DNA of 64,000 bases. Origin: Odiellus spinosus. Lineage: Eukaryota; Arthropoda; Arachnida; Opiliones; Phalangiidae. The notes beneath the pieces were generated by a model. The model saw only the letters and a list, made by a program, of their open reading frames with translations, ran no database searches and was not told the DNA's origin. Positions 1 to 64,000 of this stretch are shown in pieces (position 1 is the stretch's first letter; the number at the start of each line of letters is the position of its first letter). Made by a program: the position numbers and the translations under genes. The stretch is from positions 1,614,501 to 1,678,500 of the forward strand of contig OY987226.1 of NCBI GenBank assembly GCA_963920705.1, in the 5' to 3' direction.

Positions 1-770
1 AAAATAAATAATCAAAGATTTTACAAGGGGTACCCCTTGTAAAAAAATAATACACCCCCTGTAAAATAAATAATCAAATATTTTACAAGGGGTACCCCTT
101 GTAAAAAATAATACACCCCCTGTAAAATAAATAATCAAAGATTTTACAAGGGGTACCCCTTGTAAAAAAATAATACACCCCCTGTAAAATAAATAATCAA
201 AGATTTTACAAGGGGTACCCCTTGTAATAAAATAATACACCCCCTGTAAAATAAATAATCAAAGATTTTACAAGGGGTACCCCTTGTAAAAAAACAATAC
301 ACCCCCTGTAAAATTAAAAATCAAAGATTTTACAACGGTTAACCCTTGTAAAAAAAATAATACATCCCCTGTAAAATAAATAATCAAAGATTTTACCAGG
401 GGTACCCATTGTAAAAAAAAATACACCCCCTGTAAAATAAATAATCAAAGGTTTTACAAGGGGTACCCCTTATAAAAAATAAAACACCCCCTGTAAAATA
501 AATAATCAAAGATTTTACAAGGGGTCTCCCTTGTAAAAAAAATAATACACCCCCTGTAAAATAAATAATCAAAGATTTTATCAGGGGTACCCCTTGTAAA
601 AAAATAATACACCCCCTGTAAAATAAATAATCAAAGATTTTACAAGGGGTAACCCTTGTAAAAAAAAAATAATACACCCCTGTAAAATATATAATCAAAG
701 ATTTTACAAGGGGTACCCGTTGTAAAAAAAATAATACACCCCTGTAAAATAAATAATCAAAGATTTTACA
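1..770. repeat. ~61-bp tandem array, first block
   Basis: About 13 head-to-tail units with a 61-62 bp period. Successive GGGGTACCCC cores start at 27, 89 and 150. Each unit holds the perfect palindrome ACAAGGGGTACCCCTTGT (KpnI site at its centre) and a second half with TACACCCCCTGTAAAA. Units differ by single substitutions and A-run length. No gene is visible. The open frame at 393-698 on the minus strand is a by-product of the repeat. Confidence 0.95.
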
Positions 771-840
771 GGGGGTGTATTATTTTTTTACAAGGGGTCC
801 CCTTGTAAAATATTTGATTATTTATTTTACAGGGGGTGTA
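771..840. repeat. Inverted unit of the 61-bp family
   Basis: At about 768 the array flips strand. The sequence changes from the CACCCC...TTTTACA sense to ACAGGGGGTGTATTATT, then continues with the reverse complement of a full unit up to the edge of the 16-bp array. The flip makes a palindromic junction. Confidence 0.85.
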
Positions 841-2604
841 TAATTTTTCTCAATCTCAATTTTTCTCGATCTCAATTTTTCTCAATCTCAATTTTTCTCA
901 ATCTCAATTTTTCCCAATCTCAATTTTTCCCAATCTCAATTTTTCCCAATCTCAATTTTTCCCAATCTCAATTTTTCTCAATCTTAATTTTTCTCAATCT
1001 CAATTTTTCTCGATCTCAATTTTTCCCAATCTCAATTTTTCCCAATCTCAATTTTTCCCAATCTCAATTTTTCCCAATCTCAATTTTTCCCAATCTCAAT
1101 TTTTCCAAATCTCAATTTTTCTCAATCTTAATTTTTCTCAATCTCAATTTTTCTCGATCTCAATTTTTCCCAATCTCAATTTTTCCCAATCTCAATTTTT
1201 CCCAATCTCAATTTTTCCCAATCTCAATTTTTCCCAATCTCAATTTTTCCCAATCTCAATTTTTCCAAATCTCAATTTTTCTCAATCTTAATTTTTCTCA
1301 ATCTCAATTTTTCTCGATCTCAATTTTTCCCAATCTCAATTTTTCCCAATCTCAATTTTTCCCAATCTCAATTTTTCCCAATCTCAATTTTTCCCAATCT
1401 CAATTTTTCCCAATCTCAATTTTTCCCAATCTCAATTTTTCCCAATCTCAATTTTTCTCAATCTCAATTTTTCTCAATCTCAATTTTTCTCAATCTCAAT
1501 TTTTCTCAATCTCAATTTTTCTCAATCTCAATTTTTCTCAATCTCAATTTTTCCCAATCTCAATTTTTCTCAATCTCAATTTTTCTCGATCTCAATTTTT
1601 CTCGATCTCAATTTTTCTCGATCTCAATTTTTCCCAATCTCAATTTTTCCCAATCTCAATTTTTCTCAATCTCAATTTTTCTCAATCTCAATTTTTCTCA
1701 ATCTCAATTTTTCTCAATCTCAATTTTTCTCAATCTCAATTTTTCTCAATCTCAATTTTTCTCAATCTCAATTTTTCTCAATCTCAATTTTTCCCAATCT
1801 CAATTTTTCCCAATCTCAATTTTTCCCAATCTCAATTTTTCCCAATCTCAATTTTTCCCAATCTCAATTTTTCCCAATCTCAATTTTTCCCAATCTCAAT
1901 TTTTCCCAATCTCAATTTTTCCCAATCTCAATTTTTCCCAATCTCAATTTTTCCCAATCTCAATTTTTCCCAATCTCAATTTTTCCCAATCTCAATTTTT
2001 CCCAATCTCAATTTTTCCCAATCTCAATTTTTCCCAATCTCAATTTTTCCCAATCTCAATTTTTCCCAATCTCAATTTTTCCCAATCTCAATTTTTCCCA
2101 ATCTCAATTTTTCCCAATCTCAATTTTTCCCAATCTCAATTTTTCCCAATCTCAATTTTTCCCAATCTCAATTTTTCCCAATCTCAATTTTTCCCAATCT
2201 CAATTTTTCCCAATCTCAATTTTTCCCAATCTCAATTTTTCCCAATCTCAATTTTTCCCAATCTCAATTTTTCCCAATCTCAATTTTTCCCAATCTCAAT
2301 TTTTCCCAATCTCAATTTTTCCCAATCTCAATTTTTCCCAATCTCAATTTTTCCCAATCTCAATTTTTCCCAATCTCAATTTTTCCCAATCTCAATTTTT
2401 CCCAATCTCAATTTTTCCCAATCTCAATTTTTCCCAATCTCAATTTTTCCCAATCTCAATTTTTCCCAATCTCAATTTTTCCCAATCTCAATTTTTCCCA
2501 ATCTCAATTTTTCCCAATCTCAATTTTTCCCAATCTCAATTTTTCCCAATCTCAATTTTTCCCAATCTCAATTTTTCCCAATCTCAATTTTTCTCAATCT
2601 CAAT
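841..2604. repeat. 16-bp minisatellite, ~110 copies
   Basis: The unit is CTCAATTTTTCCCAAT, with variants CTCAAT, CTCGAT, CCAAAT and CTTAAT. About 1.76 kb, with no other sequence inside. Near 980-1290 a set of variants recurs after 9 and then 10 units (CTTAAT at about 983, 1127 and 1287), a higher-order repeat. From 1790 to 2590 the units are almost identical, so that part was homogenised recently. The 151-codon plus-strand frame at 836-1291 is an artefact. Confidence 0.97.
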
Positions 2605-2792
2605 ACACCCCCTGTAAAATAAATAATCAAAAATTTTACAAGGGTACCCCCTGTAAAAAAAATAATACACCCTTGTAAAATAAACAATCAAAAATTTTAC
2701 AAGGGGTACCTCTTGTTAAAAAAAAAAAAAAAAAAAAAAAATAATACACCCCCTGTAAAATAAACAATCAAAAATTTTACAAGGGGTACCTC

Positions 2793-2827
<35 letters not shown>

Positions 2828-2876
2828 ATACACCCCCTGTAAAATAAACAATCAAAAATTTTACAAGGGGTACCTC

Positions 2877-2911
<35 letters not shown>

Positions 2912-2945
2912 ATACACCCCCTGTAAAATAAACAATCAAAAATTT
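2605..2945. repeat. 61-bp family, second block with A-run expansions
   Basis: The 61-bp family resumes directly after the 16-bp array in the same orientation as 1-770. Later units carry expanded A tracts of about 22-29 bases after CTCTTGT. The 16-bp array therefore sits inside the 61-bp array. Confidence 0.9.
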
Positions 2946-2959
2946 TACAATTTCAATTC

Positions 2960-5900
2960 ATGATTTATTTTCAAGGAGTGCTTTATTTTTGAGGCGTGTT
3001 TTATTTTCAAAGCATGTTTTATTTTCAAAGCGTGCTTTAGTTTCAAGGCTTGTTTTATTTCCAAAATAAGGGGTTTTATTGTTTTTCACTTAGCCAAAAA
3101 TAGGTGTTTTATTTTAGAAGCCTGTTTTATTTTCAAGAAAGGGGTGTTTTATTTTCAAAAAAAGATGTTTTATTTTCAAAAAAAGATGTTTTATTTTCAA
3201 AAAAAGATGTTTTATTTTCAAAAAAAGGGTGTTTTATTTTAAAAAAAAAGGGTGTTTTATTTTCAAAAAAGGAATGTTTTATTTTCAAAAAAGGGGTGTC
3301 TTATTTTCAAAAAAGGGGTGGTTTATTTTCAAAAAAGGGGTGGTTTATTTTCAAAAAGGGTTTATTATTTTAAAAAAAGGGTGTTTTATTTTCAAAAAAG
3401 GGGTGGTTTATTATTTAAAAAAAAAGGGTGTTCAATTTTCAAAAAAGGGGTGATTTATTTTCAAAAAAGGAGTGTTTAATTTTCAAAAAAGGGGTGATTT
3501 ATTTTCAAAAAAGGGGTGTTTTATTTTCAAAAAAGGGGTGTTTTATTTTCAAAAAAGGGGTGGTTTATTTTCAAAAAAGGGGTGGTTTATTTTCAAAAAG
3601 GGTTTATTATTTTAAAAAAAGGGTGTTTTATTTTCAAAAAAGGGGTGTTTTATTTTCAAAAAAGGGGAGTTTTATTTTCAAAAAAGGGGAGTTTTATTTT
3701 CAAAAAAGGGGCGTTTTATTTTCAAAAAAGGGCGTTTTATTTTCAAAAAAGGGCGTTTTATTTTCAAAAAAGGGCGTTTTATTTTCAAAAAAGGGGCGTT
3801 TTATTTTCAAAAAAGGGGCGTTTTATTTTCAAAAAAGGGGCGTTTTATTTTCAAAAAAGGGGCGTTTTATTTTCAAAAAAGGGGCGTTTTATTTTCAAAA
3901 AAGGGGCGTTTTATTTTCAAAAAAGGGGCGTTTTATTTTCAAAAAAGGGGCGTTTTATTTTCAAAAAAGGGGCGTTTTATTTTCAAAAAAGGGGCGTTTT
4001 ATTTGCAAAAAAGGGGCGTTTTATTTTCAAACAAGGGGCGTTTTATTTTCAAAAAAGAGGCGTTTTATTTTCAAAAAGGGCGTTTTATTTTCAAAAAAGG
4101 GGCGTTTTATTTTCAAAAAAGGGGCGTTTTATTTTCAAAAAAGGGGCGTTTTATTTTCAAAAAAGGGGCGTTTTCAAAAAAGGGGCGTTTTATTTTCAAA
4201 AAAGGGGCGTTTTATTTTCAAAAAAGGGGCGTTTTATTTTCAAAAAAGGGGCGTTTTATTTTCAAATAAGGGGCGTTTTATTTTCAAAAAAGGGGCGTTT
4301 TATTTTCAAAAAAGGGGCGTTTTGTTTTCAAAAAAGGGGCGTTTTGTTTTCAAAAAAGGGGCGTTTTGTTTTCAAAAAAGGGGCGTTTTATTTTCAAAAA
4401 AGGGGCGTTTTATTTTCAAAAAAAGGGCGTTTTATTTTCAAAAAAGGGGCGTTTTATTTTCAAAAAAGGGGCGTTTTATTTTCAAAAAAGGGGCGTTTTA
4501 TTTTCAAAAAAGGGGCGTTTTATTTTCAAAAAAGGGGCGTTTTATTTTCAAAAAAGGGGCGTTTTATTTTCAAAAAAGGGGCGTTTTATTTTCAAAAAAG
4601 GGGCGTTTTATTTTCAAAAAAGGGGCGTTTTATTTTCAAAAAAGGGGCGTTTTGTTTTCAAAAAAGGGGCGTTTTGTTTTCAAAAAAGGGGCGTTTTGTT
4701 TTCAAAAAAGGGGCGTTTTATTTTCAAAAAAGGGGCGTTTTCAAAAAAGGGGCGTTTTATTTTCAAAAAAGGGGCGTTTTATTTTCAAAAAAGGGGCGTT
4801 TTATTTTCAAAAAAGGGGCGTTTTATTTTCAAAAAAGGGGCGTTTTATTTTCAAAAAAGGGGCGTTTTATTTTCAAAAAAGGGGCGTTTTGTTTTCAAAA
4901 AAGGGGCGTTTTGTTTTCAAAAAAGGGGCGTTTTGTTTTCAAAAAAGGGGCGTTTTATTTTCAAAAAAGGGGCGTTTTATTTTCAAAAAAAGGGCGTTTT
5001 ATTTTCAAAAAAGGGGCGTTTTATTTTCAAAAAAGGGGCGTTTTATTTTCAAAAAAGGGGCGTTTTATTTTCAAAAAAGGGGCGTTTTATTTTCAAAAAA
5101 GGGGCGTTTTATTTTCAAAAAAGGGGCGTTTTATTTTCAAAAAAGGGGCGTTTTATTTTCAAAAAAGGGGCGTTTTATTTTCAAAAAAGGGGCGTTTTAT
5201 TTTCAAAAAAGGGGCGTTTTATTTTCAAAAAAGGGGCGTTTTATTTTCAAAAAAGGGGCGTGTTATTTTCAAAAAAGGGGCGTGTTATTTTCAAAAAAGG
5301 GGCGTGTTATTTTCAAAAAAGGGGCGTTTTATTTTCAAAAAAGGGGCGTTTTATTTTCAAAAAAGGGGCGTTTTATTTTCAAAAAAGGGGCGTTTTATTT
5401 TCAAAAAAGGGGCGTTTTATTTTCAAAAAAGGGGCGTTTTATTTTCAAAAAAGGGGCGTTTTATTTTCAAAAAAGGGGCGTTTTCAAAAAAGGGGCGTTT
5501 TATTTTCAAAAAAGGGGCGTTTTATTTTCAAAAAAGGGGCGTTTTATTTTCAAAAAAGGGGCGTTTTATTTTCAAAAAAGGGGCGTTTTATTTTCAAAAA
5601 AGGGGCGTTTTATTTTCAAAAAAGGGGCGTTTTATTTTCAAAAAAGGGGCGTTTTATTTTCAAAAAAGGGGCGTTTTATTTCAAAAAAAGGGCGTTTTAT
5701 TTTCAAAAAAGGGGCGTTTTATTTTCAAAAAAAGGGGCGTTTTATTTTCAAAAAAAGGGGCGTTTTATTTTCAAAAAAGAGGTGTTTTATTTTCAAAAAG
5801 GTGTGTTTTATTTTCAAAAAGGTGTTTTATTTTCAAAAAAGTGTTTTATTTTCAAAAAAGGGTGTTTTATTTTCAAAAAAGGGGTGTTTTATTTTCAAAA

Positions 5901-6276
5901 AAGGGGTGTTTTATTTTCAAAAAAGGGGTGTTTTATTTTCAAAAAAGGGGCGTTTTATTTTCAAAAAAGGGGCGTTTTATTTTCAAAAAAGGGGCGTTTA
6001 TTTTCAAAAATGGGGCGTTTTATTTTCAAAAAAGGGGCGTTTTATTTTCAAAAAAGAGGTGTTTTATTTTCAAAAAAGGTGTGTTTTATTTTCAAAAAAG
6101 TGTGTTTTATTTTCAAAAAAGGTGTGTTTTATTTTCAAAAAAGGTGTGTTTTATTTTCAAAAAAGGGTGTTTTATTTTCAAAAAAGGGGTGTTTTATTTT
6201 CAAAAATGGGGTGTTTTATTTTCAAAAAACGGGTGTTTTATTTTCAAAAAAGGGGTGTTTTATTTTCAAAAAAGGG
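2960..6276. repeat. 22-bp minisatellite, forward arm, ~150 copies
   Basis: The core unit is GTTTTATTTTCAAAAAAGGGGC (22 bp). Divergent units flank it (TGTTTTATTTTCAAAGCG at the left edge, AAGGTGTG variants at 5780-6180). The unit has no stop codon in this orientation and 22 is not divisible by 3, so reading cycles through all three frames. This gives overlapping open frames up to 1029 codons (3428-6517), which are not genes. Blocks with TTTTGTTTT or TGTTATTTT variants recur, which suggests block duplication. Confidence 0.97.
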
Positions 6277-8396
6277 GTGTATTTATTATTTTTTTTTTTT
6301 CAGGGGGTGTATTTATTATTTATTTTTTTGCAGGGGGTGTATTTATTATTTTTTTTTACAGGGGTGTATTTATTATTTATTTTCTAAAGGGGGTGTATTT
6401 ATTATTTATTTTTCTTCAGGGGGTGTATTTTTTTTTACAGGGGGTGTATTTATGATTTATTTTTTTACAGGGGGTGTATTTATTATTTTTTTTTACAGGG
6501 GTGTATTTATTATTTAATTTTTTTACTGGGGGTGTATTAATTATTTATTTTTTTACAGGGTGTGTATTTATTATTTTTTTTTACAGGGGGTGTATTTATT
6601 ATTTATTTTTTTTACAGGGGGTGTATTTCTTATTTATTTTTTTTTACAGGGGGTGTATTTCTTATTTATTTTTTTTTTACAGGGGGTGTATTTATTATTT
6701 ATTTTTTTGCAGGGGGTGTATTTATTATTTTTTTTTTTACAGGGGTGTATTTATTATTTATTTTCTAAAGGGGGTGTATTTTTTATTTATTTTTCTTCAG
6801 GGGGTGTATTTTTTTTTTACAGGGGGTGTATTTATGATTTATTTTTTTACAGGGGGTGTATTTATTATTTTTTTTACAGGGGTGTATTTATTATTTAATT
6901 TTTTTACTGGGGGTGTATTAATTATTTATTTTTTTACAGGGGGTGTATTTATTATTTTTTTTTTACAGGGGGTGTATTTCTTATTTATTTTTTTTTACAG
7001 GGGGTGTATTTCTTATTTATTTTTTTTACAGGGGGTGTATTTCTTATTTTTTTGCAGGGGGTGTATTTAAAATTTTTTTTTTTTACAGGGGGTGTATTTC
7101 TTATTTATTTTTTTTACAGGGGGTGTATTTCTTATTTTTTTGCAGGGGGTGTATTTAATATTTTTTTTTTACAGGGGGTGTATTTCTTATTTATTTTTTT
7201 TACAGGGGGTGTATTTCTTATTTATTTTTTTTACAGGGGGTGTATTTCTTATTTATTTTTTTTACAGGGGGTGTATTTCTTATTTATTTTTTTTACAGGG
7301 GGTGTATTTCTTATTTATTTTTTTTACAGGGGGTGTATTTCTTATTTATTTTTTTTTACAGGGGGTGTATTTATCATTTATTTTTTTACAGGGGGTGTAT
7401 TTCTTATATTTTTGCAGGGGGTGTATTTAATATTTTTTTTTTTACAGGGGGTGTATTTCTTATTTAATTTTTTTACAGGGGGTGTATTTCTTATTTATTT
7501 TTTTTACAGGGGGTGTATTTCTTATTTATTTTTTTTTACAGGGGGTGTATTTCTTATTTATTTTTTTTACAGGGGGTGTATTTCTTATTTATTTTCTAAA
7601 GGGGGTGTATTTATTATTTATTTTTCTTCAGGGGGTGTATTTTTTTTTTTTACCCCTGTAAAAAAAATAATAAATACACCCCCTGTAAAAAAATAAATCA
7701 TATATACACCATATATGATTTATTTTTTTACAGGGGGTGTATTTATTATTTTTTTTACAGGGGTGTATTTATTATTTAATTTTTTTACTGGGGGTGTATT
7801 AATTATTTATTTTTTTACAGGGGGTGTATTTATTATTTTTTTTTACAGGGGGTGTATTTCTTATTTATTTTTTTTACAGGGGGTGTATTTCTTATTTATT
7901 TTTTTTACAGGGGGTGTATTTCTTATTTATTTTTTTTACAGGGGGTGTATTTCTTATTTATTTTTTTTACAGGGGGTGTATTTCTTATTTATTTTTTTTT
8001 ACAGGGGGTGTATTTATTATTTATTTTTTTTACAGGGGGTGTATTTATTATTTATTTTTTTGCAGGGGGTGTATTTATTATTTTTTTTTTACAGGGGTGT
8101 ATTTATTATTTATTTTCTAAAGGGGGTGTATTTATTATTTATTTTTCTTCAGGGGGTGTATTTTTTTTTTTTTTTACAGGGGATGTATTTCTTATTTATT
8201 TTTTTTTACAGGGGGTGTATTTCTTATTTATTTTTTTTACAGGGGGTGTATTTCTTATTTATTTTTTTTTACAGGGGGTGTATTTCTTATTTTTTTGCAG
8301 GGGGTGTATTTAATAATTTTTTTTACAGGGGGTGTGTTTACTATTTATTTTTTTCAGGGGGTGCATTTATTAATTTTATTTTTACAGGGGGTGTAA
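6277..8396. repeat. ~31-bp minisatellite, forward arm
   Basis: The unit is roughly TTTCTTATTTATTTTTTTTACAGGGGGTGTA, 29-32 bp, about 68 copies. Subtypes are TTTATTATT, TTTCTTATT, TTTGCAGGGGG and a TTTTCTAAAGGGGG / TTTTTCTTCAGGGGG pair that recurs at about 6384, 6764, 7594 and 8117. The ACAGGGGGTGTA core is also found in the 61-bp family. The open frames here are repeat artefacts. Confidence 0.95.
7652..7764. repeat. Perfect 54-bp inverted repeat with 5-nt loop
   Basis: Arms 7652-7705 and 7711-7764 pair base for base around the loop ACACC at 7706-7710. The arms are 31-bp-family units, so a small piece of the array is inverted inside the forward arm. Confidence 0.92.
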
Positions 8397-8588
8397 ATAA
8401 TAAATACACCCCTTGTAAAAAAAAAAATAAGAAATACACCCCCTGTAAAAAATAAATAATAAATACACCCCCTGTAAAAAAAAATAAATAATAAATACAC
8501 CCCCTGTAAAAAAATAAATAATATATACACCCCCTGTAAAAAAAATAAATAATATATACACCCTCTGTAAAAAAATAAATAATAAATA
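8397..8588. repeat. 31-bp minisatellite, inverted arm
   Basis: About six units of the 31-bp family as reverse complement (TACACCCCCTGTAAAAAAATAAATAATAAA). They start at the mirror point where GGGGGTGTAAATAATAAATACACCCC reads into its own complement around 8399. Confidence 0.93.
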
Positions 8589-9941
8589 CGCCCCTTTTTT
8601 GAAAATAAAACGCCAATTTTTTGAAAATAAAACGCCCCTTTTTTGAAAATAAAACGCCCCTTTTTTGAAAATAAAATGCCCCTTTTTTGAAAATAAAACG
8701 CCCCTTTTTTTTGAAAATAAAACGCCCCTTTTTTGAAAATAAAACGCCCCTTTTTTGAAAATAAAACGCCCCTTTTTTGAATATAACACGCCCCTTTTTT
8801 GAAAATAACACGCCCCTTTTTTGAAAATAACACGCCCCTTTTTTGAAAATAACACGCCCCTTTTTTGAAAATAACACGCCCCTTTTTTGAAAATAACACG
8901 CCCCTTTTTTGAAAATAACACGCCCCTTTTTTGAAAATAATACGCCCCTTTTTTGAAAATAACACGCCCTTTTTGAAAATAACACGCCCGTTTTTTGAAA
9001 ATAACACGCCCTTTTTGAAAATAACACGCCCCTTTTGAAAATAAAACGCCCCTTTTGAAAATAAAACGCCCCTTTTGAAAATAAAACGCCCCTTTTTTGC
9101 AAATAAAACGCCCCTTTTTTGAAAATAAAACGCCCCTTTTTTGCAAATTAAACTTCCCTTTTTTGAAAATTAAACGCCCCTTTTTTGAAAATTAAACGCC
9201 CCTTTTTTGAAAATAAAACGCCCCTTTTTTGAAAATAAAACGCCCCTTTTTTGAAAATAACACGCCCTTTTTTTGAAAATAACACGCCCCTTTTTTGAAA
9301 ATAAAACGCCCCTTTTTTGCAAATTAAACGCCCCTTTTTTGAAAATTAAACGCCCCTTTTTTGAAAATTAAACGCCCCTTTTTTGAAAATTAAACGCCCC
9401 TTTTTTGAAAATTAAACGCCCCTTTTTTGAAAATAAAACGCCCCTTTTTTGAAAATAAAACGCCCCTATTTTGAAAATAAAACGCCCCTTTTTTGAAAAT
9501 AACACGCCCTTTTTTTGAAAATAACACGCCCCTTTTTTGAAAATAAAACGCCCCTTTTTTCAAATAAAACGCCCCTTTTTGCAAATAACACGCCCCTTTT
9601 TTGAAAATAAAACACCCCTTTTTTCAAATAAAACGTCCCTTTTTTCAAATAAAACGTCCCTTTTTTCAAATAAAACGCCCCTTTTTTCAAATAAAACGCC
9701 CCTTTTTTCAAATAAAACGCCCCTTTTTGCAAATAAAACGCCCCTTTTTGCAAATAAAACGCCCCTTTTTTGCAAATAAAACGCCCCTTTTTTTGCAAAT
9801 AAAACGCCCCTTTTTTGAAAATAAAACGCCCCTTTTTTGAAAATAAAACGCCCCTTTTTTGAAAATAAAACGCCCCTTTTTTGAAAATAAAACGCCCCTT
9901 TTTTGAAAATAAAACGCCCCTTTTTTGAAAATAAAACGCCC
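8589..9941. repeat. 22-bp minisatellite, inverted arm, ~61 copies
   Basis: Units CGCCCCTTTTTTGAAAATAAAA are the exact reverse complement of the forward 22-bp family. Sub-blocks have AACACG, ATTAAACG, CAAATAAAAC and TTTGCAAAT variants. The order 22-bp then 31-bp on the left and 31-bp then 22-bp on the right makes 2960-9941 a mirrored block. Open frames on the minus strand (8341-9973) are artefacts. Confidence 0.95.
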
Positions 9942-9952
9942 GTTTTAATATC

Positions 9953-10024
9953 GGGTCCGCCCGGTAATTGCACCCGGGACCACTCGCACCCTAAGCGAGA
10001 ATTATACCACTAAACCAACGGACT
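9953..10024 (-). tRNA. tRNA-Pro(AGG)-like, probably degenerate
   Basis: On the minus strand a 72-nt stretch folds like an insect tRNA-Pro. The anticodon stem CTCGC/GCGAG closes the loop TTAGGGT (anticodon AGG), and there is a D-arm with TTTAGTGGTA and an intact GGTCCCGGG run. Defects: the first acceptor pair would be A-C, the T-loop reads TGCAATT instead of TTCAAAT, and the 3' side of the T-stem has one mismatch. It could be a pseudogene, a tRNA-derived element or a weakly active gene. It begins 11 bp from the end of the 22-bp array and shares no sequence with it. Confidence 0.6.
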
Positions 10025-12472
10025 TAAACGTAAGAATATTCACACACCCTTGAAACAATGATAATTCAGATATCTACGCTAGTTTAAGTATGTACGTTTA
10101 ATTATAGACCACAGTATAAAAAAAATAGAGCGAAAAATAAGAGAAAATTCTCCGGAGACTTCTCGAGTTTTATTTTGTTTTTATTTTTATTTTTTTTTTC
10201 CTTTTTTTCCATTAGAAGAGGCTTTTGTTACTTAATCCTAACTTCTCTCGCCTCCTATCCAATACATTCTAACATACAATGCTCCTTTTCTAACTAAAGC
10301 CACATTCATTCATATATCGAAAACAAAATTGATAAATATTTTTGGTACTTTTTTATTTTCAACACGCTTAAAGGGAAACAAATTTTGAATTTATTTTGTA
10401 CGTGAATTTCTTCGCAATTTTTAAACACGTTTAAATTAATTTGTAAAGTTTGGTAAAATTTGAATAAATTAAATAGAAATTTGGACCAATCAGACTTCAA
10501 CAGCGCTTGTACTGTTCTAACGTTAAAAGAATACGCCGGCGTTGATGCTTTAGACCCTTATTAGTTTTCATTTGAAAATTCCGTCATTTTGAGTCACCTG
10601 AAAATTAATAAGTTTAATTAACTCGCAAATAATTAAAACTATATAAGTGTGAAAGTGACTTTAAGTTAGAGATCAAGCAGAGAGAGAGCGTTTCTAGCGA
10701 GAAAAAGTAAAGATGTTAGTGGGGTCTAAATTTGACAGGGGCCAAAGTGGAAGAGAAAAAGAGATCTAGAGAAAACTTTCCCTTTTTCTCCCAGATCGTA
10801 GTTCGCAATTAGTTTACTTTTCTTAGATTCTCTCTGATTAGCTTTTGCCTTTTCCAAACCTTACCCCTCCCCTCCCCAAGCGAGATCTCCTTCCCCCCGC
10901 CCCCCAGCACCCCCTGACTTCTTTAACTTTCCTTTCTTAGATTAGAACTTCTCTTTTTCCATTAGACTCCTGACTTTAAGTCTGTCCGACTTATTACAAT
11001 CAATACATTACGAACTAAAGATTCGGGGCATTTTCCATACATTTTTTCTCTTTTACCCCCTAAGATCGCTATATTAACTGAAATTAGTAAAACAAACGTA
11101 GGTAGAAAGGCGAGGCATCTAGAGATTGTATTCTTTAACTTTTCCGAATTAGTTTTGTATAAAAACCAGAAGCCAATTTTAAAGCCAAATGGAAGTAAGT
11201 GTTAAAGGTTTAGTGTCAATCCTTGTAACTCGACAAAAAAATATACCAATCGAGGGAACTACAAATGATATCAGTTCGTGGTTTTCACATAAATTTTAAT
11301 CCAAATCTTCTTTAAATCGTGATGTAATTTTGATAATTATAACGCGAAAGATTAGCGAATCTTGTTTAATAATAAACAAAGATCCAGAAGGACACGTCAT
11401 GATTTCGGAAGGCTGAAGCGACAGATATTATATCAAAAATGTCTTTGTGAACAAAGACCCAGAAAGATCCGTTATGATTTCGGATGGCTGAAGGGACAGA
11501 TATGTTAAATTTTCTTTTAAAACGTAAAATTTAATTATAATCGCAATCTGACAGGATTTAGAGTCTAATTTCAAAACAACTGATTTTATTCACTCGCAAA
11601 TATTTAAGAAAAAACATAACAGGCGATTTTCTCCCATTGACCCTAGGTTCTTCAACTTTACTTCCAACGAACCGTGAAAGTCGGACGTAGCTTGTGGCAC
11701 AATTTGACAATTTTAAGTTTAATTCCTTAGTTACCACGGTAATTTACCGCGAAGAGTAAATTACCCTCTAAACATTACAAGTTGGTGGTGTTCTATTTTT
11801 TGACTGCAGGTACGAGGTTATATTTTTTTTACCATATCGTGATACTTTCCCTTTACGAGATAATGGTACGAAAGATACCTAGATTTGGCTGTAAACCAAA
11901 GTTTTACTCGAAATAAAGACAAAAAGAAGCTGTAAGTTAACGGTGTTGCGGGGGGGGGGGGGGGACGAAAGAGATAGAAGGGTTTTTGGTAGTCACGACC
12001 CCATTGCATAATTTATTCGAGCCATCTTGAAACTCGGGTGGGCATTAACTGTCTTAGCTTATATAAAAATCTATTCCAGGCATTAAGACTTAAGTGGGCA
12101 AGCGTAAAAGATTATACGGATATATATATATATATAAGAATATAACTAGTATTTCGAGGCATACGAGAAGATACGCAAAATACAAGAGAGAGAGAGAGAG
12201 AACCGTAATGCTTTTGCTTTGTAGATAAAGAACTTGATAATGAACTAAAGATGAACTCCAAAAGTACTAAGGAACTAAAAAAACAATGATCAACGTTCGT
12301 ATTTAACTTAGCCGCTTTAAGGACCTGGTTTGGTTTTATATCTCAATCGATTTCAGACTAACTTCAAACGAAAGAACAATTTCTAAGTCGCGACGAAGTT
12401 AACTTAATATTTGATTATGTATTAAGCGAATGTCTTTCATATTTTCATATATTTATAGGACTATCTAAAAAA
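10025..12472. other. Non-coding stretch with small repeats
   Basis: No gene seen. It contains a dispersed-repeat fragment (about 10380-10560, also near 26945, 44420 and 63400), a pyrimidine-rich tract at 10855-10975, a 14-16 base G run near 11950, and short (TA)n and (GA)n tracts near 12121 and 12186. Short open frames here are A/T-biased and have no splice or family support. Confidence 0.7.
11377..11505. repeat. Tandem duplication, ~60-bp unit x2
   Basis: AACAAAGATCCAGAAGGACA... at 11377 and AACAAAGACCCAGAAAGATC... at 11446 continue in parallel through GATTTCGGA(A/T)GGCTGAAG(C/G)GACAGATAT. The copies differ by a few substitutions. Confidence 0.85.
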
Positions 12473-12480
12473 GTCAGGTT

Positions 12481-12740
12481 CATAGATAAAATAACTAACG
12501 TATATAGATTGGAAACTTCAATGGAGCAAAGTGACTCCAGCGCGTTAAGATCGCATTGACCTTGTCGCGAATTTCCCCGCTTCGGCCAAAAATAAAATAT
12601 TTTATATTAAATATTATTTGAGAGGAGGAAATTAAATCGGCTAAAAACATGTTAAAAAAGTTGTACCAACCACCAGGATCGCCGCGATCGCGCGGAGTCA
12701 TTGAGATTCCAATCTATATACGTTAGTTATTTTATCTATG
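12481..12740. mobile_element. P-like MITE with perfect 8-bp TSD
   Basis: The terminal inverted repeats start CATAGATAAAATAACTAACG and extend at least 34 bp (mirror ends at 12740). The flanking duplication GTCAGGTT is present at 12473-12480 and 12741-12748. The 260-bp body has no transposase. CAT...ATAAC termini with an 8-bp duplication recall P elements, but hAT elements also make 8-bp duplications, so the superfamily is an inference. Confidence 0.88.
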
Positions 12741-12748
12741 GTCAGGTT

Positions 12749-13700
12749 GTTAAGAATTTTTCACGCTATCAAATAAAAATTGAGTTGCGTTTTCGAAAAT
12801 ATCGTTAAAAACTATTGAAAAAAATAAATTAACTCGGAGGAATTCTACGTCTTTCGCGGGGTCTTTTTCGTGAGAGTACTTAATCCAGAACGTCCCTCGT
12901 TCTAATTGAAACTTAACAGAAGCTCAGTTGGTCGTGGGATGGTTTTACAAGAGGTTTAAGTTTAGGTTAGTTAATCTCTGGACATCTTTAGAGATTATGA
13001 CTTTCGAGATTATGTACCAGACAAAAGGAATTTGTCAAAGATAATTTTGAACCCATTGATTTAAGCCGTTTACAAGCGTAAGAGCTGTAGGTATTGTAGG
13101 TATTCTTTAGTCTTAGTTTGTAGGAATTGTCTATTTGGATATCGCGTAGAGAATAGACCAATCTGAAAATAGAGATAGCCAAGTCTTTTCGCTATATATA
13201 TGTTTGGTTTTTGGCTTTTTTTGGACTCGGCACTCGCGAGTTAAGCGGATATATGTATGCAGCGGATGAATACGTGAGAGTCGGTCTTAACTGCTTTGGT
13301 CAAAGCGCCTTCAGAGACGCTAAGATTTAACCGTCACGTTTTATAGCCCGCTCTCCGAGGAGGAGTTTCATCTCCCTGTTTGGCCAAACCTGGGCGATAT
13401 AGAAGGGCAGGGGAATTCTCCTGGTACAGTGTGTAGGCCATCCTTAGCTACTAAAAAGAACTAGTTTCTTATACGGTCCATTTACGAGTCAATTTAGAAC
13501 TCTATATACCCCTTTTTTTTTCGCAAACGCACCCGCTTGGAATCAAGTTGGGTAATTTGAACTGGTAGGACCCGAAACTTACTTCGCGGATTGAGCGTAA
13601 TTGCCAAGGAGAGGGCCATGGAAAAACGTAACGGTATTAGAGGAGTTAAAAACAGTTAGTTGCGCAAGGTTTTTACATCGAAAAATATATATGGAGCTAC
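12749..13700. other. Non-coding stretch
   Basis: No gene seen. A short fragment at about 12855-12890 (CTTTCGCGGGGTCTTTTTCG then AGAGTACTTAAT) matches the dispersed repeat near 25400 and 49215. The minus-strand 64-codon frame at 12988-13182 has a passable upstream TTTTCAG but no good donor and no recognisable family. Confidence 0.6.
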
Positions 13701-13702
13701 TA

Positions 13703-14160
13703 AGCTACGTTCATACTAGGCCTTTGATTCGATTTAAACAATTTCAAAATAGCTACGTTCACACTTCACACTTTGGAACCGTTTTCGGACCGTTTGGAAT
13801 TTTCAAATCGTCTTTCCAAGATATGAATTTTGTTTCTCGATCAAAAATGTACACGGTTGACCCCAAAATATTATAATTTGATCTTTCCAAAACGGTTAAA
13901 AACGGTTTCAAAGTCTGTAGTGTGAACGCGGCTATAGTTTCGCTAGGGTCGTGTGAAAGGGAATCCGTCTTTTCTCGAATCGATTTGATTCGATTTCTCG
14001 AAACTGATTCGGGAACCAGTTTCGTACCGATTCGGCTGGTTTCAACAACCGATAGATGAAGCTACAATAAATCGATTTATAAAGATAATGCGTGACTGTT
14101 AAAACGATTCCTGGTGGGCGATTTAAATATCCGTTTTGATTTTAACATTTCAAATCGATT
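13703..14160. mobile_element. CGTTCATACTA-family MITE, interrupted and 3'-truncated
   Basis: It begins AGCTACGTTCATACTAGGCC after a TA and carries the family core (TCTCGAATCGATTTGATTCG, GAACCAGTTTCGTACCGATT, GGTTTCAACAACCGATAGAT). A second element is inserted at 13752-13932. The far terminus seen in other copies (CTAGTGTGACCGTAGC) is missing. Other copies lie near 16816, 18057, 19640 and 59327. Confidence 0.8.
13752..13932. mobile_element. Nested 181-bp TA-flanked MITE
   Basis: Termini GCTACGTTCACACT and AGTGTGAACGCGGC are flanked by TA at 13750-13751 and 13933-13934. It splits the older element between CAAAA and GTTTCGC. It has no coding capacity. The TA duplication suits the Tc1/mariner group, but the host transposase is not visible. 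Confidence 0.82.
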
Positions 14161-15080
14161 AGTTAAGAACCGTAGGAGAATTATATTTAAAAACTTAGCA
14201 ACTAACCCTTTAGCCGCTCTGATTGTAACAACTATCCTTTTCTGATTAGAGATAGGTTTTAATCAGGTTCTCTCTGACGAGAGTAGAGCCAGGTAGTGAG
14301 GGTTGGAGTGCACCCAACGGTACTACTAATGTAAGTCGTTTTATTTGGTTTTGGCTCGGCCCCTTCTTTTTATGACGCCAGATAGGAAAGGGTTTTTGTA
14401 GGCCACTTATACTCGCTAGCCCGGTAACTGGTTTTCGAAACTTTCTTAACGCAACTTTTGGAAACTTTCGCTTCATCGGTTGTTAAAAAAGGGGGCTTCC
14501 ATGGTTTCGCGAGTTCGTGATTTGTTTTAGCCATTTTAATAATGATTTGAAGAGAGTCTGAAGGAGAAATCGGAAGCCCTATTTCCTTATCGTTTAAAAA
14601 CTCCTAATCCAACAGTAAAACAATTTTCAAACAAATATTAAACTAGAATTAAATTTAAAACAAAATAGGCTTAGCTGGATTATCGACCCACCAATAAAAA
14701 CCTCGTTAAAAAAAGCCAATCAAATTGGAAACGTAACGCTACATAATAAAATACATTGAGTAGTATAATTTTTGTAGATTTTTTACCACGGAAATGATAA
14801 TAGAATTAGCTCTCCTTCCTGCGCACCAAACCCCTTCAATTACCAAGTCATACGCCATATTATATCTCCCGCAAAACTGGGGCGCCCAAAAAAGTGAAGT
14901 GGCGCAAAAAAGCGCCTCACCAAACGGCACGTGCCGCCAATATTACATTAGAATGGATACAGGAAACACCACCGCCGTTCGGGGGTCCTCTGCCCGTTAG
15001 AGGAATACTGACAAGGACCTTGCAGCAAGAATAGCTTAACTTCAAAAAAACACTATTTAAATATAATGTAACAACATTTA
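14161..15080. other. Non-coding stretch with TTAA-MITE fragment
   Basis: About 14600-14705 is a fragment of the TTAA-flanked family (CAAATATTAAACTAGAATTAAA, AAAATAGGCTTAGCTGGATT). Nothing else is recognisable. The minus-strand frame at 14246-14476 has no family resemblance. Confidence 0.6.
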
Positions 15081-15084
15081 ATTA

Positions 15085-15775
15085 TTTAGCGCAACCGCAT
15101 TTAATCATTTAACGAGCGACATTTAAATATTTAACGAGCGACATTTAAATATTTAACGAGCGACATTTAAATATTTAACGAGCGACATTTAAATATTTAA
15201 CGAGCGACATTTAAATATTTAACGAGCGACATTTAAATATTTAACGAGCGACATTTAAATATTTAACGAGCGACATTTAAATATTTAACGAGCGACATTT
15301 AAATATTTAACGAGCGACATTTAAATATTTAACGAGCGACATTTAAATATTTAACGATCGACATTTAAATATTTAACGATCGACATTTAAATATTTAACG
15401 ATCGACATTTAAATATTTAACGATCGACATTTAAATATTTAACGATCGACATTTAAATATTTAACGATCGACATTTAAATATTTAACGATCGACATTTAA
15501 ATATTTAACGATCGACATTTAAATATTTAACGATCGACATTTAAATATTTAACGATCGATATTTAAATATTTAACGATCGACATTTAAATATTTAACGAG
15601 CGACATTTAAATATTTAACGATCGACATTTAAATATTTAACGATCGACATTTAAATATTTAACGATCGACATTTAAATATTTAACGATCGACATTTAAAT
15701 ATTTAACGAGCGACATTTAAATATTTAACGAGCGACATTTAAATATTTAACGAGCGACATTTAATTATTTAATAC
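15085..15775. repeat. 22-bp minisatellite, ~31 copies
   Basis: The unit is ATTTAAATATTTAACGAGCGAC. The first ~11 units carry CGAGCG. From about 15355 most carry CGATCG, with a return to CGAGCG near 15600 and in the last units. It contains AT palindromes (ATTTAAAT) and, in the second subtype, PvuI sites (CGATCG). It is unrelated in sequence to the 22-bp array at 2960-6276. Confidence 0.95.
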
Positions 15776-16015
15776 GTCATTTAATTATTTAATGCAACAT
15801 TGAAATATTTAATGAGCTATATTTAATAATGTTAAATATTTAATGAGCGATATTTAATACTGTTAAATATTTAATGAGCGATATTTAATACTGTTAAATA
15901 TTTAATGAGCGATATTTAATACATTTAAATATTTAATGAGCGATATTTAATACATTTAAATATTTAATGAGCGATATTTTATACAATTAAATATTTAATG
16001 CCACATTTAAATAGT
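15776..16015. repeat. Diverged extension of the 22-bp array
   Basis: Longer, looser units (ATTTAATACTGTTAAATATTTAATGAGCGAT, about 31-33 bp) share TTTAAATATTTAA with the adjacent array and appear to be its older edge. Confidence 0.85.
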
Positions 16016-16815
16016 TAATTTAAATATTTTAACTGGAATTATTGTTATTATATTGTTAGTTTAACGGAACTGAATATAATTATGTAGATATATCCAATCC
16101 AATTAACAAAAGATAAAACAAACTTCGAGCCCTAGATAAAAAACTAAAAAAATTCGAGTTATTTCTAGCTGGCTCCAAGGCAATTGCGAAATATATCACT
16201 GTGGGGTTGCGCGATGCGCTCACGCCCGTTGGAAGACCATTCTTAATTCGATGTAGTTGCTGGCATACACCCCAAGGACCAAAAACCGTCCAAAAGCGCT
16301 AAGCCATCTTCGACTATATTAGCTCTCCGCGCGAGTTGGGGTGGGGTATACCCCATACGGTATAGGGGCTAGGGTGCCAGTATAGTTCTACTACAATATC
16401 AATCCCCACTCTCCACGCTCCAATGAATCAGAGTGGATGGCAGCTGTTTGTTTGGATCTGATTATCGACAGGTCCCTCCATATTTCAAACGTAGATCCCG
16501 CTACAGCGTCTAGATACAAAGGTCACAATCAGGTAGAAGTTTTTTGACGCGTACCATGTTTGGTTTTGTTTTCTTAAAGGCCCTATCTGCTCTGAAATTT
16601 GCCCCTTTAAATGTTCTTCCCTTATGTACACAACCTAGCTTTGACTGTACAGTTTGTTATGGTCAATATCGTCTGCTAATCTAGAAAAGAAGGCGACTTA
16701 AAGAGGGTTTAAGAATCATAGGTTTAAAGTGACCATATAATTTTCATAGCTTCATGTTTTTCCAATAAATTCTACTCAATCGCGTTTAGTTTTTAGACAT
16801 TTATCACGAAACTAT
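16016..16815. other. Non-coding stretch
   Basis: No gene seen. 16540-16735 is one copy of a dispersed repeat (AAAGGCCCTATC, CCTAGCTTTGA, CGTCTGCTAA) also found near 32400-32580. A more GC-rich island at 16195-16380 includes GGGGTATACCCC but no recognisable gene. Confidence 0.6.
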
Positions 16816-17030
16816 AGCTACGTTCGCACTATACATATCCAAATCGATTTGAATCAAAAATTAAATCGCCCATTTAATTAAGCTCCGTTCACGTATCATT
16901 ATTCATAAATCGATTTATTACAGTTTTATCCGTAGGTTATTGCAACCGAATCGGTTCCCGAAGCAGTTTTATGAAATCGATTCAAATCGATTCGAGGAAA
17001 CACGGTTTTTAGTTCAGGCGACTGAAGCGA
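16816..17030. mobile_element. Decayed copy of the CGTTCATACTA-family MITE
   Basis: AGCTACGTTCGCACTATACA is followed by AATCGATTT, GCAACCGAATCGGTTCCCGA and GATTCAAATCGATTCGAGGA in family order, but with many substitutions and gaps. Confidence 0.65.
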
Positions 17031-18056
17031 AACATTTTGAAAAAATAAAATAAAAATAAATCTCTTTTTAGGTGATTTCGATTTTTTCCAAGAGGACATT
17101 GGAAATTTCGAACCAAGTAGTGGGAAATTGGTGCAAATGACCTCATTTCCAATCTCCTATATTCAAGTTTAATCCAAACAACAATACACACATTCATTGT
17201 TAAATGAGCGTTGTTCATAATATTTACCAAGTTCTAAATTACTTGGGAATACACAGTTATTTACCTGTTTAACGTTATTGTTATTTGTTAGAGAATTTTA
17301 TCTTTTCAAATTAAAAAGATTATCACCAAGTGGCGCAAACTTAACATTAAGTTGGCACACAGTCTCAGGGAACAGGGGAACCTATTTGGTTGAATTGTTT
17401 TGGAATTTTCCAATTTCCATCATTCATTTGATTTTGATGGGGAAACCAATTTCTTTGGTTATTTTATGGAAGCATATTGAAAATAAAAGTAAAACAGACG
17501 TCACGCGTACGTAAAAAACAACCTAGGGTTCAATTTCACGCGATTAAATAGACCAGATCGATTTGACAAACAGCCCGAATCGAATCAAGTTGTCGGTCTA
17601 CTTTAAGAAGGGTTGCTCCATTGACTACGGATTATTCCACTTTAAATTGATAGCGTACGTTTAAGGTATCGAACCCTTTACCATTGTTCAAAAAGAAATG
17701 GAAATAAAGGGTTACGTAGGTATCTAGGCGCTGCCAAATCAAGATGGATACGTATCGAGATAGTGTCTGCGTCAGAAAAGAAAAGTAGACCCGGCAAGGG
17801 GGGGAGCTTTGTTCGGATTTCCCGGGTTTATTATTTATTTAAAAGGTTGGATCTCGTTGGGTTGTCTAGCCAGGGAGGGGAGATACACCGTGCTTGAACG
17901 TGAAACGAGTAGCGCGGAAGGAACAAATTGCGTAGATGGATTAAATACATGATGATAAATGTCCAAATAGTACTCCAAGATTCAGCCCCATATTTTTTTT
18001 CTGTCACGTGCAAGTGGAAATGGGAGACTGCGTTTCAGTTACAAGTCTGAACACTA
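17031..18056. other. Non-coding stretch
   Basis: No gene or repeat family recognised. The plus-strand 78-codon frame at 17278-17514 and the minus-strand frames here show no known domain. Confidence 0.5.
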
Positions 18057-18326
18057 AAGCTACGGTCACACTACCATTTCAAACGGTAAATTCAAACCGA
18101 TAATCTAATCGCCACGTGTTCACGCATTATCGCTATAAATCGATTTATCGTAGCTTCATCTATCGGTTGTTGAAACCAGCCGAATCGGTACGAAACTGGT
18201 TCCCGAAGCAGTTTCGAGAAATCAATCAAATCGATTCGAGAAAAGACGGTTTCCCGTTCACACGACTCTAGAGAAACGATTAAAAATGATTTAAATCGAT
18301 TCCAAGGCCTAGTATGAACGCAGCTT
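18057..18326. mobile_element. Near-complete CGTTCATACTA-family MITE, reverse orientation
   Basis: Termini AAGCTACGGTCACACTA (18057) and TAGTATGAACGCAGCTT (to 18326) flank the family core. About 270 bp with no coding capacity. The minus-strand frame at 18092-18427 runs through it and is not a gene. Confidence 0.82.
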
Positions 18327-18334
18327 ATGAGTAT

Positions 18335-18460
18335 GAATTTTAAGTTTGCCGTTATATTCGGGTATACGTTAACTAGAATAATAAATGGATATAATATCTG
18401 ATTGACATTCACGATGGTCTTGTTCAATTAGCAAAAGTTATACGAATTCCGAGCTCTACT
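18335..18460. mobile_element. Terminal fragment of the GAGCTC family
   Basis: Shares TAAGTTTGCCGTTA, GGATAATATC-like and TTATACGAATTCCGAGCTCT sequence with 28846-28989 and the right end of the TA-flanked GAGCTC elements. It stops at GAGCTC next to TA. Confidence 0.65.
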
Positions 18461-19639
18461 GATGTTGGAGTTGTTTTACTCGACCAAAATTGAAAAATTT
18501 ACGCAATGAATCTGTATTAAAAGAAGCCCTAGTTTCGTGAATTGACCCAGTAAACCCAAAAAATCCTATCAGATTCTAGACTGGTCTGAAGAGTGTATAC
18601 ATTTATACCTCCTCTCGTAGCTTCGTCACATTGCAAACACTTGGCGTTCTAATCTAAAGCGTGTATTGAAAAGAGACGTCTCGTTGTCTCTCGCACCCCC
18701 GCGTTATATACGGCGTATGTGGATAGTCAGATTGGCAAAAAAAAAAAAAAAATTACTATCACAATAAAGCAACTATTATTGACGGTGTAACACCCGAGCA
18801 CAGGTGCAACGAGACTCTACAGCACTCGCGACCAACCTGGCAACCCACGTCTATTTCGTGAATCAATAAGAACGGTTCGAACGAAAAACATTCATATTAT
18901 AACCATAAGTCTATTATTATAAGTTAGCTAAGTCATGGAGGAAAGGTGGGAGGGAGTGGAAATGAAAGTTGTTCTTTACTACCCACCCGTAAGAGGGGGG
19001 AAAATCCTGGCAGGCTAGCTAAAAAATATTATAGAAGACATATTTTACCAATTTTAAACGCACCCTACTCTCCCGTTGTTGGCGTATCTCATCCCGGTCT
19101 AAGTAGAGCTCGCCTCGTCATTACAACTCAGTTCCCTTTCCTCCATGTCTAAGTCTACAATAGACCTCTTTCATTTATTTTCATGACAAACTCATGCGCA
19201 GTAACGGCGATGTTTCGTCTCCCTTTGACTCTCCGATTCTGTGGTTGTCTACCCCCTTTGGATGGGGTCAAAATAAACGCGAGAGGTGTATATGAAAAAT
19301 GGCAGACTTATTGTTAGGAAACAACTTATAGTGATAAGTATGGACCCATAATACACTCTCAGCGATATATGGGATCTAACATGCGAACTTTTAAGGCACG
19401 GAGGTATAGCGTCGTGAAAAATGAACAGTAATAGAGCTCTTGATGATGTGTCTCGAGAGAAGGGGTGGTGGATGGCGTACATAGAAACGAACCAGGGGGG
19501 GGGGACAAAAATTGGGGTTTGGGGTTACGGGGATCTCGACGCCCATATCCCAACTCAACCCCCAAAAAAATCCAATTCCTGATGTTGTCTCGAATGGTGC
19601 TAATATTATAATACCAACGGTTGTAGCCTGTGATGTATA
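18461..19639. other. Non-coding stretch
   Basis: No gene seen. It contains an A run near 18739 and a G run near 19497. Overlapping frames at 19249-19778 on the minus strand have no recognisable domain and partly overlap the MITE that follows. Confidence 0.5.
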
Positions 19640-19916
19640 ATCCGCGTTCATACCAGTCCTTAGAATCGATTTCCCTAGAGTCGCGTGAACGGGAAATCGT
19701 CTTTTCTCGAATCGATTTGATTCGATTACTCAAAACTGCTTCGGGAACAAGTTTCAATACCGATTCGGCTGGTTTCAACTGAACCGATAGATGAAGCTAC
19801 GATAAATCGATTTATAAAGATAATGACGTTTAAAACGATTCCTGGCGGGCGATTTGAATCGATCGGTTTGATTTTACCGTTTAAAATCGATTAAAAAATG
19901 CTAGTGTGACCGTAGC
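19640..19916. mobile_element. CGTTCATACTA-family MITE, uninterrupted copy
   Basis: CGCGTTCATACCAG at the left and ATGCTAGTGTGACCGTAGC at the right (end 19916, then TA). The core is the same as at 13703-14160 and shows what that site looked like without the nested insertion. Confidence 0.8.
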
Positions 19917-19918
19917 TA

Positions 19919-20945
19919 ATGTTCCATAGAGAACAAGAATTTATTGCAGACATTATAACGTATATACACAAGCTGGGTGAAACACATATTTTGCCCTTTA
20001 AGCAACTTGTTCAGTAGTTTATGATTTATCGGCAATTCTAACGCGAGATAAAGGGCTCGTCAGTCCGCTCTTGGTAAATGGCTTTAAATTGGTAATGTTT
20101 TTACACACACACGCATACATACACAGATATATATACGTAGAGGTAACGCGGGCCCAGGGTTCCCTTAATTAATATTGCTAGAGATGAATTTACGCTCGAC
20201 TGATTTTTGTCGCCAGATGTCGTTTTACATTGAGAGGGGGTGTGGGGAGATTCTAGCTCTTTGCTGAAATTTTTTTATTTTTTATTTTCTCCCCTCCCAT
20301 TCTACGTGTCTCTCTCACTCTCACTGCCTCATTTCTCTAATTACTTCGTTTATGAAGCCGAGATTGAGAAATTAAAAAGGAAAAAAAAAATATTAAAGGG
20401 TTAGGAACATTTTTTTTTAAATAGTTTTAGTTTAAAAATTAACGTCCAAATTCCAATTACATCCCTGGGAAACCTATGTAATTACCGTAATTATACTACA
20501 TAACAAATTACGCGGTAACTTACAGTCTCACGGTAATTTATTAGTACTCGCAAAATGAATTATTTGAATTTCTGCGATTTGTTTAATTGTTAATTAATAA
20601 TTTTAATATAAACGACTCGAAAAAAATGTGGAATTAACTCTTTACTTGATTTGAAAAAACCTGTCAAAAACTTATACTGTAGTATAAAAAGAGTAGGACC
20701 GGATGAAATGGGATTTCATTTTAAAATGGCGAGATGCGTGATGAAGGTTAATTAAGACAAAGGATTGTGTAAAGGGTTTGAAGATTGGATAAAAGATAAA
20801 AGTTCCCTGGGTATTTTGCACGTACCGCGCAGTCATGCAGTTTCTGGATTTTGCGCTATAAGTTTTAAAGGAGTCTGAAGGATATTTAAGGAGTGTTAAA
20901 GAGTGTTTTCAATAAATTTTATTGGCCAAAAAAGTAATTTTGTTT
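19919..20945. other. Non-coding stretch
   Basis: AT-rich with short homopolymers. No gene, MITE or RNA gene recognised. Confidence 0.5.
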
Positions 20946-21172
20946 CATTGTTAATTTTAAATAGAATTGAAAGATTGTTTTAATTGTTAATTTTAAATAA
21001 ATTGAAATAGATTGAGGTTTAATTGTTAAATTTAAATAGAACTGAAAGAGCTGGATAGAGGTTTAATTGTTAATTTTAAATAGAATATAAAGAGAGAATT
21101 TTAATTATTAATTTTAAATAGAATTGAAAGAGAGAGGTTTCACTGTTAATTTTAAATAAAACAGAAAACGGT
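20946..21172. repeat. Degenerate minisatellite, six ~38-45 bp units
   Basis: Units start TGTTAATTTTAAATAGAATTGAAAGAG and end with variable TTTAAT tails. Length and sequence vary from unit to unit. Confidence 0.85.
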
Positions 21173-21754
21173 TATACGGTCCATTTCCAGGTAAACTGTG
21201 CCCGCGTAGGTTTGACTATACTAAGGTGATTACGTAAGCGTGTATGTATTTAGTATCTTCAAAGGCTGTAATCAGTCGCGTGACTCGCGTCTATTTGGGC
21301 ATTCTATTTCATATTAGAATAACATTACAGCATCATCTATAACGAAATGATTTCGGTTAATTTCCCTCGCGAAACTTGGTTAAGACGAAATTTAAGCGGA
21401 TTTCGTTTCTGATATATTTAAAGATTCGGAGAAACAGCGTGATATAATTGGAGAAAGAGGAGGAGTAGATATTCGCAGCCAAGAGTGGTTTTCGTTCGAA
21501 AAGGGGGCTGCCCGTTTTGTGGCTCCCCTTTTAAGCCTCGTTGACTAAGTAGCCAATGGCGAGCCTCCCGAGACAAGGCGCCTTAAACGAACCGAGAATC
21601 TGATTAAACATATTTATTATTCATCTCGGAACCGATCATTTACATAAAGTTAATGGAGGAGACCTCTCTCTCTTTCATCCGTTATACCCAACAGTCGGAG
21701 AAAGGAGGCAAGAGACGTTGGAAGGAAACGTGAATACCTTACAATTTAAACTCA
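21173..21754. other. Non-coding stretch
   Basis: No gene seen. A slightly richer GC segment lies at 21460-21600. No repeat family recognised. Confidence 0.5.
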
Positions 21755-22281
21755 GATCGATCCATTATCTTCCGTTATTCGTATATTTTCAGATATTTAT
21801 TTTCGGATAAATTGTTCGTAACTAAAACAATGAAATTTGTATATTCGTATAATTGTTAAACGTATAAGGTTTACCCGAAGATAAGCCTTCGCCGCTTTAT
21901 CTATCTACAAATTACTCGTATTCGAACGTATAACGATGGATAAGAAACATTCGCGTTTCCAGAATTAGTCTAAAATATAAGAAACAATATTTCAAATTGA
22001 CTTTTAATTCGAAGAATAGAAATAAAACGATAAGATTTTAAATCATCTTTTTATTCGTTATTTTTCACGAAAATAAATTTTGAATTTAATTTTTATCCGA
22101 ACGTATAACGCGGATAATATTCTAAGATAAGTTACCATTTTTGGATAAAAACGGATATGGATTAGGAAATTGTTTTACTTTATCTACGAATAAGTTAACA
22201 CGAATAAGTTTAAACAGATAATATACATCAGAATTTAGTAGATTTTATCCAATTAATAAAAATTATACGAATTCAGAGCTC
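21755..22281. mobile_element. GAGCTC-family TA element, 5' end decayed
   Basis: GATCGATCCATTATCTTCCG at 21755 through AATTCAGAGCTC at 22281, then TA. It is collinear with the intact copy at 53645-54202 but lacks the left GAGCTC terminus. Confidence 0.82.
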
Positions 22282-22757
22282 TAAGTAGATGTATTCAATT
22301 AATAAAAGTTATACAAATTTCGACTTGAAATTGGTTAATTCCGTATTCATGGTTCCTTTTAAAAAGGGGTGGGGGAATGAAGTTAAGGAGTAGGGAGTCA
22401 TTGGAAGCCAATATTTGGTTTGCCGCTCGATTTCGTTCCTACAATGTAAGTGAATTTCCGCGACGAGAAGCCAAGTAGGTAGCGGGCAGACCAGAGCAGC
22501 GAGCTCTTTATTAAGACACGGCTACCGCCTAGGAGGGATTAGTGGATATCAACCCACACCCCCAACCCTTTCTATTTAAACCAAAATGGATGATGCCATT
22601 ATATATTATAATATATGTACCCGAGCCGGTGCGTTGCGGAAATACATGCCTATCGCTTTCCATTATATTAGTGAGATTGTTAAAGGATGGATGGAAATGA
22701 AATTGGAAGTGATTTTGAATTGATTTTGCTTCTAAAATTAAGCTATAAGGAACGTTA
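22282..22757. other. Non-coding stretch
   Basis: No gene seen. A short second copy of the GAGCTC-family right end (ATTCAATTAATAAAAGTTAT) lies at 22293-22325. Confidence 0.5.
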
Positions 22758-23559
22758 ATGGGCATGCTTCACGCAGTTTAGTACAGTGGAAGGCTTCACG
22801 CAGTTTTGTACAGTGGAAGGCTTCACGCAGTTTAGTACAGTGGAAGGCTTCACGCAGTTTAGTACAGTGGAAGGCTTCACGCAGTTTAGTACAGTGGAAG
22901 GCTTCACGCAGTTTAGTACAGTGGAAGGCTTCACGCAGTTTAGTACAGTGGAAGGCTTCACGCAGTTTAGTACAGTGGAAGGCTTCACGCAGTTTAGTAC
23001 AGTGGAAGGCTTCACGCAGTTTAGTACAGTGGAAGGCTTCACGCAGTTTAGTACAGTGGAAGGCTTCACGCAGTTTAGTACAGTGGAAGGCTTCACGCAG
23101 TTTAGTACAGTGGAAGGCTTCACGCAGTTTAGTACAGTGGAAGGCTTCACGCAGTTTAGTACAGTGGAAGGCTTCACGCAGTTTAGTACAGTGGAAGGCT
23201 TCACGCGAAGTGCTTCGCTAGCTTTCCACTGTTCTTCGCTAGATGTGAACAAGAAGGATCAGATAAGGAGAGGAAAAGTGGGAACGGCGCGGCTCCTACT
23301 GCGTCGGCCTAAACTCCCACTCTGGGAGAACGGGGGACAGACGGGGGTAGAGATGCTTCGTGGTAAATTGTTGTCACGTGGGTAAAACGAATCCTTTATG
23401 AGACGCGCTAGCTAACGACCACGTGACAACAGTTTACCTCGAGAATTTCCTATCCCCCCCTTTCCACCCGAGTGGGAGGTTGGCTCTTCTCTCTCTAACT
23501 CAACGCAGCCCCACTTTTCCTCTCCTTATCTGATCCTTCTTGATGTGAAGCATGCCCAT
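22758..23559. mobile_element. Foldback element with embedded minisatellite
   Basis: Termini ATGGGCATGCTTCAC (22758) and GTGAAGCATGCCCAT (to 23559) are inverted. A long stem pairs 23240-23290 (AAGAAGGATCAGATAAGGAG then GGAAAAGTGGG) with 23505-23545, and an inner pair GGTAAATTGTTGTCACGTGG / CCACGTGACAACAGTTTACC closes it near 23361-23440. The left terminus is expanded into the array at 22766-23205. About 802 bp, no transposase, no clear target duplication. Confidence 0.82.
22766..23205. repeat. 27-bp minisatellite, ~16 copies
   Basis: The unit is GGCTTCACGCAGTTTAGTACAGTGGAA, nearly identical between copies. 27 bp is nine codons, so both strands stay open (EGFTQFSTV repeated on the plus strand, CVKPSTVLN on the minus). 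The frames (22786-23385 plus, 22755-23252 minus) run on through the rest of a foldback element and look like artefacts, although a repeat protein cannot be excluded by sequence alone. Confidence 0.95.
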
Positions 23560-24246
23560 CAATGATCAGGAAACAACATTTTTCACGAGTGTAACAGAGT
23601 TGTTTACTTAGAAATAATATTTTTGAAGTGTTTGTTAGAGGAATTAACCCTTGAAACTCATAGAAATTCAAATACAAATCATTATATGAATCTATTTCAT
23701 TAAAATATATCTATTATCAAAAGTTTAGAGCTCTATTCCACGAAAGTAAACAACGCCCCATAGCCGCGTTAAAAGTGACAGACTTTTATTATAGTTAGAA
23801 TTCTTCAATTAATTTTCCAAAAATTAAGTAATACTCTTTCCTCCGGTAATATACCGAGTTGCGGGCCATGTTTCATTTAACCTCCGTCCCAAATAGTCTC
23901 TTCCCTTATATAACTAATAACCTATTTGATCGAATCTAGTACAAACTAATATAGGATATAGCGAAAAAAATACATTTTTCTTCAGGGAGCGAACTAGAAT
24001 GTCGGAATAAAGGAACGCAGCTGTTCCACGCTAAGAGAGATCCGCCCAATATGACACAACGGGTTCCTGAGCCTCGATCTTACAAAATACACGTGAAAAT
24101 ACATCGAACATACTGCACGCAACAATATAAACTTATACAGGGTGTTAAAAAATATCAAAAAATTAAGGAATTTTTAAAATTAAAAATCTCTCGAAAATAT
24201 CGTTGACGTCATGAATAGACTAAAGCTTTTTTTGGCTCGGTGATTA
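23560..24246. other. Non-coding stretch
   Basis: No gene seen. TATACAGGGTGTTAAAAAAT at about 24136 resembles the terminus of the TA-flanked element at 45475-46406 but has no partner end nearby. Confidence 0.5.
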
Positions 24247-24772
24247 GAGCTTGGAATTCGTATAATTTTTATTAATTGGGTAAAATCTACTAAATTCTGA
24301 TGTTTGATTAAAAATAGTCTATTTTTCATTCCGAGTTAACTTATTCCAAGATAAAGTAAAAATCCATATCCGTTTTTATCCAAAAATGGCCGCCTTATCT
24401 TAGAATATTATCCATTGCGTTATACGTTCGGATAAAAATTAAATTCAAAATTTAATTCCGTGAAAAATAACAAATAAATGATGATTTAAAATCTTATTGT
24501 TTTATTTCTATTCTTCGAATTAAAAGTCAATTTGAAATATTGTTTCTTATATTTTAGACTAATTCTGGAAACGCGAATGTTTCTTATCCATCGTTATACG
24601 TTCGAATACGAGTAATTTGTAGATAGATAAAGCGGATAAGGCTTATCTTCCGGTAAACCTTATACGTTTAACAATTATACGAATATAGAAATTTCATTGT
24701 TTTAGTTACAAAACAATTTATCCTTGAATAAAATATCTGAAAATATACGAATAACGGAAGATAATGGAGCTC
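24247..24772. mobile_element. GAGCTC-family TA element, full-length, reverse orientation
   Basis: GAGCTTGGAATTCG at 24247 and GAGCTC at 24767-24772, each next to TA. The interior is the reverse complement of 53645-54202 (TTAATTGGGTAAAATCTACT, CGTTATACGTTCGGATAA, AATATACGAATAACGGAAGA). About 526 bp, no coding capacity. Confidence 0.85.
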
Positions 24773-26461
24773 TAGGAGTGATTTCGAAAATATATTCAAA
24801 AGCTATTCTATTTTTAGCTCCAGGTTTCCCTTTATAAAGTGATGCTATCATCATTTTTTAGAATAAACTAGATTTTTATCTAGATATTATCGCCGAACAC
24901 TGTTCAGAACCTTGGTTTCAATAGAATAATTACGCGTGATACTTATTTAACGTATTACTGCTGCAATGACGCCTTAACGTTCTTCTAAAACTTAAATTTT
25001 TAATAGGCCCAGTTTCAAATCTATCAAAGGTAAATATTTACTAGAAAACTTCACGATGTAATAATCTAATCGAATTTACCTAAATCGGGAATACAAAATT
25101 CTAAATTTATTAAAAGCTAATTCATTATTAAAAATATTCAAAATTTATTTAAGAAGTAACGTTACCCTAAGCGTGGTCGATTTTTTTGAAGTGAGGCTAC
25201 CCAAAAAGAAATTAAGTACATGTCATAGAACAAAATTACAGCGACAGTAAAAATACATATTTTATATAATCACCAATTTCCGAATTTTTAAAATAAAAAA
25301 AATCTACGTCATCGCACTATGTTCGAGTGATTATTGTAGTGACTACGGTTAATTCTCGCACGTTCTGGCACCAGTGATAAGGTCGCTTTCGCGCGGTCTT
25401 TTTTGTGAAAGTACTTAATTCAGAAATTAAAATTTCGTATCAAAATTATCGTTAATTACAATCCAGAAATATTTTCGAAATTTTAATTTTTAGGTTAATT
25501 AAGAACTCCTTAACCAGCAGAGGAATAAAATTTGGAATATGGTAATTTAAACGATGTTTCATTAGCTGTTTAGATTGTCTAACAATTTTAGAAAATAGAT
25601 TTAAGCTTAGCGGTTTCCAAATTATTTTAATTTTTTTTTTCGAATATTTTAAAGATAGGTATTCGATTAAAATAACTTTTTAAATTCTAATAATACGCAA
25701 AATTTCGACATTAAAGCAGTCTAACCTTTAGATATTTTATCCGCTATAAAACAAATTATATACCTAAAGATGTTGGTAAATGTCGAAGAAAAAAATCCCA
25801 AGTATAAGAGATGAACGCAGAAAATAAATCCAAACAAGTAATAAGCAAAGTGTATATACGAAAACTTCAATTTGCAAATGCGGTTGAACCTTAAAGTCCA
25901 TCTCAATTTGTTTGCAAAAAAAAAAACACACAAACATATACGTTCCTTTGAACTAACTTACAAAAATTAGAATATTAGTATAACTAGAACGTACTACTTT
26001 TATCCTTACGAGGTTTAACATTGGAAATCAATCCGCATTAACGTTTTTTAATACTTCAAACTTTTATCGAACTATCCATCGAATATTGAAGCAATACGGA
26101 GGAACCTTTCTTTGCATCAAATGTATCTCATTACCCCCGCCTTTAAACTCATTGCCGATAAACCTTAGTAAGCGCTGAATTTTCGAATTGAAACGCGGTG
26201 AAATAACAACTTATTCAGAGAGGTGCCGATATATTTTACCTTAGAAAAATTCTAGGATCAAAGTTTTTTCCTAGTTTGGGAAATGGGCTTCTTTGGTAAC
26301 TATTTCGTTCGTTTTCACGGTGTTAATGTATAAATAACCTGGGTTATAGTGTAAGAAACTGGACCTTAACGTATTGGTACGTATTAACACGAATAAGACG
26401 AACAGACGGAGTACCTTCAATATTGATATGTATATTTTATGTTCGGTGTAAGGTTACGAAC

Positions 26462-26506
<45 letters not shown>

Positions 26507-27050
26507 TAGCTACCTACTGATGCAAGGGTGAAAATATTTACCATAGGTAAACACGCTAGTGCAAAGGCTGTCGTGGGCAGGAGATTTTTCGTATACACGG
26601 TTCGGTTCGTCGATAGCCAATCGGTTAAGTAGGTTCCTCAATGTTTCGCTAAGTATATTTTATATATGTATATGGTATACGCAAACGAGGTATTCCGAAA
26701 GATATTTTTTGATTAGACGCTAGGGTATTTTTTTTTTATTTTAGGTTCAGATACGATTGAAAAATATGGATTAGATTGAATGGATTGCGTGGCTGCTACT
26801 GTATGGGTATTTGAATATTTGCAAATAGGCTTAAATAATATATATAATAATAATTTATCTAAGTGCTATAATAAATTGCTAAGTTACTAACCGAGGGTTC
26901 GGACACATTCATTTACATGGCAATATATTCTAAAGATCATATTATTTCAGTCTTCAACAGTGCTCGTAATGTGGTATCATTAACAGGGTTGATGTTCAAG
27001 GTCTTAGGCATCAAATACCGGCCAATTCTTTTAATGGTATTACATTACAA
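24773..27050. other. Non-coding stretch
   Basis: No gene seen. It holds a dispersed repeat at 25205-25440 (reverse complement of 49213-49435), a 39-base poly(A) run at 26463-26501, and a fragment at 26945-27040 (TCTTCAACAGTGCTCGTAAT) shared with 10490 and 63480. The poly(A) run could be the tail of a retroposed copy, but nothing recognisable precedes it. Confidence 0.55.
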
Positions 27051-27388
27051 CAGAAGCCGATGAAACCCTCCTTTGAAGTCTATTACTCCCGGGTCTTGTC
27101 TACCCCTCTCTGTATGGGTTAGTTTCAAAAAGCGCGATTCGTACGCCTCCTAACGGTAGATGTTTTCGGAGCGGGAGCTCGTCGAGCGAATATCTCTAGC
27201 AGCCTCGGAGTTCGTCCAAAAAATGTCGTCGTTTGTGGAGAGAGAGAATTTCCAATTTTGCGTAGACAGGGGGGGATGAAGTAGGACCCCTCCGATCTCG
27301 TAAAATTGGGAATTTTACCCATATAGAGAGGAGCGCTGTATGGAACATTAGAGTAGTAGACTTCAAAGGAGGGTTTCATCGGTTTCTG
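27051..27388. mobile_element. CAGAAGCCGATG-family MITE, copy 1
   Basis: Inverted termini CAGAAGCCGATGAAACCCTC / GAGGGTTTCATCGGTTTCTG, about 38 bp, plus inner inverted CCTCTCTGTATGGGT / ACCCATATAGAGAGG. 338 bp. Unlike copies 2 and 4 it has no flanking duplication (ATTACAA left, CTAATAG right). Minus-strand frames inside are not genes. Confidence 0.88.
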
Positions 27389-27461
27389 CTAATAGGAAGT
27401 AACGCTATAAAAAGCGAAAATGGTTTAAAGGCAAAGAAGCGGCTGAGAGACAGAAAAATAT
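27389..27461. repeat. 73-bp duplication, copy A
   Basis: Identical over 73 bases to 29015-29087. It begins at the exact right end of the MITE at 27051-27388. Confidence 0.92.
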
Positions 27462-27550
27462 TTAAAAAATTGTCGAATATGTGTATTGGCATAGGGATTA
27501 CGAAAATATATTCAAAAAAACTTCTATTTTTAGCTACAAGTTAACCTTTA

Positions 27551-27585
<35 letters not shown>

Positions 27586-28260
27586 TTTGAATAAAAAAAT
27601 AAGAAACATTTATTTTGGATATCTATAATATTACGGAGAAGCCCGTGGGCTTCATTTTTCTTTCACCTTCTTTCCTTCGTAAATATATTCAACTACAAGC
27701 TTGGAAAGATCCTAATCTTCTAAAGAAACCCAAGTTTTCCATTGATAATATAGGAGCATTCTAAGATTTTATCTTATACGTGTATAGGAAGGTGAATCCC
27801 CCTATCGTTTGGCTGCAAATCCTTAGATTTGAAATCTTCCGAGGTTTCAGTTGGGACTTAACGCGGCTCTCCGCCCACCCTTTCGCCCATCCAAATCTTC
27901 CTATCCTCTCCTTATATTTCCCCCCTTTTAAATCTGATTTTGAAATGACGTGGATGCCAAGGGGAGAGCCAAACCTAAGACAGAAATTGGGGAAAATTCG
28001 GCTATTCGTATAATCAGTTGTATGTGACGCCTAATGCGCGGGAAATCATTGTATCCTGACGTAATATGGAAGAGTTGCTTCCCAATATCTTTTAGGTAAC
28101 ATTGTAGATCTATTTATCGGGTTCATAAGCATCCTGTTTATTTTGTTAGTTAATTTAAATCATGTTCCAAAAGTTTTGGGAACCGTCTCGTTAACCAGGC
28201 ACGAAAGCCCCAACTAATCTTTACCGCGGAGGTCTAAGTACACCAGGCCCAGGTAGCTAA
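27462..28260. other. Non-coding stretch with (CT)n
   Basis: A (CT)n microsatellite lies at about 27553-27583. The plus-strand frame at 27780-28013 has no known domain. Nothing else recognised. Confidence 0.5.
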
Positions 28261-28267
28261 GAAATAA

Positions 28268-28605
28268 CAGAAGCCGATGAAACCCTCCTTTGAAGTCTAT
28301 TACTCCCTGGTCTTGTCTACCCCTCTCTGTATGGGTTATTTTCAAAAAGCGCGATTCGTACGCCTCCTAACGGTAGATATTTTCGGAGCGGGAGTTCGTC
28401 GAGCGAATATCTCTAGCAGCCTTGTAGTTCGTCAAAAAAACGTCGTCGTTTGTGGTGAGAGAGAATTTCCAATTTTCCGTAGACAGGGGGGTACGAAGTA
28501 GGACCCCTCCGATCTCGTAAAATTGTGAATTTTACCCGTACAGAGAGGCGCGCTATATGGAACATTAGAGTAGTAGACTTCAAAGGAGAGTTTCATCGGC
28601 TTCTG
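28268..28605. mobile_element. CAGAAGCCGATG-family MITE, copy 2, 7-bp TSD
   Basis: 338 bp between perfect duplications GAAATAA (28261-28267 and 28606-28612). Termini and interior as in copy 1. Confidence 0.93.
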
Positions 28606-28612
28606 GAAATAA

Positions 28613-29014
28613 TGACAGTGGTTATCCTGTATTAAGGGTAAGGTTGTGTAAGTTCAAATTCCTTACGTGATACAACGTATTTTTCAAACAACTCAGTATG
28701 TCGTCATAATTCTAGTCCAGGGGTAAATTATTTTTGATATCAATGGTTCCAGATGAATTTTGTTTACCATCAAAAGTAAACAAATTGCTAAAAAGAGGTC
28801 AAAGTTTAACGCCACTCGTATCAATTTCCTAAATAACAATGAGTACGAATTGTAAGTTTGCCGTTACATTCGGGCATACGTTAACTCGAATAAGAAATGG
28901 ATATGTTTTTCGCGAACGGATAATATCCGATTGACATTCAAGGATGGTCTTAATTATTCAATTATTGAAAGTTATACGAATTCAGAGCTTAGCATATTTC
29001 GACGGTATAGTTAA
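28613..29014. other. Non-coding stretch
   Basis: 28846-28989 is a fragment related to the GAGCTC family (TAAGTTTGCCGTTACATTCG, TTATACGAATTCAGAGCT). No gene seen. Confidence 0.55.
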
Positions 29015-29087
29015 CTAATAGGAAGTAACGCTATAAAAAGCGAAAATGGTTTAAAGGCAAAGAAGCGGCTGAGAGACAGAAAAATAT
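29015..29087. repeat. 73-bp duplication, copy B
   Basis: Identical to 27389-27461. Here it is preceded by GTATAGTTAA rather than a MITE. Confidence 0.92.
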
Positions 29088-29110
29088 GGGGAAAAAAAAT
29101 AGTTTTCTTG

Positions 29111-29124
29111 GTTGTCATGGCAAC
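29111..29124. promoter_or_regulatory. RFX X-box-like palindrome
   Basis: GTTGTCATGGCAAC differs from the palindromic RFX X-box GTTGCCATGGCAAC at one position. RFX factors drive ciliary and sensory-neuron genes in insects. No gene start is visible next to it, so function is inference. A (CT)n tract follows at about 29145-29166. Confidence 0.4.
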
Positions 29125-30850
29125 CGTTAGAAAAGGAGATAGTCTTCTCTCTCTCTCTCTCTCTCTTTGTAGCTAGCTATAGGGCGAAAAGGAACCTTAG
29201 GAACTTGGGCTCGGGTTGGGAGAAAGGAGATCGACCTCTACTTAGAAATTCAATTGGTTGCTATGCCTACCAACATTTTTACTCCCATGTAGTCTCTCTT
29301 TCACTCTTTCCCACGCACGCCGCGTGCCAGCCAGCCAAGACTCTAAGGATTTACGCGTTCTCTTCCTAGCAAGTTACGTTTTCATACAACCACGGCTTTT
29401 TTTCGAAAGATCATAAAAGTAAGCAACGCCCCGTAGCTTAACACCATCAACAAAGGTCCAGTTTCACCCATCACTTAAAAATAGCCAAAAAAGTCATCAC
29501 CCCCTGTCTGGCTCGAGTGATTTGGACTCTTACTCGATATTTTGAGTCGGAAGAGAGGGACGGAATTTAGGCGGGCCGCGCTTGGCTATATTGTCTTTCC
29601 CTCCCAACGAAATTTCTCCGCAGAGTGTCCCTTGCTCCGTCACTATTTACACTTGGCGACTGCGGCCGCTAGAGTGTCTCCAATCGTGCAGAATCTGCCG
29701 TTACATTTACGCGGAACTTCGCTGATAGTATTAAGATAGGGGGCGCGGTTTTTAAATACGCGTGACGTCAGTTTTACTTCTAATTTAGAGTAAAGAAAGA
29801 AATTGGCTTTCCCCAATCGTCAAAAATGCTCCAAAATTAAAAATTCCAACAACTAGAATTCGATTATATCAAATGAAATAGTCCGAATTTAGACTAAAGT
29901 GGTCCAAAATTTAAAATTGATATGGTCCTCTTATGTCGAATTGGTATATCTAGCAGAATTTTGTTGAAATTTCAAATTTGGACCATATTGGAAGGAATTA
30001 AATTTTTTTTTCTGATTGGGTAATACCCGCTTCAGACGAGCCGCGTAATTAGACTCGGTTTAATCGGATTTAACCGAGGTTTACAATAAATTATGATTAA
30101 TCGTAATTATAAATAAATTATAAAATAAATTAAGAATAAATTGTCGAGTATATATTGTTTTAGAAACGTGATAACGCGACCTTAAAAATTTTCCTTGTTC
30201 CTTGCTTAGAAAAGGAGAGAGAAAATCGTAGCGTCGACGAACGAATAAAATGTCTTTCGATTGTTTGAACGATTTGGTTTGTTACAAGCCATACAGGTTC
30301 CCCCCCGATCCTACAAGCGAGCATAGCTACACGGCTGCGAGAGAGCCAATTCTAAGTCTTTCTCCCTTTTCTATAAGTTCGCGGAGTAACGCTGTACTTA
30401 TACCGTGTTTTCTCGTTAATCAAATACATTGTTGAGAAAATGAATCGATAAAGCATTTGCTTCAGTGGACAATACGTGCCTATATCTTATACAGACGTAT
30501 ACATATAGATTTACAAAGATTAAACCTTGACAAACAAGAATCAGGTTGAAATTTCAAAAGGTAAAAAAAAATGAAAGACTTATCTTTAGAGTTTTATCTC
30601 TACGCTTTGATTTCAAACGGATTAATTTAAACTAATTCTGACAGTAAAGGCGGATACACACTGGACTGCGTGAAGTCGCGTACGCATGGAAGCTCTGATT
30701 TCACGCTGAAAGTGAGAAATCGCGCGAACTGTGGATTTGAAATAAATGAATGGCAACAAATTTGCATCCATTTTCGCGCGAAAACGTATGCCTACGCGAC
30801 TTCCGTATCTCAATTTGCGCACGCACGAGTTTCACGCGCGTAAACTATAT
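29125..30850. other. Non-coding stretch
   Basis: No gene seen. 29540-29740 is relatively GC-rich with open frames on the plus strand but no recognisable domain. 30640-30840 (CGCGTACGCATG, CGTATGCCTACGCGAC inverted pieces) looks like a decayed inverted-repeat element. Confidence 0.5.
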
Positions 30851-30852
30851 TC

Positions 30853-30992
30853 GCGTTCACACTAGAGACTTCTAAAGCGTTTTTAAACGTTTTGTAAACG
30901 TCAGAATTTCAATTTTTATCAAAAGATATAATTATACGCGCAAAGTTTATTTGAACATTCGCGACGGATTGAAAACGGTCTCAGTGTGAACG
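30853..30992. mobile_element. Short MITE-like inverted repeat
   Basis: GCGTTCACACTAGAGAC (30853) and GTCTCAGTGTGAACG (30978-30992) are inverted around about 110 bp. The ends resemble those of the CGTTCACAC elements near 13752. Confidence 0.6.
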
Positions 30993-33900
30993 TTTTTCGT
31001 GTTAACCGGTAAAGGAGTTGTTGAAAAAAGATTAACTCTTATAATGAATAATCCTGGATTCCGCGATTACTATTTTATTTAAATTTTAATTAATATCGAC
31101 GGTAATTAAGTATTAAATTGAGTTTTGATAAAACATGAGATAATTAGTGGCAATTTTTAGAATTAGTTTTTAACTATATTATACCATGATGAAGGCGTGA
31201 CATTAATTTAATTAGTGTACAAACAACAAGTCGTACAAAATTAAAATAAAATTATTAACACTACATAAAATCAGATTAATTTCATTATCTAATTACGAAA
31301 ACATTATATGCCTTATATAATATATATTTAATAGTAAATTAAAAGTGGCTGTCTAATTCCCATTGGTCCTTGCAAACACGAAGAATTTGTACAACTTAAA
31401 TATGATAAATTAAAAGTCTTTGAGAATAGATTGGAATTTATTTTAAACAAGAAGTGGTTCACCGCGAGCGAAATCTTTTTAAAAGCTTCATTTAAATTTC
31501 AAGTCCCGGAAAAGCGTTCTCTAAATCTTAAATCAGCCGTTTAAAACTAAATATTCCGGAGGACCCCCCCCCCCCCCCCCGGTTCGCGTTTCCTTCACTC
31601 CGATGCCTCTTTAGCCTTTAAAATTGCGTATTTTAAGCTAAATAATACATTCTTAAGCGGTGTACCTTTGGCGTAGGGCGACGCCTTACCTCCCTGTACC
31701 CCTGTCCTTTAGCATCGGTAATAAGGAGTGCGTTTAAAGTACTGGCGAGAGTACGAAGGAGCGCCATAAGCCGTTGCATAATATATACTCCTAGAAATTC
31801 AGACGTTGCGACTCATTATTCTAATTAAGTTATCCAGTAACCCCAGCGACGTAAGGAATCCCTTCCGCCAGCTTCGAGGCCTAGCTACGTCTTATTCGTT
31901 AGCTAATGTAATCAGCTTGTATATAATATTGGTACCGGAGGAAATCTACGCAGACAATGAAGCCGGTTTCAATTTGCAAGACATGTACGCACCTGTAGCG
32001 TCTATAACTTACAATGGACAAGTCTCTCACGTTTTTGCTGTTCTAATTTTTCAAGTTTTCATTTAAATTTATTTAGTCCAATTAACAAATGGACATTCAT
32101 CTCAATATAGGAAGAAAATTAACGTGGCTTTCAATGTTCAAATAACATTTTAAACAATCCATTTTTTGACGAAGAATCTCTACAGCATAATTGACATTTA
32201 GACCGAATTCCTTGACGGTTAAAAATGATCGTGGCAAACCAAAATATTCCCGGGAATTCTATTTCCCCAGCTAAATCTATACTTGGTCCATGATGAAGCA
32301 ATTTATCGGATTCATGCCATCTGGATTCTGGACTAGGAGGAGACTGGTTTGTTAGATCCAACTTTTGTCCACACTGTTTTAGCCCTTAGAGGACGCTTAA
32401 GAACACCAAGTTTTATTTATCTTTACGTACTAAAGGCCCTATCAGCTCTTATATAAATTTGCTCCGAAATCAGCCTAGCTTTGATTGTATAATTTGTTAT
32501 TGCCAACGTCGTCTGCTAAGCTAGAAAATAACGCGACTAATAAGGGAAATTTAAAAATCGTGGATAGTCCCTATATTCCGCTAGAAAAACTATTCCGTGA
32601 CATATTTACATCACAGAGGTCCTTTTCTAGCAGTTAGTAATGAATTAAAATAAAATTTAACATTAATTTTTGATGTATCTAACTCTTTTAATTGAGATTT
32701 GCCCTTTAAGAAGATAAAACAACGCTAAGGTTAGGCGTTACTTCCGCTGGCATTGTAAACAGTTACTGATTCTTATAGTCTAGGAAATCGGAGAAAGCCA
32801 AGGCTTAACATCAAAAGGGAAAATACGCTTCCCGGGCTATAATACAACATCTTGAATGAAACTAACGACTTTGAAACCAGGAATACTCGGAAGGGATTGA
32901 GAAAGAGAGAGAGAGAGAGAGAGAGAGGGGGTTGGGAGGGAGAAATTAACGGGATACTTACTGAGCCTTTAAGGCTTATTGTTTCTAATTCGGTGAACCT
33001 ATGGTGATGGGCTAACGGGGATTACACGGCCGATTTGGTTCTATGGCGTTTGGCCTTTACATATACGCAGTCTCAGAGATTTTAATATTCAAGTATCTGT
33101 AAGATTAAACCCTTGTTTAAAAGGAGCTATGGCTAGATCCCTTTGAATGATTAGAAGCGCCAAAGGCCGGGGTGTTTAAAGAGCCCTAAAGGTAGGATTT
33201 AGATTTACTTTATTATATTTATATATCTTACGTTTAACCCCGGGCTTCTTATTGTTTTAAATCGTGGTTCCCTCGTTTTATTGGCTACTGGTACGTGTGC
33301 TAGATAGAATTTCTGACCTCCGCGTGCAGTCCTTAAATTCATTGGGTCGTAAAGTTTAGGGGTGTGTATTATGATTCAGTAGCGTCTTTGGAAGTTTTTA
33401 CCGTAACCACGACTTCTCGTAAATGGTAAACCTCGAAGGGAGAATGCAACCTAACAACAATAGCCGTCTAATCCAAGAGTAAATTTTAAAAGCAAATATT
33501 AAACTAGAAATAAATTGGTTTCTAAATTTCAAGATATTGTTAAACACAAACGTAATTTCGAACGCGACCTGTCCTTTTCAATATTACTAAATAACTATAT
33601 AAGACACGCCGTGATACGTTAATTACTAAATAGAATCTTTTGAACCTTCCTTTACAACAATTTTCGAAAGCTTTGAACTTCAAACGATATATTCTATAAT
33701 CAATTGAAATCAATGTTCGCTAATCCTTCACGATACGATGACTTTTATTTCCGGCCCCCTTCGCGTCCGTCTTCCGATAAAATTACCTCTCAAAAGTTAT
33801 ATTTGAAAGACTCTTCCGTCTTCTTTGTTTTCTACGAATAATCAAAGGCCTAACGAAATTCGCCAAGGGGGATGGAGTCAATTCAGAGTCATACGTCTTT

Positions 33901-34242
33901 GATCAGATCCCTGAACGTGGAACTTCAACGCCAAAACAGATACTGAAGAGAAACAGCTTTGCCTTTCACGACTCTCCTTTTCAAAATATACACCCGACAA
34001 CCTTTGAAGTATCGCCGACTTCGTTTAAACGTACCCGTCGCCAAAAATTTACAAGTCGCGTCCAGGATGTTGTTAAGGGGTCGACATTAGAGCGAAGGAT
34101 ATTTTTCTCCGCGTTCTACGAGTCCCTGACAGGATTAAAAGTAGCCTCGATTGGGTATACATTTATTTCCCGCCATTCCTAAACGCGTATATATTACGTA
34201 AGAGTTTTCCAAACGTGAAAACGTAACGTACACCCCGCGCAG
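30993..34242. other. Non-coding stretch
   Basis: No gene I can support. It contains a C run at about 31565-31580, a dispersed-repeat copy at 32400-32580 (also at 16540), a (GA)n tract near 32905-32927 and a TTAA-MITE fragment near 33430-33520. The plus frame at 31806-32066 includes DMYAPVASIT, reminiscent of Copia reverse transcriptase. The minus frame at 32131-32361 includes LLHHGPSIDLAGE. Both are too short and isolated to call. Confidence 0.5.
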
Positions 34243-34290
34243 TATTTAAAGGATTAAAATTAAAATTCAAGCCGAGCATCAGTTCATTCA
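34243..34290 (+). promoter_or_regulatory. Possible core promoter
   Basis: TATTTAAAGG at 34243 lies upstream of ATCAGTTCATTCAGT at 34278, which fits the arthropod initiator TCAGT. The TATA-to-initiator spacing of about 38 is longer than the usual 30-31. No open frame follows within 300 bp, so this may be a chance match or a non-coding promoter. Confidence 0.2.
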
Positions 34291-34845
34291 GTATCCATAA
34301 AACAGCGCTAAACAAGCTTCATTGAAGTCTTGTTTTATTTAGACACCATTCTACACTAAAGCATCCTTTCCCCTATCTATAACAATTACTTCATTTTCAA
34401 CAAAAGTTTTAATTTTTAAAAAGTTTCTTTAAATTTAAATCCCACTGAATAGTTATTTCGTAACTTTAGAAACCCCTTGGGTTTTGTCGCAATCCTTAAA
34501 TTGTAAACATATTTAATAGTAGTTTCTATAGTATTTATCAAGGGGTCATCAACTGAGTAAATTTAATGTTTTTAAGCGTTGCGGGGATAATTTATAAAGT
34601 TCGTAATGTCACTACCATGAGTAAATGGACTCCAATTGGAAATTGAGTAATTAATTCACAATTTATAGTAAATCACCCAACCTTTAAGCGTTCCCGACAG
34701 ACAGACGAACCTAGATAATTTTTATCATATTTCCTAAATATATACGTATTAATATTGCAATTAAATTCAAACCGCGACAGTAATTAAAATTAAAAACCAA
34801 GGCAAATCAAAGCGTACTGATAAAATATGATGTAAAATCACTCAC

Positions 34846-35004
34846 CATGCTGCTACTCCAGTTATGTAAGCCGAAAAGATCGTAAATCTTGATCATTCCA
34901 AACACCTCCATGCTTAATTTCCACGAATCCACGAGTATTTTTAATGGTCTTTGGTTGTTGTTGAGTTTTCTCTTGAAACCAACCTCCTTCATGAATTCAA
35001 AATA
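34846..35004 (-). CDS. Orphan internal coding exon, unknown gene
   Basis: This 159-bp, 53-codon exon is phase 0 at both ends and open throughout. The minus-strand acceptor has an excellent pyrimidine tract (T11, CTTCTTACATTTAG at 35005-35020) and the donor reads ATG|GTGAGT (exon ends 34846). The peptide begins YFEFMKEVGFKRKLNNNQRP and ends IKIYDLFGLHNWSSSM. It has a basic, Asn-rich start and an amphipathic hydrophobic second half. I do not recognise the family. It is not part of the known acj6 reading frame, and acj6 already stops at 44006. Neighbouring exons were not found within several kb, so the gene would have long introns. It may instead be a cryptic exon. Confidence 0.5.
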
Positions 35005-36215
35005 CTAAATGTAAGAAGAAAAAAAAAAACTCGTTACTACAATTAAAACTATATCACAGATTATTCACGAAAGAAAGTGAATTAAAATTTCCCCAAATAT
35101 CGTTAAAAAACTATTCAAAATAGAGGTATATACATATACCATAGTAAAAAAATTAACGCAACAGTAAAAATACAAATTTTCTAAGCTTTATCTTTGAAGG
35201 AGTTAATCATCACTATGACCTAGTGTTAATAAAAAATACTTACCGAGCTACAGTTGTTATTTAATTGAAATTAACTAATGGACTAATTTTAATATTTTTT
35301 TTTTGCATAAATTAATCTAATTTATTTGCAACCTTTATCTCGGGTTATTTGCAAGACTTTCATTTTTTTAAATTATAATATTTTTTTTATATAAATTAAT
35401 AGGAATTGTTTTAAATACCTGTACCATAAATATTTAATTTTGAATTTGAAATTAAATTTAAAATTTATTTTTTAGAATCAACAGGATTATTTAAAAAGCC
35501 GAGTATGTACATACCGAGAAGGGAAACGCATCATCAAGACGGTAAATAAGCGAACGGGCTGCGATTGCGCATGGTCTTTGCGTTTAACTTTAATTACTTT
35601 AAAACTAAACACTTGGATACTGTTTTTGAATTCCTTATATCATGCCCTTATTTTATACCTCTATATTGTTGCGCATGCGCGGGAAATATAGACGCAACAG
35701 CATGCGGATATGGAACGGAGTCAAATCTCACCCAACAGACGCTCTAGGGTTTCCTCCATCCGTCGGATGCAATCAGTGTCCTCTTGGAGGGGTCAGCGGA
35801 GAAATGTCAACTCTCGCCATCGTTCGTCCATCCAGAGATTCGGTGAGTATCGGTGTCCGGGGGATTCTATACAACAAGACGAAAACAGCCAATCGCGTAT
35901 GGTTTTCCTCTATAGCTGTCAGTTAAGGGGTTTGCTCGGACACGAATTGATGCCGGGTGCGTGGCTAAGAAGACGAGATAACCAGACTTAATCGACGTCT
36001 TCTTCTACGCGTTCTTTATTGGACACGGACCGAGTTAAGCCTAACCTTTTACTAGGATCGTAAACTCTAATGATGGTTTCGACCACGTTTCTAATTACTG
36101 ACCGCGTAATTGGACCATTGATTTGAGTTATCCATACCCGCAATTAGCTGGAATTAGATTTAAATGATAGCACTTTTCTGGTTTTAAGACTCGCCTATTG
36201 ACACAACATACGACA
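35005..36215. other. Mostly non-coding, with GC-rich islet
   Basis: 35005-35550 is AT-rich intron-like DNA. 35640-35990 is richer in GC with three overlapping plus-strand frames of 60-94 codons, none with a known domain (see the promoter/exon candidate at 35671-35842). Confidence 0.5.
35671..35842 (+). other. Candidate first exon with NRF-1/EWG-type site
   Basis: GCGCATGCGC at 35671-35680 matches the palindromic NRF-1 (insect Ewg) site. A GC-rich stretch follows to a strong donor ATTCG|GTGAGTAT at 35842/35843. This pairing is what a housekeeping-type promoter and 5' untranslated exon would look like. No initiator or coding frame can be fixed, so it is inference. Confidence 0.25.
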
Positions 36216-36480
36216 TAGCGATGTCTCATCGTTTAAATAGGCCTAATGCACTAGTTATAAAAAATTATAAGCAAATATTGAACTAGAAATAAATTTAAAA
36301 CTTACCATCAAAATAGGCTTAGCTGGATTTAAGGAGATCAGCTGAATTCTTCGCAATGAAAGTCAGCAACCAATAGGAAACGCCCGTCGATAAGGCGAGA
36401 TCTCCATGAGACTCTATGAATCCAGCTAAGCCTATATTCTTAGTAAATTTAAAATTTCTAATTTAGTATTTGTTTGTAGT
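36216..36480. mobile_element. TTAA-family palindromic MITE, decayed
   Basis: TTTAAATAGGCCTAATGCAC, CAAATATTGAACTAGAAATA, ATAGGCTTAGCTGGATT and the inverse AATCCAGCTAAGCCTAT are in order. The outer TTAA ends are lost. Confidence 0.8.
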
Positions 36481-37140
36481 TATTTTTAATTTAATTAATA
36501 CTTCTTTGTAAGTGTATTACTTGTAATTAGTCCTATTTTAATGATAATTATAAGAAATAATAATTCTCCCAAAAATAACTTCGTTGGGGTTATTACTACA
36601 CCACCCTAAACTTTCGATTGATTCTTCAAGAGCATATGGGAAATTAAACCCGAGTTATAAAGCGTCATTGTCACTCGTGCATGAAGCGGTTCATAATCAT
36701 GTCGCGTCTTGCCATCATCTGTTAAAAACAAGACTCGAGTGTCTTCCTCTTTCCCGGCGTTTACAAAAAAACAACGTAATCTCGTTCTGAACGATGTTCT
36801 TTTTGACGCCCTTATTCACTGCCAAAAGAGAGCTTATATCCTATTGTGTTCACCGGAACAACACGTTGTAAGCTCCTCCTTTTTATTCCCTATCCCCTTT
36901 CTCGCTATATACGTAATCTATTGTACTTGACCCCCCGAGGCCTAAGCCTCTTCTTGTCACCCAAAAACCAGGGCTCATACATCGCCCCCATCAGAGCGAA
37001 AACATATTCATGTCCAACTATTTACTATATTGATAGCCTTTAGAAAAATCCCAGTAGGTTTTAGTGTCCTCTGCCAAGGAGAATACATGAAAAGGAGTAG
37101 ATAGTGCCGCTTTTCGAACACTATTTAATAAAAGATTGGC
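36481..37140. other. Non-coding stretch
   Basis: Overlapping plus-strand frames of 65-73 codons at 36584-37043 have no recognisable domain or splice support. Nothing else seen. Confidence 0.5.
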
Positions 37141-37154
37141 AAACATTGTTGACA

Positions 37155-38195
37155 TTGGAACCAAACCTCGTCAAGATTGGAACGAAATCTCGTCAAGATT
37201 GAAACCAAACCTCGTCAAGATTTGAACCAAAATCTCGTCAAGATTTGAACCAAAACCTCGTCAAGATTGAAACCAAACCTCGTCAAGATTGGATCCAAAC
37301 CTCGTCAAGGTTGGATCCAAACCTCGTCAAGGTTGGATCCAAACCTCGTCAAGGTTGGATCCAAACCTCGTCAAGGTTGGATCCAAACCTCGTCAAGATT
37401 GGATCCAAACCTCGTCAAGATTAGATCCAAACCTCGTCAAGATTAGATCCAAGCCTCGTCACGATTAGATCCAAAACCTCGTCAAGATTAGATCCAAAAC
37501 CTCGTCAAGATTAGATCCAAACCTCGTCACGATTAGATCCAAAACCTCGTCACGATTAGATCCAAAACCTCGTCACGATTAGATCCAAAACCTCGTCACG
37601 ATTAGATCCAAAACCTCGTCACGATTAGATCCAAAACCTCGTCACGATTAGATCCAAAACCTCGTCGAGATTTGAACCACAACCTCGTCGAGATTTGAAC
37701 CACAACCTCGTCGAGATTTGAACCACAACCTCGTCGAGATTTGAACCACAACCTCGTCGAGATTTGAACCAAAACCTCGTCGAGATTTGAACCAAAACCT
37801 CGTCGAGATTTGAACCAAAACCTCGTCGCGATTTGAACCAAACCTCGTCGAGATTGCAACCAAAACCTCGTCGAGATTTGAACCAAAACCTCGTCGAGAT
37901 TGGAACCAAACCTCGTCGAGATTGGAACCAAACCTCGTCGAGATTTGAACCAAAACCTCGTCGAGATTTGAACCAAAACCTCGTCGAGATTTGAACCAAA
38001 ACCTCGTCGAGATTTGAACCAAAACCTCTTCGAGATTTGAACCAAAACCTCGTCGAGATTTGAACCAAAACCTCTTCGAGATTTGAACCAAAACCTCGTC
38101 GAGATTCGAACCAAAACCTCGTCGAGATTCGAACCAAAACCTCTTCGAGATTTGAACCAAAACCTCGTCGAGATTTGAACCAAAACCTTGTCAGC
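37155..38195. repeat. 22/23-bp minisatellite, ~46 copies
   Basis: The unit is CCAAAACCTCGTCGAGATTTGAA. Left units read CAAGATTGG(A/T)(A/T)CC, middle units CACGATTAGATCC and right units CGAGATTTGAACC, so subtypes form neighbouring blocks. The three minus-strand frames of 170-193 codons are artefacts of a stop-free unit. Confidence 0.95.
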
Positions 38196-38844
38196 ATTTC
38201 ATTCAAAAGATATTCAAATTTAGTCTAAAGACAGTCAAGTTTTATCCAAAGATTGCCAATATTTAATAAATATTATTTTGGTTCGTGCCGACTCGAATTT
38301 GAACTATTAGGAGGCCAACTTTCCACTCCAAATGTATATTATCTTTGCCCCTAGTGTATGTAAATAAATCCTTCCATTATAGCTCGGTCTCTCGGTCACC
38401 CTAGAAGCGTGCAGGGGCGCGATGGGCCCCATCCGTATCCCGCGGTTCTTTAGAAGCCCTCATAGACCCCCTTAGGCATAGTTGATTATATAAATCCGGT
38501 AAGCTGTTTCTTTTTGTTACATTCCACCCCCCCCCCCCCGGTCCTTTTTTTTCGCGACGGTTACAATGTCGACTTAACTTAGTTTTCGCGTATTTCGGAA
38601 GGATAGTATAGTCACCTTATCTGTCCCATAGGACCGCGATAGGGGACAAAGCGGCTCTACGCGTGACGAGCAAGATGCCCGGGGAACGGATTATAGAATA
38701 TACAAAGTTCAATATTACGCGAGGAACAAAATCTACAGCTCGTTTTTTACACTTTTTATCATTTAAAAATTAAAGGGATACTATAGCTCGGAAAATTACT
38801 CATTTTTAGGTGATTTCGACTTTTTAAAAAACGCCTAAAATTCT
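38196..38844. other. Non-coding stretch
   Basis: A C run lies near 38527-38540. No gene or repeat family recognised. Confidence 0.5.
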
Positions 38845-39210
38845 GTGGAATGTTTTTCTATAAATTATATTTTAAAATTTGTTAAATGTTTTTCTACAAA
38901 TTGTTAAAATTCTATGGACTGTTTTTCTACAAATTGTTAAAATTCTGTGGAAAGTTTTTCTATAAATTGTTAAAATTCTGTGGAAAGTTTTTCTATAAAT
39001 TGTTAAAATTCTGTGGAATGTTTTTCTATAAATTGTTAAAATTCTGTGGAATGTTTTTCTATAAATTGTTAAAATACTGTGGAATGTTTTTTTATTAATT
39101 GTTAAAATTCTGTGGAAAGTTTTTCTATAAATTGTTAAAATTCTGTAGAATGTTTTTCTATAAATTGTTAAAATTCTGTGGAATGTTTTTCTATAAATTG
39201 TTAAAATTCC
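38845..39210. repeat. 33-bp minisatellite, ~11 copies
   Basis: The unit is GTTAAAATTCTGTGGAATGTTTTTCTATAAATT. 33 bp is 11 codons, which creates the plus-strand frame of FYKLLKFCG repeats at 38886-39098. That frame is not supported as a gene. Confidence 0.93.
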
Positions 39211-40095
39211 GTTATATTGTCGAGATTAAAAAAGATAATTGCACCGAGACATAATTCACTTGATCAAGGTGTGTAGGATTTATTTGATATTACGATCTGT
39301 TATTTACAAAGGACATCATGTTTAAAAGTATCTCTCCTAAATTGTTACTTTGATATAATCTTTTGTTTCTTTGTTTTTGTTAACTTTTTCTTGGAAAGGC
39401 AAATGCACTTTTTTATCTATAACTTGAGCAACGCCGATTATTTTCACAGTGGACATTAATAGTCGTTATTTTTTTACAAACGCGAGCGCAATTATTCGAA
39501 CCACGAGTGGTCAATTACCGATTAAACATCCAATCGCACCAATCGCGACGCGTCACGTGATATAATTCTCGGCGCGTTTTAGTAGGAAAAAGGTTTAAAC
39601 CAGTCATAGGATTTTTTATATTACACCGAACAAATTGTTTGTTTTTTGAAAGTTTTTTTTGATTTATAAAAAAATTTCACAGAGAAGTAGATTTTCATTT
39701 GTTAAGGAAAGGATGACGTCACCACTTTTTTGTTGAGAAAATAAGGGCTTCAATGCCCGTACTTAGAAATTTATACAAAGACTTAATAGTTATTTTTTTT
39801 TTACAAATTACGACCATAACTTTGTAACGCGTGTTGGAACACCAGCTGAGAATTTCGTGACTAAATCTCACGGAAGATTTGAAAAAAATCTATAAATAAA
39901 TACTCTAGGAAGTGTGAAATAAAATTACTATGAAATAATTTGGCTTTCGAAAATATTATAGCAAAAAAAAATCTATTTGAAATTTTTTTGGTATAAAATA
40001 AATAAATTAAATATAAATATTATGCTTTTTGAAATATATTAAACATGTTTTTGGAATGACTATGAAAGAAAATAAATATGGAATGGCAATGTAAA
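39211..40095. other. Non-coding stretch
   Basis: AT-rich. No gene or element recognised. Confidence 0.5.
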
Positions 40096-40660
40096 ATATT
40101 GTATATGATTTTGAAATTTTAATATTAAAATAAATATGATTTTGAAATTTTAATATTAAAATAAATATGATTTAGAAATTTTAATATTAAAATAAATATG
40201 ATTTTGAAATTTTAATATTAAAATAAATATGATTTTGAAATTTTAATATTAAAATAAATATGATAATGAAATTTTAATATTAAAATAAATTTGATAATGA
40301 AATTTTAATATTAAAATAAATATGATTTTGAAATTTTAATATTAAAATAAATATGATTTTGAAATTTTAATATTAAAATAAATATGATTTTGAAATTTTA
40401 ATATTAAAATAAATATGATTTTGAAATTTTAATATTAAAATAAATATGATTTTGAAATTTTAATATTAAAATAAATATGATTTTGAAATTTTAATATTAA
40501 AATAAATATGATTTTGAAATTTTAATATTAAAATAAATATGATTTTGAAATTTTAATATTAAAATAAATATGATAATGAAATTTTAATATTAAAATAAAT
40601 ATGATTTTGAAATTTTAATATTAAAATAAATATGATTTTGAAATTTTAATATTAAAATAT
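40096..40660. repeat. 31-bp minisatellite, ~18 copies
   Basis: The unit is GATTTTGAAATTTTAATATTAAAATAAATAT, highly uniform. GATAATGAAA variants occur near 40260, 40290 and 40570. More diverged units (ATGATTTTCAAATTTC) run to about 40800. Confidence 0.95.
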
Positions 40661-42217
40661 GATTTTGAAATTTCAGTGAAATTAATGATTTTGAAATTTT
40701 TAATAAACTAAACATAATTTTGAAATTTGAATGAAATAAATATGATTTTCAAGTTTCTATGAAATTAATATGATTTTCAAATTTCCATGAAAAAAAATAT
40801 TCGATGGAAAATTAACGAAAAAAAAACGTTCCTGTGAAATGTCTTCGAAATAAAATAAAAATGACAATATTATGAAAATTGCTAATTTTCAAGTGTTCCA
40901 ACACGCAAAACTAATAACATAAAATTACGAAATTATGTAAAACTTAACAACACGACGTACGCCAATTACTTACTCAACTTTATAACTATTTAAAAAATAA
41001 ATTAATAATGAATTTTAGCTTATTTATACCATTTATACTTGACGTTTTTGTTTATACTTCGTACGAATTTTAGAGAATGAAGTAGATTGATAATTTTGGT
41101 TTGAATATTTCTTGAGCATTTAGGGCGGGGCTGGACGAGCCCAAACGCAGCGTCTTGTTTTATTATTTTTATTTTTATTTTAAAACCCCGTAAGGTGTTT
41201 TTATTTTTGGATTTTATTTGAAAGATATATTTTTTTTTTTAAGAAACGAGATTTAAGATTTTATTTTTAAGATCTTCAAAGAACTATACGTCGAGATTTA
41301 AAGGTTAACTTTGAATTTTTGTTTTTATAGGAACATGGTTCGGGTTTATATTTATATTATTTATATATCGTTTCTCATTGGCTCCTTCGAAATGGCTATT
41401 TGATAATTAGCCAATCAGGGGCCCGATAGGAGGGACTTTAATTAATGTTTGTATTATTTACAAGGCTTCGCGGTATACCAATTAAAATTCGGCGCTTTCT
41501 ATTCGGTGATTCTATTAGTTGAAGGAGATTCGACATTTACGCTAATTTTCCCGTCCCTTCTTTTTAATTAGTAATTAATTATATATTAATTAATAAATAT
41601 ATTATGGCTAACCAGTCTTAATAATTGGCTAAACACTAATTTCCCAAGAACGTACATACGTCTTCCCACAATCCCAGGAAATTAACGAAAGTCAAGATTC
41701 CATTGGTTAAACACCGTTAATTATGGCTGTGCTAATTTTTTTGGCTCTCTTAATCTAATTCGTATTTAACATCAAATTTTTACGTAAGCGGAAGAAATAG
41801 GGAGGGAAATTATTGTTAGACTTAGTTAATTAATCTTTAAATATAATCGCGTAAATTGATCGAAACTCCTTGAACTTTAAAAATCCACTAAATTCGGTCC
41901 ATTCTGAGCTCAAACTCACGCCTGATTTTGAGTCATAAACCTGTTATAAATAAGCGTATGACGCCGTAGATAATTTTTAAGCGAAGAGGTAGGCCTATCC
42001 GTAACAGTTCATTCATTTTAGAACAAATGTTAAAAATGCTTTGATCGTTAGAGTTTTTTTTTTTTTTTTTTTTTTTTCAAGGAAGGTTTGTTTGGTTTTG
42101 TAATAGTTTTTGATGTGCGCGGAATAAGTCCGCGTTTCGAAAATAATTCGGGTATTTTCTATTTATCATACACGACTCCCTAGCTATAGGTAATTTGAAA
42201 TTATATTTTATAATGAC
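40661..42217. other. Non-coding stretch
   Basis: AT-rich. Includes a T run at about 42054-42077. No gene recognised. Confidence 0.5.
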
Positions 42218-42556
42218 CAGAAGTAGATGAAACCCTCCTTTGAAGTCTATTACTCCCGGGTCTTGTCTACCTATCTCTGTATGGGTTAGTTTCAAAAAGC
42301 GCGATTCGTACGCCTCCTAACGGTAGATATTTTCGGAGCGGGAGTTCGTCGAGCGAATATCTCTAGCAGCCTCGGAGTTCGTCAAAAAAATCGTCGTCGT
42401 TTGTGGAGAGAGAGAATTTCCAATTTTCCGTAGACGAGGGGGTATGAAGTAGGACCCCTCCGATCTCGTAAAATTGGGAATTTTACCCATACAGAGAGGA
42501 GCGCTATATCGAACATTAGAGTAGTAGACTTCAAAGGAGGGTTTCATCTACTTCTG
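42218..42556. mobile_element. CAGAAGCCGATG-family MITE, copy 3
   Basis: Termini CAGAAGTAGATGAAACCCTC and GAGGGTTTCATCTACTTCTG, 339 bp. Flanks TAATGAC and TAATAAT share only part of a possible 7-bp duplication. The TAGATG terminus is a subtype also seen at the right end of copy 4. Confidence 0.88.
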
Positions 42557-42718
42557 TAATAATTTTTTTAAATGAAACAAAATGTCATAATCACGGAGAA
42601 ACGTCTTGAGACCATAATAACTGAAGTGATCCTATTTTTTATACCAGATTTTTGCTCTATTTCCATTGTGAAAAAGGTCTATACGGAAATATTTTTTTCT
42701 CCGTATGACAGCTAGGTT

Positions 42719-42964
42719 CAGGGCCGGATTAAGGATGGGGCAGAGGGGGCACCATGCCCCCGGGCGCTAGATAAAATGGGGGCGCCCAAAAAATCTGATG
42801 ATACTCAAATCCGAGCGATTATTTAATACTAAAATTTGGAAAAACTTGTTAGTTATTGAATTTGAAATTATTTCTGGGCGCGAAGCTATTGAGGGGGGCT
42901 TTTAAAATTAGGGGAGCGCGTATATTTTGGGCCCCCGGGTGCCAAATCGCTTAATCCAGTCCTG
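42719..42964. mobile_element. hAT-like MITE
   Basis: CAGGGCCGGATTAAGG at 42719 and CTTAATCCAGTCCTG to 42964 are inverted. Flanks GCTAGGTT (42711-42718) and GCCGGGTT (42965-42972) are an aged 8-bp duplication, 6 of 8 matching. 246 bp, no transposase. Confidence 0.85.
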
Positions 42965-42972
42965 GCCGGGTT

Positions 42973-43800
42973 CAATGCAGTGGCTCATTCAAAAGTACCA
43001 TTTGCCTCTCAATTTTTTCCTCCGTGTTATAACAAAGGGATAAATCAGTTTAATTCTAAATAGAAGTTCATTACCCGAAGTAAATATCTCCGGAAAGACT
43101 CTACATCATTTATGAAGATATGGGGAAATTTTATTTTACCAATTGTATATTAAGGCTCAATTTTAGGGGGTCCTTTGAGGGCAAAGGCCCATGACTGAGA
43201 GCCCCCCAAAATGGGGTGCCTCAATTTTGAAACTTTCCCCTGAGCTATAATCAAATACTCTCGTTGGAGATAGTCTTGATTCAAAAACTAGTCATAATCA
43301 AACACAGTAATTGGGTCACCACCTCTTTAGGCATGCCCCCTTGTTTGATTTGCCCAGTTTTAAGAACCTAGCTGGTAAAACAATAAGGAAAACGCGTCTT
43401 CAAGCACCCAAGCTTAACATCCAATTAAGAACAGGCTCGTTTAAAACTGTCACGTGACGATTAAGAAGAAATAATTTAGCTTATACTAACGCGAGTCTGA
43501 AGTCTAAAGTGACGTCATATTAGACCAACCATTAATTTGTTATTTATGGCTCGATTTTGGTCGAATTAATATAATTTTAAAGCTCTCTTTGAGCCAAAAT
43601 TTCCTGGAGACACGTCTTTACAAGTAATGAACTTCTTTTAAATAAATAATTAGTAAAAATTAATTTTATGAAATGGTTTGGATAAAATTGAGATATGAAT
43701 TTTTATGTCATATTTTTTTTTGTTTAATAGTTAATGGTTATACGAATTAAATTAATTAGTTTTTTTTTGTTAGTATTAAAATTTTAAAACAAAAACATAC
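42973..43800. other. Non-coding stretch downstream of acj6
   Basis: No gene seen. 43150-43240 has short inverted GC pieces (GGGGGTCCTTTGAGGGC, GAGAGCCCCCCAAAATGGGG). The acj6 3' untranslated region may extend in, but no convincing poly(A) signal was identified. Confidence 0.45.
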
Positions 43801-44005
43801 CTGCGTTGAGTCCTCGGAGCGCGAAGAAGCCACCGTTTTTGGGGGTTTGCTTTCGCGATTGCACTTTTTGTTTGTCGATTTAAAAATGGTGTGACCTTTA
43901 ACCCGGTCCCGCACCCGCGCACGGTGTAGTTCCGTCGAGTTAATTATTATTTTTTTTTGATCAGTTAGTCATTTTTTTTTTAATATAGATTGTTAATTGT
44001 CGATC
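43801..44005 (-). other. acj6: Possible acj6 3' UTR with splice donor
   Basis: On the minus strand the sequence after the acj6 stop runs 204 bases to ACGCAG|GTATGT (exon side ends 43801). It includes GC-rich pieces (GTGCGCGGGTGCGGGACC). A donor after the stop codon would mean a spliced 3' UTR or an alternative 3' end. Confidence 0.35.
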
Positions 44006-44287
44006 TCAATGTTGAACGGCTGAATATTTCATGCGTTTTTGCTTTTGGCGTTGATTGCAAAACCAGACTCGAACGACGTTTTTCTTGAGATCTAGTTTCT
44101 CCGCGATGGCGGCAATTTTCTCGCCGGACGGCCTGGGCTGGACGGCGAAATAGGCCTCTAAGGAGCGTTTTTCCGGAGCGGCGATCGAAGTCCGTTTCCT
44201 TTTCTTCTCGCCGGACGGGAGGACGCTAGGACTCTCCGGATCTCGCCGTTTGCTCTTCGCTTGAGCCTCGGCCGCTTCCAGCCACGC
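44006..44287 (-). CDS. acj6: acj6 homeodomain exon (POU class IV), terminal coding exon
   Basis: 94 codons including the stop at 44006-44008. Acceptor TTTTTCAG|GCG at 44288-44289, phase 0. It encodes the last residues of the POU-specific domain (AWLEAAE), a basic linker (SKRRDPESPSVLPSGEKK), and the homeodomain starting RKRTSIAAPEKRSLEAYF. Helix 3 is VVRVWFCNQRQKQKR, with the Cys typical of POU homeodomains in the recognition helix. The tail is MKYSAVQH. Acj6 binds DNA in the nucleus and specifies olfactory and other neurons in Drosophila. Known fly isoforms alter the basic residues at the homeodomain start, but here KKRKR is encoded inside the exon with no splice site beside it. Confidence 0.97.
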   Translation of the reverse strand, partial: AWLEAAEAQAKSKRRDPESPSVLPSGEKKRKRTSIAAPEKRSLEAYFAVQPRPSGEKIAAIAEKLDLKKNVVRVWFCNQRQKQKRMKYSAVQH

Positions 44288-44504
44288 CTGAAAAACAGAC
44301 CAAAGATAACGCGGAGTTGGCTTAAAACCTGGATTCATTATTCAAACGGATAACGACTGGACAAAAATGGTTTCTTTAAAGGGAAACTTGATGCTAAAAA
44401 TGGAACAGCTTTTACATTTATTTTACGAGAATTTTCAAGTAATTTTTAGACACGTTTTTTTGGTGTTTAAATTAATTTCTGGTAAAACTTCTCATTCCAA
44501 ATAT

Positions 44505-44925
44505 GAAGAGTTCTCCATCCAAAATTGAAGAATACTAAATCCAAAATTGAAGAATTCTCCTTCCAAAACTGAAGAATTCTCCTTCCAAAATTGAAGAATT
44601 CTCCATCCAAAACTGAAGAATTCTCCTCCCAAACCTGAAGAATTCTCCTCCCAAACCTGAAGAATTCTCCATACAAATTGAAGAATTCTCCATACAAATT
44701 GAAGAATTCTCCATACAAATTGAAGAATTCTCCATACAAATTGAAGAATTCTCCATACAAATTGAAGAATTCTCCATACAAATTGAAGAATTCTCCTTCC
44801 AAAATTGAAGAATTCTCCATTAAAAATATGAAGAATTCTTCATCCAAAAGATGAAGAAGTCTCCATTAAAAATATGAAGAATTCTCCATCCAAAATTGAA
44901 TAATTCTCCCTCCTTCCAAAGTTAA
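44505..44925. repeat. 21/22-bp EcoRI-site minisatellite in acj6 intron
   Basis: Units GAAGAATTCTCCATACAAATT (21 bp) and GAAGAATTCTCCTTCCAAAATT (22 bp), about 19 copies, each with GAATTC. The minus-strand frames at 44467-44847 (LYGEFFN repeats) lie within an intron and are artefacts. Confidence 0.93.
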
Positions 44926-45474
44926 CTATAGTCTCGCGGTAAAATTTGGCCAGGACTAGAAATCTCACACCAAAATATCTTTCGCAAACAATTTTTGAAC
45001 ATTTTGTCAATTTCCATATATTTTACGATACCAAAAGTATATTTACGTACGATAAAAGTGTGCCAGTCTGCCTAGCAACCAATCAATGTATATTAATACG
45101 CGAATCATAAAAATAGACGGTTGTCCCTAACGAGAGTGTATTCCCCGTACGATATGTCATCTAATATACGCAAAACGTACGAAAGATTTCGATAAAATGA
45201 AGAAAAACGGGTTTGGAAGCTAAGGATATAGGCAGCTGGGCTGAATGAATGTCAGAATATGACGCTTTTTAATAGGTGGCACGTGTTTCTCCCTTATTAG
45301 AAAGAATAAATTATTCAAAAGGGGCTGAAAGTGAATACGTGCTTCGATAAAGCTTCGCCACACTACACGGATCGACGCCGATGCCCGGGCAGAGTCAACT
45401 GCCCGCCCGCCTGACCATTCGAGCGAACAACGAAAGACCGAAGCGAAGAGAAAGACGACAGCGCCTTAAAAATA

Positions 45475-46406
45475 CAGGGTGTCAATTCTAAAGATATCTA
45501 TGGCTTCCTTTTTACAAGTACGTCAATGTTTTTACTGCCCGGAGAAGAAGATTGCCTGAACTTGTCTTTTCATCATCTGACGAAAGGGGAAAATGTTTAC
45601 ATCTTATATTAGAAGAGAATTCTTCCATCTTATAGGCGCCAAATTGATGGAATAGCCTACACGAAGGGATTTTTAATTATTTCAATCCAATCAATGGGCT
45701 TGATAAGGAAGTATATCGACAATTGAGAATTCTACCATTTTAGGAGGTGATCAAAATATTTATTATTGAATGAGAATTATGGTTTCTTGGTAAGAGAGAA
45801 AGAAGGAAATATTCTACATCTTTGGAAAGAGGGAGAGTTCTTCAATTTTTGAAAGGAGAATTCTTCAATTTTTGAAAGGAGAATTCTTCAATTTTTGAAG
45901 GAGAATTCTTCAATTTTTGAAAGGAGAATTCTTCAATTTTTGAAAGGAGAATTCTTTAATTTTTGGAAGGAGAATTCTTTAATTTTTGGAAGGAGAATTC
46001 TTTAATTTTTGGAAGGAGAATTCTTCAATTATTGCAAGGAGAATTCATCAATTTTTGGAAGGAAAATTCTTCAATTTTTGGAAGGAAAATTCTTGAATTT
46101 TTGGAAGGAAAATTCTTCAATTTTTGGAAGGAAAATTCTTGAATTTTTGGAAGGAAAATTCTTCAATTTTTGGAAGAAGAATACTTCAATTTTTGGAAGA
46201 AGAAATTGTTCAGTTTTTGGAATGAGAATTCTCCATTCTTGGGTGGCTAAGAGGTAATTCTACAACTTCAAATAAAAAATGTTTCTACATTCTTCGGGTG
46301 AAAATAATCCTCCTTTAATAATAATTACTTCTTGGGAAACCCTACGTTTTGGAGTTGGTCTAATTATCTGATACGTACTGAGCCGCACGGTACTTATGAC
46401 ACCCTG
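45475..46406. mobile_element. TA-flanked element containing a minisatellite
   Basis: CAGGGTGTCA at 45475 and TGACACCCTG to 46406 are inverted and flanked by TA (45473-45474, 46407-46408). About 930 bp. Roughly 400 bp of it is the 23-bp array below, and the rest has no coding capacity. Confidence 0.7.
45838..46235. repeat. 23-bp EcoRI-site minisatellite, opposite orientation
   Basis: The unit is GGAGAATTCTTCAATTTTTGAAA, later GGAAAATTCTTCAATTTTTGGAA, about 17 copies. It is the reverse complement of the array at 44505-44925. The plus-strand frame at 46009-46257 is an artefact. Confidence 0.93.
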
Positions 46407-47417
46407 TATATCTAAATCCGCGTGTCTATAGATAGCGGCAAAACGAAATCTTTGACGCTTAACGAAAGTAGATTGGCTAAAGAGGCATTCTTGAATTTTT
46501 CATCGGTCCGGTACTAACAGGGATATTTCGTCGCTTCTCGAGTCAGCTTTTAACGCGATTTGGCCCAAATTTGGGGAAAAGAGGTGGCTCGAACGCTTCC
46601 TTACCCCGTTCCTCCGATAGGTCCGGGCTAATTTTAGCCCCTCTTTGAAATATACGAACATAATCGTAGGCTTTCGCGGCGCGTGAAACGAAGAGAGGCC
46701 CCAGAGGTTAATGAAATTATATTTAGTTTTCTAACATACTCTCTCTCTCGCTCTCTGATGGCCTTATTAGCCCGGGTTCGTTCTAGGTGGGGGATTCTTT
46801 TAATTAAATTATATATCGTCGAGCTCAATTTTTACAAAATTCCAAAAGGGAATACCAAGTTGCGTAGGAAAAGTTAGAGAGATTAAATGTATACTCGAAA
46901 AATTAATGAGATTTCCAAATATTTCACCGTCTTTTTTTTGTTTTTCTAAGTATTTCGTCAAGGATTTTATCCAATTTTGATCGATTTCAACTTATTTGGC
47001 CCTCTTTGGAATCATTTTGTAGGCTTTTGGAATGTACAGACGATTTATTACGCACGAGAGAGATTAATAAGAATTCATATTTGTAATATTTTTTTTAGGA
47101 ATTAAAATGATCTTAAGTTTCAAAATATTTCGTTTATATTTAAATGATTTCAAGCGGTCTTAAAATATTAACTCGTAAGATTTCCAGAATTGGAATCGGG
47201 GCGTTCAGAATTATAATCGTTCGTTCAGAAATAGAAGCCGCTACTGGCGTCTTTAAAACCGCGTGTACGTCAAAAGTACGCGTCATGGAAAAATGAAAAG
47301 TAGAGCAACGGTTCAACAACCATCCAAACTTGATATTAGATAGAAAACTTCGTCGTTAAATATTCCGAAGCAATCGAGATCTCGGATTTCATAAGGATTA
47401 AGAAATGGTATCTTTAC

Positions 47418-48038
47418 CTGTAGTATTGGTTTGAGCGCCACCATATTGTTGTGCGAGAGTGTTAAGGACTCGAAGCGACATATCGTGCTTTGCGAAAGAG
47501 ATCCGACGCCTGGCAATTTAAGATTAGCCAGCGCCTTGCCAACGTCCGCCTGCGTCACGCCCAGCTTGATTCGTCTTTGTTTGAACCTCTCGGCGAAGGC
47601 TTCTAGTTCCCTGGGGTCCGTTTCGGCGTCGTGCATAGCCGCCATGGCGTGGTGACTACTGAGGACTGGATGATGGGACCCCATCATCGAATTCATCCCG
47701 TGCGAATAGATAGGACCGTGCAACTGGGCGTGCGAGTGCGAACTGACCGCCGTCGAACCGGACTCCGTGCTCATCGACAATGGGGGCAGCGAAGACGGGC
47801 ACATGGGTTCCAAGAGTTCCATCGTTTCCATGCCGTGGTGCCCCATTTGGCTGGGATGCGGTCGTCCCGTCGGGCCTCCGTGTCCGCCGGCCGTCATTCC
47901 CGGGTGGTGAGCGTACATCATATCGTGTTTCATCGGTAGCGACGTCCCGACTGGCGGAGAATGTTTACTGATGTCCACGGCGGCTAGGGCCTCCGCTCGA
48001 CCCATCAACCCATCGTCTAGCCCGGCGAAGAGATTACT
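47418..48038 (-). CDS. acj6: acj6 POU-IV box and POU-specific exon
   Basis: 207 codons, phase 0 at both ends. Acceptor GTCGTTACAG|AGT at 48039-48040, donor CTACAG|GTAAAG at 47417-47418. Residues 1-22 are the POU-IV box ([10 protein letters not shown]...[10 protein letters not shown]), diagnostic of the Brn-3/POU4 class. Residues 25-138 are a linker rich in His, Met, Gly and Ser. Residues 140-207 are the POU-specific domain ([58 protein letters not shown]), completed by AWLEAAE in the next exon. An in-frame ATG at 48048-48050 lies in the intron and is not the start, so the N terminus is encoded upstream. Confidence 0.97.
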
Positions 48039-49501
48039 CTGTAACGACAAAAATAAACAAAGAGTACCGTTAGTTACTCATCTATCGAGCAGAAATAGTT
48101 TTTATATTAATAATAATATTTTAGTTTATCTATTCCAATAATTGCGTTTATTTGAATTGTACCGCTCGTAAAGCCAGCACAGCGACTCGAAAATTAACTA
48201 TTAATAATTAACCTAGGTTGCGGTTTTAATTAAGAACTTCAGAACATCTTGTTTTTCTATTTGTTTAGCGAAAATAAATGAAATGGGAATATATTTTAAG
48301 AGACGAGTTTCCACACCATCTTGTATTTTTCACAACAATTCAATATATTTTTCAGCCATATTGTAAAATATATTACATTGCGTTAACTTAATCATTTGAA
48401 TTATAATTTAAATGAATATTACGTTTCAATTCAATAAAAAGCTGATCCCATAGTGTTCGATTTATATCTATTTAACTCGTCATTGAAGATAGAATTTTGT
48501 TTACTTATGACCAATTGATAAAGTTGACTAGACCCTGGTGGAAATCCGTGAGTTATCTTAGGTCCACAGACTTATTTTCAACGCCTCACGCAAAGAGCTA
48601 ACACATCCACACACAGACAAGACCAGAGAAATACCTCACACAGTTCACTGGGGGGAAATATAATGTTTTCCTATAGCAGGAATTTAATATTTTCCCAGGC
48701 TCTAACAATCTAACTGAATATATTATACACTTATAAATTATATACTTTTAATTATCCCAGTGCTTTTGAAATGAATAAATTACCGGGTATAATTCTTAAT
48801 ATTTGGGTGAAATAAATAATAAAATAACTCTTATTATTTCTCTTATAAATACGTATATTACATTATGTATAAATCCGCCTTGGCTTTTATCATTTTGCCA
48901 ACTCCGTTTGAATAGCAGTTTCATATTTTAATTAAATACAGGCTTGTACAATATTATAAGATGTAGTGGCTGAAAGTTAATTATATCTTTTGATTTAACA
49001 TTATTTAAATAAGACTTAAGATTTGTTTGGGGTTATCGATTTTAAGGTTAGGCCCGCTTTTACGTACGCGAATTTCGCTTTGTTTGAGAATGTTTGATGG
49101 GCAAACATGGGCAGATCATGCAGCGGGACTAGAGTTATATTTACAGCTCTCGCGCAACCAATCATACGATGATTTCTCGTCCTGTAATACGTTTAAAGAG
49201 AAGGTGAAAAGGGATTAAGTACTTTTACAAAAAAGACGGCGCGAAAGCGACTGTATCACGTGCCTTAACGCGCGAGAATCAACTATAACAAAAGAGAAAC
49301 ACGTGACCATAATGATGACGTAGTATCACGTGGGATTTTAATTTTAAAAATCTCGAAAATGGAGATTATAAAATATATATTTTTACTGTCACTGTAATTT
49401 TGTTCTATGACGTATGTATATATATTTTCAATCGTTTTTTAATGATCTTTACGAAAATAAGACTCAATTTTCATTTGGAGTTCGCGAAAAATTCGTAGCA
49501 G
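48039..49501. other. acj6 upstream intron, first part
   Basis: AT-rich intron-like DNA. 49213-49435 is a dispersed repeat whose reverse complement lies at 25205-25440. The plus-strand frame at 49027-49218 has no known domain. Confidence 0.6.
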
Positions 49502-49840
49502 CAGAAGCCGATGAAACCCTCCTTTGAAGTCTATTACTCCCGGGTCTTGTCTACCCCTCTCTGTATGGGTTAGTTTCAAAAAGCGTGATTCGTACGCCTC
49601 CTAACGGTAGATATTGTCGGAGCGGGAGTTCGTCGAGCGAATATCTCTAGCAGCCTCGGAGTTCGTCAAAAAAACGTCGTCGTTTGTGGAGAGAGATAAT
49701 TTCCAATTTTCCGTAGACAGGGGGGTATGAAGTAGGACCCCTCTGATCTCGTAAAATTGGGAATTTTACCCCTTACAGAAAGGAGCGCTGTATGGAACAT
49801 TAGAGCAGTAGACTTCAAAGGAAGGTTTCATCTACTTCTG
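49502..49840. mobile_element. CAGAAGCCGATG-family MITE, copy 4, 7-bp TSD
   Basis: 339 bp flanked by perfect GTAGCAG (49495-49501 and 49841-49847). The left terminus is the CCGATG subtype and the right the TAGATG subtype, so the ends are mixed. Confidence 0.93.
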
Positions 49841-49847
49841 GTAGCAG

Positions 49848-51519
49848 CCTTACTTTAAAACAACGATAAAAAATAGGGGTGAATCTCCGACACCATGCTA
49901 GGAAAAATTCAAAAATCCAAATACACCCTGCACCTAAAGTTAAAAAAGCAAAGCCATGTGTGTAAAGAAAAGCCAAACCTTGACATATAACATGTCCCTA
50001 GAGATATATCGGCCATGTTTGATTTCATTTCCTTGAAGGGTCTTTTACGTAAAAAAAAAACACGAGATACCAACCTTAGAAGGAAACGAAATCTACATTA
50101 AAAACAACCATTTGGTTTTAAAAATTTGACTTCTTTTCAAATGTCAAATCTTGTATAGATAGAGTCTGAGTCAAAAGTAGATCTGACATTAAAATTTAAC
50201 GGGCCCAAACCAATACTCGGCGAGAGAGAAAGAGGAACTTCGAAGAGTTTAACTTATCAAATTGATTCAATAAACTAATATTAGAGGAAAGGAAGGAAAA
50301 CAGGGAGATATCCTTGTTAGAAATTTCAACCACTTTATGTTCTTACACGCGTTGATTCAAATATTCCGAACGTAAACCAAATGGGGGAGCCTTAAAAGGG
50401 GACTTTATTATTCTACTACAAATAGGATATCGCGCTAGACGTAAAAAAAATAAAGCAGACCCTTTCACTAAGAAAAAGAAAAAAAAAAAAAATGAAAACA
50501 CGCCATTTAAACACACGAGAGCTTTACTCTACGAACCTACTTCCGGTTTAGTTTTCTTTGTAAAAATCATAAAAATAACTTAAACAATGGTTGAACCAGA
50601 CACGAAATAAAACTGCAATAATTATGATAATATAAATATATTTTTTAGGTTATAATGAAGAACAAGAATGATTAATATATTCATAATTTTTTTTAACTCA
50701 TTAAATATTTCTCGATGCGAAAAACAGAGGTCTTTTGTTCAAGATTATCGTTAATTAATTATTATTATTAATATATTATCTTCGTATAACTTAACTGAAA
50801 TTATTGACTTTGTTTTAAGCAAAACGAATAATATTTGAATGTAATTCAATAGATCAATCCAATTAATAAAAGTTCAACAGACTACAGAGCGTTAAAACTT
50901 AGAATGCTATGAAAATCCGAGGGTAATACTCAATTTTAATGAAATTATTCAAATTTGTCCAATTTTAAAATCATCTTTCATATTTTCAAGGTAATACTTC
51001 ATTAATATTTCAGATCGCCATCAGAGTTGATTGATTTTTGGACACAAGGAGGATCGACTAGTGGACTGTCTAGCACTCTACCTCTCCATTAATTTTAAAA
51101 AGAACACGTATTACGCGATGAAATATAATTTTTTGAATTAATTTTGTAAACTCGAAAAAATTAAGTTATATTATATAAAAATAGTTTGGCAGAATTGAAC
51201 CATGTAAAATATTAACCAAAAATAGCCAAAATTAAGCTTTCAAGTCTGTTATAATTATAATTAATTTTGTTTAGAGTTATATCCTAGATTGGAGCAATTT
51301 ACTAAAGCCAAACTGCAATCGTCAAATAAATAAATATTAGAGAAATTTATCCTGGTGGGAGGCTTCACTCTGCACAGCAAAGCGCTAGGGTTTGAACAAT
51401 ATTACAGGGGTAAAAAGGCGGGAAATGATTGCAAAGCAATCCACCTCTAAATATCAATGGTTATTTATAGAGATTAGAACCTATGGAGCTCAGAAAACAT
51501 ATCCGGCAATATGGGAGAA
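49848..51519. other. Non-coding, probably acj6 intron
   Basis: AT-rich with short A runs. No exon, MITE or array recognised. Confidence 0.5.
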
Positions 51520-51813
51520 TGCAATAAGGCCTAATTATCCACAATACAAAAATTTAAAAACAAATATTAAATTAGAAATAAATTTAAAACTTACCGTCAA
51601 AATAGGTTTAGCTAGATTCTAGTCGGTATAAGTACTAGCGACCAATCACATTAATCGATGGAATGCGGGGTCTCTATGATCAATTTCATTGGTCTAGTCC
51701 TTATACGTGGAGTCCATGAATCCAGCTAAGCCTATTTTGATGGTAAGTTTTAAATGTATTTCTATTTGTTCGTAAATTTTGTCATTCGTTGCAAGGTTGC
51801 ACTCTCCCTTTAA
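51520..51813. mobile_element. TTAA-family palindromic MITE, 5'-truncated
   Basis: AATAAGGCCTAATTATCC, CAAATATTAAATTAGAAATA and AAACTTACC, then the inverse half AATCCAGCTAAGCCTATTTT, GGTAAGTTTT and a right end GGTTGCACTCTCCCTTTAA (TTAA at 51810-51813). Plus-strand frame 51392-51622 overlaps it and is not a gene. Confidence 0.82.
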
Positions 51814-52359
51814 AGAGAAATAAAACGTATTATTTTAAAAGTTAAACAACCCCTTTAAAAATAAACTGTTGTTTCTAGTATTAATAAAGAAAAAAAAACT
51901 TAAAAAAAAAGCAGAGTTTCACCCTACATGTCTGGCACTTTGAACCTCTCTCCCCTCTTGAAGCACCCATCTTGAAGAATTCTCAGCCTTTATGAAATAT
52001 TTATCGCGATGCGAGCCGCTGTAGGACTCCAATCTTTTATTTATGTATTAAAAAGGCGGTTAGATCCATTATTCATGAGATTGCGTGTCTACCTCGCCCG
52101 TTACAAAGCCGAGCGCGCCATAAAAAAAAAAAAAACCCTCAAGAAAAAAAACAATAAAAATAGTTTAGCGAAAGACGGACGACAACGGTGAATTCATTAA
52201 CCGCGTAAAACAGCATCCATTACAACAAAAACGCCTTACAAAATTGACCTTAATTGTAAAGAAAATATGTAATGACATTGTTTTCCACTGATATTTACCC
52301 GGTACCTATCGATAGAATTCAAGTTCAATGTACGACAACAAATCAAACTATGTAATCTT
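51814..52359. other. Non-coding stretch
   Basis: No gene supported. The plus-strand 60-codon frame at 52009-52191 ends in a lysine run from A-rich DNA and has no known domain. Confidence 0.5.
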
Positions 52360-53035
52360 TGCAATTGATCGACTTTCAAATGATCGACAAAGGGTTTTGC
52401 GCGATTGATTGGATTTTAAATGATCGACAAGGGTTTCTGCGCAATTGATCGACTTTCAAATGATTGACAAGGGATTTGCAAAATTGATCGACTTTAAAAT
52501 TATTAGTTTTGTTCAATTGATCGACTTTTAAATGATCGGAAAGGCATTTTGTCCAATTGATCGGCTTTCAAATTATGAATAACTGAAGTTTTGCGCAATT
52601 GATCGTCATTACTGATCGATTTTCAAATGATTAACAAAGGGTTTTGTCCAATTGATCGACTTTCAAATGATTAACAAAGGGTTTTGTCCAATTGATCGAC
52701 TTTCAAATGATTAACAAAGGGTTTTGTCCAATTGATCGGCTTAAAAATGATCAACAAAGGGTTTTGTCCAATTGATCGACTTTCAAATGATCAACAAAGG
52801 GTTTTGTCCAATTGATCGACTTTCAAATGATTAACAAAGGGTTTTGTCCAATTGATCGACTTTCAAATGATCAACAAAGGGTTTTGTCCAATTGATCGAC
52901 TTTCAAATGATCAACAAAGGGTTTTGTCCAATTGATCGACTTTCAAATGATCAACAAAGGGTTTTGCCCAATTGATCGGCTTAAAAATGATCAACAAAGG
53001 GTTTTGCCCAATTGATCGACTATCAAATCATGATC
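52360..53035. repeat. 40-bp minisatellite, ~16 copies
   Basis: The unit is ATTGATCGACTTTCAAATGATCAACAAAGGGTTTTGTCCA. Early units are irregular (35-45 bp, GCGCAATTGATCG) and later ones almost identical. The same unit recurs at 56583-57435. Confidence 0.95.
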
Positions 53036-53644
53036 AAAGACTTACGTATAAGGTTAGGTTAGTTTTTAAATTACACACGCGTATATTTATGGGTGGACTT
53101 CTCAGGTTTTTATAACTTACTGAGGCTTTAAACATAATTTTTGCCTGGCTTGACTTTAAGTCAATAAATTAAAAATTGATCATATTTTATGCTGAATAAT
53201 TCGTCACGGATTAAAGTTCATGATGAAGTCATAAATATTACGCAAAAATTATAATTTTCTCGTGACCATGAAATTGATTTAAATAAAATAAAATATGTTT
53301 ATTTTTTTTATTATTATTTATTTATTTAATCTGGTGTGTGACAGGCCTTTTAGTCGGCTACTTAATTGGTTTTTAAACAACATTGGCAACAATTTGCGGT
53401 AATTTTATATCCAGTTCGTAATCTATATCGCGAAACGCCAACGTGTTAAACCTATAATTACTAGAGCATTCGAGCTAGGGTAATTTGCCATACGTATATA
53501 TCAAGAGCGTTGTATTCAAAATTGTTATTGATCAAGGCATTTAATGGGCGTGGTTAGTATGGTTGGATGTTATTGCAGGTTAGGAGACTATATATACTCA
53601 GTGTGTAGATATATCAAATTGAAAAGTAAAATACATCACCCCTA
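53036..53644. other. Non-coding stretch
   Basis: AT-rich. No gene or element recognised. Confidence 0.5.
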
Positions 53645-54202
53645 GAGCTCGGAATCGGATCGATCCATTATCTTCCGTTATTCGAATATTTTCAGATATT
53701 TTATTTTCGGATAAATTGTTCGTAACTAAAACAATGAAATTTGTATATTCGTATAATTGTTAAAAGGTTTACCCGAAGATAAGCCTTCGCCGCTTTATCT
53801 ATCTACAAATTACTCGTATTCAAACGTATAACGATGGATAAGAAACATTCGCGTTTCCAGAATTAGTCTAAAATATAAGGAACAATATTTCAAATTGACT
53901 TTTAATTCGAAGAATAGAAATAAAACGATAAGATTTTAAATCATCTTTTTATTCGTTATTTTTCACGAAAATAAATTTTGAATTAAAGTTTTATCCGAAC
54001 GTATAACGCATCGGATAATATTCTAAGATAAGTTGCCATTTTTGGATAAAAACGGATATGGATTATGTTTTTTTTTTTTACTTTATCTTGGAATAAGTTA
54101 ACTCGAATGAAAAATAGTCTATGTTTTAATCAAACGGATAATATAACAACAGAATTTAGTAGATTTTATCCAATTAATAAAAATGATACGAATTCCGAGC
54201 TC
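53645..54202. mobile_element. GAGCTC-family TA element, full-length reference copy
   Basis: GAGCTCGGAAT at 53645 and ATTCCGAGCTC to 54202 are inverted, each next to TA (53643-53644, 54203-54204). 558 bp, no transposase. It shares its interior with 21755-22281, 24247-24772, 58440-58697 and 59608-59730. TA flanks suggest mobilisation by a Tc1/mariner-type transposase. Confidence 0.88.
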
Positions 54203-54204
54203 TA

Positions 54205-54502
54205 ATCAGTAATCACCCCTAATAAATAATAATCTAAAAATGTTCTGGGGAAAAAAAAAATAGAAAACTAATGTATATTTAATTTTAACCGTGAATTTAT
54301 GTTCAAGGGTGATGGGTTTTACAGCTTCGTGACATATATAAGTCTTTATTTACCAATATAGGAGAAATTACGTCGTGAAGTATGGGTTAAGGACATGATC
54401 TCAAAGTGGCAAATGATATCGGTGCCATGAAAAATTGATATTATAATTAAATTTAAATGTCACCATTCTTTCCCAATATTTATTTTTATCTTTTTCATAC
54501 CA
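54205..54502. other. Non-coding stretch
   Basis: AT-rich. Nothing recognised. Confidence 0.5.
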
Positions 54503-54829
54503 TTAAAGGTAGAATGCAAGTGATTTTTTTTTTATCGATTCCTTATCGTTTAAATAGGCCTAATCCACCGATAACTAGTTTGCAAAACAAATATTAAACT
54601 AGAAATAAATTTAAAACTTACCCGAAAAATAGGCTTAGCGGGATTCGTGGAGATCCTGAATCGCGTCCGTGTAAGGTCTAGCGACCAATGAGCGCGGCCC
54701 GTCATTCACGCGCGTTCGATTGGTCGCTAGACCTTATAAGCGAGGAAATAAGCTGATCTCCGTGAATCCCGCTAAGCCTATAATATTTGTTCGTTAATTT
54801 TTTCACTATAGTGGATAAGGCCTATTTAA
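54503..54829. mobile_element. TTAA-flanked palindromic MITE
   Basis: TTAAAGGTAGAATGCAAGTG at 54503, through AATAGGCTTAGCGGGATTCG and its inverse GAATCCCGCTAAGCCTAT, to CCTATTTAA at 54829. It shares its right TTAA (54826-54829) with the next element, so the two are in tandem. TTAA targets suit piggyBac or Kolobok transposases. Confidence 0.85.
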
Positions 54830-55268
54830 AGGGAGGATGCAACCTAACAACAAGTGATTTTTTTTATCGATTCCTTATTGTTTAAATAGGCCTAATCCAC
54901 TATTTAAAAAATTTACAAACAAATATTAAACTAGAAATAAATTTAAAACTTACCCTGAAAATAGGCTTAGTGGGATTCATGCAGGTCCTGTTTTCCTCGC
55001 GTGTAAGGTCTAGCGACCAATCGCGCGCGACGTAAGTCTCGTGGAGATCTCGCGTGAACGACGGGCCTTCGCTCATTGGTCGCTAGACCTGACACGGAGG
55101 CGATTCAGGATCTCCGTGAAACGCGCTAAGCCTATTTTCAGGGTAAGTTTTAAATTTATATCCAGTTTAATATTTGTATTGTAAACTTTTTATCGATGGA
55201 TTAGGCCTATTTAAACAATAAGGAATCGATAAAAAATCACTTGTAATTAAGTTGCATTCTCCCTTTAA
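54826..55268. mobile_element. TTAA-flanked palindromic MITE, most complete copy
   Basis: TTAAAGGGAGGATGCAACCT at 54826 and AGTTGCATTCTCCCTTTAA to 55268. Inner inverted pieces are ATCGATTCCTTATTGTTTAA / TTAAACAATAAGGAATCGAT, AAACTTACCCTGAAAATAGG / its inverse, and a GC-rich CTAGCGACCAAT / ATTGGTCGCTAG centre. About 443 bp and almost fully self-complementary. Confidence 0.88.
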
Positions 55269-55577
55269 GGGATAAGGAATCGATTGCTAGGTTGCATTCT
55301 CCCTTTAACAAAAATAAATTGCAGATCAAAAGGTACCGTACGAATAATCAATCGCTTATATTTGTTATTTCCACTAATTTATTTATTTTCCAAAAATTAG
55401 AATATTTAATTTATTAAATTTTTGTAATAACCTGTTACCTTTGCAATATTTTCAATGATTATAGACTCCTAAAATAGTCGTGTTAAGCGTAATTAACTTC
55501 ACCCATTTCGCGTTAAATTTTGATGTCAATTATTTAATTAGGTTGGCATATATTTATACATATAGAATTATTTTTCG
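55269..55577. other. Non-coding stretch with extra TTAA-MITE terminus
   Basis: GGTTGCATTCTCCCTTTAA recurs at about 55291-55309, an orphan right end. Nothing else seen. Confidence 0.6.
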
Positions 55578-55937
55578 CCTTTCGAAAAAGACGCCTCAGC
55601 CCTAAACATTAATTGAAATCGAGCAAAATTTCCAAATCGTAAAATGGCCGTAACTTTCTTCGCGACTTCCTAGGCATAAACCGATTGCTTCATTAGAAAG
55701 TAGACATTCCGTATATTATTTTAATATCATAAAATTACGTTTCGCCAATCGAAAAAGGTGTTTTGCCACTCGATAGAATTCGAGCAAATTTTCCAAAAAA
55801 TTACCCATATCGTAAAATGGCCGTAACTTTTCTCCGCGACCTCCTAGACATAAACCGATTGCTTCATTAGAAAGTAGACATTCCGTATATTATTTTAAGA
55901 TCATAAAATTATGTTTCGCCAATCGAAAAAGGCGTTA
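55578..55937. repeat. Tandem duplication, ~170-bp unit x2
   Basis: Both units contain ATCGTAAAATGGCCGTAACT, CATAAACCGATTGCTTCATT, AGTAGACATTCCGTATATTA and TTTCGCCAATCGAAAAAGG in order. The second unit has small indels. Confidence 0.9.
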
Positions 55938-56582
55938 ATTATGCCTGACACGATTATTTTAGGAGTCAATAATCATTGAAAATAATCCAAGAATATAGCG
56001 CGTAAAGGCGACAGGTATATAGAAGCTTATAACAAAAATTTAACTACTCTAGATACGAAAAATAAATTAGTCTCCTAGCTACCGTGGAAATAAGAAATTT
56101 CTAAGAGGTGTCTTATTGGCACGGTACCGTGAGACTATTCCGAGTGGCTAGAAATAAATACGTTTACTCGTCTTGATTGTCGATCTCTTTAAAGATTATT
56201 TGTAAATACCTGAAAGTTATGTAAAGCGGAATGGAGGCGCTCAGCTGATTTTTCGATCACGTGCTTAATTTGGTAGAAAAATGGAATATTAAAACGAGAG
56301 ATCTTCAAAGATACGGAAAGTATTGCCACAATTCAACTCTTCGTTTTAAATTACTCCACTTTCTCAGTTTTTTTTTGCCCCAGACCGAATGAGTTTACAA
56401 AAAAGAAATCTTCCATATAATATGGCAGAAATATATTTCAAAGATTTATTTGCGGCAGTACTTTCTGAATAGAGAATGTTCCACATATTAGTAAAAGCCT
56501 ATCATCTCTAAGTCATATTTAATTATGGATAATTATTTAATGATTAAGGTTCACTTTTGTTATCTCGTTCTAGGAGGTATTT
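55938..56582. other. Non-coding stretch with weak micro-exon candidate
   Basis: No gene supported. On the minus strand 56210-56263 could be an 18-codon phase-0 exon (HVIEKSAERLHSALHNFQ) between AAATTAAG and CTTTCAG|GTATTT, but the acceptor is poor. Confidence 0.45.
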
Positions 56583-57435
56583 ATCAAATTGATCGACTTT
56601 CAAATGATCGACAAGTTTTTTTTGCAATTGTTAATTGATTGACTTTCAAATGATCGACAACTGGAGTTTTGTCCAATTGTCAATTGATTGACTTTCAAAT
56701 GATCGATAAGGTTTTTCCTAATTTCCAACTGATCGACTTTCAAATGATTGACAAGAGGTTTTGTCCAATTGCCAATTGATCGACAAAGGGTTTTGTCCAA
56801 TTGCCAATTGATCGACAAAGGGTTTTGTCCAATTGCCAATTGATCGACAAAGGGTTTTGTCCAATTGCCAATTGATCGACAAAGGGTTTTGTCCAATTGC
56901 CAATTGATCGACAAAGGGTTTTGTCCAATTGCCAATTGATCATTTTTCAAATGATCGATAAGTTTTTTCCCTAATTTTCAATTGATCGACTTTCAAATTA
57001 TCGTCAAGGTTTTTTGTAATTGTCAATTGATCGACTTTCAAATGATCGACAACTGGAGTTTTGTCCAATTGCCAATTGATCGACTTTCAAATGATCGACA
57101 AAGTTTTCCCTAATTTTCAATTGATCGACTTTCAAATGATTGACAAGAGGTTTTGTCCAATTGCCAATTGATCGACAAAGGGTTTTGTCCAATTGCCAAT
57201 TGATCGACAAAGGGTTTTGTCCAAAGCCAATTGATCATTTTTCAAATGATCGACAAGGGGATTGTCCAATTGCCAATTGATCATTTTTCAAATGAGCGAC
57301 AAGGGGTTTTGTCCAATTGCCAATTGATCATTTTTCAAATGATCGACAAGGGGTTTTGTCCAATTGCCAATTGATCATTTTTTAAATGATCGACAAGAGG
57401 TTTTTTCCTAATTGTCAATCGATCTACTTTCAAGT
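56583..57435. repeat. Second array of the 40-bp minisatellite family
   Basis: Units combine TTGATCGACTTTCAAATGAT and CGACAAAGGGTTTTGTCCAA as at 52360-53035. Many are shortened to a 30-bp form lacking the CTTTCAAATGA half. Minus-strand frames at 56600-57210 (SINWQLDKTLCR repeats) are artefacts. Confidence 0.93.
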
Positions 57436-58439
57436 GACTTTTATTGGTTAAACACTGTTTCCCGTTGAACGAATATCAAGTTGTGATTAAATTATATTGA
57501 TATTCAAATTCTCTATTATCTGGAACTACCGCGCTTGAAATTAATTACCAAACGAACGAATTAATCTTCGATAATTAATATTTATCTTCGATATTAGATT
57601 GGAACTCAAATTCCCAGGTTTCAAGATGACCAAATTGCTTCATATTTCAACCTTAATTTCGCGATTCTAAACTATAATCCACGTTTTCCGTGACCTATAC
57701 GTTAATACTCGCGTAGCTGAGAGGAAGGAAGAAGCTGTTAACTCCTCCCCCAGCATCGTTTCTGCCTCGTGTAGCTCTACGAAGAACCAACCCCTTTCTA
57801 AATAACACGTGTATAATAAAGATTTAGCCCTCAAAATAAACGAAATTATTACTGTACGTCAAACCAATCAGAAAATAGGAGTATGTAGAAAAATTTGTTT
57901 AACTCGTCTGTCAGAGATTGTAATTATAAAGGCACACTTTCACTGTCTACTTGCCAAGGAAAGAGAATTCAAGCTCTACATATAAACTAAACTTATTTTT
58001 AGAATCCGCAGCCCAAATGAAGAATGTATTCAAATTTCGACAATTTTTAGACATGTAAGATTTGAATTTCAACAAGGGTAAAATCAGACCAATCATATTA
58101 AAGCAGCTTTCAAGGTCATTATATTGTTAGGTTTCTTTAAAAATGTCACCCTACATGTCGACAGCGTTATCGCTTCGAAAATGATTGGAGTTTGTTTTAG
58201 TTAAAGGCTGGGTCTATCGATTGTTATTATTGGTCCGTTTTTCACTTAATTTAAATTGAAAAATTAATCAAACTTGATTAAAAAATTTAAAAATTATCGA
58301 ATAATTGTAAAAAAAAAAATCATAATTATATATTTTTGCGTGCTAAATTCATAATTAAATGAAATTAAGTTTAATTTATAAATCGCTAGCTATTTTAATT
58401 TTAATTAATTTTACGTATAGACGAATTCGAAACTAAGAT
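57436..58439. other. Non-coding stretch
   Basis: AT-rich. No gene, MITE or RNA gene recognised. Confidence 0.5.
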
Positions 58440-58697
58440 TTTAAATCATCTTTTCATTCATTATTTTTCACTAAAATAAATTTTGAAATTTTTATCCTCG
58501 CGTTTAACGCGAATAATATTCAAAGATAAGTTGCCATTTTTGGATAAAAACGGATATGGATTACGTTTTTTTACTTTATCTTGGAATAAGTTAACTCGAA
58601 TTGCAAATAGTCTATGTTTTAATCAAACACATAATAATATATATCAGAATTTAGTAGATTTTATCCAATTAATAAAAATGATACGAATTCCAAGCTC
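58440..58697. mobile_element. GAGCTC-family TA element, 3' half
   Basis: Right half of the family (GATAAGTTGCCATTTTTGGA, CAGAATTTAGTAGATTTTAT) ends CAAGCTC at 58697, then TA. The left half is missing. The plus-strand frame at 58483-58704 is part of it. Confidence 0.85.
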
Positions 58698-58699
58698 TA

Positions 58700-59326
58700 T
58701 TTAAAATTGACCGAATATTATTCGGTGTAAATTGGCCTTTATTCGGGGAGGTAGTAAAATATCCATTATGAAAAATGTATACGGAATTAATTATTAGTTC
58801 GCGGTTCGAGGGGGGAAATATATAATCATTTGCTTTAAACTGTACCGTTTAAATATTACTACAATATAAAAAAACACCCACTAGATACACGAGGGGATAA
58901 ACCCGCCAAACATCGCAAATGACTTCAAAATGACTTTTCAAAACCCACGAGGTTCCGAGAGACAACGTTAGACGCTATTAGATTGACCATAAGCGCCAAA
59001 ATATACGGATTATTACAACAATATTTGCATTAGTGGGAAACTTTCGAGATATTTCCATAAAATATTTAAAAGAACATTTCATTAGAATGTGGTTCTGTTT
59101 TAAAATACTGTACTTGGTACAGGAATATTTTTCCAAAACGGTGTGTGATATGACTTAAGCTACGGCGATGGGTCTGACACTCTTGAATTCGCTGTACAGC
59201 AGAGTTTACCGAGTTCAGCTTTGACAGTGCATTGAGTTCGAACTCTTATGAACTCCGAGTTCAGCTTTGATAGTGCAAAGAGTTCAAAACTTTTGTACAC
59301 TGAGTTCGCGAGTGTCTGCCCCTCGA
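58700..59326. other. Non-coding stretch
   Basis: A degenerate three-fold piece (GAGTTCAGCTTTGA-AGTGCA) lies at about 59205-59300. No gene seen. Confidence 0.5.
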
Positions 59327-59465
59327 GCTACGGTCACACTAGCATTTCTTAATCGATTTCATGTCTATCGGTTGTTGAAACCAGCCGAATCGGTACGAAA
59401 CTGGTTCCCGAAGCAGTTTCGAGAAATCCAATCAAATCGATTTCAAGGCTTAGTATGAACGCGGC
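59327..59465. mobile_element. CGTTCATACTA-family MITE, 139-bp internal-deletion copy
   Basis: GCTACGGTCACACTAGCATT at 59327 and TTAGTATGAACGCGGC to 59465, then TA. Both ends are present, with half of the usual core deleted. Confidence 0.85.
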
Positions 59466-59607
59466 TATAAAGGAAGAAGAAAATGGCGTAGACTAAGAAG
59501 GCTATCCTACGTGTAAATTTCATAGGAGCTCGATGGGAGTCCCAAAATCTAATCGATGGGGCCCCTAAATTAAATAGCCTATCCTATTTTGCCCCGCCCC
59601 CCTAAAG

Positions 59608-59730
59608 GTTTATCTTGGAATAAGTTAACTCGAGTGAAAAATAGTCTATTTTTAATCAAACCCATATTAATATATATCAGAATTTAGTAGATTTTATCCA
59701 ATTAATAAAAATTATACTAATTCCGAGCAC
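59608..59730. mobile_element. GAGCTC-family TA element, 3' fragment
   Basis: TATCTTGGAATAAGTTAACT to TTCCGAGCAC at 59730, then TA. Confidence 0.8.
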
Positions 59731-59945
59731 TAATCTACTCCAAACTTCGATCTCTAGGGTTAATTATATTTTCAATTTCAGTGCACCTTACTCTTTAACC
59801 TCCCCCGCCCCATCTTGTCGCAAAATTTCAATATTGATTTTTTTATAAGCGGACAACGTTAGAGTACATACGCAAAAAAAAAAAAAAGTAAAAACCTAAA
59901 AAAAAAAACCCAACCCTAGAGTATAGAAAAAAATGTCAGGTTTAC

Positions 59946-60131
59946 CTGCGTTTGGGAGTATCCGTGAAAGTCTGTTTTGAAACTACAGTACTCGTTGCCT
60001 CGAAGTCCAATCTCGACGATACGCGACGGGAAAGAACTTCTCGGCAGCTGGCGGCTCGGTTGAAACCTTCCCGAGAAGCCCGAATGAGAGTTGATCGAGG
60101 CATCCTTTTTAACGCAGGTGAAAACATCGGG
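59946..60131 (-). CDS. Candidate upstream coding exon, possibly acj6
   Basis: 186 bp, 62 codons, open in phase 0. Acceptor GTGGTTTTAGCAG|CCC (AG at 60132-60133), donor ACGCAG|GTAAAC (exon ends 59946). The peptide begins PDVFTCVKKDASINSHSGFS, continues GRFQPSRQLPRSSFPSRIVE and ends FKTDFHGYSQTQ. GC content is well above its surroundings. The phase-0 donor would join the phase-0 acceptor at 48038 without a frame change. The segment SGFSGRFQPS loosely resembles the N-terminal SCFPGRYSPS motif I remember for fly Acj6, which is unverified. A second minus-strand frame is also open for 61 codons, so it could be an untranslated exon or chance. Confidence 0.38.
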
Positions 60132-60465
60132 CTGCTAAAACCACAAAAAACATATACTTCACGTTAATTACGTTCGCTTATTACGAGATTTAACGTCATA
60201 CACGTGTACAACAAAAAAAATTAACTGATTTAAGAGTCTTTGAATAATAATTATACGTAAATAAATAAAAATTAATTATGATGTTACAATTTTTTACTAC
60301 TAGTTTCGCCAGATGGTTCTGCTTTGCCTGAAGCGAACAAGCGCGGTTGTTAAAACGCTTTTACAGGGGCACAATTTTTTACTAACTTTTTAATTACTAA
60401 CTAGAATTAGAAATGATTTGTATGATCTCAAATTATGGGATTTATATATATCTAAAAATTATAGG
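60132..60465. other. Non-coding stretch
   Basis: AT-rich. Nothing recognised. Confidence 0.5.
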
Positions 60466-60496
60466 ATTTATATTAATAATAATATATATATTAATA

Positions 60497-60535
<39 letters not shown>

Positions 60536-60603
60536 GTATATATATATATATATATATATCTATATCTATATCTATATCTATATCTATATCTATATCTATA
60601 TCT

Positions 60604-60667
<64 letters not shown>

Positions 60668-60711
60668 AAAAATTATAGGATTTATATATATATATATCTA
60701 AAAATTATAGG

Positions 60712-60755
<44 letters not shown>

Positions 60756-60765
60756 AAAAATTATA
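60466..60765. repeat. TA / TATC microsatellite
   Basis: (TA)n tracts surround an (ATCTAT)n block at about 60559-60620. TCTAAAAATTATAGGATTTA recurs four times as a spacer. Plus-strand frames at 60413-60757 (YIYIYI repeats) are artefacts. Confidence 0.95.
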
Positions 60766-61544
60766 GGATTTATATATAATCTAAACATTATAGGATTTAA
60801 AACGATATATACAGATATGAATACGGATTTAGGCGAAATGGTATATTAGGAAAATATACAGATACAGATAAAAAGCAAGCAGAGGTAAGGAATATGCCAA
60901 GGAAACGGGATTAGAAGGTTCTTAATTAAGCCACGAGTTATGTATTAAAAATGGTTCGAGAGACAAAACATAATTGCCATCCAAAGCGAGGCTTCATATG
61001 TGGACCCATATCTTTACATCTAGGAAATACTACACGAAAAACAGCAACTGCTATAACAAACTCGAATGTGTCACAAACGCCTGGCGAAAATAATATTATT
61101 ATATAGTTTCCATTGCCATTAAAGAGACATAATATACTTCACGGTCTGGTAATCGCGTTTAACGCGTCAGCTTAATAGGAACATTAATCCACGAATTTAC
61201 GCGGTTACAAGATAACGAGGCGTTTACTAGACAAACTAATAATTATCAGATTAAATAAACTCTAGATATTACGGGCGTTAGAAAATCTGTTTAAATGAGA
61301 ACACACGTGTCCATTACACGTGCCAAGTGTTCGCGGACGCCGCAAATAATTTTACGAGAAAATTAACGACGAGTTGATAAAGCTTTAATTGTTTTTAATT
61401 AAGCGAAAGCAAAATGATTCGGGCGACATCTTTGATCAGTATTAAATAATTGTTTGATTTCTTGCCCGATTTTAATGTTACGGAATTAAACCTTGGTTAT
61501 TAAGAAGTTTATTCGAATGGCATACGTGTTTTATATTCACTCAA
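60766..61544. other. Non-coding stretch
   Basis: No gene or element recognised. Confidence 0.5.
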
Positions 61545-61985
61545 AAGGGGCCTTAAAAACATAACTCTAAGTACACTCAAAATGCTCTCAAAGAGAGACT
61601 CGAAATACATTCAAAGGTAGCCTCAAATATACTCAAATGTAGCCTCAAAATATACTCATATGGAGCTTCAAAATATACTCAAAACTGAGCCTCAAAAGAT
61701 ACTAGAATGGGAGCCCAAAATACACTCAAAAGAGAGCCTAAAAATACACTCAAAGGAGCCTCAAAATTCTCTCAAATGAAGCCATCAAAATACACTCAAA
61801 AAGAACCTGAAACTACACTCAAAATGAGCCTCCAAATACATTCAAAAGGTGCTTTAAATCCTCTCAAATGAGGCCCTCAAAAATACATTCAAAGGGAGCT
61901 TGAAACTACACCCAAAATGAGCCTAAAAATATACTCAAAATGAGCCTCAAAATACATTCAAATGGAGAGTCAAAATTAATCTTGA
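61545..61985. repeat. Degenerate ~25-bp minisatellite, ~17 copies
   Basis: Units follow GAGCCTCAAAATACACTCAAAA with many substitutions and length changes, unlike the younger arrays in the window. Confidence 0.88.
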
Positions 61986-62549
61986 ATAAAAAAAGGTCAG
62001 CATCGGATTCTAACAAGCTTTAATAGTGGGTCTTTAAGTAATCAGCCTACGTGGTAAAAACTCTTAAAGGTGCCACTGTTACCAGTCTGTAAAATAATAT
62101 TTCAGGCAAAATTTTAAGTTCTTAATATATTTAAAATAATACAGATCATGTTCATCATCCCTTTAGTATAATATTCATTTTAAAACGAGTTTGGATGGAA
62201 ATAATGATCTAATTAGATTATTAACACGTGGCTTAAGAGAGGAATTCGACAAGACAAAGCGAAGGAGAATTGCATTCGGAATATATATATATATAATATA
62301 TACAAAATGTACCATTAAGCCTTGGTCCGTAAGCATTTTAGCGCACAGTGTCTCGTGTAAGTAGGGTATGGCTTCGTTTCACGAATTGTTTTCTATGCCC
62401 TATACGAAAAACGAAAAGTGGACGAGAAAACTAAATCAAAACCGAGGTAAAGTCTTTACGAACAAAACGTTCACAAGATAAATATCAATAGACAACTTTC
62501 AAAACAAACATTTACGCAATATTTATTTTCAATTATTCTATATTTATAA
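61986..62549. other. Non-coding stretch
   Basis: A short (TA)n lies near 62280. No gene seen. Confidence 0.5.
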
Positions 62550-62876
62550 CAGGGTTGCCACAGTTTTTTTCAGATTCAAATTCCCTGACTTTTCCAACGA
62601 TTTTCCCTGACCGTTTCGGCTAATACTACACAATTTTTAACCATTTATTGTTTTATATAATCGCGTTCGTCAAACTTTGTTGCAGGCGTATCTTTGTTCT
62701 AATCTATACAACTGACACGCCGTCAGCTGAGAATCTTTTCCGCGGATAATGATCGCAATTTCCTGGCTTCTCGAAAGATCTTTAAATTCCCTGACTTTTT
62801 AAAATATCTTAAAATTCCCTGACTTTTTTTGGTTCATTTTCAAATTCCCCGGTTTCCCTGACCCGTGGCAACCCTG
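62550..62876. mobile_element. hAT-like MITE, CAGGGTTGCCAC type
   Basis: CAGGGTTGCCACAG at 62550 and CCGTGGCAACCCTG to 62876 are inverted. The interior has repeated AAATTCCCTGACTTTT. 327 bp. The flanks do not give a clear 8-bp duplication. Elements with these ends are common in arthropod genomes. Confidence 0.82.
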
Positions 62877-64000
62877 TTTAAATACTAATTGTTCAACGTC
62901 CTGTCGGGTGAAAGATTTTCCATATGATTAACATGTCAATAATAATAACCTTCAGGGTTTGTACAATGTTTGTAAAAGCAATTAGTGGACGAAACTGGTT
63001 CCCGAAGACGGTTTCCCTTTCATATAACTCTACGAAGTCGCCAAAACTACGGTAAACCATTTAATTTCAAAACTAGGTTAACCAATGTCGTCTTAACCGA
63101 GAAAGCGAATATTATATATAGTTATATTAATAAAGTGCCAATCAAATTTGTCCTCGTAAATATTTTAGGCGCTATATTGTTAAACACGCGGGGAATATTT
63201 TCCCCTCTATTAATTGCAAACGCAATAAGCCGAGAAATATTAACATGCAACATTCTAGGACGCGTGCAAAGAACAAAAGAAAAATAAAATAAATACAAAC
63301 CAAAGCCAAAAAAATGAAATAAATTATGTTTAAACTGAAACTAAAAATTGGAAGAGCTTTTTAATTTATTTACGGAATGACTGGATGCCAAAATACGTAT
63401 TCCAGAATTTTAAAATCAATTTTTAGACGCGTTTTTCGTGGTTAAATTAATTTTTAAAGTTTGGTAATCTGATTGCAGCCTTCAACAGCGCTTGTAATGT
63501 CTTGTCTCAACATTAAAAGAATAAGCCAGTGTTTCATGCGTAAGACCTAGGCCAATAATAGTCATTGATAGCTCTGTAGTTTAAATTAGAAAACTTCTAC
63601 AAACGAAATTGGGTTAAAATGAAATTAAATTCCATTCCACTTCCATATAAAATCTTTGTAAGAACGTGTTTTACTGTAATAATTTAGGTGTTTTACTGTA
63701 ATAATTTAGGTTTTTTACTATTATAATTCACTTCGAAGTAAAAGCAACTATGAAATTTCAATTTAAAAGCTTAGTTAAAACTTAAAACAACGTTTAAATT
63801 AAATTTAATTAATATCTTGAGAACTGAAATCAATTTAATGAAAATAAACTAAAATATATTTTAAATTTCATTTTGAAATTATATTCAAACATAAAGTTCT
63901 CATAGCCACAACACTGATTAAAATCATATTTAAAATTAACGACGAAAACGCAAAAAGGGTTAGAAACGTGTAAATATTACAAGCTGGATATTCGCTAAAT
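62877..64000. other. Non-coding stretch
   Basis: 62990-63040 is a scrap of the CGTTCATACTA family (GAAACTGGTTCCCGAAG). 63400-63560 is a copy of the dispersed repeat with CTTCAACAGCGCTTGTAATG. The plus-strand 100-codon frame at 62985-63287 starts in the MITE scrap and has no known domain. Confidence 0.55.

Follow-up and report, generated by a model that had tools for sequence, protein, structure and literature searches.

A mirrored minisatellite block in Odiellus spinosus: probable eroded member of a dispersed family of foldback-like palindromic repeats

Several described systems resemble the structure reported here. Galileo is one foldback element, and short-range template switching is set here beside the yeast inversions below. 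Another foldback element, Tetris of Drosophila virilis, has complete copies with 8–10-bp target-site duplications and is described as dispersed, with long inverted repeats containing internal tandem repeats, and as also forming satellite-like arrays (PMC4079207). The macro-dyads of Tribolium madens are kilobase satellite arrays with one orientation switch, usually of two opposed, unequal subarrays; they have specific transition zones between two satellites, ~110-bp-derived units and highly conserved inversion sites, and lie in multi-megabase, putative (peri)centromeric regions (PMC13081366). In yeast, foldback inversions are attributed to single-strand hairpins (PMC7467729).

The window, i.e., the whole 64,000-nucleotide stretch of Odiellus spinosus DNA analysed here, contains a mirrored block. 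We read it, at a probability of about 0.6, as an old member, by now eroded in part, of a family of foldback-like palindromic repeats that is dispersed in the genome. Tandem Repeats Finder placed a 22-bp array at 3124–6287 and a 31-bp array at 6274–8395, followed by a reverse-complement 30/31-bp array at 8395–8594 and a reverse-complement 22-bp array at 8581–9946: as the first-pass annotation had reported, two tandem families are mirrored in order and orientation (22-bp(+), 31-bp(+), turn, 31-bp(−), 22-bp(−)). The unequal arm sizes that it gave also hold, at 5.4 kb (2951–8395) versus 1.5 kb (8405–9946), and the turning point that it set near 8399 maps to the 9-nt turn in Table 1. Positions 1–3065 hold related modules (62-bp, 16-bp, linker, 18-bp), which start 603 bases before the window. 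These modules, the perfect palindrome at 7652–7764 and the recurrence elsewhere in the genome go beyond what the first-pass annotation had noted. The 22-bp and 31-bp units show little kinship (0.047 of shuffles, without correction for the 105 unit pairs compared). The tRNA-like sequence adjoining the right edge is probably not part of the element. Elsewhere in the window, the arrays at 44489–44913 and 45832–46232 form an unrelated inverted pair.

Table 1. Features of the mirrored block and its surroundings (window positions); limits of the 22-bp and 31-bp arrays are the cuts used for unit counts.
Feature	Positions	Strand	Remarks
62-bp array	1..767	-	unit is a minus-orientation core plus a 26-bp palindrome; extends leftward, start at C2:1613898
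Single 62-bp unit, opposite orientation	768..840	+	pair of plus cores (768, 829)
16-bp array AATTTTTCCCAATCTC	842..2604	+	family also flanks other loci
Linker-type 61/84-bp units (AATAATCAAAAATTTTACAAGGGGTACC)	2602..2950	+	cores inside are in minus orientation
Degenerate 18-bp module (TTTATTTTCAAGGCGTGT)	2951..3065	+	Tandem Repeats Finder
22-bp array, left arm (GTTTTATTTTCAAAAAAGGGGC)	3066..6273	+	141 units
31-bp core array, left arm (TTTTTACAGGGGGTGTA + filler)	6274..8395	+	67 units, higher-order repeats
Perfect palindrome	7652..7764	.	54-bp arms, 5-nt loop ACACC; inverted copy of adjoining units, within left arm
Turn, loop AATAATAAA, 9 nt	8396..8404	.	exact 26-bp context at one other genome site, C2:2380091
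31-bp core array, right arm	8405..8594	-	6 units
22-bp array, right arm	8594..9946	-	61 units; no outer modules beyond
tRNA-like sequence (weak)	9953..10024	-	30.7 bits, gathering 29; adjoins right edge; other scans gave none

The same architecture recurs across this 443-Mb genome. Selection through the 22-bp unit, or through one of its junctions, gave twelve loci, with the window as locus 1; of 17 further junction places, 7 were read. The order 22(+), core(+), core(−), 22(−) is complete at 8/12 loci (1–6, 8, 11), and the four read in part (7, 9, 10, 12) all agree with it. Major turns in the DNA read are consistently inward (11, at 10/12 loci, versus 0 outward; orientation changes >400 nt apart were excluded from the count). 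The common plan runs from 16-bp and/or 18-bp modules through the linker, 22-bp array and core to the turn and back again through the same series. The main core array has its G-rich strand facing inward, and the linker cores outside the 22-bp array face the opposite way to the main core; outer modules differ from locus to locus. A genome search found 28 exact copies of the linker–22 junction on 10 contigs; at spacings within 30 kb five pairs of them face inward and none outward. The copies are scattered, e.g., at five places over 1.7–12.6 Mb of contig C14. The 22–31 junction has 5 exact copies in the genome. The resulting islands of 5–34 kb, built of 17–32-bp units, are dispersed along contigs. 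Not all core arrays are palindromic: by exact match, the first two core islands on contig C1 (C1:188757–190602 and C1:458063–461227) run one way.

Comparison among loci shows how far the mirroring extends into sequence. The exact window turn occurs at two genome sites only, the window and locus 4, 0.76 Mb apart, and the variant GTGTTTACTATTTA, not found at loci 2, 3 and 5, adjoins it on both locus 4 arms and on the window left arm. The core arms of locus 4 are 90.7% identical and collinear (collinearity score 15.19; 300 shuffles gave mean 9.51, sd 1.26, maximum 14.42). At locus 2 the linker is mirrored with 4 mismatches across the first 138 columns, core variants, inner and outer, are mirrored too, and as much as 31 kb separates the three mirrored junctions; the core arms are very unequal (0.7 vs 14.8 kb). 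At locus 3 the variant TTACGGGGGG is confined to the turn neighbourhood (6 left, 4 right), and the outer module order is an inexact mirror; at loci 5 and 7 core units differ between the two arms. Core filler is mostly locus-specific and common to both arms of a locus. Turns read outside loci 1 and 4 differ in sequence, and loop length varies as well (window, 9 nt; locus 2, 14 nt; locus 3, 8 nt). The ends of locus 6 carry 27 identical inverted nucleotides with unique DNA beyond; matching terminal sequences were seen at locus 6 alone, with none at the borders of the window, locus 2 and locus 3 as drawn.

In the window itself, the first-pass description of an imperfect palindrome stands for family order and orientation and fails for individual units. 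Unit-order tests found no unit-by-unit mirror of the 31-bp arms (P 0.86 and 0.88) and no mirror signal in the 22-bp units, for which mirror order scored 15.3 versus 15.8 for reversed order; as positive controls, the left 22-bp array against itself scored 41.6 (shuffles 15.6), with locus 4 as the second. Beside the turn the arms match at 58/66 positions, no better than in several other registers. Many variants are one-sided (left/right counts: CTAAA 4/0; TTTTGTTTTC 9/0; TTTAATTTTC 0/6); others, such as GTGTTATT (3/14), are common to both arms. The two 31-bp arms nevertheless share locus-specific core filler (16-mer containment 0.50, versus at most 0.21 when compared with the locus 2 and locus 3 core arrays). 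The suggestion of a real inverted duplication is thus borne out as to origin, by the common filler and the same turn at collinear locus 4; a recent mirror duplication of today's arms is ruled out by their non-collinear unit order. A single strand across the turn (8330–8470) folds at −47.1 kcal/mol, versus −15.0 (sd 2.7) for 200 shuffles, and on these energy grounds extrusion would be possible.

Support for a dispersed palindromic family comes from the module order, the inward polarity of the turns, the linker–22 junctions in common, the turn of the window and locus 4 with its flanking variant GTGTTTACTATTTA, the collinearity of locus 4, the mirrored variants of loci 2 and 3 and the ends of locus 6. 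Since the window and locus 4 have one turn in common and the arms of locus 4 are collinear, the palindrome probably spread ready-made, the window arms having turned over since. Copies would have dispersed either by transposition that relied on borrowed machinery or by copying, whether ectopic or via circular DNA; after insertion, the minisatellites may have grown, shrunk and homogenised at each site, which would make arm lengths and core filler locus-specific, and the window right arm would have lost its outer modules. Short template switches that fold back at TACA-GGGGG-TGTA, the quasi-palindromic core, probably gave rise to the first palindrome and probably still yield small ones, e.g., that at 7652–7764. 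Against this reading, no target-site duplication was found at the window block, the window composite or loci 2, 3 and 6 (of these, only locus 6 has well-defined borders), and a transposon with target-site duplications was dropped as a candidate. Ends match at one locus only, turns mostly differ (except at loci 1 and 4) and are compatible with separate fold-backs, the window arms are non-collinear, and the exact linker–22 junction is absent from the window; the unlike core units of loci 5 and 7, the inexact outer mirror of locus 3, the one-way islands on C1, the opposite-facing linker cores outside the 22-bp array, the preselection of the 12 loci via the 22-bp module, the coverage of 7 of the 17 further junction places and the 400-nt limit in the turn count also weigh against it.

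The strongest competitor, to which we give about one chance in four in our own weighing, is that a compound minisatellite with one arm only (linker, 22, core) dispersed and that each locus folded back later within the core array, by template switching during replication or by repair primed from a hairpin. The differing turn sequences and loops at most loci fit such independent events, as does filler that is mostly locus-specific yet present in both arms, and the mirrored turn variant of locus 3 and the 54-bp palindrome of the window resemble them; however, every locus would have to fold separately and always on the same side, one turn is common to the window and locus 4, and locus 2 has three mirrored junctions far apart. 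Improbable is a selected architecture, of the kind put forward for the Tribolium macro-dyads, in which the inward palindrome is kept because chromatin or chromosome segregation benefits from its symmetry, so that the scattered 5–34-kb dyads would be dispersed chromatin or centromere-like units with symmetry kept and sequence and turn free: inward polarity and module order stay fixed while sequence changes, on at least 10 contigs, but arms can be very unequal (locus 2) and one-way core islands exist. Still less probable is that ectopic recombination caused a plain inversion inside an ordinary tandem array, which drifted afterwards, and that other loci look alike through shared satellite families only; this would suit the non-collinear window arms and the frequent orientation switches of arrays, such as the 44489–44913/45832–46232 pair, but not the excess of inward over outward turns, nor locus 4 with collinear arms and the window's turn. 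The assembly fold-back that the first-pass annotation had allowed for is very unlikely because the window arms differ in unit variants (58/66 at the turn, with many one-sided) and are not collinear, and similar architecture recurs at the other loci examined—grounds on which we reject it, even if the 54-bp perfect palindrome might reflect a minor error in a read or in the assembly.

We assign the block no cellular role, coding included: open frames in the arrays, which in the window reach 1,032 aa, were not taken as genes, as they arise because the repeat units lack stops, and stop-to-stop frames of at least 120 aa in four of the sequences read resemble repeat translations. The 22-bp and 31-bp patterns had 0 matches in a collection of viral contigs, and the 22-bp pattern had 0 in a collection of prokaryote contigs; given what these collections hold, the zero matches weigh little.

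Instability is expected of long palindromes, but in this genome palindromes built of minisatellites are present at many sites and in one polarity. They form a natural series, from locus 4 (collinear) through loci 2 and 3 (mirrored variants) to the window (eroded), in which palindrome origin, spread and decay can be tested. The likeness to a foldback transposon lies in long inverted arms of tandem repeats (full at 8/12 loci, consistent at four) and in dispersed copies, as traced by the linker–22 junctions. Inverted tandem-repeat arms, dispersal and satellite-like arrays are found in Tetris as well; unlike Tetris, with its target-site duplications, the window and loci 2, 3 and 6 yielded none, and the elements are almost wholly array DNA, with arms to ~15 kb or more. 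Opposed subarrays (the 11 inward turns) and conserved transition zones (linker–22, 28 copies; 22–31, 5 copies) are shared with the Tribolium macro-dyads, whereas here the inversion sites are mostly not conserved (the exact turn at 2 sites, other turns read differing), units are 17–32 bp and islands are scattered on contigs. Short turn loops (9, 14, 8 nt) and a perfect inverted copy of adjoining sequence recall yeast foldback inversions and template switching, although those events are single rearrangements and here many loci share one polarity. The structure resembles foldback elements as well as satellite macro-dyads, and the series also allows a test of whether one process links the two as its opposite ends.

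In the window, the 22-bp and 31-bp arrays that the first-pass annotation read as an imperfect palindrome of ~7 kb (2960..9941) were borne out by Tandem Repeats Finder, with the ~31-bp "core" units (carrying TACA-GGGGG-TGTA) flipping orientation at a short turn (see table). Left of this main block lie a 62-bp array (which starts 603 bases upstream of the window's first base), a 16-bp array, linker units and an 18-bp module. Within the left core array, the perfect palindrome at 7652-7764 (fold -56.9 kcal/mol vs. -12.5 for shuffles) is a small event, either recent or artefactual. A tRNA-like sequence (9953-10024, minus strand; anticodon loop CTTAGGG, read as proline AGG) abuts the array and scored 30.7 bits in a 501-base search; ARAGORN called 0 genes there and a whole-window Rfam search gave 0 hits to it, and it may represent a decayed tRNA or SINE end. 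At 15074-16000, a further 22-bp array runs into a related 31-bp array, with sequence unlike the main pair.

Features of the window and genome copies of the exact 22-31 junction
Feature	Position	Strand	Remarks
22-bp array, left arm	3066-6273	+	141 units; runs into 31-bp core array
31-bp core array, left arm	6274-8395	+	67 units
Turn	8396-8404		9 nt
Inverted core units, right arm	8405-8594	-	6 units
Inverted 22-bp units, right arm	8594-9946	-	61 units
Homeodomain and POU-domain exons, POU4/acj6-like gene	44006-44341, 47313-48077	-	
Dispersed ~540 bp repeat	21752-22284, 24241-24768, 53655-54205		89-91% identical
345-bp dispersed repeat	27048-27394, 28266-28613, 42218-42563, 49499-49843		four direct copies, ~94% identical
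Exact 22-31 junction (5 genome copies)	window pair; locus 4 pair (C2:2.38 Mb); single copy at locus 5 (C3:9.34 Mb)		

The window's two arms, as they stand today, are not copies of one another. At the turn, mean identity is 0.84 for mirrored unit pairs and 0.863 for random pairings (P 0.86), and the right core block in its best register reaches 0.900, vs. 0.905 when orders are shuffled (P 0.88). The unit-order score of the 22-bp arrays (15.3, vs. a mean of 10.8, sd 2.2 and maximum of 19.3 in 150 shuffles) was matched by reversed order (15.8), while higher-order repeats inside the left 22-bp array, the positive control, gave 41.6 vs. 15.6. The ungapped mirror register at the turn has 58/66 identical positions (rank 7 of 2,056) and ranks 2 of 2,032 at 90 nt and 117 of 1,932 at 190 nt; the gapped register fell at or below the median for all four lengths tried. 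None of six core variants marking the left arm (2-7 copies each) occurs on the right, and six 22-bp variants divide into two left-only, two right-only and two common to both. Assembly fold-back, the annotation's alternative to a real inverted duplication, predicts near-identical arms, whereas these have diverged, which argues against such an artefact.

Mirror evidence is found at other repeat islands of the same genome. At locus 4, the core arms (695 and 672 bp) are 90.7% identical and collinear (score 15.19, vs. a mean of 9.51, sd 1.26 and maximum of 14.42 in 300 shuffles). The window's turn, GGGGGTGTAAATAATAAATACACCCC, has exact genome matches at just two sites, the window and locus 4, and the variant GTGTTTACTATTTA, absent from loci 2, 3, and 5, flanks the turn on both locus 4 arms and on the window's left arm. 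Most likely, a single ready-made palindrome gave rise to both the window's copy and locus 4, and the window's arms were reworked afterwards. Locus 2 reads 16/19-bp array, core 32a, linker, 22, core 32b, turn, 32b, 22, linker, 32a, 16/21-bp array, such that two core variants each sit at mirrored places; its linker differs from its mirror image by 4 mismatches in the first 138 alignment columns, with indels thereafter (85% across all 201 columns), and TTTTCTCAATTTTCGTATTTTTTACAGGGGGTGTA was read by eye at both outer junctions. At locus 3, all 10 copies of TTACGGGGGG lie immediately left (6) or right (4) of the turn. Counting against symmetry at this locus, the outer modules mirror each other inexactly, the left side carrying 16, 18, 62 and the right side core, 16, 18/19. 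Locus 6 spans 16,027 bp between unique DNA, and its ends share 27 identical inverted nt.

Our census comprised 12 loci (the window as locus 1, loci 2-5, and loci 6-12), selected through the 22-bp module. Loci 1-6, 8, and 11 show the complete order 22(+), core(+), core(-), 22(-); locus 7 has no left 22-bp array inside the 30 kb read, the sequence read at loci 9 and 10 stops short of any right 22-bp array, and locus 12 was read on its right arm, its left junction being placed by position only. Major turns (at least 4 like-signed cores on each side, <400 nt between) were inward, i.e., core(+) then core(-), in 11 cases and outward in 0, at 10 loci, a count that omits locus 8 (where minus cores fall short of the rule) and locus 12 (turn outside the sequence read). 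Smaller switches of either kind do occur (the window shows examples at 767 and 7652-7764); linker cores beyond the 22-bp array are oppositely oriented and too distant to count as turns. The shortest span, at locus 8, is 5 kb from junction to junction and the longest, at locus 2, about 34 kb. Turns differ between loci, except loci 1 and 4, a further result against the shared plan. As far as seen, palindromy accompanies loci with the 22-bp module, in a census chosen on that module.

Across the genome (443-Mb assembly, 286 contigs, with the window at C2:1614501-1678500), the exact 22-mer has 379 copies (242 +, 137 -); among the first 100 matches listed, those on contig C1 form two groups, + units coming first in each and - units 13-16 kb further along. 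Exact copies of the linker-22 junction number 28 (18 +, 10 -) and are spread over 10 contigs, where they form five inward pairs no more than 30 kb apart and 0 outward pairs. Grouped by position, these represent 19 places, namely loci 3 and 4 plus 17 others, 7 of which were read wholly or partly; among the remaining 10, C1:19.96 and C14:1.7 hold an inward pair by position only. The core 20-mer has 29,469 + and 47,601 - exact copies. Among the 100 matches listed, which break off within a third C1 island, the first two C1 core islands carry 41 and 41, all + and with no - copy listed in either island, a result against a palindromic plan for every core array. Four + linker-22 junctions, known by position, lie within 3 kb at C3:25780651-25783664, and core and 22-bp blocks alternate at C4:24617070-24619971 (5070-7971 of the stretch L038); at both, the linker-22 or core-22 module itself seems to be tandemly repeated.

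Local homogenisation shows in the core arrays, where the two arms of a locus have more 16-mers in common (containment: window 0.50; locus 2 inner arrays 0.47, outer arrays 0.83; locus 3 0.37) than arrays of separate loci (at most 0.30 for the pairs compared). The 22-bp arrays gave no clear locus-specific 16-mer signature in this comparison, and core units differ between the arms at loci 5 and 7.

Elsewhere in the window, two more 22/23-bp minisatellite arrays, unrelated to the main ones and oppositely oriented (44489-44913 and 45832-46232; 109-nt arms 82% complementary), lie between the two exons of the POU4-like gene, whose POU exon best matches Limulus (78%), a scorpion (77%), and spiders (73-74%), which points to a chelicerate host. 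Two copies of the ~540 bp repeat, inverted and ~2 kb from each other, enclose a 27-bp array (22766-23206), perhaps as a small inverted-repeat transposon.

Most likely, an ancestral fold-back within a core array produced the first palindrome, copies then dispersed in palindromic form, and arm lengths and filler were later altered by slippage, unequal exchange, and conversion. The quasi-palindromic core TACA-GGGGG-TGTA would let a nascent strand re-pair with either strand, a step that we infer from the short loops at turns and the 54-bp event at 7652-7764. Since target-site duplications were not found at the window or loci 2, 3, or 6, the islands are not classed as foldback transposons. In a literature search combining foldback with arachnid terms, the word foldback appeared in none of the 8 matches listed of 1,275, which does not prove absence; the closest report found is PMC13081366.
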